Shown here in pieces: positions 1 to 42,811 of a stretch of DNA of 42,811 nucleotides; the stretch's first letter is position 1, and every line of letters starts with the position of its first letter. Source of the DNA: a virus. Location: positions 1 to 42,811 of the IMG/VR virus record IMGVR_UViG_3300050821_005908. One strand, 5' to 3'. Both the position numbers and the translations under genes were made by a program. The notes beneath the pieces are model-generated. The model had not been told where the DNA came from and made no database searches. It was given only the letters and a program-made list of their open reading frames with translations.

Positions 1-251
1 TCGACCCTGACCATATTAAGCGGGTGGCCAAGGGGGGCGGGACTACGGCTGCATCCGGTATCAGCCGACCGCAGATTACCTGGCTGCAATCGGTCGAGGC
101 TGGCATCAATGCGTCGCCACAAATCACTGCCAATCTGCCGGTCAATTCGGCATCGCCTGGGCAGCCCGGCACAATTGCGTTCAGCTCGGGCTTTCTTTAT
201 ATTTGCGTCGGGTTGAATGAGTGGCGCCGCGTTGCACTGAGCGTGTTCTGA
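1..251 (+). CDS. Small fibre/tail-tip-like protein, C-terminal part (continues from the right end)
   Basis: The frame is open to the left edge (codons from base 3 read D-P-D-H-I-K-R), so the GTG at 24 is not a convincing start. Overlapping the shared TCGA at both window ends joins this piece in frame to the ATG at 42750, giving a 102-aa protein. The C-terminus has the pattern SPGQPGTIAF...LYICVGLNEWRRVAL, a glycine/aromatic ending often seen at the tips of phage fibre or head-fibre proteins (family knowledge). It lies directly after the gp10-like gene, where P22 encodes its tail needle gp26, but there is no long coiled coil, so needle identity is not supported. Its TGA overlaps the next ATG (TGATG at 249-253). 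Confidence 0.7.
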   Translation, partial: DPDHIKRVAKGGGTTAASGISRPQITWLQSVEAGINASPQITANLPVNSASPGQPGTIAFSSGFLYICVGLNEWRRVALSVF

Positions 252-622
252 TGGCAATCGAGATCAGACGATTGCACCCGAGCGAGTTCGATCTGCTGAA
301 GGGCGTGGACGATGGCTTTATGCCCGACCCGGCCAGGTCTATTGCGCTCGTGGCTCAGAACACTACCAGAATACTTGGACGGCTATTCTTGATGGCGCCA
401 TCGCACGTTGAGGGCATTTGGCTCGATCCCGATTGGCGTGGCAGTAATCTATTCCGCGACATGATGAACGCGATGGAGCTTGAGGCACGGTCGGAGGGCA
501 TCAGCAAATTGTTCGCCTACTCCACTCGTCCTGAGATTTGTCACTACCTTGAGCGTCGCTGCGATTACGCCAAATTGCCATGGACTGTTCTGGCGAAGGA
601 GCTACCGTGCCGCCACTCTTAA
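251..622 (+). CDS. GNAT-like N-acetyltransferase fold protein
   Basis: 123 aa starting at the ATG that overlaps the previous stop. The central part, with GIWLDPDWRGSNLFRDMM and then an amphipathic helix ending ARSEGISKLFAYS, resembles motif A and the following strand of GNAT acetyltransferases, where the RG-x-G/N loop contacts acetyl-CoA. The protein is short for a complete GNAT (usually about 140-170 aa) and ends near the C-terminal strands. GNAT-like genes occur near head/tail genes in several P22-like phages, and here it sits in the place occupied by gp14 in P22. Substrate is unknown, and a structural or assembly role is possible. Confidence 0.5.
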   Translation: MAIEIRRLHPSEFDLLKGVDDGFMPDPARSIALVAQNTTRILGRLFLMAPSHVEGIWLDPDWRGSNLFRDMMNAMELEARSEGISKLFAYSTRPEICHYLERRCDYAKLPWTVLAKELPCRHS

Positions 623-1485
623 TCGGAGGCGCTATTTCGGCTGGCACCTCGCTCATTGGCGGGCTGCTAGGGCAATCGGCTGCGTCTAAGGCTGCTGCTG
701 CCCAAGCTGCTGCCAACGCCAAAGCCGGTCAGGTGGTCGGGGCAGCGGGTCAGCAGGCGGTCAATGCGCAAACAGGCCAGATCGCCCAAGAGCGCACGAC
801 CGAGCAACCATACACCAACCTTGGCGCCGGCACCGCTACCACGCTTTCGAACGACCTGGCACCCGGTGGCGCACTCACTCAAGGGTACAGCAGCTTCAGC
901 GCACCCACGGGCGTCAACGAGTCGAACGATCCCGGGTATGCATTTAGGTTGCAACAAGGCCAGAACGCGCTACAGAACTCGGCTGCAGCAAGGGGCGGCC
1001 TGCTCTCAACCGGGACCGCCAAAGCGCTAACCGACTATGGCCAGGGGGCAGCCTCAGCCGAATACGGTAACGTCTACAATCGCGCCCTGCAAACGTACGG
1101 TACCAATTTCAATACCTTCAACACCGGCCAGAACAATCTATACAGTCGGTTGTATGGTGCGACCGCGCTGGGGGCCAATGCTGCCACCTCGCTCAATAAC
1201 GTGACGCAATCGGGCACAGCTAACCTGACGGGCGACATCATGTCCACTGGGCAACAACAGGCGGGCCTGATCGCCGGCACCGGCACCGCTCAAGCTGGCG
1301 GCATCGTCGGCGGGTCCAACGCACTGACGGCTGGCATTGGGGGCGTGGGCAATGCGATTGGCCAAGGTCTGACGCTGCAATCCATCCTGGGCGCCCGCAA
1401 CGCCAGCAACACAAGCGCCCCGACCGTTGCGCCCACCGACCCGTACAATACCAGCAATGGCGGCTGGTCGGGAGTGAATAGCTAA
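607..1485 (+). CDS. Ejection/internal virion protein candidate (gp7-like position), 292 aa
   Basis: The start is GTG 607, because AAGGAG at 596-601 sits 5 nt upstream; a longer frame from 580 would overlap the GNAT-like gene more. The N-terminus is a glycine-rich hydrophobic segment (LLIGGAISAGTSLIGGLLG) followed by an alanine/glutamine-rich helix and then Gly/Asn/Thr-rich sequence. This composition is typical of DNA-ejection (pilot) proteins of short-tailed phages, which leave the capsid and form a conduit across the envelope. Position also matches P22 gp7, the first of three ejection genes. Sequence similarity to gp7 itself is not visible to me, so the role rests on context and composition. 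Confidence 0.6.
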   Translation: MPPLLIGGAISAGTSLIGGLLGQSAASKAAAAQAAANAKAGQVVGAAGQQAVNAQTGQIAQERTTEQPYTNLGAGTATTLSNDLAPGGALTQGYSSFSAPTGVNESNDPGYAFRLQQGQNALQNSAAARGGLLSTGTAKALTDYGQGAASAEYGNVYNRALQTYGTNFNTFNTGQNNLYSRLYGATALGANAATSLNNVTQSGTANLTGDIMSTGQQQAGLIAGTGTAQAGGIVGGSNALTAGIGGVGNAIGQGLTLQSILGARNASNTSAPTVAPTDPYNTSNGGWSGVNS

Positions 1486-3248
1486 TGGCCACACCTCCAG
1501 TCGCGCTAGACATCCGCTCGCCCGCTCAGCAACCTGGCCCGCTGGACCTGTATAAAGAAGGTCTGTCAGTCCAATCGATGATCAATCAGCAGGCGCTCCA
1601 GAAACAGGCCCAGCAAGCCAACGTCACCGCCCAACAATCGAACGACCTGGCGCTCAAACAGCAGCAGCAGGATTCGGACGATCGCGACAAGTTCAACAAG
1701 GTATTCCACGACGCCAATGGCGATTGGGACCAGGCCATCAAAAACGCCCCCGGTGCTGGCGTCAGTGGCCAGGGCGTAATCAAGCTGCAATTAGCCCGGA
1801 CTGACCAGGTGGCGAAAATGGCCACCATGAACAAGGAGCTATTGACCAACGAATCGACCAAGGCTGACCAGTTGGCCAAGGACGCTCAGGTCGTGCTGGC
1901 GGCTGACCCGGACGAGAAACAGAACATCTATGCCAAGCTGCGCAATGGTCACCTGGCTACGGGTGCCTATAGCGCCACCGACCTACCAGTCAATGTCCCG
2001 GCAGACGATGAGTTGAAGGCCACTGTCGCTCATTCTAAAGCGGCCCAGGACATGATTAAGGAAGCGACGGCGCTGCAAGAGCAGAAGGCCAAGTTACCAG
2101 GTGAGCAGGCCGAGTCGACTGCCAAAGGGTATTCGACCGCGGCGCAAACAATGGGCGGCGCGAACGAGCAATTGGGCTGGACTGCGCGACGCAACCTGGC
2201 GGTCAAGAACAATGCCGACATGGCCCAACTGATACCCGAACAGTACTCGCCCGCGGCTGCCGAACAGGTGCGACAACTTGGTATCGCGCCCAAGGACTTA
2301 GCCAATCAGGCACCGGACAAACTAGAGCTGGCATCGTTTCTCAAGAGCCCACCACCGGGCTACAAGGCTACTCCGGTTGAGTTTCTGCGCTACCAAAAGT
2401 CCGTCACGCCGATACTCAATTTCAATCTGTCCAATGCTACTGGCGCCGGCACTGGACCAGGCGGTGGAGCACCCGCCCCGGCTGATGTAGCCAGGCGATT
2501 CGGCATGACGCCCGAAGCATTCGACCAGACGGCCGAAAAATACGCTTCCACTGGAGCAATGCCATCGGTTGGTCGCGGCCCATCCGGTATCGCATTGCAA
2601 CGTGCCATCATGAATCGGGCTGGCGAGCTACACGCTGGCGAATCACTTGCGGCCAATAGCGCCGAGTTCAAAGCCAATCAGTCATCGTTGGGCAATATCC
2701 AAAAGACGTTCGATAACGTTACCGCGTTCGAGAATACCGCTGGCAAAAACTTGGACGTGTTTCTGAATCAGGCCAAGAAAGCAATCGACACCGGCCTGCC
2801 CATCGCCAATCTTCCCGCTCGCTTTGTTGCTGGTAAACTAGGTAGCACCGATCAGGCCGCATTCGAGACAGCTCGCACAACCGCTATAACCGAAATTGCC
2901 AAGGTGCTATCGTCGGCCAACGCCGGCTCAGGTGTCTTGAGCGATGGCGCCCGCCACGAAGTCGAGGGTCTGATTAAGGGTGACGCCACGCTGGGCCAGA
3001 TTATGTCCGCCGCCAACATTCTCAAACAGGACATGGCCAATCGACATGAATCTTACGCTGGTCAGATTAGCGATATTCAAAAACGCATGGGAGCTAAAGC
3101 GCCGCAAACTCAATCGTCAACAGAAACGAATGCTGTACCGCCCAATGTGACTAAGGTGCTATCCGGTGTCGGTACCGGGCGCCACAAGCTCAGCGACGGC
3201 TCAGTCTGGGATAAGAAAGCTGACGGGTCGATAGTGAAAGCGTCGTAA
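1485..3248 (+). CDS. Large ejection/internal virion protein candidate, 587 aa
   Basis: ATG 1485 overlaps the preceding stop by one base (TAATG). The first 100 residues are glutamine-rich and helical (QALQKQAQQANVTAQQS), followed by long Ala/Lys/Gln-rich helices, a Gly/Pro-rich hinge near residues 310-335 (GAGTGPGGGAPAPAD), and another long helical part ending around residue 540. No enzymatic motif is seen. Size, helical content and location in a three-gene set before the fibres suggest an internal virion protein comparable in role to P22 gp20 or gp16. This is inferred from context. Confidence 0.55.
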   Translation: MATPPVALDIRSPAQQPGPLDLYKEGLSVQSMINQQALQKQAQQANVTAQQSNDLALKQQQQDSDDRDKFNKVFHDANGDWDQAIKNAPGAGVSGQGVIKLQLARTDQVAKMATMNKELLTNESTKADQLAKDAQVVLAADPDEKQNIYAKLRNGHLATGAYSATDLPVNVPADDELKATVAHSKAAQDMIKEATALQEQKAKLPGEQAESTAKGYSTAAQTMGGANEQLGWTARRNLAVKNNADMAQLIPEQYSPAAAEQVRQLGIAPKDLANQAPDKLELASFLKSPPPGYKATPVEFLRYQKSVTPILNFNLSNATGAGTGPGGGAPAPADVARRFGMTPEAFDQTAEKYASTGAMPSVGRGPSGIALQRAIMNRAGELHAGESLAANSAEFKANQSSLGNIQKTFDNVTAFENTAGKNLDVFLNQAKKAIDTGLPIANLPARFVAGKLGSTDQAAFETARTTAITEIAKVLSSANAGSGVLSDGARHEVEGLIKGDATLGQIMSAANILKQDMANRHESYAGQISDIQKRMGAKAPQTQSSTETNAVPPNVTKVLSGVGTGRHKLSDGSVWDKKADGSIVKAS

Positions 3249-4627
3249 TGGCTGACGATCTAAGCGTGGTATCGAGTCAACCGTTGCCCGATCTAGCGGT
3301 AGTGGACTCGCAACCGCTGCCGAGCGCAAATACCGGTTTCTGGTCCCACGTTGGCCAGTCTATCAGGTCGATGGCCCCCGACGAGATACCCTCGTTTACT
3401 GACGTTCTAAAGGCCGCTGGCGAATCAACTATGGGTCCTGCTGCCAAGGCCCTAGAAGCTCTACACGGTGCCGCCACCGAGTACGCCGCGGCTCGTCAAC
3501 GAGGCCATGGCGTACCCTACAGTGCAGCAGCAGGCGCGTCTACCGCAGTCGGTGTCTCACCCGAGCGAATGGAGCAGGCGGCCAGCCAGGGCGATACGGC
3601 GGGAGTGTTGGGCGAGGCAGCGGTGCCGACTGCGATAGCGGTTGCACCATTTGGAGTCGAGGGTGCAGGTAGGATAGCCGCTCCGGTAGTTCGGCCAGCC
3701 TTGGAAGCAACCGGACGTGCACTAGCTCCGGCCAAGCCGCAATTGCTTGAGGCAGCTCAGGCAATAATGCATCCGACCGAGATTCCTGGCCGAATCCTGA
3801 AAGCTGCCGTCGATACCATTCCCGACACGCCCGAAGTAATTGCCGCAAAGCAACGAGCAATCGAAGAACAGCAAGGTGCCGACACTCTCAAAGCAATCAA
3901 GATGCAGGATATCGAAGCTAGGCGTGTAGCCAGGCAAACTTCACAACAGCAACGACAGCAGCAATCCCAATCGCCCACATCGACAAGTACGCAATCGCCA
4001 TCACCAATAGTGCAATCATCTTCACCATCTGTCGCCTCCGAAGGTAGACCTGCTACTTGGACTAACGAATCTGTGTTGGCCCGCGCCAGCCAGGGCGACA
4101 TGACCGCCATCCAGCAAGCCCGCCTGCGTTCGCTGCCGCTGCCCGAAAACGCTGGCCTGGTCGGGAACAAGGGTGCCACGATCGAACCTACTGTCGGCAC
4201 CCGCAAAGGTGACATTGTCCATTTTGATAGCGAGGGCAACCCGATCGGGCCAACGCCACCGAAACTTGCGGGCGGCCCAGCCGATTTCAAGAAATTGACT
4301 TTGACCAACCCCGAAGACCAGAGCGATATCGGTATGGGCACCGACCACATTATTCGTGATCCTAACGGCAACCGCATTGGCTCGATCAATATCGAACCGC
4401 CAAAAGATGGTGGAGTTGCGCATGTTCATTGGCTCTCCGGTGACGATCAAGGTACCTTGGGTTCCTATGGCCGTCCTTCGGTCGAAAACGCTATCAAAGA
4501 GCAATATCCTGACACCAAAAAAGTTACTTACGCTCGACGCCGACTTGCCAAGGGTGCCGATGCCGCCACCACGACGCCACGCGAAATGTCTTTCAGGACC
4601 GGCACCAGTTCAGGCAGCCAAGAATGA
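3248..4627 (+). CDS. Ejection/internal virion protein candidate, 459 aa
   Basis: Overlaps the previous gene by one base. The N-terminus carries a repeated VxSQPLP motif (residues 8-14 and 19-25), then an Ala/Gly-rich helical region with possible membrane-active segments near residues 85-150. A polyglutamine/serine linker (QTSQQQRQQQSQSP, then a Ser/Thr/Pro run) spans about residues 230-270. The C-terminal 150 residues form a distinct globular part with many Asp/Gly. Third and last member of the putative ejection set. A hydrolase role for the C-terminal domain is possible but no motif supports it. The 3' end overlaps a small minus-strand ORF by 18 bases. Confidence 0.5.
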   Translation: MADDLSVVSSQPLPDLAVVDSQPLPSANTGFWSHVGQSIRSMAPDEIPSFTDVLKAAGESTMGPAAKALEALHGAATEYAAARQRGHGVPYSAAAGASTAVGVSPERMEQAASQGDTAGVLGEAAVPTAIAVAPFGVEGAGRIAAPVVRPALEATGRALAPAKPQLLEAAQAIMHPTEIPGRILKAAVDTIPDTPEVIAAKQRAIEEQQGADTLKAIKMQDIEARRVARQTSQQQRQQQSQSPTSTSTQSPSPIVQSSSPSVASEGRPATWTNESVLARASQGDMTAIQQARLRSLPLPENAGLVGNKGATIEPTVGTRKGDIVHFDSEGNPIGPTPPKLAGGPADFKKLTLTNPEDQSDIGMGTDHIIRDPNGNRIGSINIEPPKDGGVAHVHWLSGDDQGTLGSYGRPSVENAIKEQYPDTKKVTYARRRLAKGADAATTTPREMSFRTGTSSGSQE

Positions 4628-4768
4628 TGTCCGAAAGTCAGCACACCACTGAGAAAATTGGTCGGGGCGGTGCTCCATCTGCCACTGGTAATTGGTCACA
4701 AACGACTGCCACAGCTTGGCCCGCCGTTCACATCGTTCGATTGTGTCCATGCTGGTCCCTTTAATCAT
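4610..4768 (-). CDS. Small hypothetical protein, 52 aa
   Basis: The minus-strand ATG at 4768 follows GGAAAGGACGCTAAC, a good ribosome binding site like others in this genome. The product is charged with several Trp and Cys residues (RAKLWQSFVTNYQWQ). An alternative start at 4750 (after AAGGGACCAGC) would give 46 aa. It follows the 50-aa ORF at 4770-4922 with TAACATG spacing. Function is not recognised. It lies convergent to the gene ending at 4627. Confidence 0.4.
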   Translation of the reverse strand: MIKGTSMDTIERCERRAKLWQSFVTNYQWQMEHRPDQFSQWCADFRTSFLAA

Positions 4769-4769
4769 G

Positions 4770-4922
4770 TTAGCGTCCTTTCCAATCTGCCGGGTCGATC
4801 TGGCGAATCGTTCGCTTGGGCGTCCGCAAAATGAACCATGCAAATCCAATCATGCTAGTCGATGACACTGCCAGAATGATTGACGGTGCGAAGTGCATTA
4901 GGTCGTACAGTCTGTTTGCCAT
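4770..4922 (-). CDS. Small single-pass membrane protein, 50 aa
   Basis: Reads M-A-N-R-L-Y-D-L-M-H-F, then one hydrophobic segment (SIILAVSSTSMIGFAWFIL, residues 14-32), then a basic tail KRTIRQIDPADWKGR. No convincing ribosome binding site precedes the ATG, which lowers confidence. It forms a two-gene minus-strand unit with the ORF at 4610-4768, divergent from the fibre gene at 4932. Together they account for the otherwise empty 4628-4931 interval. Confidence 0.35.
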   Translation of the reverse strand: MANRLYDLMHFAPSIILAVSSTSMIGFAWFILRTPKRTIRQIDPADWKGR

Positions 4923-4931
4923 AGGACAATT

Positions 4932-6143
4932 ATGCGATTAGCACGATTACTCGGCTATAGTACCTTGGTCCTGTTCAGCTTGGTACTCGCGACCAGGGCC
5001 AATGGCCAGGTGCAGCCCTCGCCCTATATACCGGGCCAGTATTTCGACGTAAATGGACGCCCATTGGCTGGTGGCTGCATCTGCACCTATGTCAGCGGAA
5101 CCACCACGCCGCTAGCCACGTTCAGCGACGCGGCTGGGTCGGTGCCGAATACTAACCCGGTCCAGCTGGATTCAGCGGGGCGGGCACGGCTATTTCTGCA
5201 AGGCCAAGCCTACACGCTTAAGCTATATGCCCACGGTACGACCAACAATTGCGCCACCTCGCTTGGCCCAATCCAATGGTCGATCGATGGAATTAACCCG
5301 AGCGCGAACTCAATCTTGGGCGGAAATAACGTCTGGTCGGGCACCAATACCTTCAACGGTGCCACCACGTTCAATGGCTCGGTTACAATGAACAGCGGGT
5401 TTACCTCGAACGGCCCATCCAACATGACCGCGGGCGGGTCCATGGCCGGCACGTTCAGCGGGTCACCCTCGTTTAGCGGCTTCCCGTCGTTCACCGGTGG
5501 ATTCGCGTCGACCACTGGGACGTTCTCGGGCCAGATTACGTCGACTGTCGCCAGCGGGACTGCGCCATTTGTCATCGCGTCGACCACGGTTGTGGCTAAC
5601 CTGAATGCCAGCTCGGTTAATGGCTGCACGTTTGCGATCCCATGTCCGCTGGGTAGCACGACGCCCAACACGGTCGCTGCGACTACCCTGACTGCCAATA
5701 GCTTTACGCTGAATGGTGCTGGACCATTTACCGCCGTAGTCGGATTGGATACCAAACTTGTAACCGGGGTGGCGCTCACCGGTCCAATTGGTTCAACGGT
5801 CTGCAAGGATACAAATGGCGGCGTAACAACCGTTGGATGTGCTGGCGGCTTCACGCAAATTCAGGCAGCAGTCATTGCTTCGCCCTGTACACCGCCCTCT
5901 AGCTCAAGCTATGACGCCTGCAATTCGACCGTTACATGGCCGGTGGCGTTTGCCGACACCAGTTATATCGTGTCCTGTACCGCACTAGGCACTGGTTACA
6001 ATGGCGGCGCACCTGGCAGCAATAATTCCAATTTTATCTATGCTCGCAGCAAGGCTACCGGGTCGGCCAGCATAACCGTCCAGAATGGTCGCGGTGCTGC
6101 CGATACCCCGACCGAGATTGACTGTATTGGAGTCCATCCGTGA
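4932..6143 (+). CDS. Signal-peptide-bearing tail fibre-like protein, 403 aa
   Basis: AGGA at 4923-4926 precedes ATG 4932. Residues 1-26 form a Sec-type signal peptide: basic start (MRLARLL), hydrophobic core, small residues before the probable cut (RANGQ). Residues about 34-95 match the widespread phage fibre head domain with the motif YFDVNGRPLAGG and, later, a TTPLATFSDA segment and an NPVQLDSAGRARLFL segment. The rest is Gly/Ser/Thr/Asn-rich beta-repeat sequence typical of fibre shafts, including GTAPFVIASTTVVANLNASS, which recurs almost identically in the next gene. At least eleven cysteines are present, unusual for a cytoplasmically assembled fibre and suggestive of an oxidising compartment. 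Probably an adhesin; whether it is on the virion is unproven. Confidence 0.75.
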   Translation: MRLARLLGYSTLVLFSLVLATRANGQVQPSPYIPGQYFDVNGRPLAGGCICTYVSGTTTPLATFSDAAGSVPNTNPVQLDSAGRARLFLQGQAYTLKLYAHGTTNNCATSLGPIQWSIDGINPSANSILGGNNVWSGTNTFNGATTFNGSVTMNSGFTSNGPSNMTAGGSMAGTFSGSPSFSGFPSFTGGFASTTGTFSGQITSTVASGTAPFVIASTTVVANLNASSVNGCTFAIPCPLGSTTPNTVAATTLTANSFTLNGAGPFTAVVGLDTKLVTGVALTGPIGSTVCKDTNGGVTTVGCAGGFTQIQAAVIASPCTPPSSSSYDACNSTVTWPVAFADTSYIVSCTALGTGYNGGAPGSNNSNFIYARSKATGSASITVQNGRGAADTPTEIDCIGVHP

Positions 6144-8140
6144 TCAAACGATTGGCATTACTGCTATTGCTATCGGCCTCACCTGCTTGGGCACAGTTGC
6201 CCATTCCATCGACCAGTTTCCAATCGGGTGGCAACATCACCAGCGCAAACGCTGCCTGCAACCAGGGCAATTGCGTCCTGATCACGCTACCGGGCAATGC
6301 GACCGTGCTGACCGTAGGTGTAACGGGCACGTTTAGCGCGACGCTGCAACCAGAAGAATCGCAAGATGGCGCCCGCACCTGGACTAGCGCTGGCAGCGCA
6401 ATTACGACCGCGTCAACCGTTTCGTTTACGGTAACTGGCTTTACTAACTTTCGCATTCGGGCATCGGCCTATGTCAGTGGCAATGCCGGTGTCAATATCA
6501 ATGTGTCTGGCGCGACTACCACTGGCGGCGTCACGGCGCTTAACGGGCTGTCTGGCGCGGTCACATTGGCAGCCGGGTCCAATATCACGCTAACGCCAGC
6601 GGGCAACACGATTACGATTGCATCGGCTGGTGGCGGCGCTCCATCTGGGCCAGCGGGTGGCGATCTGACTGGGACCTACCCTAACCCGACTATTGCAGGC
6701 ATAACAGCATCGACTGGGACGATCAATCTGGCAGGTTCGCCCGATATAATTATGCCCAAGTCGGCTGGCTTCGTTCCTCCTGACATTGGCGGCTTCGGGC
6801 TCGACACAACGGCCCATGCCTTCGTCGGTTCACGTGGCGGCGTTGGTGGCAGCGGCATCGTATTCGCCAATTTCGCCGCCGCATTCAGCTTCACCCAGAA
6901 CGATTGCATATCCTACGCGGCGAACGTTGGTAATGGCCAGCTTCAAGACACTGGCGCACCGTGCGGCACCGGGACCGTCACCAGTATCGCCACCACCGCA
7001 CCTATCACCGGTGGCACCATCACCACGACCGGGACTATCGCCTGCGCAACCTGCGTCACCAGTGCGGCGTCGCTGGCCAATGGTGGTGTCGTTCTCGGCA
7101 CCGCTGGCACCCAGGCGACTGCGACCAGTACTCAGCTAACCTTTGTCGCGCCAACGCTCACGGTAGGTCTAGCAGGCACCAGCAGCGGCATTTTTGCGTT
7201 GACCGGGTCAACGAGCGGGCAAGCGACCTTTACCGCGCCCGCGGTGGCGGGTACGACTACCAACGCTGTCGTATCGAGTAACAATATCAGTGCGCCCGCG
7301 TTTGTCTCGACCGTGACCACCGGGACCGCACCATTCGTTGTGGCCAGCACCACCAACGTGGCCAACCTGAACGCATCTAGCTTAGGCGGTGCAACGTTCG
7401 CTGCTCCTGGCGCAATTGGCGGGACGACACCATCCAGTGGGGCATTCAGTTCGCTCAGTTGCGGCGTGCTCAATACGACCTCCTGCATCATCACCGGGTT
7501 TGGCAGCACGAGCGGCACTGCGCTTATCACCTGGCCCGCTGTCGCCGGTACGATCAATAACGCTGTCACCTTCAGCAATGCTATCGTATCATCGTCGGGC
7601 ATCACCGGCACATCGATCACGTCGACGGGCATCGTCAATGCTGCTGCCGCTAGCGCTCTCTGCATTAACGCACGATCGTGCATACGGTCTACTGCCGATG
7701 GCATCATCAGTTTGGATAACAATGCCAATGGTGCTGGCGGCCTCACCCAGGCGGTCTTCGGCTTGATTGGTAACGCGACCAATCCCGAACTATTGATTAG
7801 CGGTCTGAACATGGACGTTCGCCGCGGCGATGGCACCACGGGCGGCGGCACCCTGTCCATCAATGGCGGCACCCCGGTCAAGGGCATATTGAGCGCCACC
7901 GGGACGCTGGCATTCGCCAACCAGGCCGCGATTGGCTGCAACGATCTGACCATCACGGTGACCGGGGCTGCTTTAGGCGACACGGTTAGCATTGGCGTAC
8001 CCAACGGGTCGATTATCAACGGGACCGCCATGTTTAGCGGCTGGGTCAGCGCGACCAATACTGTTACCGTGCGCTATTGCAACTTAGTCTCGGGGCAACC
8101 GGCGTCGGGCACCTTCCGCGCTACGGTGACTCAATTTTGA
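6140..8140 (+). CDS. Signal-peptide-bearing tail fibre-like protein, 666 aa
   Basis: GTG 6140 overlaps the previous TGA. Residues 1-19 are a clear signal peptide (MIKRLALLLLLSASPAWAQ, cut after AWA). The body is a chain of fibre-type elements: GGVTALNGLSGAVTLAAGSN, GPAGGDLTGTYPNPTIAG (about residues 170-190), GTVTSIATTAPITGG, IGGTTPSSGAFSSL, and the GTAPFVVASTTNVANLNASS unit shared with the upstream gene. These motifs are characteristic of phage tail-fibre shafts and collar repeats. The C-terminal domain (LTITVTGAALGDTVSIGVP...GTFRATVTQF) is a compact beta domain common at fibre ends. A receptor-binding fibre is likely, with an unexpected export signal. Confidence 0.75.
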   Translation: MIKRLALLLLLSASPAWAQLPIPSTSFQSGGNITSANAACNQGNCVLITLPGNATVLTVGVTGTFSATLQPEESQDGARTWTSAGSAITTASTVSFTVTGFTNFRIRASAYVSGNAGVNINVSGATTTGGVTALNGLSGAVTLAAGSNITLTPAGNTITIASAGGGAPSGPAGGDLTGTYPNPTIAGITASTGTINLAGSPDIIMPKSAGFVPPDIGGFGLDTTAHAFVGSRGGVGGSGIVFANFAAAFSFTQNDCISYAANVGNGQLQDTGAPCGTGTVTSIATTAPITGGTITTTGTIACATCVTSAASLANGGVVLGTAGTQATATSTQLTFVAPTLTVGLAGTSSGIFALTGSTSGQATFTAPAVAGTTTNAVVSSNNISAPAFVSTVTTGTAPFVVASTTNVANLNASSLGGATFAAPGAIGGTTPSSGAFSSLSCGVLNTTSCIITGFGSTSGTALITWPAVAGTINNAVTFSNAIVSSSGITGTSITSTGIVNAAAASALCINARSCIRSTADGIISLDNNANGAGGLTQAVFGLIGNATNPELLISGLNMDVRRGDGTTGGGTLSINGGTPVKGILSATGTLAFANQAAIGCNDLTITVTGAALGDTVSIGVPNGSIINGTAMFSGWVSATNTVTVRYCNLVSGQPASGTFRATVTQF

Positions 8141-8149
8141 TCTGTGCAC

Positions 8150-9793
8150 ATGCCCACCAAATCAGCAATCGCGTTCATCATCGTCCTGCTCACTAGCTCG
8201 TCCGTCCGGGCGATGACCTGGGCCGAGTCGCGCCCAATCGTGCCCGAGTCCATAGCCGACGTGAGCGATGTGCTGCCGCCCGACCTAGGCCAGACTTGTG
8301 CCTGCTCGCCGCCGCCCATCGTTGTCGGACTGTCACCGTCATTCTTTGGCCTAACCTACCTGTCAACGAGCCATGTTCCCACGGTCCCGTTCAAAATCCT
8401 GCGCATCTGGAACACCAGCTCGCCCAATGCCGCTGGCTGGGTCGGGCTGCAGCCAACGAGTGGCGCCCCCAGCTTCACCGCACTCAATACCTGGCTCGCT
8501 CAGGCCAATGCGAACGGCCAGGACGTGATGTGGACCGCAGGCCGCAATCCACCCTGGACCTTGACCGATGGCGTTGGAACGATTGCGGTCACCAATGGCG
8601 GCTCGGGCTACACGTCGCCGCCCACCGTCACCTTCACCGGGGGTGGTGGCACCGGGGCGAGCGCTACAGCAGTCTTGGGCGGCACCGGGGGGCAGCAGGT
8701 TGTCTCGGTCACGGTCAACATTAGCGGTACCGGGTATACCAGTCTGCCAACGATCGGGTTCACTAGCGGCAGTGGCGTTGGCGCTGCCGGGACCGCGACA
8801 ATGACGACCTGCACTGGCGGTCTATTCGGCACCGGCTGTCCACAACCGCCCAGCGACATCGACCTGGGCGACGCCAAGTGGAAAGCATTCATCACTGCGC
8901 TAGTTACCGACTCGCTAGCCCAGACGACCCACATAAAGTATTACGAGTGTGTCAACGAGTTCGACGCCTTGAGCGAATGGTCTGGCACGATTCAACAGTT
9001 GGTCAAGTTCTGTGGCGACATGGCCGCGATTGTCCACTCGCTCGACCCAGCTGCCCAGGTGTGGGGGCCCTCCAGTTCAACTGGCAACAGCTTCGGCGTC
9101 CACGGCTACGGCGGCTTCCATGGCGGCACCGGCTACATCGCAGCGGGCGGCGACGCAACATACGACGTGATGAACCTGCACAACTACATCTCAGGGTGCA
9201 ACGGCGCCCACCCTGGCAACGTCTGGTGCGACACGCCTGAGGGGATTGGCGGGGCGTCTGGCGGCATTGTCGAGTACATCGCCCAAGCCAAGATCCTGAC
9301 CAACAAACCGATTGGGTTCAGCGAGGGTAGCTGGGGCTGTGATGCCGGCAACACGATCACCGACGCGCTCAAGGTCAGCTTTTTGCTGCGCGACTATCTG
9401 TACATGTATAACGCCGGTATCACCAATTACGTCTGGTACTTTTGGGACACCAATGGCAACCCGCTCAGCAGTTCGTGCGGCACCCTGGCCCCGAGCGATG
9501 TCGCTGGCCCTGCCGCGGTCGCCTTCACCAGTCTACAGGCAGCGCTAGTCGGGTCCACGCACACGGTCAATAGCTGTGTCCACCCGGTCCTGTTGCAAAC
9601 CTGGTCGTGCGACCTGATCCTGACCGGGCCGATACCGGCAACGATAATCTGGAATCCATCGACGCCCACATCGTTCAGCCTAACCGGACCATATGCAGCC
9701 TACACGACCCAGACCAACTTGAAGGACGGCACCACCCAGGCCATCGTCGCCCACTCGGTCACAGCGGACAAGAACCCGATTATGGTGCAGTAA
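8150..9793 (+). CDS. Secreted clan GH-A-like glycoside hydrolase with inserted beta domain, about 547 aa
   Basis: ATG 8150 is preferred (GTG 8144 is possible). Residues 1-22 form a signal peptide. The catalytic barrel starts with LRIWNTSSPNAAGW and WMTAGRNPPW-like strands. The acid/base glutamate is in YYECVNEFD (Glu at about residue 270) and the probable nucleophile in IGFSEGSWGC (Glu about residue 392), the two-Glu arrangement of clan GH-A glycosidases (for example families 5 and 39). Between early barrel strands, at about residues 145-220, lies a beta insertion with two GSGYTSPPTVTF-type repeats. A C-terminal beta-sandwich closes the protein. Likely a polysaccharide depolymerase acting outside the cytoplasm; substrate unknown. 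It is not a recognisable endolysin. Confidence 0.65.
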   Translation: MPTKSAIAFIIVLLTSSSVRAMTWAESRPIVPESIADVSDVLPPDLGQTCACSPPPIVVGLSPSFFGLTYLSTSHVPTVPFKILRIWNTSSPNAAGWVGLQPTSGAPSFTALNTWLAQANANGQDVMWTAGRNPPWTLTDGVGTIAVTNGGSGYTSPPTVTFTGGGGTGASATAVLGGTGGQQVVSVTVNISGTGYTSLPTIGFTSGSGVGAAGTATMTTCTGGLFGTGCPQPPSDIDLGDAKWKAFITALVTDSLAQTTHIKYYECVNEFDALSEWSGTIQQLVKFCGDMAAIVHSLDPAAQVWGPSSSTGNSFGVHGYGGFHGGTGYIAAGGDATYDVMNLHNYISGCNGAHPGNVWCDTPEGIGGASGGIVEYIAQAKILTNKPIGFSEGSWGCDAGNTITDALKVSFLLRDYLYMYNAGITNYVWYFWDTNGNPLSSSCGTLAPSDVAGPAAVAFTSLQAALVGSTHTVNSCVHPVLLQTWSCDLILTGPIPATIIWNPSTPTSFSLTGPYAAYTTQTNLKDGTTQAIVAHSVTADKNPIMVQ

Positions 9794-9809
9794 GTCGAAG
9801 GAGATTAGA

Positions 9810-10475
9810 ATGATCAGACGAATTGTTATCGCGCTCGCATTAGTTTCATCGTTCGGTATCGCATTCGGCTTCGGTCGCGCCCAGACACCGACACCTGCCA
9901 CGGTCACAGTTGCCGCTGGCCAGGACTCGACTTGGCAACCGGTCATCGAACAACTGACCAATCGGATTATGCAGCTCGAGGCCAACGCACTCAAGTCCGA
10001 CCAGTGGCAAGCCTACCTAACCTATCGCATTCAGCTATTGGAAGCAGCCAATGGACTCAAGCCGCCCCCGGTGCCTGGCACCTGTCCTGCTCCTGGTGTG
10101 GTCGCGGCGGACGGGACTTGTGGCTGTCCTGCTCCGAATACAATGGTGAACGGGACTTGCACGCCACCAGGACCACCGCCCCCGCCAACCTGCACACCAC
10201 CCGCCACCTTGATCAATGGCGTTTGCACGACGCCGCCACCGCCAACAGGATCAACCGGATGGTTAGGCAGCGACGTGCTGACCGGCACGCTGGCAATCGG
10301 CTCAACTGTGACAATCAACAAGGCAGGTCCGTTGCGCGATACAGCTTGCACGGTCGCAGGTGGCGCTCTCGGCAATCCTGGCGCAATCCCGGTCGATGGT
10401 ACTGTTGCCAAGGTCGTGGCCGGACCATCGCCGCTGTGCCGAAATACCGTCATCTATTGGCAGGTTCAGTTCTAG
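9810..10475 (+). CDS. Secreted Cys/Pro-repeat protein with coiled coil, 221 aa
   Basis: GAAGGAGATTAGA precedes ATG 9810. Residues 1-25 are a signal peptide (ending GFGRAQ). Residues about 40-90 form an amphipathic coiled coil (EQLTNRIMQLEANALK). Residues about 90-148 are a Pro/Cys-rich region with repeated C-P-A-P-G / NGTC / CTPP units such as MVNGTCTPPGPPPPP and LINGVCTTPPPP. The last 75 residues form a beta-rich domain with two more Cys. The layout resembles an oligomeric extracellular stalk with a head. No family is recognised. It belongs to the run of exported proteins 4932-11492. Confidence 0.6.
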   Translation: MIRRIVIALALVSSFGIAFGFGRAQTPTPATVTVAAGQDSTWQPVIEQLTNRIMQLEANALKSDQWQAYLTYRIQLLEAANGLKPPPVPGTCPAPGVVAADGTCGCPAPNTMVNGTCTPPGPPPPPTCTPPATLINGVCTTPPPPTGSTGWLGSDVLTGTLAIGSTVTINKAGPLRDTACTVAGGALGNPGAIPVDGTVAKVVAGPSPLCRNTVIYWQVQF

Positions 10476-10477
10476 CA

Positions 10478-10753
10478 ATGGTCGTTCGTTATGTTCACGG
10501 TCTTACCAAGCGAGAGCTTGAGGCTGTCGGCCATGTTTGCCGCGGTCTGTGCAACAAAGAGGTCGCATGGGAAATGCATATCTCGCCACATACCGTGCGC
10601 TGCACCCTGGTAAACGTCTACGCCAAGCTGAATATCCATACCCGCTACGAGCTATTGATGTGGGCAATTGATCGTGGCCTATTCAAGCGTAAGGAATTGG
10701 AAGCGGTTGAGCAGCAGATATTCGACGGTGCCATGTCGGCAAGGTTGCAATGA
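10478..10753 (+). CDS. LuxR-type (GerE) helix-turn-helix regulator, 91 aa
   Basis: ATG 10478 follows the previous stop by 2 nt. The whole protein is a GerE domain: LTKRELEAVGHVCRGLCNKE, then AWEMHISPHTVRCTLVNVYA and KLNIHTRYELLMWA, matching the LuxR/FixJ DNA-binding consensus (LTxRExEV, NKEIAxxLxIS, TVKxHxxxIYxKL, xRxEL). There is no autoinducer or receiver domain, so it would bind DNA constitutively or respond through a partner. It lies inside a late-type run of secreted proteins and overlaps the next gene by 4 nt. Candidate functions are late-gene timing or manipulation of host LuxR regulons. Confidence 0.8.
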   Translation: MVVRYVHGLTKRELEAVGHVCRGLCNKEVAWEMHISPHTVRCTLVNVYAKLNIHTRYELLMWAIDRGLFKRKELEAVEQQIFDGAMSARLQ

Positions 10754-11154
10754 CCAAGTCACTCGTTCTGCTTTGGTTGCTATTGACGCCCGCGACGGCA
10801 CTGGTTCCATGCCAAACAAGCGGCTGCCCAGTCGGGTCAACGGTCCACACGATCGCTACCGCCAATGTACGGGCAACGTGCAGCGTCGCAGCAACGATCG
10901 TCAAGACTGAGCCCGCGGGCGCTCAGGCCATAGTCACATCCGGCCCGGTCCCGACCGCTGGCGGCTTCGACTATCTGGGGGTTCGGTTTAGCGATGGCGT
11001 CAGCGGTTGCGTGGGCGATGACAATACAACCTTGGTCACGATCGCACCACCGCCAGCGACGCCACCGGTCTATACGCTTACCGTAGCAAGCGGCGGGGTA
11101 ACTCTTTTCACCGTCACCTGCAGCTCAACGAACGGAGTCTACTCATGCAAGTAA
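10750..11154 (+). CDS. Secreted bacterial SH3-like domain protein, 134 aa
   Basis: Overlaps the LuxR gene by ATGA. Residues 1-18 form a signal peptide (MTKSLVLLWLLLTPATAL). Residues 30-100 look like a bacterial SH3 domain: TANVRATCSVAATIVKTEP, then GGFDYLGVRFSDGVSGCVGD, matching the NVRxxPSxxxxVixtxxxG...WxxVxxxxGxxGWv pattern with Cys in place of Trp. SH3b domains bind cell-wall material in many bacterial and phage proteins. A short C-terminal beta segment with two Cys follows. Perhaps a wall-binding or adhesin accessory protein. Confidence 0.6.
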   Translation: MTKSLVLLWLLLTPATALVPCQTSGCPVGSTVHTIATANVRATCSVAATIVKTEPAGAQAIVTSGPVPTAGGFDYLGVRFSDGVSGCVGDDNTTLVTIAPPPATPPVYTLTVASGGVTLFTVTCSSTNGVYSCK

Positions 11155-11492
11155 TTCGCCTAGCTTTACTGTTATTGTTCTCTGCCACCGTCGCAGCAGC
11201 CCAGACCTCGCACTCGGTCAAAATCACCTGGACCGATACCGTCAATCCGGCTGGTACCACCTACAATGTCTACAAAGCGAACACGAATTGCACCGGGACG
11301 CCCACATTCGTCAAGCTGAACACGGCGCCCATTACGACGCAATCGTACACCGACACCAATGTTGCAGCGGGTACCTATTGCTATAGCGCTACAGCAGTCG
11401 GCCCAGGTGGCGAGTCGGCCCAGTCCAATACCGGGTCAGCCAACGTGCTCGCGCCGCCGAGTGTCATCACTATCACTGTTACGGTTCAATGA
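11145..11492 (+). CDS. Secreted fibronectin type III domain protein, 115 aa
   Basis: ATG 11145 overlaps the upstream gene by 10 nt. Residues 1-20 are a signal peptide (cleavage after VAAAQ likely). The remainder is one fibronectin type III domain: HSVKITWTDTVNPAGTTYNV with the WT and YNVYKA strands, SYTDTNVAAGTYCYSATAVG and GGESAQSN. FnIII domains mediate carbohydrate or protein contacts in phage structural proteins and secreted enzymes. Last of six consecutive signal-peptide proteins in this block, apart from the LuxR gene. Confidence 0.7.
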   Translation: MQVIRLALLLLFSATVAAAQTSHSVKITWTDTVNPAGTTYNVYKANTNCTGTPTFVKLNTAPITTQSYTDTNVAAGTYCYSATAVGPGGESAQSNTGSANVLAPPSVITITVTVQ

Positions 11493-11785
11493 CCCAGCCG
11501 CCCGAGCCACACCCGCTCGACCATCCGTGCTCTAGTCGCTGGCAATGCTGGCTAAATTCGTTGGCCACGCCTGGTGGCAACCTGTTCCTGCTCTGTTCGC
11601 TATTGCTATTGTTCATCCCGACTATGATCCTGTTGATGGTGGCATTCGGGCCAGGGTCGCCTGTCGTTATCACGATCGTCACGATCACCAGCGGATTCGC
11701 CGGGGCCATTACGACCCGCATGAACGATAGCGGCGGCGCCCGCCACCAGAACGAACGTGCCAACGACCAATCTAAGCTCAGGTGA
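11489..11785 (+). CDS. Small membrane protein, two TM segments, 98 aa
   Basis: Overlaps the FnIII gene by ATGA. A hydrophobic segment at about residues 31-53 (GNLFLLCSLLLLFIPTMILL) and a second at about 58-76 (VVITIVTITSGFAGAI) with a charged C-terminal tail. First gene of the membrane-protein cluster that includes the 3TM holin, so a lysis-related role is possible. No family is recognised. Confidence 0.6.
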   Translation: MTQPPEPHPLDHPCSSRWQCWLNSLATPGGNLFLLCSLLLLFIPTMILLMVAFGPGSPVVITIVTITSGFAGAITTRMNDSGGARHQNERANDQSKLR

Positions 11786-11789
11786 CCAG

Positions 11790-12170
11790 GTGAGCGATAA
11801 GGAACCGTGGCATCCAATTGTTCCGCTTACTATCAAGGAGTTTGTGGACCGCACCCTCGCTGCGGAGGTCAAGCGGATTGAGGCTGTGTGGAAAGCCGAA
11901 ACCGAATCCCGTGACAAAGCCCGCGACATTCAGGCGATGGAGCTATCGCGCCGGCTGGACGACCTGAACCATGCCCACCAGAATGCCGAAAAGGACAAGC
12001 AGGCCTTTCTGACCAAGGCAACGTATGAGGCTTTCCTGAAAGGTTTCGAATCGTGGAGTCGCGAAGTCAATACCTATATGTCCAACCAGCAGGGACGCAC
12101 CGCGGCCTACGTCTCGATCGTGGGTATCGTGATCTTGTTGATCGGTGTGCTGCTCAAGTTCTGGAAATGA
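11790..12170 (+). CDS. Coiled-coil protein with C-terminal TM anchor (XhlA-like layout), 126 aa
   Basis: GTG 11790 with AGGTGA just upstream is preferred; an upstream GTG at 11757 would add 11 residues. Residues about 20-80 are a charged helix (RTLAAEVKRIEAVWKAETES). The C-terminal 20 residues form one TM segment (YVSIVGIVILLIGVLLKFW). This N-terminal amphipathic coil plus C-terminal anchor is like the haemolysin XhlA type proteins that assist phage lysis, but the resemblance is architectural only. A spanin-like role is also conceivable. Confidence 0.55.
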   Translation: MSDKEPWHPIVPLTIKEFVDRTLAAEVKRIEAVWKAETESRDKARDIQAMELSRRLDDLNHAHQNAEKDKQAFLTKATYEAFLKGFESWSREVNTYMSNQQGRTAAYVSIVGIVILLIGVLLKFWK

Positions 12171-12180
12171 CGGAGGTACT

Positions 12181-12339
12181 ATGCTGCTGCTTATCATCAT
12201 CGTTCTGGTCTTGCTCTCGTTCGGTAGCGGATTCTACCGCACTGACTACCGCACGCCTGGATTCGGAATTGGTACAATCCTGCTCATCATCTTGATCTAT
12301 CTGCTATTGACCGGGGGCCTGGGCAACATTCACCTGTAG
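12181..12339 (+). CDS. DUF3309-like small membrane protein, 52 aa
   Basis: ATG 12181 follows CGGAGGTACT, a strong ribosome binding site, so the longer frame from 12145 is rejected. Starts MLLLIIIVLVLLSFG, then a polar turn with YRTDYRTPGFG and a second hydrophobic segment GTILLIILIYLLLTGGL. This Leu/Ile-rich, glycine-hinged two-segment layout matches small DUF3309-type proteins found in Proteobacteria and phages. Function unknown. Confidence 0.6.
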   Translation: MLLLIIIVLVLLSFGSGFYRTDYRTPGFGIGTILLIILIYLLLTGGLGNIHL

Positions 12340-12357
12340 CGAAAGGACGATACCAAC

Positions 12358-12594
12358 ATGAGCTTTCTCAATTCGCTATCTGAATATGTCAATCTGCGTT
12401 ACGCGGTCATGCTATTGGGCATTGTGCTGTTCGTGATCGGAATCTTGGTCGGCTGGCACGAGATTCGCACCCTGGTCAAGCTACTGCTGGTGTTCGGCGC
12501 GATCGCGTTCGCCGTTGGGCTCAAGTTCAATGCGCTGTACAATGTGACGCCGCCACCAATTACAATCAGCCAATCGAAAGCGACCAAGCTGTGA
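12358..12594 (+). CDS. Small membrane protein, two TM segments, 78 aa
   Basis: GAAAGGACGATACCAAC precedes ATG 12358. Two hydrophobic segments: about residues 13-31 (LRYAVMLLGIVLFVIGILVG) and 39-57 (LVKLLLVFGAIAFAVGLKF), then a polar tail with PPP. Member of the holin-region membrane cluster; no family is recognised. Confidence 0.6.
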   Translation: MSFLNSLSEYVNLRYAVMLLGIVLFVIGILVGWHEIRTLVKLLLVFGAIAFAVGLKFNALYNVTPPPITISQSKATKL

Positions 12595-12806
12595 CTTGGC
12601 GCGACCAATTCAACTTTCCAACATGGAACCTGGCGCTATGGGTCGTTTGGGCTGCGACGTTCGCGGTCCTAGAGTTCTTGGGCGTCCGCTACCCAGACCG
12701 GTTTGCCACCTTGACCTACCTGTCTAAGCACGCGGTCCCTCGATTCGCCCTGGCCATGTTCCTGGGCTGGCTCGGGTACCATTTCTTGGTGGAGGCGACA
12801 AAGTAA
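12591..12806 (+). CDS. Small membrane protein, 71 aa
   Basis: GTG 12591 overlaps the preceding TGA. Two probable TM segments: ALWVVWAATFAVLEFLGV (about residues 15-32) and FALAMFLGWLGYHFLVEA (about 52-69), separated by a polar loop with YPDRFATLTY. Overlaps the holin gene start by one base, which suggests translational coupling to the holin. It could be an antiholin-like partner, an inference from position only. Confidence 0.55.
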   Translation: MTWRDQFNFPTWNLALWVVWAATFAVLEFLGVRYPDRFATLTYLSKHAVPRFALAMFLGWLGYHFLVEATK

Positions 12807-13294
12807 TGGCGGACATCGGAAAGTTCTTCGGGTCACTGTTCGGTAGCGCGGTAGGTGGCGTGGCGACGCCCGCAGCCAGCATCGTCGATGGCGCCAGTAA
12901 AATAATCGGGCTATTCAAACTGTCGCCCGAGGTCAAGGCCCAACTGCAGGCCCAGCTGACCGCCGAGAATGTCGATATCGAAAAAGCCGAACTGGCGGCG
13001 CAATTGGCCATGGCCCAGGGCCAACTGGATATCAACAAGACTGAGGCCAGCTCAACCTCGGTCTTTATTGCCGGCTGGCGCCCCGCGGTCGGCTGGGTCT
13101 GTGTGACCGCGTTGGCCTATGCCTATGTCGTCCAACCGTTCGCCCAATTCGTTGCGGCCTTGTTCAAAGTGGACCTGACCGCGCTGCCCCGGCTGGACAC
13201 CAGCACCCTGATTGGCGGCCTACTAATTCCGCTGTTGGGCATCGCCACGCTCAGGACGGTCGAGAAAGTTACGGGTACGGAGGGCAATCGCTAA
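12806..13294 (+). CDS. 3TM holin (GTA_holin_3TM-like), 162 aa
   Basis: Residues 1-75 contain a Gly/Ala start and a coiled coil (SPEVKAQLQAQLTAENVDIE). The conserved core is SVFIAGWRPAVGWVCVTALA and the following AYVVQPFAQFVAAL, then a linker and LIGGLLIPLLGIATLRTVEK, matching the 3-TM holin family first described in gene transfer agents (PF11351). Holins form inner-membrane lesions that time lysis. It sits in a chain of overlapping membrane genes, as expected for a lysis cassette, although no endolysin is recognised beside it. Confidence 0.85.
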   Translation: MADIGKFFGSLFGSAVGGVATPAASIVDGASKIIGLFKLSPEVKAQLQAQLTAENVDIEKAELAAQLAMAQGQLDINKTEASSTSVFIAGWRPAVGWVCVTALAYAYVVQPFAQFVAALFKVDLTALPRLDTSTLIGGLLIPLLGIATLRTVEKVTGTEGNR

Positions 13295-13455
13295 TGGAGA
13301 TCGACGGCCTGGTCTATTCGGCCTACCCATTGGGTGGCGACATGTGGATGGTCAAGCGCTTCCACGGCGAGCGCTGGGTCGAGTCGCTCATCCACTGCAC
13401 CGGCGACGCCGAGGCCGCTATCAAGGCCGCGATCGCCCGCGGGTCATGGGCCTAG
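13294..13455 (+). CDS. Small hypothetical protein, 53 aa
   Basis: ATG 13294 overlaps the holin stop (TAATGG). The product starts MEIDGLVYSAYPLGGDMWMV and ends with an Ala-rich helix (DAEAAIKAAIARGSWA). It is soluble, with one Cys. The position in the operon and the one-base overlap support translation. Function not recognised. Confidence 0.6.
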   Translation: MEIDGLVYSAYPLGGDMWMVKRFHGERWVESLIHCTGDAEAAIKAAIARGSWA

Positions 13456-13483
13456 CCGCAACGAATCCCAGCCAGGTGGTGTT

Positions 13484-13846
13484 ATGCAGATCGATGTAAC
13501 AGTTCGCTTCGTACAAGACCCGGCCACGGCCAATTTGCTTAACCAGGTCTTGACCAAGCTAGATCAACTCTCAAAGGAGGTAGTACAAGGTATGAGCACA
13601 ACGAATCAAGGTCTGGCAGCGTTGCAGTCCGATATGGCCAAGCTGCAAGCTGCCAATCAGCAAATTTTGGCGGACGTGACTAAGTTGCTGGCGAATCAGC
13701 AACCGGGACTGCAACCCGGCCAGGTCATCGTCAACCAGGCCGACATCGATGCACTGGATGCGACGGTGCAAAGTGTGACCGGGGCCGATACCAGCGCCGA
13801 CGCAACTGTCAACCCGAAGCCGCCGGCTGCTGCCAGCAAACCGTAG
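13484..13846 (+). CDS. Coiled-coil hypothetical protein, 120 aa
   Basis: ATG 13484 follows GGTGGTGTT. Residues about 20-70 are an amphipathic helical region (LLNQVLTKLDQLSKEVVQG...ALQSDMAKLQAA), followed by QQPGLQPGQVIVNQADID and a Pro/Ala tail. A second in-frame ATG at 13592 is preceded by AAGGAGG (13574-13580), so a shorter 84-aa product may also be made. Last gene before the terminator at 13870. Function unknown; fibre-trimerisation or chaperone roles are possible. Confidence 0.6.
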   Translation: MQIDVTVRFVQDPATANLLNQVLTKLDQLSKEVVQGMSTTNQGLAALQSDMAKLQAANQQILADVTKLLANQQPGLQPGQVIVNQADIDALDATVQSVTGADTSADATVNPKPPAAASKP

Positions 13847-13869
13847 TCGATTGCAATTGTTCAGGTGGG

Positions 13870-13906
13870 GCGGGACCGTGCTAGTCCAGGCGGTCCTGCT
13901 TTATTT
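13870..13906 (+). terminator. Rho-independent terminator of the rightward late transcript
   Basis: Stem GCGGGACCG (13870-13878) pairs with CGGTCCTGC (13891-13899) with one G-U pair and a 12-nt loop, followed by TTTATTT. The U-rich tail is only on the plus strand. It lies between the last rightward gene (ends 13846) and the end of the leftward operon (13945), where a terminator is expected. Confidence 0.8.
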
Positions 13907-13944
13907 CTGATCGAGCGTTGGGCTGGACTCCCGCGCTGGCGTGG

Positions 13945-14301
13945 TCACTGACCCCTCGTGATGCCGGGCTGCTTCATGCGCTCGGGATACTTGGTCTGAA
14001 ACTCCGTGAACTTGCGAATGTTCTCGTCGATGCCTTCGAGCAGGTAGTCGTTGCATCCGTCTGCCACGGCCAACTCGCGGTACTTTCGCAGAGCGGGAAT
14101 CGCCAACCAGTCTCGCGCCCGCATCAGGAACAAAGGTTCCTCTAGCGGCAGCACTTCCCCATTGGTCGTCTTGATTATTTCGTCGCCCATCACAGCAAAC
14201 TTCGTGTCAATCGGTCTCACTCCCCACCACCCTCTCCCGGCGCAATCGCTGCCCGGCCCGCCCGTTTCACAACTACCACTCGACCCATCGTCTTGCGGCA
14301 T
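13945..14301 (-). CDS. Hypothetical phage protein, up to 118 aa, last gene of the leftward operon
   Basis: The conserved-looking part begins around DTKFAVMGDEIIKTTNGEV and includes PLFLMRARDWLAIPALRKYR and an acidic helix with IDENIRKFTEFQTKYPER. The first 27 residues from ATG 14301 are low complexity (GSSGSCETGGPGSD), so GTG 14220, preceded by GGTGGGGA, is a plausible alternative start giving 91 aa. The central pattern is common in hypothetical proteins of proteobacterial phages. No function is assigned. Confidence 0.6.
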   Translation of the reverse strand: MPQDDGSSGSCETGGPGSDCAGRGWWGVRPIDTKFAVMGDEIIKTTNGEVLPLEEPLFLMRARDWLAIPALRKYRELAVADGCNDYLLEGIDENIRKFTEFQTKYPERMKQPGITRGQ

Positions 14302-14327
14302 ACCGCTCGCTCGATCTCAGTGTGGCT

Positions 14328-14657
14328 TCAGTTTTTCGCCTCATAACAATGGTTATCGCCAGCGTTCGCTTCGCGGCTCAAGCGACGGGATTCCAATATC
14401 GCCGTGGTTTCTTCCGCCAACTTATGTGGGTCGAGCATCATAATCGTGCGCTGCATCGCTGCACTTCCACACACGGACATCTCAACCTTGACCTCGAATT
14501 GCTTGCGGAACATTCCTTTGAACAGGTCCCATCGGCTGATTCCTACAACTGTTTTGTTGTGCAAAAACGGGTCGTGTAGCGGCTGCTCGCGGATGACCTT
14601 GCCGTCAACGCGCGTCGTAATCGTGAATTGCTCTGTACCAGTCTCACCAAGCATCAT
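14328..14657 (-). CDS. Hypothetical protein, 109 aa
   Basis: ATG 14657 overlaps the upstream gene stop (ATGA). The product has a beta-rich N-terminal half (TEQFTITTRVDGKVIREQPL) and FRKQFEVKVEMSVCGS, with a helical, charged C-terminus. A nearly identical layout is common in small phage proteins of unknown role. No catalytic motif seen. Confidence 0.6.
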   Translation of the reverse strand: MMLGETGTEQFTITTRVDGKVIREQPLHDPFLHNKTVVGISRWDLFKGMFRKQFEVKVEMSVCGSAAMQRTIMMLDPHKLAEETTAILESRRLSREANAGDNHCYEAKN

Positions 14658-14953
14658 TCCCCCTTTAGCAAATCTTTGCCTTCACGTGCGAACCAAGCCT
14701 CGGCTTCCTCGCGGGTATCGTCCCATTGACCGTCAATTACTTCGCGGGCGATGGCGGTCGCCTCTGCGATTCTCTTGGCATTCGTAGACTGGCGGGCAAT
14801 GCCTCGAAGTAATCGCACTAACTCCACTTTTGGTGTAGCGTGCTTAGCATTCTCAAAGTCCGAGAACTCGCCATCCTCGGCACGCTTGGCAAGGTCAGCA
14901 CTGACTCCTTGTAATCGAATAGCGAGCCGCATCTTGGTTAGACCTTCAGCCAC
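14654..14953 (-). CDS. Hypothetical helical protein, 99 aa
   Basis: GTG 14953 is chosen because AGGAGGTCTGGGC lies just upstream; the frame extends to 15046 but that part overlaps the upstream gene. The product is highly charged and helical (MRLAIRLQGVSADLAKRAED and AEATAIAREVIDGQWDDTRE). Overlaps the next gene by ATGA. Function unknown. Confidence 0.6.
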   Translation of the reverse strand: MAEGLTKMRLAIRLQGVSADLAKRAEDGEFSDFENAKHATPKVELVRLLRGIARQSTNAKRIAEATAIAREVIDGQWDDTREEAEAWFAREGKDLLKGE

Positions 14954-14972
14954 GCCCAGACCTCCTGTAACG

Positions 14973-15356
14973 CTAGTCTCGCTGTTGCCCGTCGCTCGGT
15001 GTGCCCCCACCCGCTGCCCCGCTGGCGAGAGCGCGAATCCGCGCATCCCACATGTCGCCTAGCATCGTGTGGCTGGAGACTCCTTCGGGACTACGCTCAC
15101 CAGCTTCGATAGCGCATTGTTCAATCGCAGCCCTAGCGGCCTCCCGCCGCGCTGCCTCTAGGGCCGTGGCCAAGATAGCCTCGCGTTCGATGGCTCGTAG
15201 GAATTGCCGCGATACAGTTCGAAAATCATCGTCAGCGTCCGCATACGGGACATCTAGCGCCCGATTTGCCATCCAAATTGCTTGCTCTTTTTCGGTCACT
15301 GTCGCCTCCCGCAATCCCACCTCTCCAGCCGCCCCGCTCGACTCGTCTCTGCTCAT
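14973..15356 (-). CDS. Hypothetical protein, 127 aa
   Basis: ATG 15356 overlaps the upstream stop (ATGA), so longer upstream starts are rejected. Helical and Ala/Arg/Glu-rich (FLRAIEREAILATALEAARR), ending in a Gly-rich tail. Contains the small-phage-protein pattern EKEQAIWMANRALD. Function unknown. Confidence 0.6.
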   Translation of the reverse strand: MSRDESSGAAGEVGLREATVTEKEQAIWMANRALDVPYADADDDFRTVSRQFLRAIEREAILATALEAARREAARAAIEQCAIEAGERSPEGVSSHTMLGDMWDARIRALASGAAGGGTPSDGQQRD

Positions 15357-15613
15357 GGCTTGGCCCTTCTTCGAAAATACTTTCTGAACTCGCGCGTGTT
15401 CTTTTTGAAGTCGAGAACGTTTCCAATTCTCCATGCGCGGCGGTATTGCTTTCCGTAGAGGGTGTCGATGAACTCGTACTGATCCGCGCCCAATAGTCCA
15501 TAAGGCGCAGCGTCTCGCAGGTTGCATGCGCGGTTATACATCCCATCGATTCTTTTACGCTGTCGCTGCAAGATCAGCTTATCTAGCTTGGTAAGCATCA
15601 ACTGGTCGTTCAC
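15353..15613 (-). CDS. Basic hypothetical protein, 86 aa
   Basis: GTG 15613 overlaps the preceding stop. The product is rich in Arg/Lys/Tyr (LILQRQRKRIDGMYNRACNL and KKNTREFRKYFRRRAKP), suggesting nucleic-acid binding by composition only. No family is recognised. Confidence 0.55.
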   Translation of the reverse strand: MNDQLMLTKLDKLILQRQRKRIDGMYNRACNLRDAAPYGLLGADQYEFIDTLYGKQYRRAWRIGNVLDFKKNTREFRKYFRRRAKP

Positions 15614-16224
15614 TTGCCGCCACCCCTGGACTCGGCGGGTTCGCGGCGGGCCGCTGTCAAAATTGCATCAATCACCCACTCATGCGGCTGGAATGGTTCG
15701 GCATAGTAGCTTTGTGGCTTAGCCCTAGCGCACCTTCTTGCAATTTCAATTGCCTGTTCTCGGTCCATGCTTCCTCCACCACCGCCCGCAATCACAGAAC
15801 AACCGTTCTCTTCGGCGGCTCGTTGCATGAATACTTCGTCGGACATCAATCTAAGGGGATGTGTCTTAGCCACTGCCTCTTTAGCAACCATCCTGATTAC
15901 CGAATCGGATACTTGTAGGGATTGGAGCTTACAGAATTCCATCAATGCCACTTTGGCGATTAGCTCGCCCGCCCCCTCCACAGGATTGGCCGCCCGTTGG
16001 CGCTCCCTGATCCACTCTGCAAATTCAAGGTACAGGTGGATATTGGAATAATTTCTCCATTCGCGACCCGTTTCTTCACAGAAGGATTTGAATTGCTCAA
16101 CGGTGAATGGTCCCTCGCCCCAGCCAGTCTCAGCACTGTCACGATCGGCAACTAGCCCATTAATCGTCTCAATCAATTCTCGTTTACTGAGCCTTTCTAA
16201 CGGGTACTTCACAATCTGCGTCAT
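15610..16224 (-). CDS. Hypothetical two-domain protein joined by a Gly5-Ser linker, 204 aa
   Basis: ATG 16224 overlaps the upstream stop (ATGA). Residues 1-150 are helical and charged (TQIVKYPLERLSKRELIETI, EWIRERQRAANPVE). A GGGGGS linker near residue 152 precedes MDREQAIEIARRCARAKPQS and YYAEPFQPHEWVIDAIL, which resembles a free-standing small phage protein. The bases coding the linker, GGTGGTGGAGGAAGC directly before that ATG, also make a perfect ribosome binding site. Thus the C-terminal ~52 aa may also be translated alone. Function unknown. Confidence 0.55.
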   Translation of the reverse strand: MTQIVKYPLERLSKRELIETINGLVADRDSAETGWGEGPFTVEQFKSFCEETGREWRNYSNIHLYLEFAEWIRERQRAANPVEGAGELIAKVALMEFCKLQSLQVSDSVIRMVAKEAVAKTHPLRLMSDEVFMQRAAEENGCSVIAGGGGGSMDREQAIEIARRCARAKPQSYYAEPFQPHEWVIDAILTAARREPAESRGGGK

Positions 16225-16490
16225 CCCAACCATCCGTGACACCGACCGCAATACATCACACCATCTACATCGTACGGTTTATCGTCGTCAGCATCGTGTA
16301 AATAACCAGATCCGATATGCGTCACCTTCGGGCAATCTACGCCGTGCACTTTCTCGACCCAGCCGGTTTCGGCGGGCACAGGATTGGCCGCGCTGCGCTC
16401 CCGGTCGGCCCATAGGTAGTCAGCCAGTTCCTTTTTGGTCATGTTGTCCAAGGATGCTCGCGACGGCGGTCTAGCCAGTTTGTTGCTCAC
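16221..16490 (-). CDS. Small Cys/His protein, 89 aa
   Basis: Overlaps genes on both sides by 4 nt. The N-terminus is helical (MTKKELADYLWADRERSAAN), followed by PVPAETGWVEKVHGVDCPKV and a C-terminal YCGRCHGWLG. Cys/His spacing (DCP...THIG...YCGRCH) would suit a small zinc site. The segment AANPVPAETGW resembles pieces of the next gene, suggesting module shuffling. Confidence 0.55.
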   Translation of the reverse strand: MSNKLARPPSRASLDNMTKKELADYLWADRERSAANPVPAETGWVEKVHGVDCPKVTHIGSGYLHDADDDKPYDVDGVMYCGRCHGWLG

Positions 16491-16678
16491 TTTCGCACCC
16501 GCTTTTTCGCCTTAGTCTCATACTCACGGCTCAATTCATCCTCGCAAAGCAAACAATAGATGCTTTTCCCTGCTCGATTCTTGCCTGTATTTGGCACCAA
16601 CATCGCTTCAATCACCACCGGCTTCTTGCGAAACTTGCCACTCACCGCTGCGTTAATCATTCCACCTGTTTCGCTCAC
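16487..16678 (-). CDS. Small phage protein with FRKKPVVIEA motif, 63 aa
   Basis: GTG 16678 follows GAAGGAGCGATT. The stretch GKFRKKPVVIEAMLVPNTGK carries the K-[FY]-R-K-K-P-V-V-I-E-A motif found at the N-terminus of many phage hypothetical proteins. The usual C-terminal part of that family is missing and replaced by a basic tail (KAKKRVRK) after YCLLCEDE. Role unknown. Confidence 0.6.
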   Translation of the reverse strand: MSETGGMINAAVSGKFRKKPVVIEAMLVPNTGKNRAGKSIYCLLCEDELSREYETKAKKRVRK

Positions 16679-16712
16679 AATCGCTCCTTCTCAGCCTTCA
16701 CCAGGCCCACGC

Positions 16713-16793
16713 TCAATACAATCGCCAAATAACAATAGCCACCAGCATGACCAATAGCCATGCCACGATCGCCTTGATGTGTTCGCGATTCAT
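16713..16793 (-). CDS. Membrane micropeptide, 26 aa
   Basis: ATG 16793 overlaps the TGA of the 47-aa ORF upstream (CAATGAATC). The peptide is M-N-R-E-H-I-K followed by one hydrophobic helix (AIVAWLLVMLVAIVIW) and a short basic end. Small size makes the call tentative, but the coupled overlap and clean TM segment support it. Confidence 0.35.
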   Translation of the reverse strand: MNREHIKAIVAWLLVMLVAIVIWRLY

Positions 16794-16933
16794 TGGTCCA
16801 GCCTGCCCATTACGACACCTAATACCGTCACCGTCGCTGCCAGCATCAGCAGCAGTACGGTCATGAGCAGGCGAAAGCGCCACCGCGGCTGCTGCTCTAA
16901 CCAGACTATACCGCGCACGATCGGGCTGTACAT
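16790..16933 (-). CDS. Small single-pass membrane protein, 47 aa
   Basis: ATG 16933 follows AAGGAGAGTTAGCGCT. A basic N-terminus (SPIVRGIVWLEQQPRWRFR) precedes one TM segment (LLMTVLLLMLAATVTVLGVV). Followed by the 26-aa membrane ORF with ATGA overlap. Function unknown; perhaps envelope targeted. Confidence 0.45.
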   Translation of the reverse strand: MYSPIVRGIVWLEQQPRWRFRLLMTVLLLMLAATVTVLGVVMGRLDQ

Positions 16934-16937
16934 AGCG

Positions 16938-17300
16938 CTAACTCTCCTTGGCTGGCGTAATCTTGACAAACTGGACCGGTGTCATTTTCGTCGACTTGAT
17001 AATGGTACTGGCCTCTACTCCATTCTCCATCAGCAATTGCTTGTCAATGGTCCCGCGCTCGAACGATACCAGTGTCACCTTGGCCCCGCCCTCTAGCACT
17101 GTCTTGGCAGGACAATCAGCCCACAACTTGATCAATTTGGTATTCAGGTCTTTTGCTTCTTTTTCCAGCTGCGACTTGGCCTCATTGATGCCCTTCAACT
17201 CTTCCGCCAACTTGGCGAATGCCTTGTAGCGATGTCCAAACACTTCGACCGCGTCAGGAATGACACCTAGTTCGATCTTTTCGGCGCCTGCATTGGTCAT
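16938..17300 (-). CDS. Coiled-coil hypothetical protein, 120 aa
   Basis: ATG 17300 is chosen for the GCGGAGGTATTGACC ribosome binding site; the frame is open to 17378 but that overlaps the upstream gene. Residues about 30-70 are a charged coiled coil (AFAKLAEELKGINEAKSQLE), then beta segments with LEGGAKVTLVSFERGTIDKQ and a C-terminus VQFVKITPAKES. Unknown role. Confidence 0.6.
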   Translation of the reverse strand: MTNAGAEKIELGVIPDAVEVFGHRYKAFAKLAEELKGINEAKSQLEKEAKDLNTKLIKLWADCPAKTVLEGGAKVTLVSFERGTIDKQLLMENGVEASTIIKSTKMTPVQFVKITPAKES

Positions 17301-17302
17301 GG

Positions 17303-17521
17303 TCAATACCTCCGCTCCAACTCTGCTCTCCGGTGCCAATTCGCACCATAGTACGACTGTACCGAATGATCGACCCATAGCCCTAGTACTCGCTCACCCT
17401 TATACCGTCTAATCTCGTAGAAGGTACCAGACGGGTGTGTTTCCCATCGCAGCTCATGCGTTACCTTGATGCCTGTCCGCGGATACCCAACCAGGCCATG
17501 TCCGTTCCAGCTTAATCTCAT
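17303..17521 (-). CDS. Hypothetical protein, 72 aa
   Basis: ATG 17521 overlaps the methyltransferase stop by 4 nt. Aromatic, basic beta-rich product (LRWETHPSGTFYEIRRYKGE). No motif is recognised. Translational coupling to the methyltransferase suggests co-expression only. Confidence 0.55.
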   Translation of the reverse strand: MRLSWNGHGLVGYPRTGIKVTHELRWETHPSGTFYEIRRYKGERVLGLWVDHSVQSYYGANWHRRAELERRY

Positions 17522-18498
17522 ATCGCATCTCTTTTGGCGGTCGCAAACAACGGCTCAGTCGAAGCCGCCCAACTTTTCTGTGCTTCAATTACGTTGCGTT
17601 CCGCCTGCCGATAGTACGATGCCTTCAACTCAATCCCGATTGCTTTTCGTCCTGCCACTGTCGCACCATAGACCTCAGACCCGACTCCCATAAACGGTGT
17701 CAGTACAGTTTCGCCAACATTCGACCACAGCACAATCACTCGGTCAATTACATCTAGCTGGAGCGGGTGGACATGTTTTTCGTCGCCAACATCACGCGAT
17801 TGCTTGAACGGCAACACTCGCTCAATCCTGATATCGTCCCAAAACGCCGACGCATATTGTCGCCAGATCCAGTGAGAGTATTGGTTCTCAATCTGCTTGC
17901 CTTTCCAGCCACGGTATTGCAGTACATCGTTAGGTGGCACTCGCTCGCCGGCATATTCAATCAGGCCATCGGGATGTCTGATTGGAATAGTGTTCTTACC
18001 ATTTCTGCGAAACACCAGCAGGTAGTCAGCCGACGCCACGCTACATCGCGACGAGTCATTGACCACGGTCTGGTGAGCCAGGTTCTTGGCCATCGTTCGA
18101 TTGCGAACTCCCAGCGGTTCTTTCCAGATCGCGTATCGGGCAATATAGTGAAAGCCCTCACGCTCGTGCAGGCGAATAATATCGCCAGGAAAGTCCACCA
18201 GATGGTCGGTGCCGCTATTCCCTGACGGTACATCCATACAATGCACCGCCGTCATCCGACCAGGCAATGTCAATCGTGCAATCTCGTGTACAACATAGGT
18301 ATAGTGCTCAAAGAATTGCTCATAGCTATTGCAATTAGATAAGTCACGCTCGCTGCTGGAATAGTGGTACAGACCGGCGAATGGTGGCGAGTAAATGGAC
18401 AGGTGGACACTGGCATTAGGCAAAGTGGCCATGACCTCACAGCAATCGCCCAGGTAGAGCGCATATGACTCGGTGACGATCTGTTTAGCTACAGCCAT
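17518..18498 (-). CDS. DNA methyltransferase, N4-cytosine/N6-adenine type, 326 aa
   Basis: Residues 37-40 are SPPF, the catalytic motif IV of the N4/N6 amino-methyltransferases, preceded by the LYLGDCCEVMATLP strand (motif III-like). The AdoMet-binding motif I, FMGVGSE at about residues 269-275, lies near the C-terminus after HPLQLDVIDR, so the order IV...I identifies the beta-class arrangement. IGIELKASYYRQAERN (about 287-302) follows as the motif II region. No restriction enzyme is adjacent. It overlaps the SF2 helicase gene by 10 nt, a pairing seen in many phages. Probable role is protection of phage DNA from host restriction or regulation of replication. Confidence 0.85.
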   Translation of the reverse strand: MAVAKQIVTESYALYLGDCCEVMATLPNASVHLSIYSPPFAGLYHYSSSERDLSNCNSYEQFFEHYTYVVHEIARLTLPGRMTAVHCMDVPSGNSGTDHLVDFPGDIIRLHEREGFHYIARYAIWKEPLGVRNRTMAKNLAHQTVVNDSSRCSVASADYLLVFRRNGKNTIPIRHPDGLIEYAGERVPPNDVLQYRGWKGKQIENQYSHWIWRQYASAFWDDIRIERVLPFKQSRDVGDEKHVHPLQLDVIDRVIVLWSNVGETVLTPFMGVGSEVYGATVAGRKAIGIELKASYYRQAERNVIEAQKSWAASTEPLFATAKRDAI

Positions 18499-19937
18499 AG
18501 TGGCAGAATCTCTTTCTCGTGGAACTGAATCCGCGTGCTGATTGCCGAATTGTTGACCATGTGCTCGACCAGCTGAGAGAACATTTTGTCAGCCGCCAAT
18601 TGCTTGCGTCGCAGATTAGCCAATACCCCAACTTCGCCCTCAGTCATGATCATGTCGACCGTGACTGGATTTTGTTGGCCAAAACGCCAGCACCGTCGAA
18701 TTGATTGGTAGTATTGCTCAAACGAGTGCGACGGAAACGATACCACATGGTCACAGTGCTGAAAGTTCAGCCCCCACGCACCGATCTTCGGCTTGGTCAC
18801 AATTACCCTAATCTGGCCATTAACGAACGCGGTAAACTTTTCTTCTTTGTCTTCATCGCTATCATTGCCAGCTACCTGCACCGCCCCCGGTATAATTTCT
18901 TTCAGGATATTGCCCTCATCGTTCAGGTGGCACCAGGCCAAGACTGGTCGCTTGGTATCGGCCAATAGCGCCATTTTTTCGCAGCGTTCAATGATGGTGC
19001 GCCGACGTTCTTCCCGTTCTTCTCGCATATTGGTTGCAGGTAACGCGAACAACATCCCCGGTGCCAGTGTGGTCGTCTTGACTGTATGCTCTCGTTCGTG
19101 TAATGCTGGCAAATTGAACCCAGCATCATCGAATCCCAGGTCAGACGGCTTCCGCAGCGCCATAGCCCACGACGCCACCCAACGCCAAAACGGTACCTCG
19201 GCATGGCCCTTAAATCGCCACTCCATTGCTTTACCATACGCTCGCCCGGTGGCGGAATTGTTACGATCGTTCTTGAAAAACCGATTGAGCATATCGGTAT
19301 GGCCCAAGAATCCCAGGGCCTCGCTGCTGGTACCAAGTTCAATATAGTCGTTGGGTGCCGCGGTCGCTGTGGCCAACAGCCGGTAGGGTACCTTGCGCAA
19401 AAAGCTGGTAATTTGCTTGCGGCGCTCGCCGTCGAACGATTTCAATATAGACGATTCATCGCACACCACGCCCTCAAAGTCAGCCGGATTGAAATAGTGC
19501 AATCGTTCGTAGTTGGCAATATTGATTCCGCGATGAACTGTGCCATCGAGTGATCGCTTGCACTCAATGCCAAACTTTTCGCCTTCGCTAACCGTTTGAG
19601 CTCCGACCGCCAGCGGCGTCAGTATTAGCACTGGGCGATTCATATGCCGGACTAGGTTGTCAGCCCACGCCAGTTCCATCACCGTCTTGCCCAATCCACA
19701 ATCCGCAAATTCAGCACTGCGACCTTGCCCGCAGGTCCATTCAATCAAAAACTCCTGAAAGTCGAATAGCGATTTCGGCATTGACCTGACCGGGAACCCG
19801 CCAACGCCAACCGAATGAACTTTACTGGTCAGGAATTTTTTGTAGGTGGTGGCGGGAACAGTGACGACTGGTGCGGTCGCACTTTGGCCACTTTTACCGG
19901 GGCTGACTCGACTTTGGGCTGGACTTGTTCTAGCCAT
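18489..19937 (-). CDS. SF2 (SNF2-like) helicase/translocase, about 482 aa
   Basis: Starts at ATG 19937 (GTG 19955 possible). Numbered from 19937: Walker A ADCGLGKT at about 78-85, motif Ia LILTPLAVG near 104, Walker B CDESS at about 159-163, motif III ATATAAPN at about 189-196. The second RecA lobe has motif V GAWGLNFQHCD at about 386-397 and motif VI QSIRRCWRFGQ at about 411-421. These place it in superfamily 2 near the SNF2 group. It probably translocates on dsDNA during phage replication or remodels protein-DNA complexes. Its tight overlap with the methyltransferase suggests joint function. Confidence 0.85.
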   Translation of the reverse strand: MARTSPAQSRVSPGKSGQSATAPVVTVPATTYKKFLTSKVHSVGVGGFPVRSMPKSLFDFQEFLIEWTCGQGRSAEFADCGLGKTVMELAWADNLVRHMNRPVLILTPLAVGAQTVSEGEKFGIECKRSLDGTVHRGINIANYERLHYFNPADFEGVVCDESSILKSFDGERRKQITSFLRKVPYRLLATATAAPNDYIELGTSSEALGFLGHTDMLNRFFKNDRNNSATGRAYGKAMEWRFKGHAEVPFWRWVASWAMALRKPSDLGFDDAGFNLPALHEREHTVKTTTLAPGMLFALPATNMREEREERRRTIIERCEKMALLADTKRPVLAWCHLNDEGNILKEIIPGAVQVAGNDSDEDKEEKFTAFVNGQIRVIVTKPKIGAWGLNFQHCDHVVSFPSHSFEQYYQSIRRCWRFGQQNPVTVDMIMTEGEVGVLANLRRKQLAADKMFSQLVEHMVNNSAISTRIQFHEKEILPLWL

Positions 19938-20014
19938 AGTTGATATTCGCTCCACAAAATGTACAACGGTACCTTACGTCGCCCAATCTCGCTAATGGTC
20001 CAGTGGTCACTCAT
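19829..20014 (-). CDS. Small hypothetical protein, 61 aa
   Basis: ATG 20014 overlaps the previous stop by 8 nt and the ORF overlaps the helicase N-terminus by about 109 nt. The first half looks like a folded unit (MSDHWTISEIGRRKVPLYIL and WSEYQLWLEQVQ), the second half is a basic, proline-rich tail. The long overlap with the helicase gene lowers confidence, although the first half is not needed by the helicase. Confidence 0.45.
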   Translation of the reverse strand: MSDHWTISEIGRRKVPLYILWSEYQLWLEQVQPKVESAPVKVAKVRPHQSSLFPPPPTKNS

Positions 20015-20204
20015 CCATGAACTGCAACGCGCCTTGGATCATGATCGACAACCCGAGCGCCAGAAAGGTCCCGACCGTCTTGCCCACTCGCTCGTCCAAT
20101 TGGCACGCCGACCAGACCGCATCGCATATCTCGGGCTTGGCCTGCATCAGTTCAGCCTTGTCGATCACCAATACGACCTGATCGTCTGACCATTCGGCAG
20201 TCAT
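20007..20204 (-). CDS. Hypothetical protein, 65 aa
   Basis: ATG 20204 overlaps the previous stop (ATGA). Acidic N-terminus (MTAEWSDDQVVLVIDKAEL), then a helix and a hydrophobic C-terminal part (VGTFLALGLSIMIQGALQF) that might be a TM segment. No family is recognised. Confidence 0.55.
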   Translation of the reverse strand: MTAEWSDDQVVLVIDKAELMQAKPEICDAVWSACQLDERVGKTVGTFLALGLSIMIQGALQFMDE

Positions 20205-20560
20205 TGCATCGCCACCTCGAATATGGTCACGCAGTCATCAGCCAATAGACTGTATACTCGCTTGACTCTGACCGAGATATGCGTCAGCGGGTCAGTGCAG
20301 CAATGCTGTGAGGACCACGGTTCATCGACCACTGGCATTTCGATAAACCTGTTCAAGCCATGTTCTCTAATGCCTAATAGGATGTCATTAGCTGCTCGAC
20401 CAACATTGTGCCAGGTCAAGTCACCAGTAATCTGGGCGCTAATAATCGTGGACTGGATTTTTGGATCGCCTACAAACCAGGTATCGCTGACCAGTCGCTC
20501 GACCAGTACTTGTAATACGGCACGACATACCGCATCAATAGTCAGCATGTTTGTTGGCAT
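20201..20560 (-). CDS. Hypothetical protein, 119 aa
   Basis: ATG 20560 follows the upstream stop as TAATG. Mixed alpha/beta sequence with DAVCRAVLQVLVERLVSDTW and a DPLTHISVRVKRVYSLLADD segment. Several His/Cys residues (HCCTDP) are present but no recognised metal motif. Unknown. Confidence 0.55.
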   Translation of the reverse strand: MPTNMLTIDAVCRAVLQVLVERLVSDTWFVGDPKIQSTIISAQITGDLTWHNVGRAANDILLGIREHGLNRFIEMPVVDEPWSSQHCCTDPLTHISVRVKRVYSLLADDCVTIFEVAMQ

Positions 20561-20781
20561 TAGGCATCACCCAACAGCCGGTTGAACGCTCGCTGAACAA
20601 CTTCCACAATATCGCTCACAATCTGCTGCTTGTCTGGCCGGGTTTTCAGGTAGTCGCCAATCTCAGTCTCTATGCTAACCGCCAGACCGTATTTGTCGCC
20701 ACGCTTAATCACATTGACCTGTAGCAGCTTTTTGCCAGGTATCTCGTCGCTCTCTATTATGCTTGTACCAGCGAATCGCAT
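20560..20781 (-). CDS. Hypothetical protein, 73 aa
   Basis: ATG 20781 abuts the nuclease gene stop and its stop overlaps the next ATG. Beta-rich start (IPGKKLLQVNVIKRGDKYGL), then a helix (KQQIVSDIVEVVQRAFNRL). Function not recognised. Confidence 0.55.
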   Translation of the reverse strand: MRFAGTSIIESDEIPGKKLLQVNVIKRGDKYGLAVSIETEIGDYLKTRPDKQQIVSDIVEVVQRAFNRLLGDA

Positions 20782-21542
20782 TAGTCCGACTCCATTGCAC
20801 TGACCACCTTGTCAGCCGTCACCTTGCCAATGCCCTCGACCCTGGCCCATTCAGCCGGATTGGCCATGACCATCGCCCGCGTGGTCTTGAAATAGCTAGC
20901 GGCATCTTTCGATCGCTGCCACCCGACGCCCGGCAATTGTGCAGCTATTCGTCGTCGCAACGATGGCCTGATCAGCAGCGCCGCATCGGGCCGGTCCTCA
21001 TGGAACGTATGCAGCGACCCGTGACTGGCCCAGTCTTTCGCCCACCAGGACTCCAGCGCCAGTATCGTCTGGACAGTCTCGCTAATGCAGCTGGTCCTGA
21101 TCACTTTAATCCCGGCCATATTGCTGATCGACTCCAACCAGTTGACGAACTGGCGATAGGTATAGCGCGATCGGCCTGAGCTGGCATCGGCCCAGTAGCC
21201 GCCAAAGTTCTTCCCGTCCCAGAACTCCACTCGGCCACTTTCTTTGCTAGGGTAGCGATACCCAATCTGCAATATACCCTCCGGTCCCGATCTAATCAGA
21301 CCTTCGACGATCATGTAAGCGCGATCGTACGATTGGACCAGGCCGGGTACCTGGTGCGATGTAAACCGGCCATCGCTCAGGCAGGCCAGCGCATCGGCCA
21401 CCCGTTTAAGCTCAATCCCGACCGCGACCTCGCCAGTTGGCCCTTGCCCGGTGAAGGCACAGTCGCCATAGTCCAGCATGGTCAGCTGGGCGTTTGGTCC
21501 GAGCAATGGCGCCAGATGGTTCGATCCTATTCGTTTGTCCAC
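20781..21542 (-). CDS. XPF/ERCC4-family structure-specific nuclease with HhH domains, 253 aa
   Basis: Residues 22-60 carry the ERCC4 nuclease core: MLDYGDCAF then GIELKRVADAL, in which Glu44, Lys46 and Asp50 reproduce the E-x-K-x3-D signature of the XPF/Mus81 family. DGRFTSHQ and a SYDRAYMIVEGL strand follow, also typical of ERCC4 domains. Two helix-hairpin-helix motifs at the C-terminus, LPGVGWQRSKDAASYF (about 203-218) and VEGIGKVTADKVV (about 235-247), give non-specific DNA binding. The enzyme probably cleaves flap, fork or Holliday-type junctions during phage recombination or before packaging. Confidence 0.8.
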   Translation of the reverse strand: MDKRIGSNHLAPLLGPNAQLTMLDYGDCAFTGQGPTGEVAVGIELKRVADALACLSDGRFTSHQVPGLVQSYDRAYMIVEGLIRSGPEGILQIGYRYPSKESGRVEFWDGKNFGGYWADASSGRSRYTYRQFVNWLESISNMAGIKVIRTSCISETVQTILALESWWAKDWASHGSLHTFHEDRPDAALLIRPSLRRRIAAQLPGVGWQRSKDAASYFKTTRAMVMANPAEWARVEGIGKVTADKVVSAMESD

Positions 21543-21547
21543 AAGAA

Positions 21548-21739
21548 TTATGGCGTCACCTGTTCATGTGGGCATTCAATCGCTTCCAGTATAGCCTGTG
21601 CCCAATTGTTATCCTGCTGCTCAACCGTGCGCCCTTGCGGAATAATCCAGCCATGCTCATCGCGCACCCAGCCCAGCTGTTTCAATTTCTCGACTACCTT
21701 AGCTCGGTTCAACTTGTGTGTCGGTACTGGCTCTGCCAA
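21548..21739 (-). CDS. Small hypothetical protein, TTG start, 63 aa
   Basis: TTG 21739 follows AGGAGATCAAG, a strong ribosome binding site that fixes this start. The product is short and basic at the start (TTG-AEPVPTHKLNRAKVVEKL), then KQLGWVRDEHGWIIPQGRTV and an acidic C-terminus with HEQVTP. The start overlaps the upstream zinc-finger ORF by 41 nt. No family is recognised. Confidence 0.5.
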   Translation of the reverse strand: MAEPVPTHKLNRAKVVEKLKQLGWVRDEHGWIIPQGRTVEQQDNNWAQAILEAIECPHEQVTP

Positions 21740-21878
21740 CTTGATCTCCTAGGCAAGTATGCTCATCAACACAATCGCGGCAAAATGGCAGCTTGCAATT
21801 ATCACACTGCAATAGCTCGTCCAGGTTAAGCATAGTGTGGCAGGCAGCACATTCGTCCAGTAGCGTATCAGCGTCCAT
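21699..21878 (-). CDS. Small AN1/B-box-like zinc finger protein, 59 aa
   Basis: ATG 21878 on the minus strand, too short for usual gene callers. Cysteines and histidine are spaced C10-x2-C13-x11-C25-x2-C28-x4-C33-x2-C36-x3-H40-x-C42, within DECAACHTMLNLDELLQCDN and LPFCRDCVDEHTC. This eight-ligand pattern is close to the two-zinc AN1-type finger (C-x2-C-x9-12-C-x1-2-C-x4-C-x2-H-x5-H-x-C) with a Cys for His and shorter last spacing. AN1 and B-box fingers bind proteins, so it may be an adaptor or a host-takeover factor. No convincing Shine-Dalgarno is seen. Confidence 0.5.
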   Translation of the reverse strand: MDADTLLDECAACHTMLNLDELLQCDNCKLPFCRDCVDEHTCLGDQVGRASTDTQVEPS

Positions 21879-22032
21879 TCGACCGACCCCACTTTCGTGT
21901 TACCAACCAGCTGACCAACCAAACCGCAATTACAATCGCCGCACAGACCAGCGCAATCTTCCACCCGACCACCAGCGACCACAGGGCAAACGCGATTGCA
22001 AAAAACAGCACCAGTCCAAGCGGCTTGGCCAT
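21868..22032 (-). CDS. Small membrane protein, two TM segments, 54 aa
   Basis: ATG 22032 begins MAKPLGLVLFFAIAFALWSL. Two hydrophobic helices (about residues 5-22 and 26-44: KIALVCAAIVIAVWLVSWLV) end in a basic tail RKWGRSNGR. It starts 5 nt after the ATPase gene stop. The upstream 22 residues of the longer frame overlap the ATPase gene and are excluded. Function unknown. Confidence 0.55.
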   Translation of the reverse strand: MAKPLGLVLFFAIAFALWSLVVGWKIALVCAAIVIAVWLVSWLVTRKWGRSNGR

Positions 22033-22036
22033 GCGG

Positions 22037-22852
22037 TCATTGCTCTCTGCACATTGGAAAGAACGTACTGGCCCAGCTTTTCCGGTCGGGTACATCAAAC
22101 TCCTGGCGCGGGTCGTCCAAGCTACTCAAATTGTCGCGTAGCACCCGACAAGCAATCGCTCCAGCTTTCTGCTCCAGAAAGCACATTGTCTCAGCGTAAT
22201 TGGGAATGCGTGGTGCACCTTCGATACCAACATCGATACCAAGCTCGACTCGAATTGCCTTGCGGTCCTGCGATTCTTTGATGAATGCGTCCGGCTTGGG
22301 CGGCTTAGTCGTGGTAGTAGACATGATCACATTTAGATTATCTTTGTGCTGATTCAGAAGGTCGAGGAAGGCACCGTCGTGCGCCCCCTTGGTAACTGAC
22401 CACAACTCGTCGGGCTTGGGCGTGACTGCGCTTTTGTTGCCTCGGCGTCGCTGCATGTATTCAGCTTTGCCAGTGTCGGTGACAGCGCGATAGCCAAGGT
22501 CTTGGGCATATTCCCACAGCCGCCCCATAGACTCGACCGCGACCCAGTCACCCAACTTGTACGTGTCTAAGATAGTCGCCAGCGCATTGATGGCATCGTC
22601 CATCGAATGACAGGCATGATAGCTGATGTTTTTTGGTGCATCGCCCCTAAATCCTTGTAACGCCGACCGAAACTTTTTCTCGGTATCAATTACGTGAAAC
22701 TTGGCGCTAGGCTGCGTCATTTCAACCCACTGAGCAACCGATACAATTGCACTCGATTTACCGGTGGCATACCGACCGACCAACAGTATCCATTCTCGGA
22801 CTGGTGGACCGTCGAGCATTTGTTCTGATGAAAGCGGTTTATTAGTTGGCAC
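22037..22852 (-). CDS. RecA-like P-loop ATPase (Sak4/AAA_24-like), about 271 aa
   Basis: Start taken as GTG 22852 (GCGAGGCGAC upstream). The frame is open to 22942, but that part lies on top of the conserved C-terminus of the HNH gene. Walker A GRYATGKSS lies at about 26-34; a hydrophobic strand ending in Glu, WVAVESMGRLW, may be Walker B, followed by a sensor-like NVIMSTTTTKPP. This layout fits RecA-like ATPases of the AAA_24 or Sak4 type, phage recombinases or annealing factors that work with a 5'-3' exonuclease. The adjacent PD-(D/E)XK nuclease supports such a recombination pair. Confidence 0.7.
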   Translation of the reverse strand: MPTNKPLSSEQMLDGPPVREWILLVGRYATGKSSAIVSVAQWVEMTQPSAKFHVIDTEKKFRSALQGFRGDAPKNISYHACHSMDDAINALATILDTYKLGDWVAVESMGRLWEYAQDLGYRAVTDTGKAEYMQRRRGNKSAVTPKPDELWSVTKGAHDGAFLDLLNQHKDNLNVIMSTTTTKPPKPDAFIKESQDRKAIRVELGIDVGIEGAPRIPNYAETMCFLEQKAGAIACRVLRDNLSSLDDPRQEFDVPDRKSWASTFFPMCREQ

Positions 22853-23309
22853 GTCGCCTCGCTTTTTTGTCTTCATTCCTACAAGTTCGGCATACGCGAT
22901 CAATGTGAATGGTTGTATTTTCTGGAGTGTATTCGTGGCCACGTCGGCAATGTGTTCTTAGCATCAGTGGATTACAGCGATGACGGCCTTTCGACATGCA
23001 ATCTCGAACATTGTTAGCTTGTGTTCCCAATTTTAGGTGATTTGGATTGATGCAGCGTGGATTGTCGCAAGTATGCATGACAACCGCTTCAGGGTAGGGC
23101 GGGATTGCTTTCCCAGTAAAAGCCCACAGCGAAAGTCGATGTGCGAGCAATGAAACCCCGCGTCCGAGTTTGACACCTCGATAGCTTGAACCCTTTGTGT
23201 TCCAGCAGCCAGTACTCAAATCCACATCCATCAAATCGAGCAGCTTTATTCTAATAGCCGGTCGATTTAATCGTCCTGATATAGTCCAGTTCAATTCATT
23301 GCTGGGCAC
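22842..23309 (-). CDS. HNH homing endonuclease, 155 aa
   Basis: Core HNH motif VVMHTCDNPRCINPNHLKLG at about residues 76-95: His79, Asn90/His91, with Cys81 and Cys86 as part of the zinc site. QANNVRDCMSKGRH follows and the C-terminus has THCRRGHEYTPEN with CRTCRNE, all typical of free-standing phage HNH nucleases. It overlaps the nuclease gene upstream by 14 nt and the ATPase gene downstream. Such genes spread by cutting homologous sites in related phages. Its base composition is lower in GC than the flanks. Confidence 0.85.
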   Translation of the reverse strand: MPSNELNWTISGRLNRPAIRIKLLDLMDVDLSTGCWNTKGSSYRGVKLGRGVSLLAHRLSLWAFTGKAIPPYPEAVVMHTCDNPRCINPNHLKLGTQANNVRDCMSKGRHRCNPLMLRTHCRRGHEYTPENTTIHIDRVCRTCRNEDKKARRRAN

Positions 23310-23868
23310 GGGCTAGGTCCTTTGCATTTCTCAATATCATCTGCCAATTCGACTTAATCTCGCCAGGGCTGAACTCATACCGCCACCCGCGAACTTGCGG
23401 CATCGGCGGCTTGTAGTCGCCATTGACATACAGCACGTACAACCGGGCTGTGGCCAACTCGACCATATAGCAATAGGCCAGCACTTGCCACTTGTACCAG
23501 GGCGCAATCTCGAACACCGGGCGCTTGCTACTTTTCCACGTTGCTTTGAACTCGACTATCGCCGGGTCCTCGCAATCGACGCCATCAGGGCTTCCAATAA
23601 TCCCCTCACAAGTAATCTCGCCAGGACGGACGATATGCTGCCCGCCCAGACCAGCATTGGCCAATTCCCGCGCAAGCACATGTTCCCAGATTCGCCCAAT
23701 CTGACCGGCATTGTTAAGCTCCTCGTCGGGCCATCCCGCCTGTTTGCCCATAATCGTTCGCATGTGCTTGATGACGGTCGAGACATGGACGCCAGCACTG
23801 CGCGGCTGTAATTGCTCATTCGATATCAGCAGCTCGACAATGCTGGCGCTTATTTCGGTCTGTTTCAA
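23296..23868 (-). CDS. RecB-like PD-(D/E)XK exonuclease, 190 aa
   Basis: Catalytic motifs are IIGSPDGVD (Asp95) and AIVEFKAT (Glu106, Lys108), i.e. the D...E-x-K core of PD-(D/E)XK nucleases, with an upstream GRIWEHVLARELA helix carrying Glu63. A downstream WYKWQVLAYCYMVEL segment matches the Q-x3-Y motif of Cas4/RecB-like exonucleases. It probably resects dsDNA ends to give ssDNA for the ATPase/recombinase encoded two genes downstream. Length fits the phage group. Confidence 0.8.
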   Translation of the reverse strand: MKQTEISASIVELLISNEQLQPRSAGVHVSTVIKHMRTIMGKQAGWPDEELNNAGQIGRIWEHVLARELANAGLGGQHIVRPGEITCEGIIGSPDGVDCEDPAIVEFKATWKSSKRPVFEIAPWYKWQVLAYCYMVELATARLYVLYVNGDYKPPMPQVRGWRYEFSPGEIKSNWQMILRNAKDLARAQQ

Positions 23869-23878
23869 TTAGCCTCGT

Positions 23879-24181
23879 CTAGTCGGGTAACGGGAAGTAA
23901 TCGTCGTCGCCGATGTAATCGATTGGTCTAGGCGGAGTGCTGCCCAGTCCAAACGGGTCCATATAGTTGATCTCGGTCCAGTAGAACGCCCAGTCTATAT
24001 TGCAGGACAGATAGTTGAATGTGGGCGAACTGTTGGGCATGTCGTGCAGCATGTTGGCTTGGCATCCGTACATAAACTGGTTGTAGTTGAAGATGCCATC
24101 AGGTCCTTGGGCTTGCGCAGATGGGGTGAACAAGATGACTGCCAATAACAATGCAGCAATTGCAACTAACCGGGTCAGCAT
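23879..24181 (-). CDS. Secreted hypothetical protein, 100 aa
   Basis: ACGGAGGTAGCCA precedes ATG 24181. A signal peptide spans residues 1-24 (MLTRLVAIAALLLAVILFTP then SAQAQ). The mature part is aromatic and acidic (YNQFMYGCQANMLHDMPNSS, FYWTEINYMDPFG) with two Cys and an acidic tail YIGDDDYFPLPD. Unusual among early-operon genes in being exported. No family is recognised; perhaps superinfection exclusion, by location only. Confidence 0.6.
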   Translation of the reverse strand: MLTRLVAIAALLLAVILFTPSAQAQGPDGIFNYNQFMYGCQANMLHDMPNSSPTFNYLSCNIDWAFYWTEINYMDPFGLGSTPPRPIDYIGDDDYFPLPD

Positions 24182-24194
24182 TGGCTACCTCCGT

Positions 24195-24287
24195 TTAATT
24201 TGAGGATGAGCCGGGTTCATCTGGACCGAATAGGATATAGAGCATCAGGCCAGCTCCGATTGGAATGGCGAGCAATAGAACAATCAT
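24195..24287 (-). CDS. Membrane micropeptide, 30 aa
   Basis: AAAGGAGCCAAC precedes ATG 24287, an excellent ribosome binding site. The peptide is one hydrophobic helix (MIVLLLAIPIGAGLMLYILF) with a polar tail GPDEPGSSSN. Fills the gap between 24181 and 24300. Function unknown. Confidence 0.5.
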   Translation of the reverse strand: MIVLLLAIPIGAGLMLYILFGPDEPGSSSN

Positions 24288-24299
24288 GTTGGCTCCTTT

Positions 24300-24596
24300 C
24301 TACGGACAGGTCGGTGTCAGTCCGGGGTCATTGCGCACAACGTGCAGCTTCCCGTTAGTCAAGTCCAGATCAACCTGCACCTTGCCGAGCGATCGCCCTG
24401 GTATCACTCGCGGCTTGCCATCTGGCCCCGGCTCAGTCCGAGCGGGACAAACGACATCCTTGTCAATCAGGTAGCCGCCCATGATCTGGCTATAGCGGGT
24501 CAGCTTGGGCGTGGCCGACTTGCGCCCGGCCCAGTAGACGCCGCCCACCGTTGCGACGCCTACCGCGAATAGCCCGATGAACGTTATTGGCCGCAC
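24300..24596 (-). CDS. Membrane-anchored hypothetical protein, 98 aa
   Basis: GTG 24596 lies next to the upstream stop. One N-terminal TM helix (PITFIGLFAVGVATVGGVYW, residues 3-22) anchors a periplasmic/outer domain with two Cys (VVCPARTEPGPDG and LTPTCP). Beta-rich with VQVDLDLTNGKLHVV. No family is recognised. Confidence 0.6.
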   Translation of the reverse strand: MRPITFIGLFAVGVATVGGVYWAGRKSATPKLTRYSQIMGGYLIDKDVVCPARTEPGPDGKPRVIPGRSLGKVQVDLDLTNGKLHVVRNDPGLTPTCP

Positions 24597-24599
24597 CAG

Positions 24600-24911
24600 T
24601 TAGCTCGCTGCCGCTGCCAGTGGCGCTGCCTTATCGGCCCGCTTGGCTCGAGCTTCGGCGATCGGGCTAGCTGGCGCCGGCGCAGTCTCGTTGACCGCAG
24701 CTTGTTCTTGCCCATTGGCGGCCTCGCCAACCGATTTGGCGCCCCGCGGCTTCCCCTTAGGCCACCCACCCCGGTTTCGTCGCCTGGCGGGCTTCCCTGG
24801 CGCAGCGCTGGACCCGCCTAGCGCCTTGATGGCTGCTGATAGTGCGTCAGCCTGGGTCTGGGCCTTGGTCTGTTCGCGTTGCAATGTTGCGATAGTGTTC
24901 TCGATACTCAC
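24600..24911 (-). CDS. Basic coiled-coil protein with AT-hook-like motif, 103 aa
   Basis: ATG 24911 begins a helical N-terminus (IENTIATLQREQTKAQTQAD). A basic segment PARRRNRGGWPKGKPRGAKS (about residues 41-60) resembles H-NS-type GWPKGKPRG and AT-hook DNA-binding loops, then an Ala-rich tail. The combination of oligomerising helix plus GxPxGxP minor-groove loop suggests a nucleoid-like DNA binder, perhaps a phage H-NS mimic. No sequence match was tested. Confidence 0.55.
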   Translation of the reverse strand: MSIENTIATLQREQTKAQTQADALSAAIKALGGSSAAPGKPARRRNRGGWPKGKPRGAKSVGEAANGQEQAAVNETAPAPASPIAEARAKRADKAAPLAAAAS

Positions 24912-24932
24912 GCTAGTCTCCTTTTCTATTCG

Positions 24933-25037
24933 CTAAAACTTGATCCCGTTACAGTTCGGACATCCAACCTGGCCGCACGTCTCCCGCCCCATGCGGCCAC
25001 ACGCTGGATCGTAGCTAAAGACCCACTTCCTCGCCAT
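24933..25037 (-). CDS. Putative zinc-ribbon micropeptide, 34 aa
   Basis: ATG 25037 overlaps the end of the 258-aa gene in another frame. The peptide has four Cys (Cys13, 21, 26, 29) in ACGRMGRETCGQVGCPNCNG, spacing C-x7-C-x4-C-x2-C, suited to one zinc ion. It fills the 24912-25014 gap. No strong ribosome binding site, so the call is tentative. Confidence 0.4.
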   Translation of the reverse strand: MARKWVFSYDPACGRMGRETCGQVGCPNCNGIKF

Positions 25038-25791
25038 TGGTGGTCCAGCCGCCAGCTTCAGCCTGGGCTACCAGCCATTCGGGCGTGACTGTTTTCTTGA
25101 GCGCGGTTGCTTCAGCCGATGGCATCTTGGCTTTGAGCGCGGCGAGGAACACGCTCGTTTGGAGCTTGCCAATCTGCATCGTGGCGCCATCCTGTTTGGC
25201 CAACGCTTCCTGTACCGCCGCGATGGCCGCCTCATCGCCCGAGCCATTTGCCGATGCTGACGCGGTCGAAGTAGCTGGCGGCTGCTTCCCGGTAGCGGTC
25301 GCAGCTTTCGGTGGCGTGGCCTTGGTGGCAGAACCGGCAGTAGGGCGCTTGGCACCAGTGGCACTGGGCAGCGCTATAATCTTGTCCACCAGCAGCACGG
25401 TCTTGTCCCGCTCGCCCGCTTTGTCCAGCCCCGGCATCTTGGGCATGGCCGACCGTTTTAGATGGACCTTAGCGCCCTCGAATACCCGCACGTCCGCTTC
25501 AACGTTTGGGTAGTCCAGCTTGATCAGGCTGTCAATAAACATCTTGGCCTTGGACTTGAGACTAAGGACCGATTGAAATCCAGTGCCATCGTCAGTGGGC
25601 AGTGCCGCTCCACTCGAATACGCTTCAATGTGCGGCTCATCCAACCCGGCGTCCAATGTAACGATCAGGGCATTGGTCGTCTGCCCGGTTGTATAGGTAT
25701 ACTCGCCCGTTTTGCATGACTTGATTACCGCTTCAGTGTCATCCAGAAAGCCACCCGCCGACCCGTCCTTTAACGATACTCCACCCGCCAT
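25015..25791 (-). CDS. Hypothetical DNA-metabolism operon leader protein, 258 aa
   Basis: ATG 25791 follows AATGGAGGTGGTAA, an ideal ribosome binding site. Residues 1-130 are beta-rich (KSCKTGEYTYTTGQTTNALI, GTGFQSVLSLKSKAKMFID) and may form one compact domain. An Ala/Thr/Pro/Lys-rich linker spans about 140-185, and a C-terminal helical domain has EAAIAAVQEALAKQDGATMQ and PEWLVAQAEAGGW. First gene of the leftward operon that carries the recombination enzymes, so an ssDNA-binding or replication-accessory role is plausible but not shown by any motif. Confidence 0.65.
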   Translation of the reverse strand: MAGGVSLKDGSAGGFLDDTEAVIKSCKTGEYTYTTGQTTNALIVTLDAGLDEPHIEAYSSGAALPTDDGTGFQSVLSLKSKAKMFIDSLIKLDYPNVEADVRVFEGAKVHLKRSAMPKMPGLDKAGERDKTVLLVDKIIALPSATGAKRPTAGSATKATPPKAATATGKQPPATSTASASANGSGDEAAIAAVQEALAKQDGATMQIGKLQTSVFLAALKAKMPSAEATALKKTVTPEWLVAQAEAGGWTTNGEEVGL

Positions 25792-25845
25792 TTACCACCT
25801 CCATTTTTCAATTGCGATCAATTGGTCCCAATTACTTGCGGGATG

Positions 25846-25875
25846 TAGCTAGCCAGAACCGGAGAACGATGTCAA
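25846..25875 (-). promoter_or_regulatory. Candidate promoter of the leftward operon
   Basis: On the minus strand TTGACA (25875-25870) is a perfect -35 hexamer. An 18-nt spacer leads to TAGCTA (25851-25846), a weak -10. The first gene starts 55 nt downstream at 25791. The AT-rich tract CATAAAAT just upstream may act as an additional -10 or UP element. Confidence 0.4.
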
Positions 25876-25880
25876 GAGAA

Positions 25881-25922
25881 ATTTTCAACTATTTTATGGC
25901 CTGTGGGTGGTTGTGTGGATAA
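25881..25922. other. Putative replication origin core: AT-rich tract plus perfect DnaA box
   Basis: TGTGGATAA at 25914-25922 is the reverse complement of the consensus DnaA box TTATCCACA. It lies beside an AT-rich stretch ATTTTCAACTATTTTATGG (25881-25899), in the divergent gap between the leftward operon and a RepA/AAA_25-like ATPase gene. Phages that recruit host DnaA often place the box in this setting. Only one perfect box is seen, so origin function is inferred. Confidence 0.45.
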
Positions 25923-25959
25923 CTCGGTACGGTATCGCACACTAGGGTCGAATACGGTC

Positions 25960-25988
25960 TTGACAGTACTAGTGGCCCGTACTATAAG
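25960..25988 (+). promoter_or_regulatory. Strong sigma70-type promoter of the rightward ATPase gene
   Basis: TTGACA (25960-25965), exactly 17 nt, then TATAAG (25983-25988). The spacer holds an inverted repeat AGTAC (25965-25969)...GTACT (25978-25982), possibly an operator that overlaps the -35/-10 elements. It is 95 nt upstream of the TTG start at 26084. This is the best promoter match in the window. Confidence 0.7.
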
Positions 25989-25990
25989 CG

Positions 25991-26012
25991 GTGGCGCCAC
26001 TGTGTCGCGACA
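25991..26012. promoter_or_regulatory. Two adjacent perfect palindromes, candidate operators
   Basis: GTGGCGCCAC (25991-26000) and TGTCGCGACA (26003-26012) are each 10-bp perfect palindromes, separated by 2 nt and lying from just after the -10 box into the transcribed region. Their position over the expected transcription start suggests binding of a dimeric repressor. The HTH protein at 31445 is a candidate ligand, unproven. Confidence 0.5.
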
Positions 26013-26039
26013 GGGGCTCCCGCCACGGGATTGGCCAGC

Positions 26040-26075
26040 GGTAGGACGCCCTCTACTCTCAAGGGTGGTCCTACC
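26040..26075 (+). promoter_or_regulatory. Leader RNA hairpin before the ATPase gene
   Basis: GGTAGGAC (26040-26047) pairs with GTCCTACC (26068-26075), extended inside by CCCT (26049-26052) with AGGG (26062-26065), leaving a 9-nt loop. It ends 8 nt before the TTG at 26084 and no Shine-Dalgarno lies between, so it may control translation or act as an attenuator. No U-tract follows. Confidence 0.5.
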
Positions 26076-26083
26076 CGGCCATA

Positions 26084-26881
26084 TTGTCTGAGGGTACTGT
26101 TACGTCGAATCAAAACGGCGACGATTCTCTATTTATTGTTGACAAGATACTGCCTTGTAATCGAGTCCATCTTGCGGCTGGCATCAGCAGTGCCGGCAAG
26201 TCCCGTTTCCTCATCCCCGCGCTCATCTTGCAAGCAGCCGGCGTCCCGATGCTGGGCCTGCAATCGTTCCCTGTCCCGTGGTGCATGGTTTGCCGCGATC
26301 GCCCACTAGCCGATGCCCAAGACACGGTACGTTCCATCGGCTTCGACCTGGGCGATGTCCATATCATTCCTGCATTCGGTAAACACAGCAAGATATTGCA
26401 CACGATTATGACCGAAGTTCAGGATTACGGAGCCAAACTTGTATTGTGGGAAGGCTTCGACATGATGGTACGTAGTCCGAACAATCCAAGCGAGGTCGGT
26501 GACTTCCTTAGCCAGATCAGCGCCTATTGCGAGGAAGGATTGACGGTATTGGGCACGGTCGGAATTGCCAAGCTCAAGCCGCACGAGATGTACGATAACC
26601 CTCGTCAACTAGTCGCCGGGTCCTCAGTCTGGGAACGCGCCAGTAGCACCAACTTTATCATCCGCTCGATCAATCCCAAGGACATCGCAGATGGTCGTCG
26701 TCTTCTTTACGTCTCTCTCAAAAACTCTCCCAGCTTTGCCGTCAAAGGCGATTTTGACGATAACGGAATGCTGATTTTTGAGGACTACGCCTATCGCCAA
26801 GACGGCGCCGACATCGCTAAAATTATCGGCGCTCGCAACCGAAATGGTGCTGGAAAGAAGCAAAAACGCTATGAAAAGTGA
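26084..26881 (+). CDS. RepA/AAA_25-like ATPase, about 265 aa
   Basis: The frame starts at TTG 26084; the start is uncertain because no ribosome binding site is evident. Walker A GISSAGKSR lies at about 33-41, with a downstream acidic strand KLVLWEGFD (118-126) as Walker B. Further RecA-like features are the short helix after the P-loop (FLIPALILQAAG) and LTVLGTVGIAKLKP near residue 160. This matches RepA/AAA_25-type hexameric ATPases of plasmids and phages, used as replicative helicases or helicase-loading factors. It is transcribed from the strong promoter next to the DnaA box, supporting a replication-initiation role. Codon usage is AT-richer than in the late genes. Confidence 0.7.
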   Translation: MSEGTVTSNQNGDDSLFIVDKILPCNRVHLAAGISSAGKSRFLIPALILQAAGVPMLGLQSFPVPWCMVCRDRPLADAQDTVRSIGFDLGDVHIIPAFGKHSKILHTIMTEVQDYGAKLVLWEGFDMMVRSPNNPSEVGDFLSQISAYCEEGLTVLGTVGIAKLKPHEMYDNPRQLVAGSSVWERASSTNFIIRSINPKDIADGRRLLYVSLKNSPSFAVKGDFDDNGMLIFEDYAYRQDGADIAKIIGARNRNGAGKKQKRYEK

Positions 26882-26928
26882 CCGTAACTGTACCCCCGTT
26901 GCCATACTTACGGTTAAGTCCTTTGTTT

Positions 26929-26961
26929 TTGACAGTGAGAGAGTTAACCATCTGATATAGA
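26929..26961 (+). promoter_or_regulatory. Weak candidate promoter for the 71-aa gene
   Basis: TTGACA at 26929-26934 is a perfect -35. The best -10 candidates are GATATA (26954-26959, spacer 19) or TATAGA (26956-26961, spacer 21), both with poor spacing. A purine-rich tract (GAGAGAGGGGG and AGAAAGTGAGAGAGAAGAG) follows up to 27000. Confidence 0.3.
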
Positions 26962-27033
26962 GAGAGGGGGCTAGGAAGAGAAAGTGAGAGAGAAGAGTGC
27001 CTGGTCGAATCTAAAGGACTTACAGGAGACATC

Positions 27034-27249
27034 ATGGACTGGCAAGATGAACTAGCTGGGATGGGTTTAGAGCATGCCGCGATCACGTTTTGGGACGGCA
27101 AGGATATAATTTTGACTATTTGCAACCCCAACTGGAGCGAAGAAAAACGGCAAGAGTTCGCAAATAAAATGATGCAATTTCAGGTTAGCAATCACAAGAA
27201 CTTGAATATCGAAGAATTGCTCGCTGGCGTTAAGAGTAAGCTAGCCTGA
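27034..27249 (+). CDS. Small acidic hypothetical protein, 71 aa
   Basis: ACAGGAGACATC precedes ATG 27034. The product is compact with mixed charge (MDWQDELAGMGLEHAAITFW, NWSEEKRQEFANKMMQFQVS). Lone gene between the ATPase gene and a convergent minus operon. Size and position fit early host-takeover or anti-defence proteins, but there is no motif. Confidence 0.6.
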   Translation: MDWQDELAGMGLEHAAITFWDGKDIILTICNPNWSEEKRQEFANKMMQFQVSNHKNLNIEELLAGVKSKLA

Positions 27250-27306
27250 TCGCCGCCTCCAACCGGGCTATCCTGATCGCCAGCAGCCTATCCATTATCG
27301 AGCGGG

Positions 27307-27618
27307 TCATTGGCTAGTGGCCTTAGTGATTGCAGCCCGAATGGTAAGAAATGGTTCGTTGGTGAGTTTGCCACCCATAACAAATTCAGGTTGAGCATCG
27401 TACTGAGTCATCAATAATTGACACGCCGCCAATAGTTCTGGTGCGGCAGCAATCAGACGAGCATTCTCAGTTAATACCTCTATTCCCCATTCATCATGGC
27501 CCCACGCACGAACAATCGATTCTTTGTTTGGACCGATTAAGTCGGGACCACAATGGCCCCAGTCGTTGACTCCATCTGATTTATGAGTCCAGTGCCACGG
27601 TCCCGGTGTATGGCTCAT
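27307..27618 (-). CDS. Conserved phage hypothetical protein (NARLIAAAPELL family), 103 aa
   Basis: The motif TENARLIAAAPELLAACQLL at about residues 50-69 is a hallmark of a very widespread phage hypothetical family, and the start SHTPGPWHWTHKSDG is also typical of it. Function unknown in the family. Last gene of the minus-strand mini-operon; its start overlaps the upstream stop by 4 nt. Confidence 0.8.
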   Translation of the reverse strand: MSHTPGPWHWTHKSDGVNDWGHCGPDLIGPNKESIVRAWGHDEWGIEVLTENARLIAAAPELLAACQLLMTQYDAQPEFVMGGKLTNEPFLTIRAAITKATSQ

Positions 27619-27821
27619 GCCGCCCCCTTTGGCGCGAACAGTTTCTTAATCGCGTCCCAATTCGTCTCGCTTTTAATCTTGGCCAGACAATCGGGGCATA
27701 TCCCGGTCGACTCTGGCCCAGGCAGATCGCGCATCACTTGCTTGCACCAACCGCATACCAGCCTGAGCGGGAAGTCAGCCAGGTCATTCTCAACTTGACG
27801 GTCGTACGGTTCAATTGCCAT
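27615..27821 (-). CDS. Zinc-ribbon protein, 68 aa
   Basis: ATG 27821 follows AGAAAGGAACACGCCG. Two CxxC knuckles, LVCGWCKQV and GICPDCLAK, about 19 residues apart, make a likely zinc ribbon. The longer frame from 27899 is rejected because it overlaps the upstream C2H2 ORF. The remainder is helical and charged. Function unknown. Confidence 0.65.
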   Translation of the reverse strand: MAIEPYDRQVENDLADFPLRLVCGWCKQVMRDLPGPESTGICPDCLAKIKSETNWDAIKKLFAPKGAA

Positions 27822-27975
27822 CGGCGTGTTCCTTTCTAATATGGCGCTGCATCCAGACATAGGCTCGCATCTCGGTAGGCAATTTCTTGGTGGCATCAAA
27901 CCAAACTGTCTTTGGTCGTTTGCAATGTGGGCAGGTGACGGTCACTTGCTTGGGCGATCGCTGGTAGCTGCTCAT
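27811..27975 (-). CDS. C2H2-type zinc finger micro-protein, 54 aa
   Basis: ATG 27975 overlaps the upstream TGA (ATGA) and the stop overlaps the next gene by 11 nt. Cys15-x2-Cys18 (VTCPHCKRP) and His45-x4-His50 (MQRHIRKEHADGN) give a C-x2-C-x26-H-x4-H arrangement, long for a classical finger. Operon overlaps at both ends support it. Confidence 0.6.
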   Translation of the reverse strand: MSSYQRSPKQVTVTCPHCKRPKTVWFDATKKLPTEMRAYVWMQRHIRKEHADGN

Positions 27976-28190
27976 GCCGACACCTCAAATTTCTTGATGT
28001 AGTTTTTGCAGCGTGCAAAATCTCGCGGAGTCCAGATGTCGCGTTCTGATTCGCCTTCGCAATATAGGTCAATCTGGAATTGGACCAAGAATACCAAGTC
28101 TGCGACAGTTTTGTGCTGCCCAATATAGTCCAGTCCGGTAATGCACTTCGGCAATTGCTTACGTGCTTGGGCGAAAGTGTAGCTGCTCAT
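27972..28190 (-). CDS. Hypothetical protein, 72 aa
   Basis: ATG 28190 overlaps the upstream stop. Helical, with YTFAQARKQLPKCITGLDYI and FQIDLYCEGESERDIW; four-residue overlaps couple it to both neighbours. No family is recognised. Confidence 0.55.
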   Translation of the reverse strand: MSSYTFAQARKQLPKCITGLDYIGQHKTVADLVFLVQFQIDLYCEGESERDIWTPRDFARCKNYIKKFEVSA

Positions 28191-28294
28191 CGGAGCCACC
28201 ATCCCATCGATAGCAGTCCAATCTCAACCCCGGCCAGCACCGCAAACATGGACCAGATTACGTTGGCCCCGGTGAGGCTAATCTCGCGCTTCAT
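28187..28294 (-). CDS. Membrane micropeptide, 35 aa
   Basis: ATG 28294 overlaps the upstream TGA (GCATGAAG). Basic start MKREISLTGAN, then one hydrophobic helix VIWSMFAVLAGVEIGLLSMG. The ATGA overlaps at both ends support translation. Function unknown. Confidence 0.5.
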   Translation of the reverse strand: MKREISLTGANVIWSMFAVLAGVEIGLLSMGWWLR

Positions 28295-28458
28295 GCTGCA
28301 CCTTCAATCTGCTCCAGCAGCTCAGCAATCGCCATTGCCTCAGTCGGGCCATACCCAATTGGTGAGCCAGGGCCATCGTAGGTATCGTCATCGATTGCAG
28401 ACCAGTCTTGATTGCGATCCGGTATCGGTGGGCAGATAAAGCTCGTTCGGATATTCAT
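28291..28458 (-). CDS. Small conserved phage protein, 55 aa
   Basis: GGAGGCAACACGACA precedes ATG 28458. Sequence with CPPIPDRNQDWSAIDDDTYD and GSPIGYGPTEAMAIAELLEQ is a pattern I recognise from many phage small proteins of unknown function. First gene of the minus-strand unit 28458-27307. Confidence 0.65.
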   Translation of the reverse strand: MNIRTSFICPPIPDRNQDWSAIDDDTYDGPGSPIGYGPTEAMAIAELLEQIEGAA

Positions 28459-28483
28459 TGTCGTGTTGCCTCCACTGGGCCCA

Positions 28484-28503
28484 TGTTAAACTTTCTGTTA
28501 AAC
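28484..28503. repeat. Two direct copies of TGTTAAAC
   Basis: TGTTAAAC at 28484-28491 and 28496-28503, spaced by 4 nt (12-nt period). They lie 26 nt upstream of the minus-strand ATG at 28458, in the divergent region, suggesting operator half-sites for that promoter. Confidence 0.45.
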
Positions 28504-28561
28504 ACCAGCTATAGTACTTTCGGTTCAATTTTTGCTAGTACGTGCGGCCAGGGCCAAACTG

Positions 28562-28570
28562 TGCTATGAT
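28562..28570 (+). promoter_or_regulatory. Candidate extended -10 promoter for the late region
   Basis: TGCTATGAT (28562-28570) is an extended -10 element: TG-N-TATGAT, 5 of 6 matches to TATAAT. No good -35 exists. A perfect -35 TTGACA at 28723-28728 without a clear -10 is a second option. Either would start the transcript into the packaging genes. Confidence 0.4.
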
Positions 28571-28640
28571 CGCGCCAGAGTACGACCCCGTAGCATCCGA
28601 TGAGTAGTAGGGGGCCCTGTTTCGGCACCGGGACACGCCA

Positions 28641-28692
28641 GGCGGGGCCTCACTGTCACCCACCAGAATGGCCTGCCAAGGCCCCTCCCGCC
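28641..28692 (+). other. GC-rich inverted repeat in the 5' leader of the packaging operon
   Basis: GGCGGGGCCT (28641-28650) can pair with AGGCCC(C) and CGCC (28679-28692) with a small bulge, spanning a 28-nt loop. The surrounding 28571-28832 stretch has no credible gene: the frame at 28600-28926 is Pro/Ser/Cys-rich and overlaps the real downstream start. This 374-nt gap (28459-28832) otherwise holds the direct repeats and promoter candidates. Confidence 0.35.
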
Positions 28693-28832
28693 CGATATGG
28701 CACACGATCCCGCCGAATTAGCTTGACAGACCAGTCCTGCCGCATGCTACCGTCCTGGCCGTCACCTCCCATCGCGCCTATAAGTTCTAGTACGCTGTGG
28801 CTCACTCTCTTTTGTGGAGTTATCGTCCGGCG

Positions 28833-29171
28833 ATGTCCCGCAAACAGTTCACCGTCTGTTACCCTGATCGCAGCCGACACCACGTCAGCCGCACCGAGCG
28901 GGACCAGTTGTTATTGGCCGGCCTGATCAAGCTCAAGCGCGGCCTCGAATATGATTGGCGTGGCCAGGTCCAGACCTTGCATTCATTTGCTGACCTGGCT
29001 AAGCTGCAATCGCACTCGTCTGAGCAATTGCGGCGCTTTCTTGAGGGCAAGTTTACGATCGAACTAGCCGGCAAGCGCCACAGCGAACGCCTGGAGACGC
29101 CCGAGGCCATGGCGGTACGATTGGAACAGTCGGGCCAATTGGTCGGAGCTATGCCTGATTCACATGGCTAA
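28833..29171 (+). CDS. Hypothetical protein upstream of the terminase, 112 aa
   Basis: ATG 28833 begins MSRKQFTVCYPDRSRHHVSR. GTG 28797 would add 12 residues. The protein is helical and basic (DQLLLAGLIKLKRGLEYDWR, AMAVRLEQSGQLVGAMP). The stop overlaps the HNH gene start by 8 nt. It could be a regulatory or terminase-accessory protein, by position only. Confidence 0.5.
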   Translation: MSRKQFTVCYPDRSRHHVSRTERDQLLLAGLIKLKRGLEYDWRGQVQTLHSFADLAKLQSHSSEQLRRFLEGKFTIELAGKRHSERLETPEAMAVRLEQSGQLVGAMPDSHG

Positions 29172-29589
29172 ATCTCCTGAAGCTAAACGTCGTGCTACTT
29201 TACGTTTTCGAGAACGGCACCGCGACGATCCGGTATGGCGAGCTAAAAAACGCGCCATTAATCAAGCGTGGAAAGACGCTAATCCTGACGCCTACGTTCA
29301 ACCTTCTTACCGTTTTAGTTCACTTAAACGGAGAGCAAAAGTTCGCGGTCTAGAAGTTTCTCTTACTCTCAGCGAGTATTCTGCCCTCATTGATAACAAA
29401 TCCTGCCATTATTGTGGTCTAACCACCATTTCTTTCGGCTCAGGCATTGACCGCGTAGACAGCACCAAAGGCTACACTCTCACCAATTCTGTGCCCTGCT
29501 GCTACATCTGTAACGTGATGAAATCAAATCTGTCTATCGATGCTTTCTACGAGCAGGTAGAGCGTATAGCGGATCACCGAAAGCGCTGA
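29164..29589 (+). CDS. HNH/endonuclease VII-like nuclease, 141 aa
   Basis: Cys81 and Cys84 (SCHYCGL) with a second pair in CCYICN (about 112-117) bind zinc. Between them SGIDRVDSTKGYTLTNSVP is the beta-hairpin and catalytic segment of the treble-clef nuclease family, similar in style to endonuclease VII-type phage enzymes. A basic N-terminus (PEAKRRATLRFRERHRDDPV) binds DNA. It starts inside the upstream gene end and abuts the small terminase gene. AT-richer than the surrounding genes, consistent with recent arrival. Confidence 0.75.
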   Translation: MAKSPEAKRRATLRFRERHRDDPVWRAKKRAINQAWKDANPDAYVQPSYRFSSLKRRAKVRGLEVSLTLSEYSALIDNKSCHYCGLTTISFGSGIDRVDSTKGYTLTNSVPCCYICNVMKSNLSIDAFYEQVERIADHRKR

Positions 29590-29590
29590 C

Positions 29591-29971
29591 ATGGACCATG
29601 TCTCTAAGGCTCAGAACAGCGACCCATCAGGACCACGCAAGTTTGGTAAGCCATTTGTCAAAGGACAATCCGGAAATCCGGGTGGCAGACCAAAGAAATT
29701 GCACTTCACTAAAATGTGTGAGCAATTGATGCGGTCGAAGGAAGGCAAAGAACTCGTCAAGGAAGTGATGAAGGATATTTTGAATAAACGCGGTATGGCT
29801 GCCGTACTTTTGTTGCGCGAAATTGGTGAGCGCACTGACGGCAAAGTTATTCAGTCGATGGAAATGAGCGGAGAGTTGCAATTGACTTTGGCTGATGCTG
29901 TAGCTAAAGCTCGTACTCGTGTTGATGGACTAAAACTATTACCTGGCGGAATTGATGCTAAGCGAGGCTGA
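29591..29971 (+). CDS. Small terminase subunit-like (DUF5681), 126 aa
   Basis: The N-terminal KFGKPFVKGQSGNPGGRPKK (residues 18-37) is the signature of the DUF5681 family, found directly before large terminase genes and treated as the small terminase. A helical core follows (CEQLMRSKEGKELVKEVMKD, RGMAAVLLLREIGERTDGKV). It would recognise the packaging site and load the large terminase. It overlaps the large terminase gene by 17 nt. P22 gene 3 is the positional counterpart. Confidence 0.75.
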   Translation: MDHVSKAQNSDPSGPRKFGKPFVKGQSGNPGGRPKKLHFTKMCEQLMRSKEGKELVKEVMKDILNKRGMAAVLLLREIGERTDGKVIQSMEMSGELQLTLADAVAKARTRVDGLKLLPGGIDAKRG

Positions 29972-31454
29972 ATTGGAATTAGTCAATGACCTTGGCAGAT
30001 ATTCTAATGATCCGCTCAAGGCGGTGATGTATGGCTTTCCGTGGAATGAAGGCGACTTACAGGATAGTCCCGGTCCTCGCAAGTGGCAAGCCGATGTCCT
30101 TAATTACATTGGCGAGCATCTGCAAAATCCAGTAACGCACTATCAACCATGTAGAATTGCAATTGCATCCGGTCACGATATTGGTAAGTCGTCGCTTCTA
30201 TCTATGATTGCATGGTGGGCGCTAAGTACATTTGAAGATACGCGAATAAATATTACCGCAAATACGGACAATCAGCTTAAGACCAAAACGTCTCCTGAGC
30301 TAGCAAAATGGATTCGGACAGCGATCAATAGCAATTGGTTTGATAAGACCGTAACTAGTGTCAAGGTTATTGATCCAAAGCATTCCGAAACGTGGAGAAT
30401 GGATTTACTTGCATGGTCTGAGGACAATCCAGCTGCCAGTGCCGGTCTGCACAACAAAGGCAAGCGGCTGGTATTCATCATCGACGAAGCCAGCGAGGTG
30501 CCCCAGGTAATCTTTGACACTGCCGAGGGCGTCATGCTGGACGAATCGACCGAGATTGTCTGGATCGTAACCGGCAATCCGACTCGCAACAAAGGTCCCT
30601 TCTATGATATCGTGTTTGGCAGCCGCCGCCACCGCTGGAAGACTTGGACAATTGACAGCCGGACTGTCGAGGGCACTAACAAGCAACAGTTGGCCGAATG
30701 GGAGACTGACTATGGTGAGGATAGCGACTTCTTTCGAGTGCGTGCTCGCGGCCTACCCCCTGTCGCCGAGTCCGCTCAGTTTATTGACCAAACTTTAATT
30801 GACGAGGCTCAGCGACGCAAACCGATTGTGCTACCAGACGAGCCATTGGTCGCTGGTGTAGACTTCGCCTGGGGTGGTGCTGATGATAACGTCATTCGTT
30901 TTCGTTGCGGACTGGACGCCAGCTCCATCCGACCAGTCAAGATCAAGGGCGAGTTTACCCGCGATCCCGCTGTGCTCACCGGTAAGCTCGCGGACATACT
31001 TGGCGCAACTTACATTGTCGCCGGGGTACCACGCAAACTGGCAATGCTCTTTCTGGACTCTGCTGGAATCGCCGCACCAGTCGAGTCCCGGCTGCGACAA
31101 CTAGGCCACAAGAACATCGTCACGGTCAATTTCGGCGCCCACAGCCCAAGCGAGCGCTGCGCCTATTTTCGCGACTACATTTGGCAGCGTATGAAGGAAT
31201 GGTTGCGCGATGGTGCGATCGACACCGACCCTGGACTTGCTGCTGATCTGTCTAAACCGGTATTGGTCAGCGACAAATTGAACCGAGTCAAATTGGAATC
31301 GAAGGACCTGATGAAGAAGCGCCTAGCCAAACTCGGGCTGGAACGCTGCTCACCCGATGATGCCGATGCCCTGGCCCTGACATTCGCCATGTCCATTGCG
31401 CCGCAGGCAGTTGCCTCCACCAGACCACCGAAGCCTGCGAGTGTATGGGGCTAA
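29955..31454 (+). CDS. Large terminase subunit (ATPase-nuclease), 499 aa
   Basis: ATG 29955 is preferred over TTG 29952. Walker A ASGHDIGKSS at about 71-80, Walker B RLVFIIDEAS at about 171-180, and coupling motif IVWIVTGNPT at about 201-210. The C-terminal RNase H-like nuclease shows GVDFAWGG (Asp303), LFLDSAG (Asp368) and CSPDDADALALTF (Asp471), the usual Asp triad. This is the packaging motor of a headful-type P22-like phage. Base composition changes near 30,420: the ATPase N-terminal part is AT-richer, the rest GC-rich. Confidence 0.92.
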   Translation: MLSEAELELVNDLGRYSNDPLKAVMYGFPWNEGDLQDSPGPRKWQADVLNYIGEHLQNPVTHYQPCRIAIASGHDIGKSSLLSMIAWWALSTFEDTRINITANTDNQLKTKTSPELAKWIRTAINSNWFDKTVTSVKVIDPKHSETWRMDLLAWSEDNPAASAGLHNKGKRLVFIIDEASEVPQVIFDTAEGVMLDESTEIVWIVTGNPTRNKGPFYDIVFGSRRHRWKTWTIDSRTVEGTNKQQLAEWETDYGEDSDFFRVRARGLPPVAESAQFIDQTLIDEAQRRKPIVLPDEPLVAGVDFAWGGADDNVIRFRCGLDASSIRPVKIKGEFTRDPAVLTGKLADILGATYIVAGVPRKLAMLFLDSAGIAAPVESRLRQLGHKNIVTVNFGAHSPSERCAYFRDYIWQRMKEWLRDGAIDTDPGLAADLSKPVLVSDKLNRVKLESKDLMKKRLAKLGLERCSPDDADALALTFAMSIAPQAVASTRPPKPASVWG

Positions 31455-31699
31455 TCGTGGCGATCACCAGTCATACCGAACGTATTGCCCTGATGGTCAA
31501 ACGAGCAATGGCCAAAGCCCATATCAACCAGGCCGAACTAGGCCGGCGCATGCACACCAGCCACGGCACTGTTTGTCGCTGGGTCAATGGCGAGGGCAAT
31601 ATGAAGGTGGAGACGCTATTCCGCATCCTCGATGCATGCGACCTCGAAGTGGTCGAGTTGCAGGTGCGGCGCAAACTAGCCCCGATCGAGGCCACGTGA
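31445..31699 (+). CDS. Xre-type HTH regulator, 84 aa
   Basis: ATG 31445 overlaps the terminase end by 10 nt (GTG 31457 possible). The HTH is ALMVKRAMAKAHINQAELGR then MHTSHGTVCRWVNGEGNMK, with helices 2 and 3 as in Xre/Cro proteins (Q-x-E-L-A...S-x-x-T-V-x-R-W). C-terminal helix VETLFRILDACDLEVVELQV may dimerise. Probable transcriptional repressor of this phage; the operator palindromes near 26,000 are candidate sites. Confidence 0.75.
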   Translation: MGLIVAITSHTERIALMVKRAMAKAHINQAELGRRMHTSHGTVCRWVNGEGNMKVETLFRILDACDLEVVELQVRRKLAPIEAT

Positions 31700-31884
31700 G
31701 AACGGTCAACAAGCGCGAAGTCACCAAGCTGGAACTGGAGCAGTTCGTCGCTCAGCACCAGCCCGCTCTGACGTTCGACGGCATGCGCTACACGCACCCG
31801 GTCAGGATGAATGGCCTGACTTGGTTGCGGACCGTGGCCTATATCGATAGTGATGGCAAGTGCTACCTGATCGAGGACGCCTAG
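31696..31884 (+). CDS. Hypothetical protein, 62 aa
   Basis: GTG 31696 overlaps the HTH stop (GTGA). Product with TVNKREVTKLELEQFVAQHQ and VAYIDSDGKCYLIEDA, one Cys, mostly polar. No family is recognised. The long alternative frame from 31396 overlaps the terminase end and is rejected. Confidence 0.5.
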   Translation: MRTVNKREVTKLELEQFVAQHQPALTFDGMRYTHPVRMNGLTWLRTVAYIDSDGKCYLIEDA

Positions 31885-31887
31885 CCA

Positions 31888-32103
31888 ATGAACTGGGCCA
31901 GTCAACACGAGCTACCATCCGGCATGAAGGCCAACCATCGCACCGTCCAATACGAGCACCCATCCAAGCGTGATGACCATTGCAGCGATTGCGAAAACTA
32001 TATCAAGCCATTTGGCCGCGACCCGCGTTGCCGCACCGTGGCCAGCCCGATATCGCCAGCAGATTGGTGTATTCGATTCGACCCAATTGAAAAAGGAGAC
32101 TGA
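31888..32103 (+). CDS. Small HiPIP-like four-cysteine protein, 71 aa
   Basis: Four Cys in HCSDCENYIK, PRCRTVA and DWCIRF: C-x2-C, then C, then [GA]-D/W-C-x2-F. This is the ligand pattern of high-potential iron-sulfur proteins (C-x2-C-x8-16-C-x10-13-GWC-x2-F) apart from Asp for Gly. Similar small proteins are common next to phage terminase or portal genes. It probably holds a [4Fe-4S] cluster or a metal; the phage role is unknown. Confidence 0.6.
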   Translation: MNWASQHELPSGMKANHRTVQYEHPSKRDDHCSDCENYIKPFGRDPRCRTVASPISPADWCIRFDPIEKGD

Positions 32104-32106
32104 CTG

Positions 32107-32394
32107 ATGATTCGTTCAGCCGAGTTTGCGCGGTCCAAAGGTATCAGCCCGAGCGGTGGCGTTGGCAAGCCCGAGCTGCACCATATGCGCGTGACGCCCA
32201 CCGAGACAGGCGTTCAGGTGACGCACCACGCCAGCCCTCGCGCCGAAGCTCACGAGACGCACAGCTTCACCGAGCATGAGCCATTTATGGAACACATGGA
32301 ATCTCATGTTGGAGAACATCTCGGTTTGGCTGCATCTAGTGGCGAGCCGGAAGCTCACAGTTCAAAAGCTACTGGCGGCCTTGAAGCAGAATGA
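32107..32394 (+). CDS. Hypothetical protein, His/Glu-rich, 95 aa
   Basis: AAGGAGACTGACTG precedes ATG 32107. A regular beta-rich N-terminus (GKPELHHMRVTPTETGVQVT) with many His/Glu residues (HETHSFTEHEPFMEHMESHV). It overlaps the next nuclease gene by 4 nt. Unknown, possibly a structural accessory. Confidence 0.5.
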   Translation: MIRSAEFARSKGISPSGGVGKPELHHMRVTPTETGVQVTHHASPRAEAHETHSFTEHEPFMEHMESHVGEHLGLAASSGEPEAHSSKATGGLEAE

Positions 32395-32873
32395 TTTCCG
32401 TCTGTCCAATCTGCGGCAAGCAGCGAACATCCAAACCTTCTAGGGCCGGACGAAAATGCCGCGATTGCCGAATTGCTATCTTTGCACGTAATGCTGCCGC
32501 CAGATGGTATAAGCATGGTGGTGTCGGCACGAAGGAATATAGTAGTTGGGCAGCAATGAAGAAACGCTGCCTCAACAAAAACGATACCGCATATTCTGAC
32601 TATGGCGGTCGCGGAATTGTGATCTGCGCCAAGTGGATCGACTCATTTGAAGTATTTTTGAAGGACATGGGTCCATGCCCAACTGGAATGACCTTAGATC
32701 GTTGGCCCGATAATAATGGTAATTATGAACCACTGAATTGTCGTTGGGCCACACGTTCACAACAAGCGTTGAATCGACGACCATGCGGAGAACAATTTCG
32801 TCAGATGTGTCGAGAACGCATGGCGAAACAGCCTCGATTGCATGGGAGGACTGTCTGTGCCCAAGTTTCTTGA
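32391..32873 (+). CDS. HNH-like homing endonuclease, 160 aa
   Basis: Two CxxC pairs at the start (VCPICGK, KCRDCR) form a zinc ribbon. The downstream signature YSDYGGRGIVICAKWIDSFE, then DMGPCPTGMTLDRWPDNNGN and NCRWATRSQQALNRR, is shared by many phage and mobile-element nucleases with a His-Me-like fold. It is embedded between two short morphogenesis-region genes and overlaps both. AT-richer than neighbours, consistent with insertion. Confidence 0.7.
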   Translation: MISVCPICGKQRTSKPSRAGRKCRDCRIAIFARNAAARWYKHGGVGTKEYSSWAAMKKRCLNKNDTAYSDYGGRGIVICAKWIDSFEVFLKDMGPCPTGMTLDRWPDNNGNYEPLNCRWATRSQQALNRRPCGEQFRQMCRERMAKQPRLHGRTVCAQVS

Positions 32874-33051
32874 GGACAAATTGAAGCGCCAGTACCCGAA
32901 CAATCCGCACGCCGTCTACGGGACGCTCAATGCTATTGGCGCGATGCATGGCAATAAAGAGACAGCGAAGGGTCGCGCTATGGATCGCAAGCATGCGGCC
33001 AAGGTCAAGCGCCAAGGTCGTATCCGCGGCGTCACCGATCTATTACGCTAA
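32857..33051 (+). CDS. Small conserved phage protein, 64 aa
   Basis: GTG 32857 is supported by GGAGGA at 32845-32850, 6 nt upstream. The product begins VPKFLEDKLKRQYPNNPHAV and contains GAMHGNKETAKG, a pattern seen in small proteins near portal genes in many phages. Role unknown. Confidence 0.6.
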   Translation: MPKFLEDKLKRQYPNNPHAVYGTLNAIGAMHGNKETAKGRAMDRKHAAKVKRQGRIRGVTDLLR

Positions 33052-33233
33052 TGGAACCCAACGCCATACCGCCCGCCGAACTAAAGGCCGCCATCATCGA
33101 ACAGACCAAGCGCTTGTGCCGCGATGCTTACCAAGACGGCCTGCGCAAAGGGTATCAGCGCGGGTTCGAGGCCGGCTGCGCTGCTGCCCTCGGCGCGGTG
33201 CCACGCGACCCTGCCTACCAGCTGACCGAGTAA
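33051..33233 (+). CDS. Hypothetical protein, 60 aa
   Basis: ATG 33051 overlaps the preceding stop by one base. Helical, with ELKAAIIEQTKRLCRDAYQD and GYQRGFEAGCAAALG. Probably a small accessory of the head module; no motif. Confidence 0.5.
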   Translation: MEPNAIPPAELKAAIIEQTKRLCRDAYQDGLRKGYQRGFEAGCAAALGAVPRDPAYQLTE

Positions 33234-33244
33234 CCTGACCCAAC

Positions 33245-35446
33245 GTGCCCGACTACGACGATTACAGCAGCTTGACCGGTGACGAACGCATCTTGGCCGA
33301 ATGCCGGGACCGCTACGACTATGCCCGCACCCAACTGGAGGACATTCGCAGCGAGGGCGACATGGATATGTTGTATGTGTCCGGTAATCCCTGGCCCGAG
33401 GCCGAAAAGCTAGCGCGAAAGGGTACTCGTCCTTGCATGGTCATGGACGAATACAGCCAATATGCCAATCAGGTTATCAATGACGTTCGCCAGAACAAGC
33501 GTGCCATTCAAGTTGAGCCCGAGGGCTTTGGTGCCAATGACCAATCGGCTGAACTGGTGGGCGACCTGTTCAGGAATATCGAGTACGAATCCAATGCCCA
33601 GTCGGCCTACATTTGCGGCTTTGAGAACATGCTCAACCGCAGCGAGGGCGGGTGGATTGTTCGGCGCGAGTATGTTAGCGAAAGTTCATTCGATCAGAAG
33701 CTAACGATCGATCGCATACCGAACGTCAATTCGAGCTACCCTGATCCCGATTGCAAGAAGGCCGACTACAGCGACGCTCGCTACTGGTTCCTGCTCGACA
33801 AGTGCCCCCGCAAAGAGTACAAACGCAAATATCCCAAGGCCACCATTGTCGACTTTACCAGCGAACATTACACGCTCGCCCCCAACTGGATTAAGCAGGA
33901 CGAGGTTATTGTTGCCGAATACTGGACTGTTGACGAAGACACCAAGACGCTCTATCTGGTGCGGATCGATAATGGCCAGCCGGCAGTCATGGCCGAAGAC
34001 GAGCTGCCCGACAATTTCGATATCGAGCGCGAGTCCAAACCGGGTGGCCGCATCCTGAATGAGCGCGAGGCGATTACGCGCAAGGTCACTCAGTACATTA
34101 CCAATGGCATCGAGATACTGGAGACGAATCCGCAACCGGGCAAGTATATCCCGATCGTCTGGTTGACCGGGAAAGAGCTGTATGTCAATAACGGTGGCGC
34201 CGTCAAGCGTATCCTGATGAGCTTGGTCCGCCCGATGCGCGACCCGCTGATGATGGTCAACTATTGCGCGACGACCAAGGCGGAAGTAATCGGGATGACG
34301 CCCAAGACGCCCTGGCTCGGGTACACTGGGCAATTCCACAAACCTGAAACGTGGCAAGCGTCCAACTTGGTCCCGACCGCCTACCTGGAGGCCAACGCCA
34401 AGACTGACGCGACTGGCGATGCGATCCTGCCTATTCCCACTCGCATGAGCTATTCGCCCGAAGTCCAGTCGCTCGAAATGGCCCAGGAGTCGGCTCGGCG
34501 CTCAGTGCAGGCTGCTGGCGGCATGTCTGCGCTACCGACCAATGCCCAACGGTTGAGCGAGAAGTCGGGCAAGGCGCTCGAACAAATCGACGCCAACGAA
34601 GACCGCGGCACCTTCCACTTTATCGACAATTTCAAACAGGCCATCGCGCACACGGGCGTAATCATGGAGGACTTGCGCCGCTATGTCTATGACGCTCCAC
34701 GGGAAGTCGGTGTGCGCAACAAAAAGGGCGAGCATCGCATCGTCAAGATCAATCAGAAGTATACGGACGACAAGGGCAACGAGGTCACTCACGACCTGAA
34801 AGCCGGCCAGAACAAGATTACCATCGGGTCGGGGCCGTCGTACGAAAGCGAGCGCGAGGCCGCCAGTGAGTTCGTCGATACCATCGTGCCCGAGCTAGAG
34901 CAAATTGTGGCCGACCCGGTGGTTAAGATGAAACTGGCCGCGCTACTAGTCAAGCTAAAGAACATTGGTCCGATTGGTGACGAGATTGTCGAGCTACTGG
35001 ACCCGAAAGCCGGCCCCGATCAGACCCAAGCGCAATTGGCCCAGGCCACGCAGCAATCGCAACAGTATCAGCAGATGGTGGCCGATCTGCAAACGACGGT
35101 GCAGCGGCTAGAGCTTGAGAAAAAGGCCCACGTTATCGATAACGAGTACAAATCAGCCGAGGCCGACAAGGATCGCAAACTCAAGCTGGACATTGCCGAG
35201 ATTACGACCAAGTCGCAGGATCAGGCTGCCCGCGATCGCCTGACCGCCGACCTGATGAGTGAGTTGCACGTTGCAGCGCACGAAGCCGCCACGACCGCGG
35301 TGCAGCATGCCCACGAGAAACACCTGGCCGCCCAGTCGGCAGCGCAATCAGCCCAGTCGCAACAGTCCGACCAGGCGCACCAGACCGCGATGGCCGCACA
35401 GTCTTCGCCACAGCCAGGCAGTAATGGCACCGGCGCAGGGAGCTGA
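33245..35446 (+). CDS. P22-type portal protein, 733 aa
   Basis: GTG 33245. The N-terminal RSEGDMDMLYVSGNPWPEAE and the downstream DEYSQYANQVINDVRQNKRA and GGWIVRREYVSESSFDQKLT segments match P22 gp1-family portals (P22 gp1 is about 725 aa). A central stem region precedes a Gln-rich C-terminal coiled barrel (residues about 590-700, AQLAQATQQSQQYQQMVADL), as in P22. The dodecamer forms the DNA entry channel and headful sensor. Overlap-free spacing to the scaffold gene (2 nt). Confidence 0.88.
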   Translation: MPDYDDYSSLTGDERILAECRDRYDYARTQLEDIRSEGDMDMLYVSGNPWPEAEKLARKGTRPCMVMDEYSQYANQVINDVRQNKRAIQVEPEGFGANDQSAELVGDLFRNIEYESNAQSAYICGFENMLNRSEGGWIVRREYVSESSFDQKLTIDRIPNVNSSYPDPDCKKADYSDARYWFLLDKCPRKEYKRKYPKATIVDFTSEHYTLAPNWIKQDEVIVAEYWTVDEDTKTLYLVRIDNGQPAVMAEDELPDNFDIERESKPGGRILNEREAITRKVTQYITNGIEILETNPQPGKYIPIVWLTGKELYVNNGGAVKRILMSLVRPMRDPLMMVNYCATTKAEVIGMTPKTPWLGYTGQFHKPETWQASNLVPTAYLEANAKTDATGDAILPIPTRMSYSPEVQSLEMAQESARRSVQAAGGMSALPTNAQRLSEKSGKALEQIDANEDRGTFHFIDNFKQAIAHTGVIMEDLRRYVYDAPREVGVRNKKGEHRIVKINQKYTDDKGNEVTHDLKAGQNKITIGSGPSYESEREAASEFVDTIVPELEQIVADPVVKMKLAALLVKLKNIGPIGDEIVELLDPKAGPDQTQAQLAQATQQSQQYQQMVADLQTTVQRLELEKKAHVIDNEYKSAEADKDRKLKLDIAEITTKSQDQAARDRLTADLMSELHVAAHEAATTAVQHAHEKHLAAQSAAQSAQSQQSDQAHQTAMAAQSSPQPGSNGTGAGS

Positions 35447-35448
35447 GT

Positions 35449-36531
35449 ATGCCAACCGAAACGAAACCAGCCGCAGCACCAGCAGTCGCAGCACCAGCAC
35501 CGACCGGCGATAAACCGCTCTTGACTCAGCCAGTCGCCCTCGACCAGTTGAGCGATGCCCAGCATGCCAAATGGCTCAAGACGGGCGAGCTGCCGGTTGC
35601 CGGCGCCAAGCAGGTCAAGTCATTGGTCAGGGCTGATGCTGATGGCAATCCGCCAGCTGAACCAGTCGATGGTGAGGTCCAGTTGGGCGACGAACCAGTC
35701 GAGCCCAAGCCAGCCGCCACGCCAGCCAAAAAGGTCGGTGTCGGCAGTGCCACCTATGCCCAATTGAAAGCCCGGGTGCGAGAGGCCGAGGCTGAGTTAG
35801 CGCGATTGCGATCAGGCCCACGCAACGACGAACCGACCGAGCCAGTAGCGGACGAACCGACAGCGCCAGCGCCCAAAGCAGCAGCGGCGCCGCGGCCCAA
35901 GTCAACCGATCTGGACGCTCAGGGCAAGGCCAAGTACGAAACGTGGGAACAGTACGAAGACGCTCTATTGGAATGGCGCGAGGCGCAAGTTCTAGCCAAG
36001 GTTGACCAGCGGGTCAGCGAGCGAGAACAGCAGCGCCAGATTGCCCAGGCCAATGCCGTCATTGAACGCGACTGGAACGCCAAAGTAGACGAGGCCCAGG
36101 CCAAGTATGATGACTTCGCCACCGTCGCGTTGGACAAGAAGACTGGCCCGTACGAACTAATCAGACCCGGCAGCGCCGTCGATCAGTGGATACTCAAGCG
36201 CCCATTGGGTGCCGAGATCCTCTACTACTTCGGCAAGAACCGGGCAGAGCTATTGCGCATCGGCCAAATGCACCCGGTCGACGCCAGTGCCGAACTTGTG
36301 GCGCTTGAAGCCAAGCTGAATGGCAGCACGCCAGCCCCCGCCATGCCACCCGAATCACAGGTAACTCGCGCCCCCAAGCCAGCCGCAAAAGTCGGTGGCC
36401 GGGGCACTTCCGCCATCGACGATTCCACTCGCGCTCTAATGGACGACCCGACCCGCAACCCTGACGCCATGCGACGTTTCATGGAAGCAGAGAACCGGCG
36501 GGAGATCCGCGAACGCCTGGGCACCCGCTGA
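35449..36531 (+). CDS. Scaffold-like protein, 360 aa
   Basis: ATG 35449, 2 nt after the portal gene. Ala/Pro/Lys-rich, low-complexity N-terminal third (PAAAPAVAAPAPTGDKPLLT), then a long helical middle (VLAKVDQRVSEREQQRQIAQ) and basic C-terminal helix (MRRFMEAENRREIRERLGTR). Position between portal and coat and the highly helical, basic C-terminus match P22 scaffolding gp8, whose C-terminal helix-turn-helix binds coat protein. No direct similarity is visible. Confidence 0.65.
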   Translation: MPTETKPAAAPAVAAPAPTGDKPLLTQPVALDQLSDAQHAKWLKTGELPVAGAKQVKSLVRADADGNPPAEPVDGEVQLGDEPVEPKPAATPAKKVGVGSATYAQLKARVREAEAELARLRSGPRNDEPTEPVADEPTAPAPKAAAAPRPKSTDLDAQGKAKYETWEQYEDALLEWREAQVLAKVDQRVSEREQQRQIAQANAVIERDWNAKVDEAQAKYDDFATVALDKKTGPYELIRPGSAVDQWILKRPLGAEILYYFGKNRAELLRIGQMHPVDASAELVALEAKLNGSTPAPAMPPESQVTRAPKPAAKVGGRGTSAIDDSTRALMDDPTRNPDAMRRFMEAENRREIRERLGTR

Positions 36532-36542
36532 TAGGCAATCCG

Positions 36543-36556
36543 AGCGCTACGGCGCT
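36543..36556 (+). promoter_or_regulatory. UNCG-type hairpin before the coat gene
   Basis: AGCGC (36543-36547), loop TACG, GCGCT (36552-36556). C-UACG-G is an extra-stable UNCG tetraloop in RNA. It lies between the scaffold stop and the coat ribosome binding site (AAAGG at 36559-36563), so it may protect or process the coat mRNA. Confidence 0.45.
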
Positions 36557-36567
36557 AGAAAGGTAAC

Positions 36568-37803
36568 ATGCCGAACGTTTTTAGTTTCAGCAATTGGGTA
36601 GCCCCGAAAGCGCTCCAATTGCTCGTCAACAAGCTGCACATCGCGCAAAAGTTCGACACCGAATGGATGAAGCAGTTCCAGCAATCGTTCGCAGTCGGAT
36701 CGAGCGTCCAGGTGAAGCTGCCGCAAAAGTGGACCGTCCGCACCGGGCTGGCATATCAGCCGCAGGGTATCAACCGCATCACCACCACGGTCAATTGCAA
36801 CCTGATCAAGGGGATTGACTTCCAGTGGGACGATGTGGAGAAGGCCCTCGAAATGGAGCGGTCCAACGCCGAAATCAGCAAGCAATACCTGGAACCCGCA
36901 ATGGCCCAGCTTGCCCAACAGATTGATAGCGACGCGGCGGACTTCGCCTACAAGAACGCCAACAATATCGTCGGGGTGCTGGGCGTCGACCCGACTAACT
37001 CAACCACGTTCATGCAGGCTCAGCAGACCTTGTATGAGCTGGCTTGCCCAGCGGGTGGCGATCGCGGCGTTTGTTTGACGCCCAGTGTGGCGACCGCGGT
37101 AGTCCCTGGCATCCAGACCTATTTCAACCCGGCACCCGAGATCAGCCGAGCGTTCAAAGAAGGTGCCTTGGGCATGTTCAACGGGTTCGAGTGGCTAACG
37201 TCCATGTCGATCAAGCGGCACACAGCTGGTACCTGGGCTGGGGCTGTCACGCTGGACGCGACCTCGCTCACCAGTGGCAACACGATCATTGTGGCCTGCA
37301 CCACAGGCGACACGTTCAACGAGGGCGATGTATTCTCGATTGCCAACGTCAACTATGTCAACCCGATGACCCGCGAGGCTCCCAACACTAAGCTCAAACA
37401 GTTCGTTGTGCGCCAAGCCACGGTCGGTGCGGCCTCGCTTGCAACGCTGCTCATTTCGCCCGCCATTTTCGGCCCCGGTTCGCAATACCAGAACGTCGAT
37501 GCGCTGCCTGTCAGTGGTGCAGCGTTGACATTGTTCCCTGGCACTGTGTCACCAAACGGAGTTAGCGGCGCCCAGAACCTAGCGTTGCACCCGGACGCCT
37601 TCGCCCTGGTCAACGTCAAGCTGGAGTCACCCGAGGCGGTCGAAGTGATCAGCCAAGCCCGCGATCCCAAGACCGGGATTGCTATTCGCTTCGTCCGAGT
37701 CTGGGACGGGCGCACCAGCGAAATGATCAACCGTTGGGACATGGTCTATGGATTCGGCGCCATGTATCCCGACAATTGCTGCGTCCGCGTGCTAGGAGCC
37801 TAA
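36568..37803 (+). CDS. Major capsid protein, P22 coat family, 411 aa
   Basis: ATG 36568 after AAAGGTAAC. N-terminal SNWVAPKALQLLVNKLHIAQ and KFDTEWMKQF followed by VQVKLPQKWTVRTGLAYQP, and GIDFQWDDVEKALEMER, all characteristic of the P22 gp5 coat protein family with the HK97 fold. Central VDPTNSTTFMQAQQTLYELA and the C-terminal VRVWDGRTSEMINRWDMVYG complete the fold. It forms the icosahedral shell. Length close to P22 gp5 (430 aa). Confidence 0.9.
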   Translation: MPNVFSFSNWVAPKALQLLVNKLHIAQKFDTEWMKQFQQSFAVGSSVQVKLPQKWTVRTGLAYQPQGINRITTTVNCNLIKGIDFQWDDVEKALEMERSNAEISKQYLEPAMAQLAQQIDSDAADFAYKNANNIVGVLGVDPTNSTTFMQAQQTLYELACPAGGDRGVCLTPSVATAVVPGIQTYFNPAPEISRAFKEGALGMFNGFEWLTSMSIKRHTAGTWAGAVTLDATSLTSGNTIIVACTTGDTFNEGDVFSIANVNYVNPMTREAPNTKLKQFVVRQATVGAASLATLLISPAIFGPGSQYQNVDALPVSGAALTLFPGTVSPNGVSGAQNLALHPDAFALVNVKLESPEAVEVISQARDPKTGIAIRFVRVWDGRTSEMINRWDMVYGFGAMYPDNCCVRVLGA

Positions 37804-37810
37804 ATTGACC

Positions 37811-38608
37811 ATGCGAACACTCAAACTATCAGTTCTCGCACTTGCGCTGACGTTGCTGTCTGCAATTGGCATCAACGCTCAGCAATTCACCCTCACCCAG
37901 ACCACGCTAACGAGCGACGTGACCGCGGCCCAGACTACGTTTCAGCTCGGCACGGTGACCGGCATCAGCGGCCAAGGTGGCGGCGGTGTCGCCAGCAGCA
38001 CCGATGGCTCAGGCGGACCAGGCACCGGCACCGGTATCTATATCGATGCCGAATACGCTAGCGTCATCAGCGTCAATACCAATGCTAAAACGGTTCGCGT
38101 GATGCGCGGTCTGGACGGGACCAAGGCGACGGCCCACAAAGCCAGCAATATGGTCTTGTTTGGCAACCCGAACGCCTTCGTCACGTTCAACCCGGCTGGT
38201 ACTTGCACTGTGGCCAACGTTCCCGCTCAGCCGACCATCAATGTCAATACCGGCCAACAGTGGCTCTGCAGCTCGATCACGCTAACTTGGGTGCCAGGGT
38301 TCAATAACGGTACCGCCAGTCAGCCGCTCACTGTCACGACCGCCGTTGCTTCGGTGGCCGGAACGACAACGCCATCTGGTCCACTGTTCCACATCACCGG
38401 GACCAATGCGATTACCGCGTGGGGCATTCCCATCGGGTGCAACGCGACGGTGCGTGGCGGCTGCCAATTCACCGTCATCCCAGACGCGGCCTTCACCACC
38501 ACCGCCACCAACAACATCGCCACCGCCATCACGGCAGTCGCTAATCTGCCCATTGTCTTTACGTGGGACGCGACCAACAGTAAGTTTGTCAGCTTGCAAT
38601 CGAAGTAG
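37811..38608 (+). CDS. Signal-peptide-bearing head-associated (decoration-like) protein, 265 aa
   Basis: ATG 37811 (TTG 37805 would extend by 2). Residues 1-24 look like a signal peptide (MRTLKLSVLALALTLLSAIG then INAQQ). The mature part is beta-rich with Gly-rich loops (GISGQGGGGVASST) and EYASVISVNTNAKTVRVMRG, a motif common in phage minor structural proteins. Located directly after the major capsid gene, where decoration or head-fibre genes are found. An export signal on a capsid-cluster gene is unexpected. Confidence 0.65.
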   Translation: MRTLKLSVLALALTLLSAIGINAQQFTLTQTTLTSDVTAAQTTFQLGTVTGISGQGGGGVASSTDGSGGPGTGTGIYIDAEYASVISVNTNAKTVRVMRGLDGTKATAHKASNMVLFGNPNAFVTFNPAGTCTVANVPAQPTINVNTGQQWLCSSITLTWVPGFNNGTASQPLTVTTAVASVAGTTTPSGPLFHITGTNAITAWGIPIGCNATVRGGCQFTVIPDAAFTTTATNNIATAITAVANLPIVFTWDATNSKFVSLQSK

Positions 38609-38678
38609 CCAACGGTCGGGTTAGACGCTTCGGCCATTGTGCGCAACAGTGGCCACCAAATCGAAAGGAGGCTAGAGC

Positions 38679-39131
38679 ATGACGCAGATTCAAACAGTTC
38701 GCCGGCCATCGCGAGCACAGGGGCCACAAGGCGTTGGCGGCAGTACGCTGGGCGGAACCTATTCGCAATTAGCCCAGGACGATCTAGTTCGCACCGATTC
38801 GTTTCAGGACGGCATCACCGAATTGAGCGGCACGACCGATGCGCTGGACGGGCACAAGCATGGCAATTACGTAATCAAGACCGGGTCGGCGGACGCGATT
38901 ACCTTGGGTGTGCCGACCGCGGGCGTCGATGACGGTCGCTCAGTCAATATTTTCAGTGACACGTTATTTGCCCACACTGTGACGCTACCGTCAGCCGCAT
39001 TTGCGACCGGGGCGGCTACGGTCAAGACCATCGCCACCTTCCCAGCGTTCCGCGGTGCCGGGTTAGTTCTGCGTGCGTACAATGGCACTTGGCAAGTCAT
39101 TGGCAATACCGGGCCGGTCCTGTTTACGTAA
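38679..39131 (+). CDS. Putative head/tail structural protein, 150 aa
   Basis: CGAAAGGAGGCTAGAGC precedes ATG 38679. N-terminal Gly/Arg-rich tail, then GTTDALDGHKHGNYVIKTGS and beta strands (SVNIFSDTLFAHTVTLPSAA), ending AYNGTWQVIGNTGPVLFT. Resembles small fibre or head-decoration domains. No signal peptide. Confidence 0.55.
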   Translation: MTQIQTVRRPSRAQGPQGVGGSTLGGTYSQLAQDDLVRTDSFQDGITELSGTTDALDGHKHGNYVIKTGSADAITLGVPTAGVDDGRSVNIFSDTLFAHTVTLPSAAFATGAATVKTIATFPAFRGAGLVLRAYNGTWQVIGNTGPVLFT

Positions 39132-39177
39132 TTGCAATTAGGCCAAGTAAATCCAAATCGAAAAGGAGACTATAGCA

Positions 39178-39519
39178 ATGTCAGATGAAACCGTACACGC
39201 CGCACCAGCACCACTCGCACCAGTTGAGAAAGCATCCGCGCCGCCACCTAAGTCCGAGGCCAAGCCCGAGCCCGAGTCAGTTCCAGTTCGCAAATCCGTC
39301 ATCCCAATGCGAGCGCGATTTGTTGTGCAAGAGATCACCCACACGACCCGCGGCGCCACCGTACTATTGCTGACCGCGGCTTACGATGGCGACATCGAGC
39401 CCAAGTCGCGCCTAGCACCGGGCAATAGTCCCAAGGGCGAACTGACGGTCGAAGTGGTCGATGCCTATGCTGCCGCCAACGTGTCGCATGGCAGCGTGTT
39501 TTACCTCGTGTCGGCCTAG
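39178..39519 (+). CDS. Putative structural protein with Pro/Ala N-terminus, 113 aa
   Basis: AAAAGGAGACTATAGCA precedes ATG 39178. Pro/Ala/Lys-rich first 45 residues (PKSEAKPEPESVPVRKSVIP) then a compact beta domain (ATVLLLTAAYDGDIEPKSRL, GELTVEVVDAYAAANVSHGS). Position between coat and gp4-like genes suggests a head accessory. Unknown. Confidence 0.55.
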   Translation: MSDETVHAAPAPLAPVEKASAPPPKSEAKPEPESVPVRKSVIPMRARFVVQEITHTTRGATVLLLTAAYDGDIEPKSRLAPGNSPKGELTVEVVDAYAAANVSHGSVFYLVSA

Positions 39520-39538
39520 GTCGAGCGAGCTATCAAAT

Positions 39539-39607
39539 GGGGGCGTTGCAGCCCTGGCGCCCTCTCATTCGCCCACCTGATCGCCTGATCGCCTGATCGT
39601 CTGATCG
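39539..39607 (+). repeat. Intergenic hairpin and four 8-bp tandem repeats
   Basis: GGGGGCG (39539-39545) pairs with CGCCCTC (39558-39564), 12-nt loop, no U-tract. Then CCTGATCG three times (39576-39599) and TCTGATCG (39600-39607), a perfect 8-bp tandem array ending 10 nt before the next start. It may mark slippage-prone sequence or a binding site. Confidence 0.5.
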
Positions 39608-39617
39608 TCCTACCTAG

Positions 39618-40634
39618 ATGAAACCAGTCTCGATTCTCGACATCGTCACCAACGCCATGTTCAAGCTGGGCAAGTTTAGCCCGAGCGAGGCGCTGCCGTC
39701 CGAAGACGCGGCCTATGGCCTGACTGAACTGGGTGGCCTGATTGATAGCTGGAACGGTGACGAGCTGTATATTTTCGCCACCAACTATCTGCAATTGACT
39801 CTGGTACCAGGTGTGCAGCCATTGACGATTGGCCAGGGTGTTACGATCACGTCTGTCTCGAGCGATGGCGCTGGTAACGCTACCTTCACCGGGCGCAACT
39901 CATTCAACCAGGGCGACCAAGTTACCACTGGCAACATTGGGACTATTGGCGGCGTCCTGTTCGATCTGGTTGATAGCCTGGTCTTGAGTGCGACACCGAC
40001 CCAGTTTGTTTGTGCGACGCCGACGCTAACCGTGGTGGCGACTACGCCCGCGCCCGTACTGGCCAAGGCAATCTACTCGACCACGGACGACCAGTTGCCC
40101 AATTACGTGACCAGCGGCCCGCGTCTAGTCAAGGTGGCCGACGCCAATATCATCCTGACCGGGACCAATCCCATTGTCAAAGTGCCGCTCAGAATTCGCG
40201 ACAAGGACTGGTGGATCAGTAACAATGTGCCCACAGTCCCGACTACGCTCCCTACCGATCTATACTACAACCCGACTTACCCGAATGGATCAATCTACCT
40301 GTGGCCATTGCAGACGGTGAGCTATGGGCTAGAGTTGGAGGTCTGGCTCAACCTGGCCGAGGTCACCGATCTGACTTATCAGTTCTTTATGCCGCAAGGT
40401 TACTGGCGAGCGGTCACATTGAGCTTGGCCGAGGCACTATTGCCCACGTACGGTGTCCCGGCCAGTCGCGCTGGTACGATCGTCGCCCAAGCTCGGATGG
40501 CCCGAGCTATCGTCAAAGACATGAACTCGACCATACCGAGGACGATGACGGCTGATAGTGGAATACCTCGCGGCGGACTGAAGAATCGCTCGTTCTTTAA
40601 CTATTTGTCCGGTGCGATCGTGGGGCCACGCTAG
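39618..40634 (+). CDS. gp4-like tail accessory/head completion protein with inserted domain, 338 aa
   Basis: Residues 1-60 (VSILDIVTNAMFKLGKFSPS, LGGLIDSWNGDELYIFA) and the C-terminal half (YYNPTYPNGSIYLWPLQTVS, FFMPQGYWRAVTLSLAEALL) match the P22 gp4 family, which closes the portal channel and carries the needle. P22 gp4 is only about 166 aa; here a Thr/Gly/Val-rich beta domain (about residues 74-155, with GNATFTGRNSFNQGDQVTTG and LSATPTQFVCATPT) is inserted after the first helical part. It overlaps nothing; its stop abuts the next gene. Confidence 0.75.
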   Translation: MKPVSILDIVTNAMFKLGKFSPSEALPSEDAAYGLTELGGLIDSWNGDELYIFATNYLQLTLVPGVQPLTIGQGVTITSVSSDGAGNATFTGRNSFNQGDQVTTGNIGTIGGVLFDLVDSLVLSATPTQFVCATPTLTVVATTPAPVLAKAIYSTTDDQLPNYVTSGPRLVKVADANIILTGTNPIVKVPLRIRDKDWWISNNVPTVPTTLPTDLYYNPTYPNGSIYLWPLQTVSYGLELEVWLNLAEVTDLTYQFFMPQGYWRAVTLSLAEALLPTYGVPASRAGTIVAQARMARAIVKDMNSTIPRTMTADSGIPRGGLKNRSFFNYLSGAIVGPR

Positions 40635-42749
40635 ATGGCGCCAGTTCGATTCGGCCTTGTCGGTGCTGCCTACCGATCGCAAGCTCTGCCCGCCGATGCT
40701 CAGACCTGCATCAATCTGTACCCTGAACAGGACGAGTCTGGCGCCGGCAATGCTCCAATTATTCTGTTGTCCACGCCCGGGACCAAGCTATGTGTCGAGT
40801 TCAAAAGTACGAGTGGGCCAGCACCCTCGTTCGACAAGGCCATTGCCGGTGGCTCTACCGCCAGTGTGTGTTCGCTTGGCCCAGTGGCACCGGCTACCGC
40901 CAACGAATGGGGCTTTCTGACCTTTGATGGCGTGGTGCTGCCCATTACCGGTGGCTGGGCTGTCTTTGGCGATGACTTCGCCCAGCTAATATCTGCCCCG
41001 GTCAGTGCTGGCGATAGCAATCCGGCACCAGAAAGCTGGATAGGGGCTATTGCGCTGTTCAGGACCAAGAACGGACTGGCGCCCACGATCGTCAATGGCA
41101 ACGACGTGGACCAGTCGACACCCGGTCTGCATGTACTGTCGCAAACGATCACGTTAGGCGCACCGGTCACCAGTGGCAGCACCATATTAGTCCGCATCAA
41201 GACCTTGGTTCCATACGACACGACCGTCCCGACGATCACCGACCCGGCTGGCAATATCTATACCCTCGTGTCGTCTAACTTTGTCCCTGGCGTCGCACCG
41301 CAGCGTGGCACCCAGCTATATGTTAGCGAGAACGTGGTGGGCGGCTGGACCGTTGCGACCGCGCACATTGCCAATGTAAACGGATTTGCCAGTGCGGGTG
41401 GCCAGATCAGGGTGGTCGAGTTATCGCCGCTAGGTGGGGCACCGGCAGTGCCGACCCGCGGGTCCATCACGATTACCGGGCGAACCTTTTACGTCAGCGG
41501 TGGTGGCCTATTCGAGGTATTGGCTAATTGCACTTTCATTGGGCGTGGTTCGGTCGCGAACGATTCGCTGCCGGTCACGATGGCGGCCAGCCCGCAGCAG
41601 TTGCTAATTGCATCGGCTGGTACCGCCTACGTATTCGACCTAGCGGCCAATACCCTGACCACGATACCTGGCGTCACCTTCGCCGGCCCGGTCAGTCAAT
41701 GTGCGATATGTGACGACTTCTTTCTCGTTACCATTAAAAACAGCAAACAGTTCGTCGTGTCGGCTGTTCTGAACGCGCTCGACTGGGTTACCAATGGCGC
41801 CGCCATCGTCTCAGTCTTTCCCGACAACATTATCGGCATGATTGTCAGCCATCGCCAGATCATCTTCGCCAGCGACACCAAGACCGTCTGGTACTATGAC
41901 AGCGGCAACATCTTCCCATTCGACGTGATACCCGGCAGCGACATGGACCAAGGCCTAGCTGCCATGTCCTCGCAAGCGCTGCTGGGCGACACGGTGCTCT
42001 GGTTGGGTGCAGACGAGCGTGGCCATGGCAAAGTCTACAAGGCCAGTGGCTATACGCCCCAACGGGTCAGTACGCATGCAATTGAGTTTGCTATTCAATC
42101 GTACTCGCGCATAGACGACACTGTCGCCTTCACCGCCCAATTTGAAGGACACGACTTCTACAACCTGTATTTCCCAACGCCGTCAATAATCTGGACCTTC
42201 GACCTGGCCACTGGCATGTGGCATCAAGAGCTATTCAATGTTGTCGCCACCGGTCAATTCCAAGCTGCCCATCGCTGGAATCACACGTTCAACTTTGGCA
42301 AGCATCTGGTAGGCGACTGGGCTAGCGGCAAAGTATACGAGTTGCATCTACCTGTCCAAGTTGGTACCGTGTGGCAATTTGCCGACGATGATGGCGCTGT
42401 GATTGTTCGTGAACGGATCGCGCCGCACATCAGCAAGTCGCAGCAGCGCCAGTTTTTCAACGAGCTACAGGTGCTAGTCCAATCAGGCTTAGGACCGCAG
42501 CCGCCGCTACTGGACCCGGCTGGAAAGCCACGCGGTCCGCAGATGACCATGCTAACGAGTAAGGACTTTGGCAATAGCTGGGACAATGGGCGAATACGCG
42601 ATTGCGGCCTCAGTGGCGAATATACCAAGCGGGTTCGCTGGCTCAGGCTGGGCGAAGCTCGCGACCTGCTAGTCCGGTTGAGAATGTCCGACCCGGTGGC
42701 TTGGCGTATTGTAGACAGCTATATCGATTATGAGGACGGTACCAACTAG
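40635..42749 (+). CDS. gp10-like packaged DNA stabilisation protein with inserted beta domain, 704 aa
   Basis: ATG 40635 directly follows the gp4-like stop. The N-terminal LPADAQTCINLYPEQDESGA and STPGTKLCVEFKST match the P22 gp10 family, a hexameric tail hub attached to the portal. Family members are about 470 aa; the extra ~230 residues appear as a beta domain at about residues 130-275 (VLSQTITLGAPVTSGSTILV, GAPAVPTRGSITITGRTFYV). The C-terminal part (RRCW-type Trp/Tyr-rich repeats FNFGKHLVGDWASGKVYELH, GLSGEYTKRVRWLRLGEARD) is conserved. Confidence 0.8.
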   Translation: MAPVRFGLVGAAYRSQALPADAQTCINLYPEQDESGAGNAPIILLSTPGTKLCVEFKSTSGPAPSFDKAIAGGSTASVCSLGPVAPATANEWGFLTFDGVVLPITGGWAVFGDDFAQLISAPVSAGDSNPAPESWIGAIALFRTKNGLAPTIVNGNDVDQSTPGLHVLSQTITLGAPVTSGSTILVRIKTLVPYDTTVPTITDPAGNIYTLVSSNFVPGVAPQRGTQLYVSENVVGGWTVATAHIANVNGFASAGGQIRVVELSPLGGAPAVPTRGSITITGRTFYVSGGGLFEVLANCTFIGRGSVANDSLPVTMAASPQQLLIASAGTAYVFDLAANTLTTIPGVTFAGPVSQCAICDDFFLVTIKNSKQFVVSAVLNALDWVTNGAAIVSVFPDNIIGMIVSHRQIIFASDTKTVWYYDSGNIFPFDVIPGSDMDQGLAAMSSQALLGDTVLWLGADERGHGKVYKASGYTPQRVSTHAIEFAIQSYSRIDDTVAFTAQFEGHDFYNLYFPTPSIIWTFDLATGMWHQELFNVVATGQFQAAHRWNHTFNFGKHLVGDWASGKVYELHLPVQVGTVWQFADDDGAVIVRERIAPHISKSQQRQFFNELQVLVQSGLGPQPPLLDPAGKPRGPQMTMLTSKDFGNSWDNGRIRDCGLSGEYTKRVRWLRLGEARDLLVRLRMSDPVAWRIVDSYIDYEDGTN

Positions 42750-42811
42750 ATGGCCACCGTGCAACGCAATCGCATTGTCGCACCATTCCAAACGAACACG
42801 CCCTTCGTCGA
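42750..42811 (+). CDS. Small fibre/tail-tip-like protein, N-terminal part (continues at base 1)
   Basis: ATG 42750 lies one base after the gp10-like stop (TAG at 42747-42749). Twenty codons M-A-T-V-Q-R-N-R-I-V-A-P-F-Q-T-N-T-P-F-V are present before the window ends in a split codon. Overlaying the shared TCGA continues in frame with bases 3-251. Confidence 0.7.
   Translation, partial: MATVQRNRIVAPFQTNTPFV

Follow-up and report, generated by a model that had tools for sequence, protein, structure and literature searches.

Predicted export of spike and fibre proteins in a P22-like short-tailed phage

The window analysed here is a whole virus record of 42.8 kb from a short-tailed phage with a P22-like structural module, in which a run of spike- and fibre-type genes is predicted to encode Sec signal peptides. 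Export of these virion-type proteins into an oxidising compartment is a well-supported reading of the sequences, because the signal is conserved in divergent relatives, stands exactly before domains that are N-terminal elsewhere, and is accompanied by paired cysteines. The accepted view is that tailed phages complete their assembly within the cytoplasm. A widespread group whose spike docking domain occurs in two forms, one cytoplasmic and the other apparently exported and disulfide-bonded, makes it possible to ask whether virions receive receptor-binding proteins from another compartment, a question that bears on phage host range and on polysaccharide breakdown in hard-to-culture soil bacteria.

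Gene layout of the phage

The P22-like module (positions 29952-42749) includes genes for TerL, the portal, the scaffold, the major capsid protein (36568..37803, plus strand; PHROG 283, E 1.5e-61), and a gp10-like head closure or tail hub protein (40635..42749, plus strand; PHROG 578, E 3.6e-83), which is the presumed docking partner of the spike. Read across the contig ends, the gp10-like hub gene is followed by ejection-type genes, the signal-bearing cassette (4932-11492), and then a holin gene (GTA_holin_3TM; 12806..13294, plus strand; Pfam PF11351, E 2.8e-17) of the lysis module downstream of the cassette. Three genes (580..4627, plus strand) occupy the position of ejection (internal) proteins immediately upstream of the spike gene, and the first of them matches PHROG 598. 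No repeat is common to the two contig ends, and the record may therefore lack a gene that belongs between gp10 and the ejection genes. Within the window, whose contig ends are open, no signal-less receptor-binding or fibre candidate is recognised.

Relatives in phage records include Rhodoferax P26218, Xanthomonas PBR31, Thalassomonas BA3, Vibrio VvAW1, and several Manatee Spring genomes; no close DNA relative was found among these records. A gp10-like hub gene is present in all ten related contigs searched, and a viral scan with the gp10-like protein of the window returned no matches.

Signal peptides of the cassette

An earlier note on this DNA described six consecutive virion-type genes with Sec signals. 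All six open reading frames are present at the positions given, but they are not strictly consecutive, as a small LuxR-type HTH ORF (10478-10753) lies between the fourth and the fifth. Behind the spike/fibre gene at 4932, the second gene (6140..8140, plus strand) overlaps the stop codon of its predecessor and encodes a fibre-like protein of 666 aa with the signal MIKRLALLLLLSASPAWA; this protein has a segment in common with the 4932 protein, and a viral scan with it returned no matches. The third gene (8144..9793, plus strand; start at 8144 or 8150) encodes a large protein with PHROG matches at residues 140-225, where it carries an inserted repeat domain known from virion structural families. 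The remaining three, also on the plus strand, encode a Cys/Pro-rich protein of 221 aa with 8 mature cysteines (9810..10475), a small protein of 134 aa with 6 mature cysteines (10750..11154), and an FnIII-like protein of 115 aa (11145..11492), and all of these products are predicted to be exported. Fibre-shaft readings of the cassette proteins are based on repeat motifs and relatives. Sequence searches of Pfam and the PDB gave no support to the glycosidase and SH3-like domains that had been proposed for the cassette, and the proposed FnIII domain at 11145 is reduced to a weak PDB match to an Fn3-like protein (E 0.0015); a signal-bearing relative of this protein (L100) occurs in contig G001.

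Signals were scored with a home-made three-region model, for which 39 E. coli signal peptides served as the training set; it recovered 34 of the 39 cleavage sites in leave-one-out tests. For the null, 4,398 segments were taken from the interior of proteins encoded in the window, and 1.3% of them reach a score of 10 and 0.3% a score of 12. Five of the six cassette products score from 9.9 to 24.8 (6140, 24.8; 8144, 11.9, or 11.4 from the 8150 start; 9810, 9.9; 10750, 12.8; 11145, 16.0), and the probability that at least five genes of six would be signal-bearing at 1.3% each is ~2e-9. A chance origin of the cassette signals was rejected on the null scores and this probability. Taken alone, the N-terminus encoded at 4932 scores only 2.6; it is accepted as a signal because its homologues L018 and L028 have better-formed signals at the same place, and signal peptides are thus assigned to all six products.

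Outside the six cassette genes, only 3 of the 60 called ORFs in the window score at least 9.5 (37805, scoring 17.6; 23879-24181 on the minus strand, scoring 24.6; and a doubtful overlapping ORF). The signal set is therefore larger than the six first described: a seventh signal belongs to the gene after the major capsid gene (37811), and an eighth to the small early gene at 23879-24181. The window signals have a positive n-region, a hydrophobic h-region, and small residues before the cleavage site, which is the pattern of Sec/signal peptidase I substrates, and no twin-arginine SRRxFLK motif was seen among them. The mature signal-bearing proteins of the window have about 2.5 cysteines per 100 residues, whereas the figure for nine other proteins of structure and packaging is about 0.6.

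The spike protein and its head-binding domain

The spike/fibre gene (4932..6143, plus strand) encodes a predicted exported protein of 403 aa, with signal-bearing full-length relatives in L018 (56% identity) and L028 (51%). Its signal peptide, MRLARLLGYSTLVLFSLVLATRANG (4932..5006, plus strand), with AGGA before the start, comprises 25 residues placed exactly before a P22-type tailspike head-binding domain (5007..5306, plus strand; cysteine pair GGCIC ... NNC), as aligned with phage-record relatives. In 11 of 11 such relatives (8 of them isolates with named hosts), including P26218 and PBR31, whose copy is annotated as tail spike, the domain begins at residue 1. An alignment-based AlphaFold model of the domain (74 rows) has a pLDDT of 85; a single-sequence fold of the protein (pLDDT 38) was not used. 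Foldseek matches the modelled domain to the head-binding domains of the Pan3, Pam1, and P22 tailspikes with E values of 5.5e-5 to 1.7e-3, and the VIA Z scores are 11.1 for Pan3, 10.2 for Pam1, and 9.0 for the P22 head-binding domain. Because the domain is N-terminal in the relatives and its fold is of the P22 type, the predicted mature N-terminus of the 4932 protein corresponds to the usual start of the docking domain. The body of the protein has no family match in a Pfam search; a pectate-lyase-like domain is above the cut-off in the relative L239 and below it in L240.

A GTG at codon 27 of the 4932 gene falls exactly at the domain boundary. This codon and the weak signal score would fit a dual fate, in which an inefficient signal or a second start gives rise to both exported and cytoplasmic pools, so that the protein is virion-bound as well as secreted. 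Such a division is improbable, since in none of the 24 signal-bearing forms does a start codon with a Shine-Dalgarno motif lie near the boundary, and the cysteine pairs suggest that it is the exported form that folds. An origin of the signals in wrong or internal starts was rejected on the same count.

Two forms of the head-binding domain

Two scans of viral contigs yielded 160 loci with the domain. In most of them the protein starts 3-5 residues before the domain, and in a minority a signal lies directly before it. Cysteines were counted in a dereplicated set of 96 rows that includes isolates and bacterial genomes. At least two cysteines are present in the domain in 26 of 32 signal-bearing rows versus 1 of 64 signal-less rows (Fisher p 1e-16, uncorrected for ancestry), with some signal labels (e.g., L044, L062, L132, L138, and L208) set by eye and not blind to the cysteines. 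The sole signal-less domain with at least two cysteines is that of Shewanella phage X14. In the usual pair, one cysteine lies in a strand (GGC.FTY or LCTY) and the other in a loop (NC[AS][ST]G); other layouts (e.g., PC.GC) also occur. The earlier suggestion that the cysteines fit an oxidising compartment gains from these counts, and paired cysteines, which are almost exclusive to the signal-bearing versions, suggest a real exit from the cytoplasm.

The conservation profile of the domain is alike with and without a signal (Spearman 0.89 over 91 columns), which indicates that the docking domain has not decayed in the signal-bearing forms. A first tree of the domain, poorly resolved over its 100 residues, requires at least three changes of signal label; a second, with the cysteines masked and also poorly resolved over 100 columns, requires at least one change and has seven on the best tree. 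Signals are retained while their own sequence diverges, and in many divergent relatives the point of cleavage is marked by a recurring Q. An artefact of a single genome was rejected, as signal-bearing relatives occur both in the viral scans and in Acidobacteriota genomes.

A second predicted exported family behind the capsid gene

The gene at 37811..38608 (plus strand), directly downstream of the major capsid gene, encodes a predicted exported protein of a conserved family. Among 53 dereplicated relatives from viral contigs, 52 carry a signal and 50 lie directly behind a homologue of the major capsid gene. The number of mature cysteines is even in all 52 signal-bearing relatives (four in 34, six in 12, two in 3, and eight in 3), and such pairwise loss and gain is the pattern of disulfide-bonded exported proteins. 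In the related phages G004 and G008, the post-capsid position is taken by a protein that is similar in its N-terminal part and lacks a signal.

This second family also bears on the view that the N-termini are not working signals but hydrophobic segments for virion assembly, or products of wrong start codons. That the predictor is home-made and that 4932 scores low would speak for such a view, which is nevertheless very improbable given the textbook n/h/c structure, with small residues before the recurrent Q in many divergent relatives, the persistence of the signal despite sequence divergence, its association with cysteine pairs, and its near-constancy in the 37811 family.

Relatives and hosts

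A search in other phages for the order of signal peptides plus fibres had been proposed, and runs of signal-bearing genes do occur outside the window. G004 has four successive ones that begin with the spike gene, G002 has three before the terminase, and G001 has four or five in the interval from terminase to portal as well as further ones; runs are also found in L018, L076, and L062. The isolates PBR31, P26218, and phiAX1 have one signal-bearing gene each among the CDS checked.

Host genomes were sampled from the phylum of a Bryobacterales MAG and from an overlapping class sample, using a search profile built from signal-bearing forms; when a signal-bearing query was run on phage records, it recovered the same signal-less isolates, so the profile does not exclude signal-less copies. 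Nine well-matched domain copies in Acidobacteriota genomes carry a signal, eight by score and one (L208) by eye. The domain lacks a signal in 8 of 8 isolates with named Pseudomonadota hosts, a comparison group that consists of isolate phages. In four members, 16S identity to E. coli is 76-77%, aligned over 1.2 to 1.5 kb, which excludes Gammaproteobacteria for those members. The reading of a record named 'Nevskia soli' as a Gammaproteobacterium, after its NCBI name, was set aside, and the record is read as Acidobacteriota on the overlap of the class sample with the phylum sample of the Bryobacterales MAG and on 16S. By record names, overlapping group samples, and 16S, the genomes with signal-bearing copies are Acidobacteriota, an assignment that covers these genomes and not the window phage's own host. 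On a 446-kb host-genome contig (L234) the signal-bearing spike lies behind ejection genes, and a 6.4-Mb contig (L231/L232) has three signal-bearing genes in a row. At least two Acidobacteriota chromosomal copies, L233 and L239, lack phage neighbours over the stretches read, and the protein may therefore work without a virion.

Proposed assembly in two compartments

The earlier note had offered maturation in the periplasm with docking at lysis as one of three explanations, and this one fits best, because a docking domain of the P22 type is retained in the 4932 protein and a gene for a gp10-like hub is present in the phage. In the proposed scheme, capsid, hub, and ejection proteins would be synthesised in the cytoplasm, whereas the spike, fibre, and post-capsid proteins, each with a cleavable Sec signal, would be exported to the periplasm and would form disulfide bonds as they fold there. 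With its signal cleaved off, the 4932 protein would begin as an ordinary P22-type head-binding domain does (about QVQPSPY...). Once the products of the holin and lysis genes open the cell, spike-less particles would meet the periplasmic spikes, and the spikes would dock on the gp10-like hub as the final assembly step. P22 spikes join the particle last, and their addition to spike-less particles works in vitro. We infer docking from this precedent, from the retained head-binding domain, from the hub gene in every related contig searched, and from the lack of a recognised signal-less receptor-binding candidate. The evidence leaves the two-compartment scheme, including its cleavage, folding, and docking steps, about evenly balanced between true and false; if true, it would explain how disulfide-stabilised spikes can be made.

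Several observations count against docking. The 9810, 10750, and 11145 proteins have no docking domain, and conservation of the domain may instead reflect folding or trimerisation. The 4932 signal is weak by the home-made predictor, and the link between signal and cysteines is not fully corrected for ancestry. The chromosomal copies that lack phage neighbours weigh in the same direction, as does WceF, in which a P22-like head domain belongs to an enzyme that is only secreted.

The second of the earlier explanations, a secreted adhesin/depolymerase set, is ranked below docking. The proteins would be exported and never join virions, acting as free secreted depolymerases, adhesins, or decoys, and on balance this is unlikely, although it has substantive points in its favour. 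They might thin a polysaccharide matrix for the spread of progeny or occupy receptors against other phages, roles that are likewise rather doubtful, and it is no more probable that the head-binding domain serves folding or trimer formation only. In favour are the orphan signal-bearing copies in Acidobacteriota chromosomes (L239 with its pectate-lyase-like domain), the several cassette members without a docking domain, and WceF, a Tat-exported tailspike-like enzyme with a P22-like head domain that acts on exopolysaccharide (PMC7949094). Wholly secreted proteins would, however, leave the phage without an evident receptor-binding protein, unless a gene is missing at the open contig ends; moreover, the ejection genes stand immediately before the signal-bearing spike gene, which is also where PBR31 has its virion spike gene, and one exported family has a constant place immediately downstream of the capsid gene. 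If secretion were the answer, these phages would carry sets of secreted proteins that act on polysaccharides, likewise a novelty for phages within the literature searched.

Docking at lysis remains the preferred reading. Its extension to an obligatory extracytoplasmic stage of assembly, in which spikes and a capsid-linked protein are exported, disulfide-bonded, and joined only at lysis throughout a lineage of P22-like soil phages of Acidobacteriota, is put forward tentatively, with somewhat less than even confidence.

Comparison with known systems

The spikes of P22 (gp9), Pam1, and Pan3 have the same head-binding domain fold as the 4932 protein, which differs from them in the Sec signal before the domain and in the added cysteine pair. 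To our knowledge, known P22-type spikes are cytoplasmic products that lack a signal peptide. The PBR31 tail spike and P26218 gp26 have a homologous head-binding domain (~40% identity) in a gene order similar to that of the window, with the ejection-type genes directly before the spike gene in PBR31 as in the window; their domains, in contrast, start at residue 1 and lack both the signal and the cysteine pair, and the single signal-bearing neighbour gene of each phage, among the CDS checked, contrasts with the cassette of the window. SAR endolysins, spanins, and superinfection-exclusion proteins are phage proteins that use the host Sec pathway for functions in lysis or exclusion, and unlike the cassette proteins they are not spike or fibre proteins with a virion-docking domain.

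No paper on exported phage spikes was found among the open-access papers searched, so the earlier statement that no such system had been described stands for the phage case within those papers; it does not extend to two precedents, the signal-bearing phage esterase PBR31 gp40, mentioned in PMC10975493, and the bacterial enzyme WceF of Pantoea stewartii (PMC7949094). WceF resembles the 4932 protein in combining an export signal, a P22-like head domain behind it, and a tailspike-like body. It differs in being a single bacterial enzyme of an exopolysaccharide locus with a Tat signal, whereas the window has a cassette of signal-bearing genes in a phage structural locus.

Forms with and without a signal in a second protein family

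The division into signal-bearing and signal-less forms, as in the spike head-binding domain, recurs in a second family, that of the predicted exported protein encoded at 37811. At two loci of related phages (L106:3651-4307 and L109:11162-11827), the gene directly after the capsid gene encodes a protein whose N-terminal part resembles this family and which lacks a signal. These phages have spikes with signals, whereas their 37811-like post-capsid proteins are without them.

Variants of the spike N-terminus

In the closest relative (viral contig IMGVR_UViG_3300047497_000064; L018:4848-6272), a 494-bp tandem repeat (2.9 copies, 99% identity) contains the 5' portion of the gene for the spike, namely the signal and most of the head-binding domain. 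The repeat may represent truncated spare spike N-termini ahead of the full gene, or else an assembly error. Signal-bearing head-binding-domain genes also occur on two Acidobacteriota chromosomal contigs (L233:14628-16358 and L239:2683-4863, the latter with a pectate-lyase-like domain). Neither gene has phage neighbours within the stretch read, and domestication as secreted enzymes is possible.

Additional genes of the window

A small protein encoded at 23879-24181 (-), in the minus-strand region, has a very strong predicted signal peptide (signal score 24.6). Within the exported-fibre cassette, the fourth and fifth signal-bearing genes are separated by a small ORF (10478-10753, +) in which Pfam recognises a LuxR/GerE DNA-binding domain (E 1.4e-12). 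Adjoining the ejection genes is a GNAT-type acetyltransferase-like ORF (221-622, +; Pfam match just below cut-off), and the relative L017 has a similar ORF in the same position. The DNA helicase and DNA methyltransferase genes adjoin at 17518-19955 (-); the methyltransferase additionally matches the end of the helicase/methyltransferase family PHROG 16, and the pair may be a split fusion.

Signal-bearing genes in other phages

Signal-bearing sets occur in the head module too, as a run of such genes lies between terminase and portal in one viral contig (L100:14984-18158, equivalent to G001 34984-38158). Among the CDSs checked, single signal-bearing genes are found near the tail genes of the isolate phages PBR31 (L006:9139-9948), P26218 (L005:8676-9185), and phiAX1 (L009:12712-13677).

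Follow-up and report, generated by a model that had tools for sequence, protein, structure and literature searches.

The intergenic region at 25792–26083 of IMG/VR virus record IMGVR_UViG_3300050821_005908 raises the question of what is controlled at a point where leftward and rightward genes part, a preliminary description having taken it for a combined replication origin and genetic switch. The window analysed here is the entire record of 42,811 bases, classed as linear, and belongs to an uncultivated P22-like podovirus. It carries a portal gene of the P22 type (phrog_156, E 1.5e-80), near 28–32% identical to its closest GenBank relatives, in addition to scaffold, head protein and terminase genes. 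No phage DNA resembling the 24–30 kb stretch was found. Leftward genes run from 25.8 kb (P0002, a Cas4/RecE-like exonuclease, HNH, an SNF2-type helicase and a DNA methylase) and rightward genes from 26.1 kb (an ATPase, HNH, terminase and portal); with a leftward ATG at 25791 and a rightward ORF from 26084, transcription diverges here as had been proposed. The ORF at 20781–21542, which we take to be ERCC4-like from reading its translation, had no match in a PHROGs search. We also noted that approximately 1.7 kb 3′ of the ATPase gene (26900–28600) is devoid of a convincing long ORF, and the ORFs tried within it had no family match.

All of the motifs that had been listed for the region were recovered at or very near the positions given for them, among them the following.

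25865–25904: AT-rich stretch, 67.5% AT
25870–25875, minus strand: −35 box TTGACA of the leftward promoter (motif search; relatives read by eye)
25914–25922, minus strand: match to the DnaA box, TTATCCACA
25960–25988, plus strand: rightward promoter TTGACA-N17-TATAAG, at the same position in relatives

The rightward promoter, described beforehand as strong, consists of TTGACA at 25960–25965 and TATAAG at 25983–25988, and is the only site matching 11 of 12 consensus positions on both strands of the window; at least one such site occurred in 18 of 60 shuffles, and a scan demanding T at the last −10 position overlooks it. By reading, the AGTAC/GTACT repeat in its spacer was confirmed at 25965–25969 and 25979–25983. 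The two back-to-back 10-bp palindromes are likewise present (GTGGCGCCAC at 25991–26000 and TGTCGCGACA at 26003–26012) and are the sole pair of this kind in the window, yet 22% of shuffles have one, and 10-bp palindromes of such type number 32 in the window against a shuffle mean of 50.7. A perfect −35 box does lie on the minus strand, where TTGACA reads from 25875 to 25870, and the AT-rich stretch around it is matched by only 0.2% of 40-bp windows. The perfect DnaA box also exists and is the sole exact one in the window, though 0.23 are expected per window by chance and at least one copy occurred in 21 of 100 shuffles; the looser TTWTNCACA is found twice, against 2.06 expected. Singly, these motifs are close to chance, and it is their conservation in relatives that lifts them. 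Three CAATTG/CAATTA direct repeats in 10-bp steps (25809–25834) were also observed in the leftward leader, directly before the SD of P0002, and had partly been listed as a palindrome.

Five related contigs were available for comparison.

L002, 3300044797_000055: carries relatives of the ATPase and of P0002
L005, 3300050821_001146: carries relatives of the ATPase and of P0002
L006, 3300032782_000011: carries a relative of the ATPase; no P0002 relative found
L009, 3300050821_003742: carries a relative of the ATPase; no P0002 relative found
L003, 3300050821_002747: carries a relative of P0002, and an unrelated AAA+ gene in place of the ATPase

A TTGACW box on the leftward side was read by eye in all five, and the layout with TTGACA/T boxes on both strands is repeated in these relatives, with no clear −10 in L006. 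Recurrence of the layout makes the divergent promoters, including a strong rightward one, well supported, and together with the TTGACW boxes it is the best evidence that the region is a real control region. By this sequence comparison, the region is well supported as a two-way gene control region that would set a leftward replication/recombination operon against a rightward gene for a RepA-fold ATPase. The leftward promoter would drive an operon encoding an SSB-like protein, exonuclease-like and ERCC4-like proteins, the helicase and the methylase, and the rightward promoter would drive genes starting with the ATPase and continuing to packaging and head genes. Palindromes resembling TTCCATGGAA, possibly repressor sites, adjoin a TTGACT −35 box in four relatives (L002 3122–3139, L005 5521–5532, L006 5803–5815 and L003 3961–3980) and are absent from the window.

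The first gene on either side was characterised by sequence and predicted structure.

26084–26881, plus strand: P0001, RecA/RepA-fold ATPase gene with the Walker A motif GISSAGKS (fold model; relatives)
25015–25791, minus strand: P0002, predicted OB-fold ssDNA-binding-like N-terminal domain and winged-helix-like C-terminal domain (AlphaFold, Foldseek and VIA)

P0001 combines the Walker A motif and RecA fold of RepA/AAA_25 RecA-like ATPases. Its homologues were confined to four IMG/VR contigs (54–63% identity), with none in GenBank phages, plasmids or genome contigs, and a sequence search of the PDB returned no match. The AlphaFold model is of low confidence (mean pLDDT 53.2); Foldseek related it to RecA-fold proteins (E 3e-9 to KaiC), and VIA-align placed RSF1010 RepA first (1olo, Z 11.7, rmsd 3.0, 141 aligned; 1nlf, Z 10.9). 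RSF1010 RepA is only partly separated, because other VIA matches reach Z 9.6–10.9. It is a hexameric helicase that resembles P0001 in its RecA-type fold, but the two share only ~11% identity over 141 residues, and helicase activity of P0001 is putative. Pfam AAA_25 fell below its curated score (11.8 bits, cut-off 27, E 0.19). Of the label RepA/AAA_25-like that had been given to this gene, the RepA likeness is supported, as a lead from a low-confidence model and not as proof. The P0002 model (pLDDT 66.9) had PrgE of pCF10 as its best Foldseek match (E 0.013, prob 0.92), and PrgE is described as an OB-fold SSB (PMC11137577). The VIA scores for PrgE (Z 5.3, rmsd 4.7, 98 aligned) and for winged helices at the C-terminus (Z up to 7.8) are both below the caution level of 8, and no OB-fold match above Z 5.3 was present in the VIA-align list; the SSB-like assignment is therefore a lead from modelling and not proof. 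PHROGs gave nothing beyond E 0.051 for either protein. In L003, the rightward gene encodes an AAA+ protein (Pfam AAA, E 0.014) that had no BLASTP similarity to the ATPase and is absent from the other five records.

The rightward mRNA would open with a leader of about 90 nt, in which RNAfold predicted three hairpins at all six loci, with a 5′-terminal hairpin in 6/6.

25996–26017, plus strand: hairpin H1, spanning the second palindrome and part of the first (RNAfold centroid)
26018–26030, plus strand: hairpin H2 (RNAfold MFE only)
26032–26081, plus strand: hairpin H3, with a counterpart in the five relatives
26032–26036/26077–26081, plus strand: H3 lower helix
26040–26047/26068–26075, plus strand: H3 middle helix
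26049–26052/26062–26065, plus strand: H3 top helix, with the loop at 26053–26061
26054–26061, plus strand: S2a, loop strand complementary to the SD region
26089–26096, plus strand: S2b, UGAGGGUA, which includes the SD-like GAGGG at 26090–26094

Across the six loci H3 has an upper helix of 6–11 bp, an internal loop and a lower helix of 5–7 bp, and its loop, counted above the upper helix, is 10–20 nt. The SD region that is complementary to this loop lies 8–13 nt after the upper helix. The loop and SD strands (a pairing referred to as S2) are as follows.

Window: UACUCUCA/UGAGGGUA
L002: CCUCCAAUG/CAUUGGAGG
L005: CCGACGA/UCGUCGG; the paired strand stops just before the AGG of the SD
L006: CCUCUGA/UCAGAGG
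L009: CCUCAUAG/CUAUGAGG
L003: CUCCAGG/CCUGGAG

Loop–SD complementarity, the mark of an SD-sequestering pseudoknot leader, was found in 6/6 loci, and the window is the individually weakest of them, with seven Watson–Crick pairs and one G-U. The strongest pairings are those of L002 and L009. The strands differ at most positions among the six leaders with complementarity retained: all 42 of the chosen S2 pairs stand, and among the 720 permutations of the SD strands only the true arrangement reaches 42. The lower helix (30/30 pairs) was likewise matched by 1/720 permutations, and the upper helix (36/36), which is identical in two loci, by 2/720. We found by computation both pairings, their covariation over six contigs and the shared layout. 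Because we chose helix strands and windows by eye ahead of the tests, the p-values err somewhat on the optimistic side, and the sample is six sequences. A permutation of summed duplex energy between the loop and the last 28 nt, with pairs unselected, is the fairer test because only the segments are picked, and here the true arrangement was again the best of 720. Shuffling gave per-locus p-values of 0.002–0.048 in the five relatives and 0.12–0.19 in the window, and a combined Fisher p of 3.5e-6 over the six loci when the larger p of each was used. A closing helix between the 5′ end of the leader and the SD, which RNAfold proposed for several leaders, was rejected at 60/720 permutations.

Scanned without guidance, 223,272 strand-bases contained 28 places with S2 of at least 7 bp, overlapping loci being counted twice, and the SD sites of the five relatives are among the 28. 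An exact-match scan of the window (S2 of at least 6 bp) returned 24 places on the minus strand and 6 on the plus strand, none of which falls in the leader. The motif is thus common by itself, and what is rare is its coincidence with the SD of a homologous gene. As a negative control, at least 106 distinct matches to promoters of the form TTGACW-N12-TGTGCATAAT were examined; some motif lay within 230 bp of six, and among the matches listed two had an SD-type motif, both already known (L003 and L005), with no further leader. In a MAFFT alignment of the six promoter–leader stretches, in which the L003 row is partial, 10/167 columns were invariant, four of them in the TTGA of the −35 box.

We consider it probable, at roughly 0.6, that the leader is a translational switch in which H3 leaves the SD free and a pseudoknot hides it. 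While the H3 lower helix is formed, the SD would be free. Once this helix melts, the loop could engage the SD in an H-type pseudoknot and the ribosome would be blocked, so that the leader would set the timing or amount of ATPase made. By the geometry of H-type pseudoknots, the pseudoknot and the complete hairpin should be mutually exclusive, since only 8–13 nt are left for L3 once the upper helix has formed, and these include the 3′ half of the lower helix. Rough energies put the lower helix at 5.6–11.1 kcal/mol and S2 stacking at 12.7–17.3 kcal/mol; after a pseudoknot penalty of about 7–10 kcal/mol is subtracted from the latter, the two states would lie within a few kcal/mol. H3 is synthesised before the SD, and the default may therefore be the SD-free state. 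We infer where transcription starts, that the pseudoknot turns expression OFF, that the states compete and that some factor tips them. Candidates are a protein (the SSB-like one of the phage or an RNA-binding one of the host), an sRNA, and the kinetics of transcription and translation; whichever of these opens the H3 lower helix would close the SD. The SSB-like P0002 is an appealing candidate by analogy with T4 gp32 (PMC535899), although no homologue was found in two of the six records. If this switch is real, both competing pairings have been kept through almost full divergence of stems and loops and despite a gene swap, and phages that have no known transcription regulation possess a compact timing switch for replication genes.

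The window itself fits the switch less well than its relatives. In addition to the G-U pair, the non-significant shuffle p and the miss in the exact-match scan, its pairing places the SD-like GAGGG within the annotated P0001 ORF, which suggests a start further downstream.

26084–26086, plus strand: annotated TTG start (peptide MSE; no SD 5–10 nt upstream)
26102–26104, plus strand: in-frame ACG, candidate non-canonical start 7 nt after GAGGG, suggested by the SD-to-start spacing of relatives

In the relatives, the start codon follows the SD strand by 3–9 nt, where the window holds the ACG. Translation in the window possibly starts downstream of TTG, perhaps at this ACG by analogy with the relatives, although TTG-TCT-GAG agrees with the MSE with which the L002 and L009 proteins begin. 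Alternatively, the window may be a population variant, or initiation may occur at TTG with the pairing in early codons.

A plainer explanation, which we regard as unlikely, is that the promoters are ordinary divergent ones, the hairpins stabilise the mRNA or act as standby structures, and pyrimidine-rich loops produce the loop–SD match incidentally. The pairing in the window alone is non-significant, a loop with CCUCC is anti-SD-like and pairs any SD, and the leaders of the window (z −1.70; 11/200 shuffles equally stable) and L009 (−1.22) are not clearly more stable than shuffles, as judged by RNAfold; z was −3.75 in L002, −3.16 in L005, −2.64 in L006 and −4.03 in L003. However, the pairing extends past the SD core and covaries, with a mean loop–SD energy of −13.5 kcal/mol for own partners and −8.3 kcal/mol for mismatched loci.

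It appears improbable that the region is an origin or a DnaA-responsive promoter, with DnaA drawn to its box and the AT-rich stretch and the neighbouring RepA-fold ATPase loaded there as the helicase. This proposal draws on the exact box beside an AT-rich stretch in the top 0.2%, on the RepA-like fold of the adjoining ATPase, and on the higher density of TTWTNCACA in the six intergenic regions, with five sites in 1,949 bp and the same number in the remaining 97,511 bp (Poisson p 8e-8). Three of these five sites, however, are the TGTGCATAAT −10 regions of promoters and are therefore not independent of the promoter; sites occur in 4/6 regions, with none in those of L006 and L009. The three sites in −10 regions may mean that these promoters are DnaA-sensitive. 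The box in the window is single, without a cluster of exact boxes, no iteron array was found (no direct repeat >9 nt within 25.7–26.2 kb), and GC skew, one of the checks suggested at the outset, was negative on both sides of the region at 1, 2, 5 and 10 kb without a change of sign. The reading of 25792–26083 as a replication origin is thus not supported, and of the combined origin and switch only the switch survives, in another form, as an SD-hiding RNA leader. It is this leader, with its conserved masking of the SD, that merits further study.

In IncI-alpha repZ, an RNA pseudoknot governs translation of a replication gene, acting as an activator that an antisense RNA blocks (PMC8383071). A repZ-like arrangement, with the hairpin as an antisense RNA target and a pseudoknot that switches translation on, resembles the leader in that, ahead of a replication gene, the loop of a hairpin pairs close to the SD, but is very improbable, as no antisense promoter of at least 9/12 was found within about 230 bp at the six loci (best 8; none in L003), no conserved leader peptide was noticed, and the SD itself lies in the pseudoknot strand here; an antisense RNA over the hairpin was rejected on the same consensus scan.

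The SD-masking switch has other counterparts. SD-hiding pseudoknots are known from riboswitches and from a few phage and plasmid genes, and preQ1-I, SAM-II and SAM/SAH are pseudoknotted translational riboswitches. In these three, as in the leader, the partner of the hairpin loop is a strand further downstream that overlaps the SD (PMC9410914, PMC7367207). In contrast, the stems of the leader are longer, and no conserved ligand pocket is visible, since stems and loops share almost no sequence. At gathering score, Rfam 15 had no matches in the window, L002 or L003; at 25780–26150 of the window there was no match up to E 5, and the leaders of L003 and L005 had far sub-gathering matches only. The leader is outside every Rfam family tested and, judged by its pairings, would work like an SD-sequestering pseudoknot switch. 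No description of a leader of this type was found in the open-licence PMC literature. The T4/RB69 gene 32 operator is a leader pseudoknot bound by the phage SSB (PMC535899); it resembles our case as a phage leader pseudoknot near a replication gene, with an SSB-like gene adjoining here. In T4, however, the pseudoknot precedes the SD on its 5′ side and gp32 acts as repressor of the gene that encodes it, whereas here the SD is inside the pseudoknot and the regulated gene encodes a RecA-fold ATPase, not an SSB. Alternative conformations, one of them pseudoknotted, decide translation of the timP toxin mRNA (PMC11228461), where the folds are also mutually exclusive but the pseudoknotted form is active and the gene is a cellular toxin gene.

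The same leader is kept in L003 before its non-homologous AAA+ gene. It is conceivable, although we would not favour it, that the new phage group has an RNA-based decision module, in which the SD-free/SD-hiding leader would control whichever ATPase gene lies rightward and survive its exchange for an unrelated one, and in L002, L003 and L005 an sRNA encoded between the promoters, which has a terminator of its own and a loop of anti-SD sequence, would block the first leftward gene, masking the SD in both directions. The candidate sRNA gene was observed between the divergent promoters of these three contigs (L002 3186–3300, L005 5731–5856 and L003 3961–4095, minus strand) and not seen in the intergenic regions of the window, L006 and L009. 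A hairpin in it carries (U)CUCCUGAG in the loop, and a terminator-like hairpin and U run come next. Over 8–9 nt the loop is the complement of CUCAGGAG(A), at the SD of the first leftward gene, a complementarity reached in 11, 18 and 8 of 2000 shuffles for L002, L005 and L003, respectively. No convincing homologue of the product of that gene was found in the window, L006 or L009 (best E 0.17). The gene itself (L002 3082 and L005 5477, both leftward, and L003 4208–4381) encodes a conserved basic protein of 57–59 aa with the motif DRVxGNxxxSRKRLQ...
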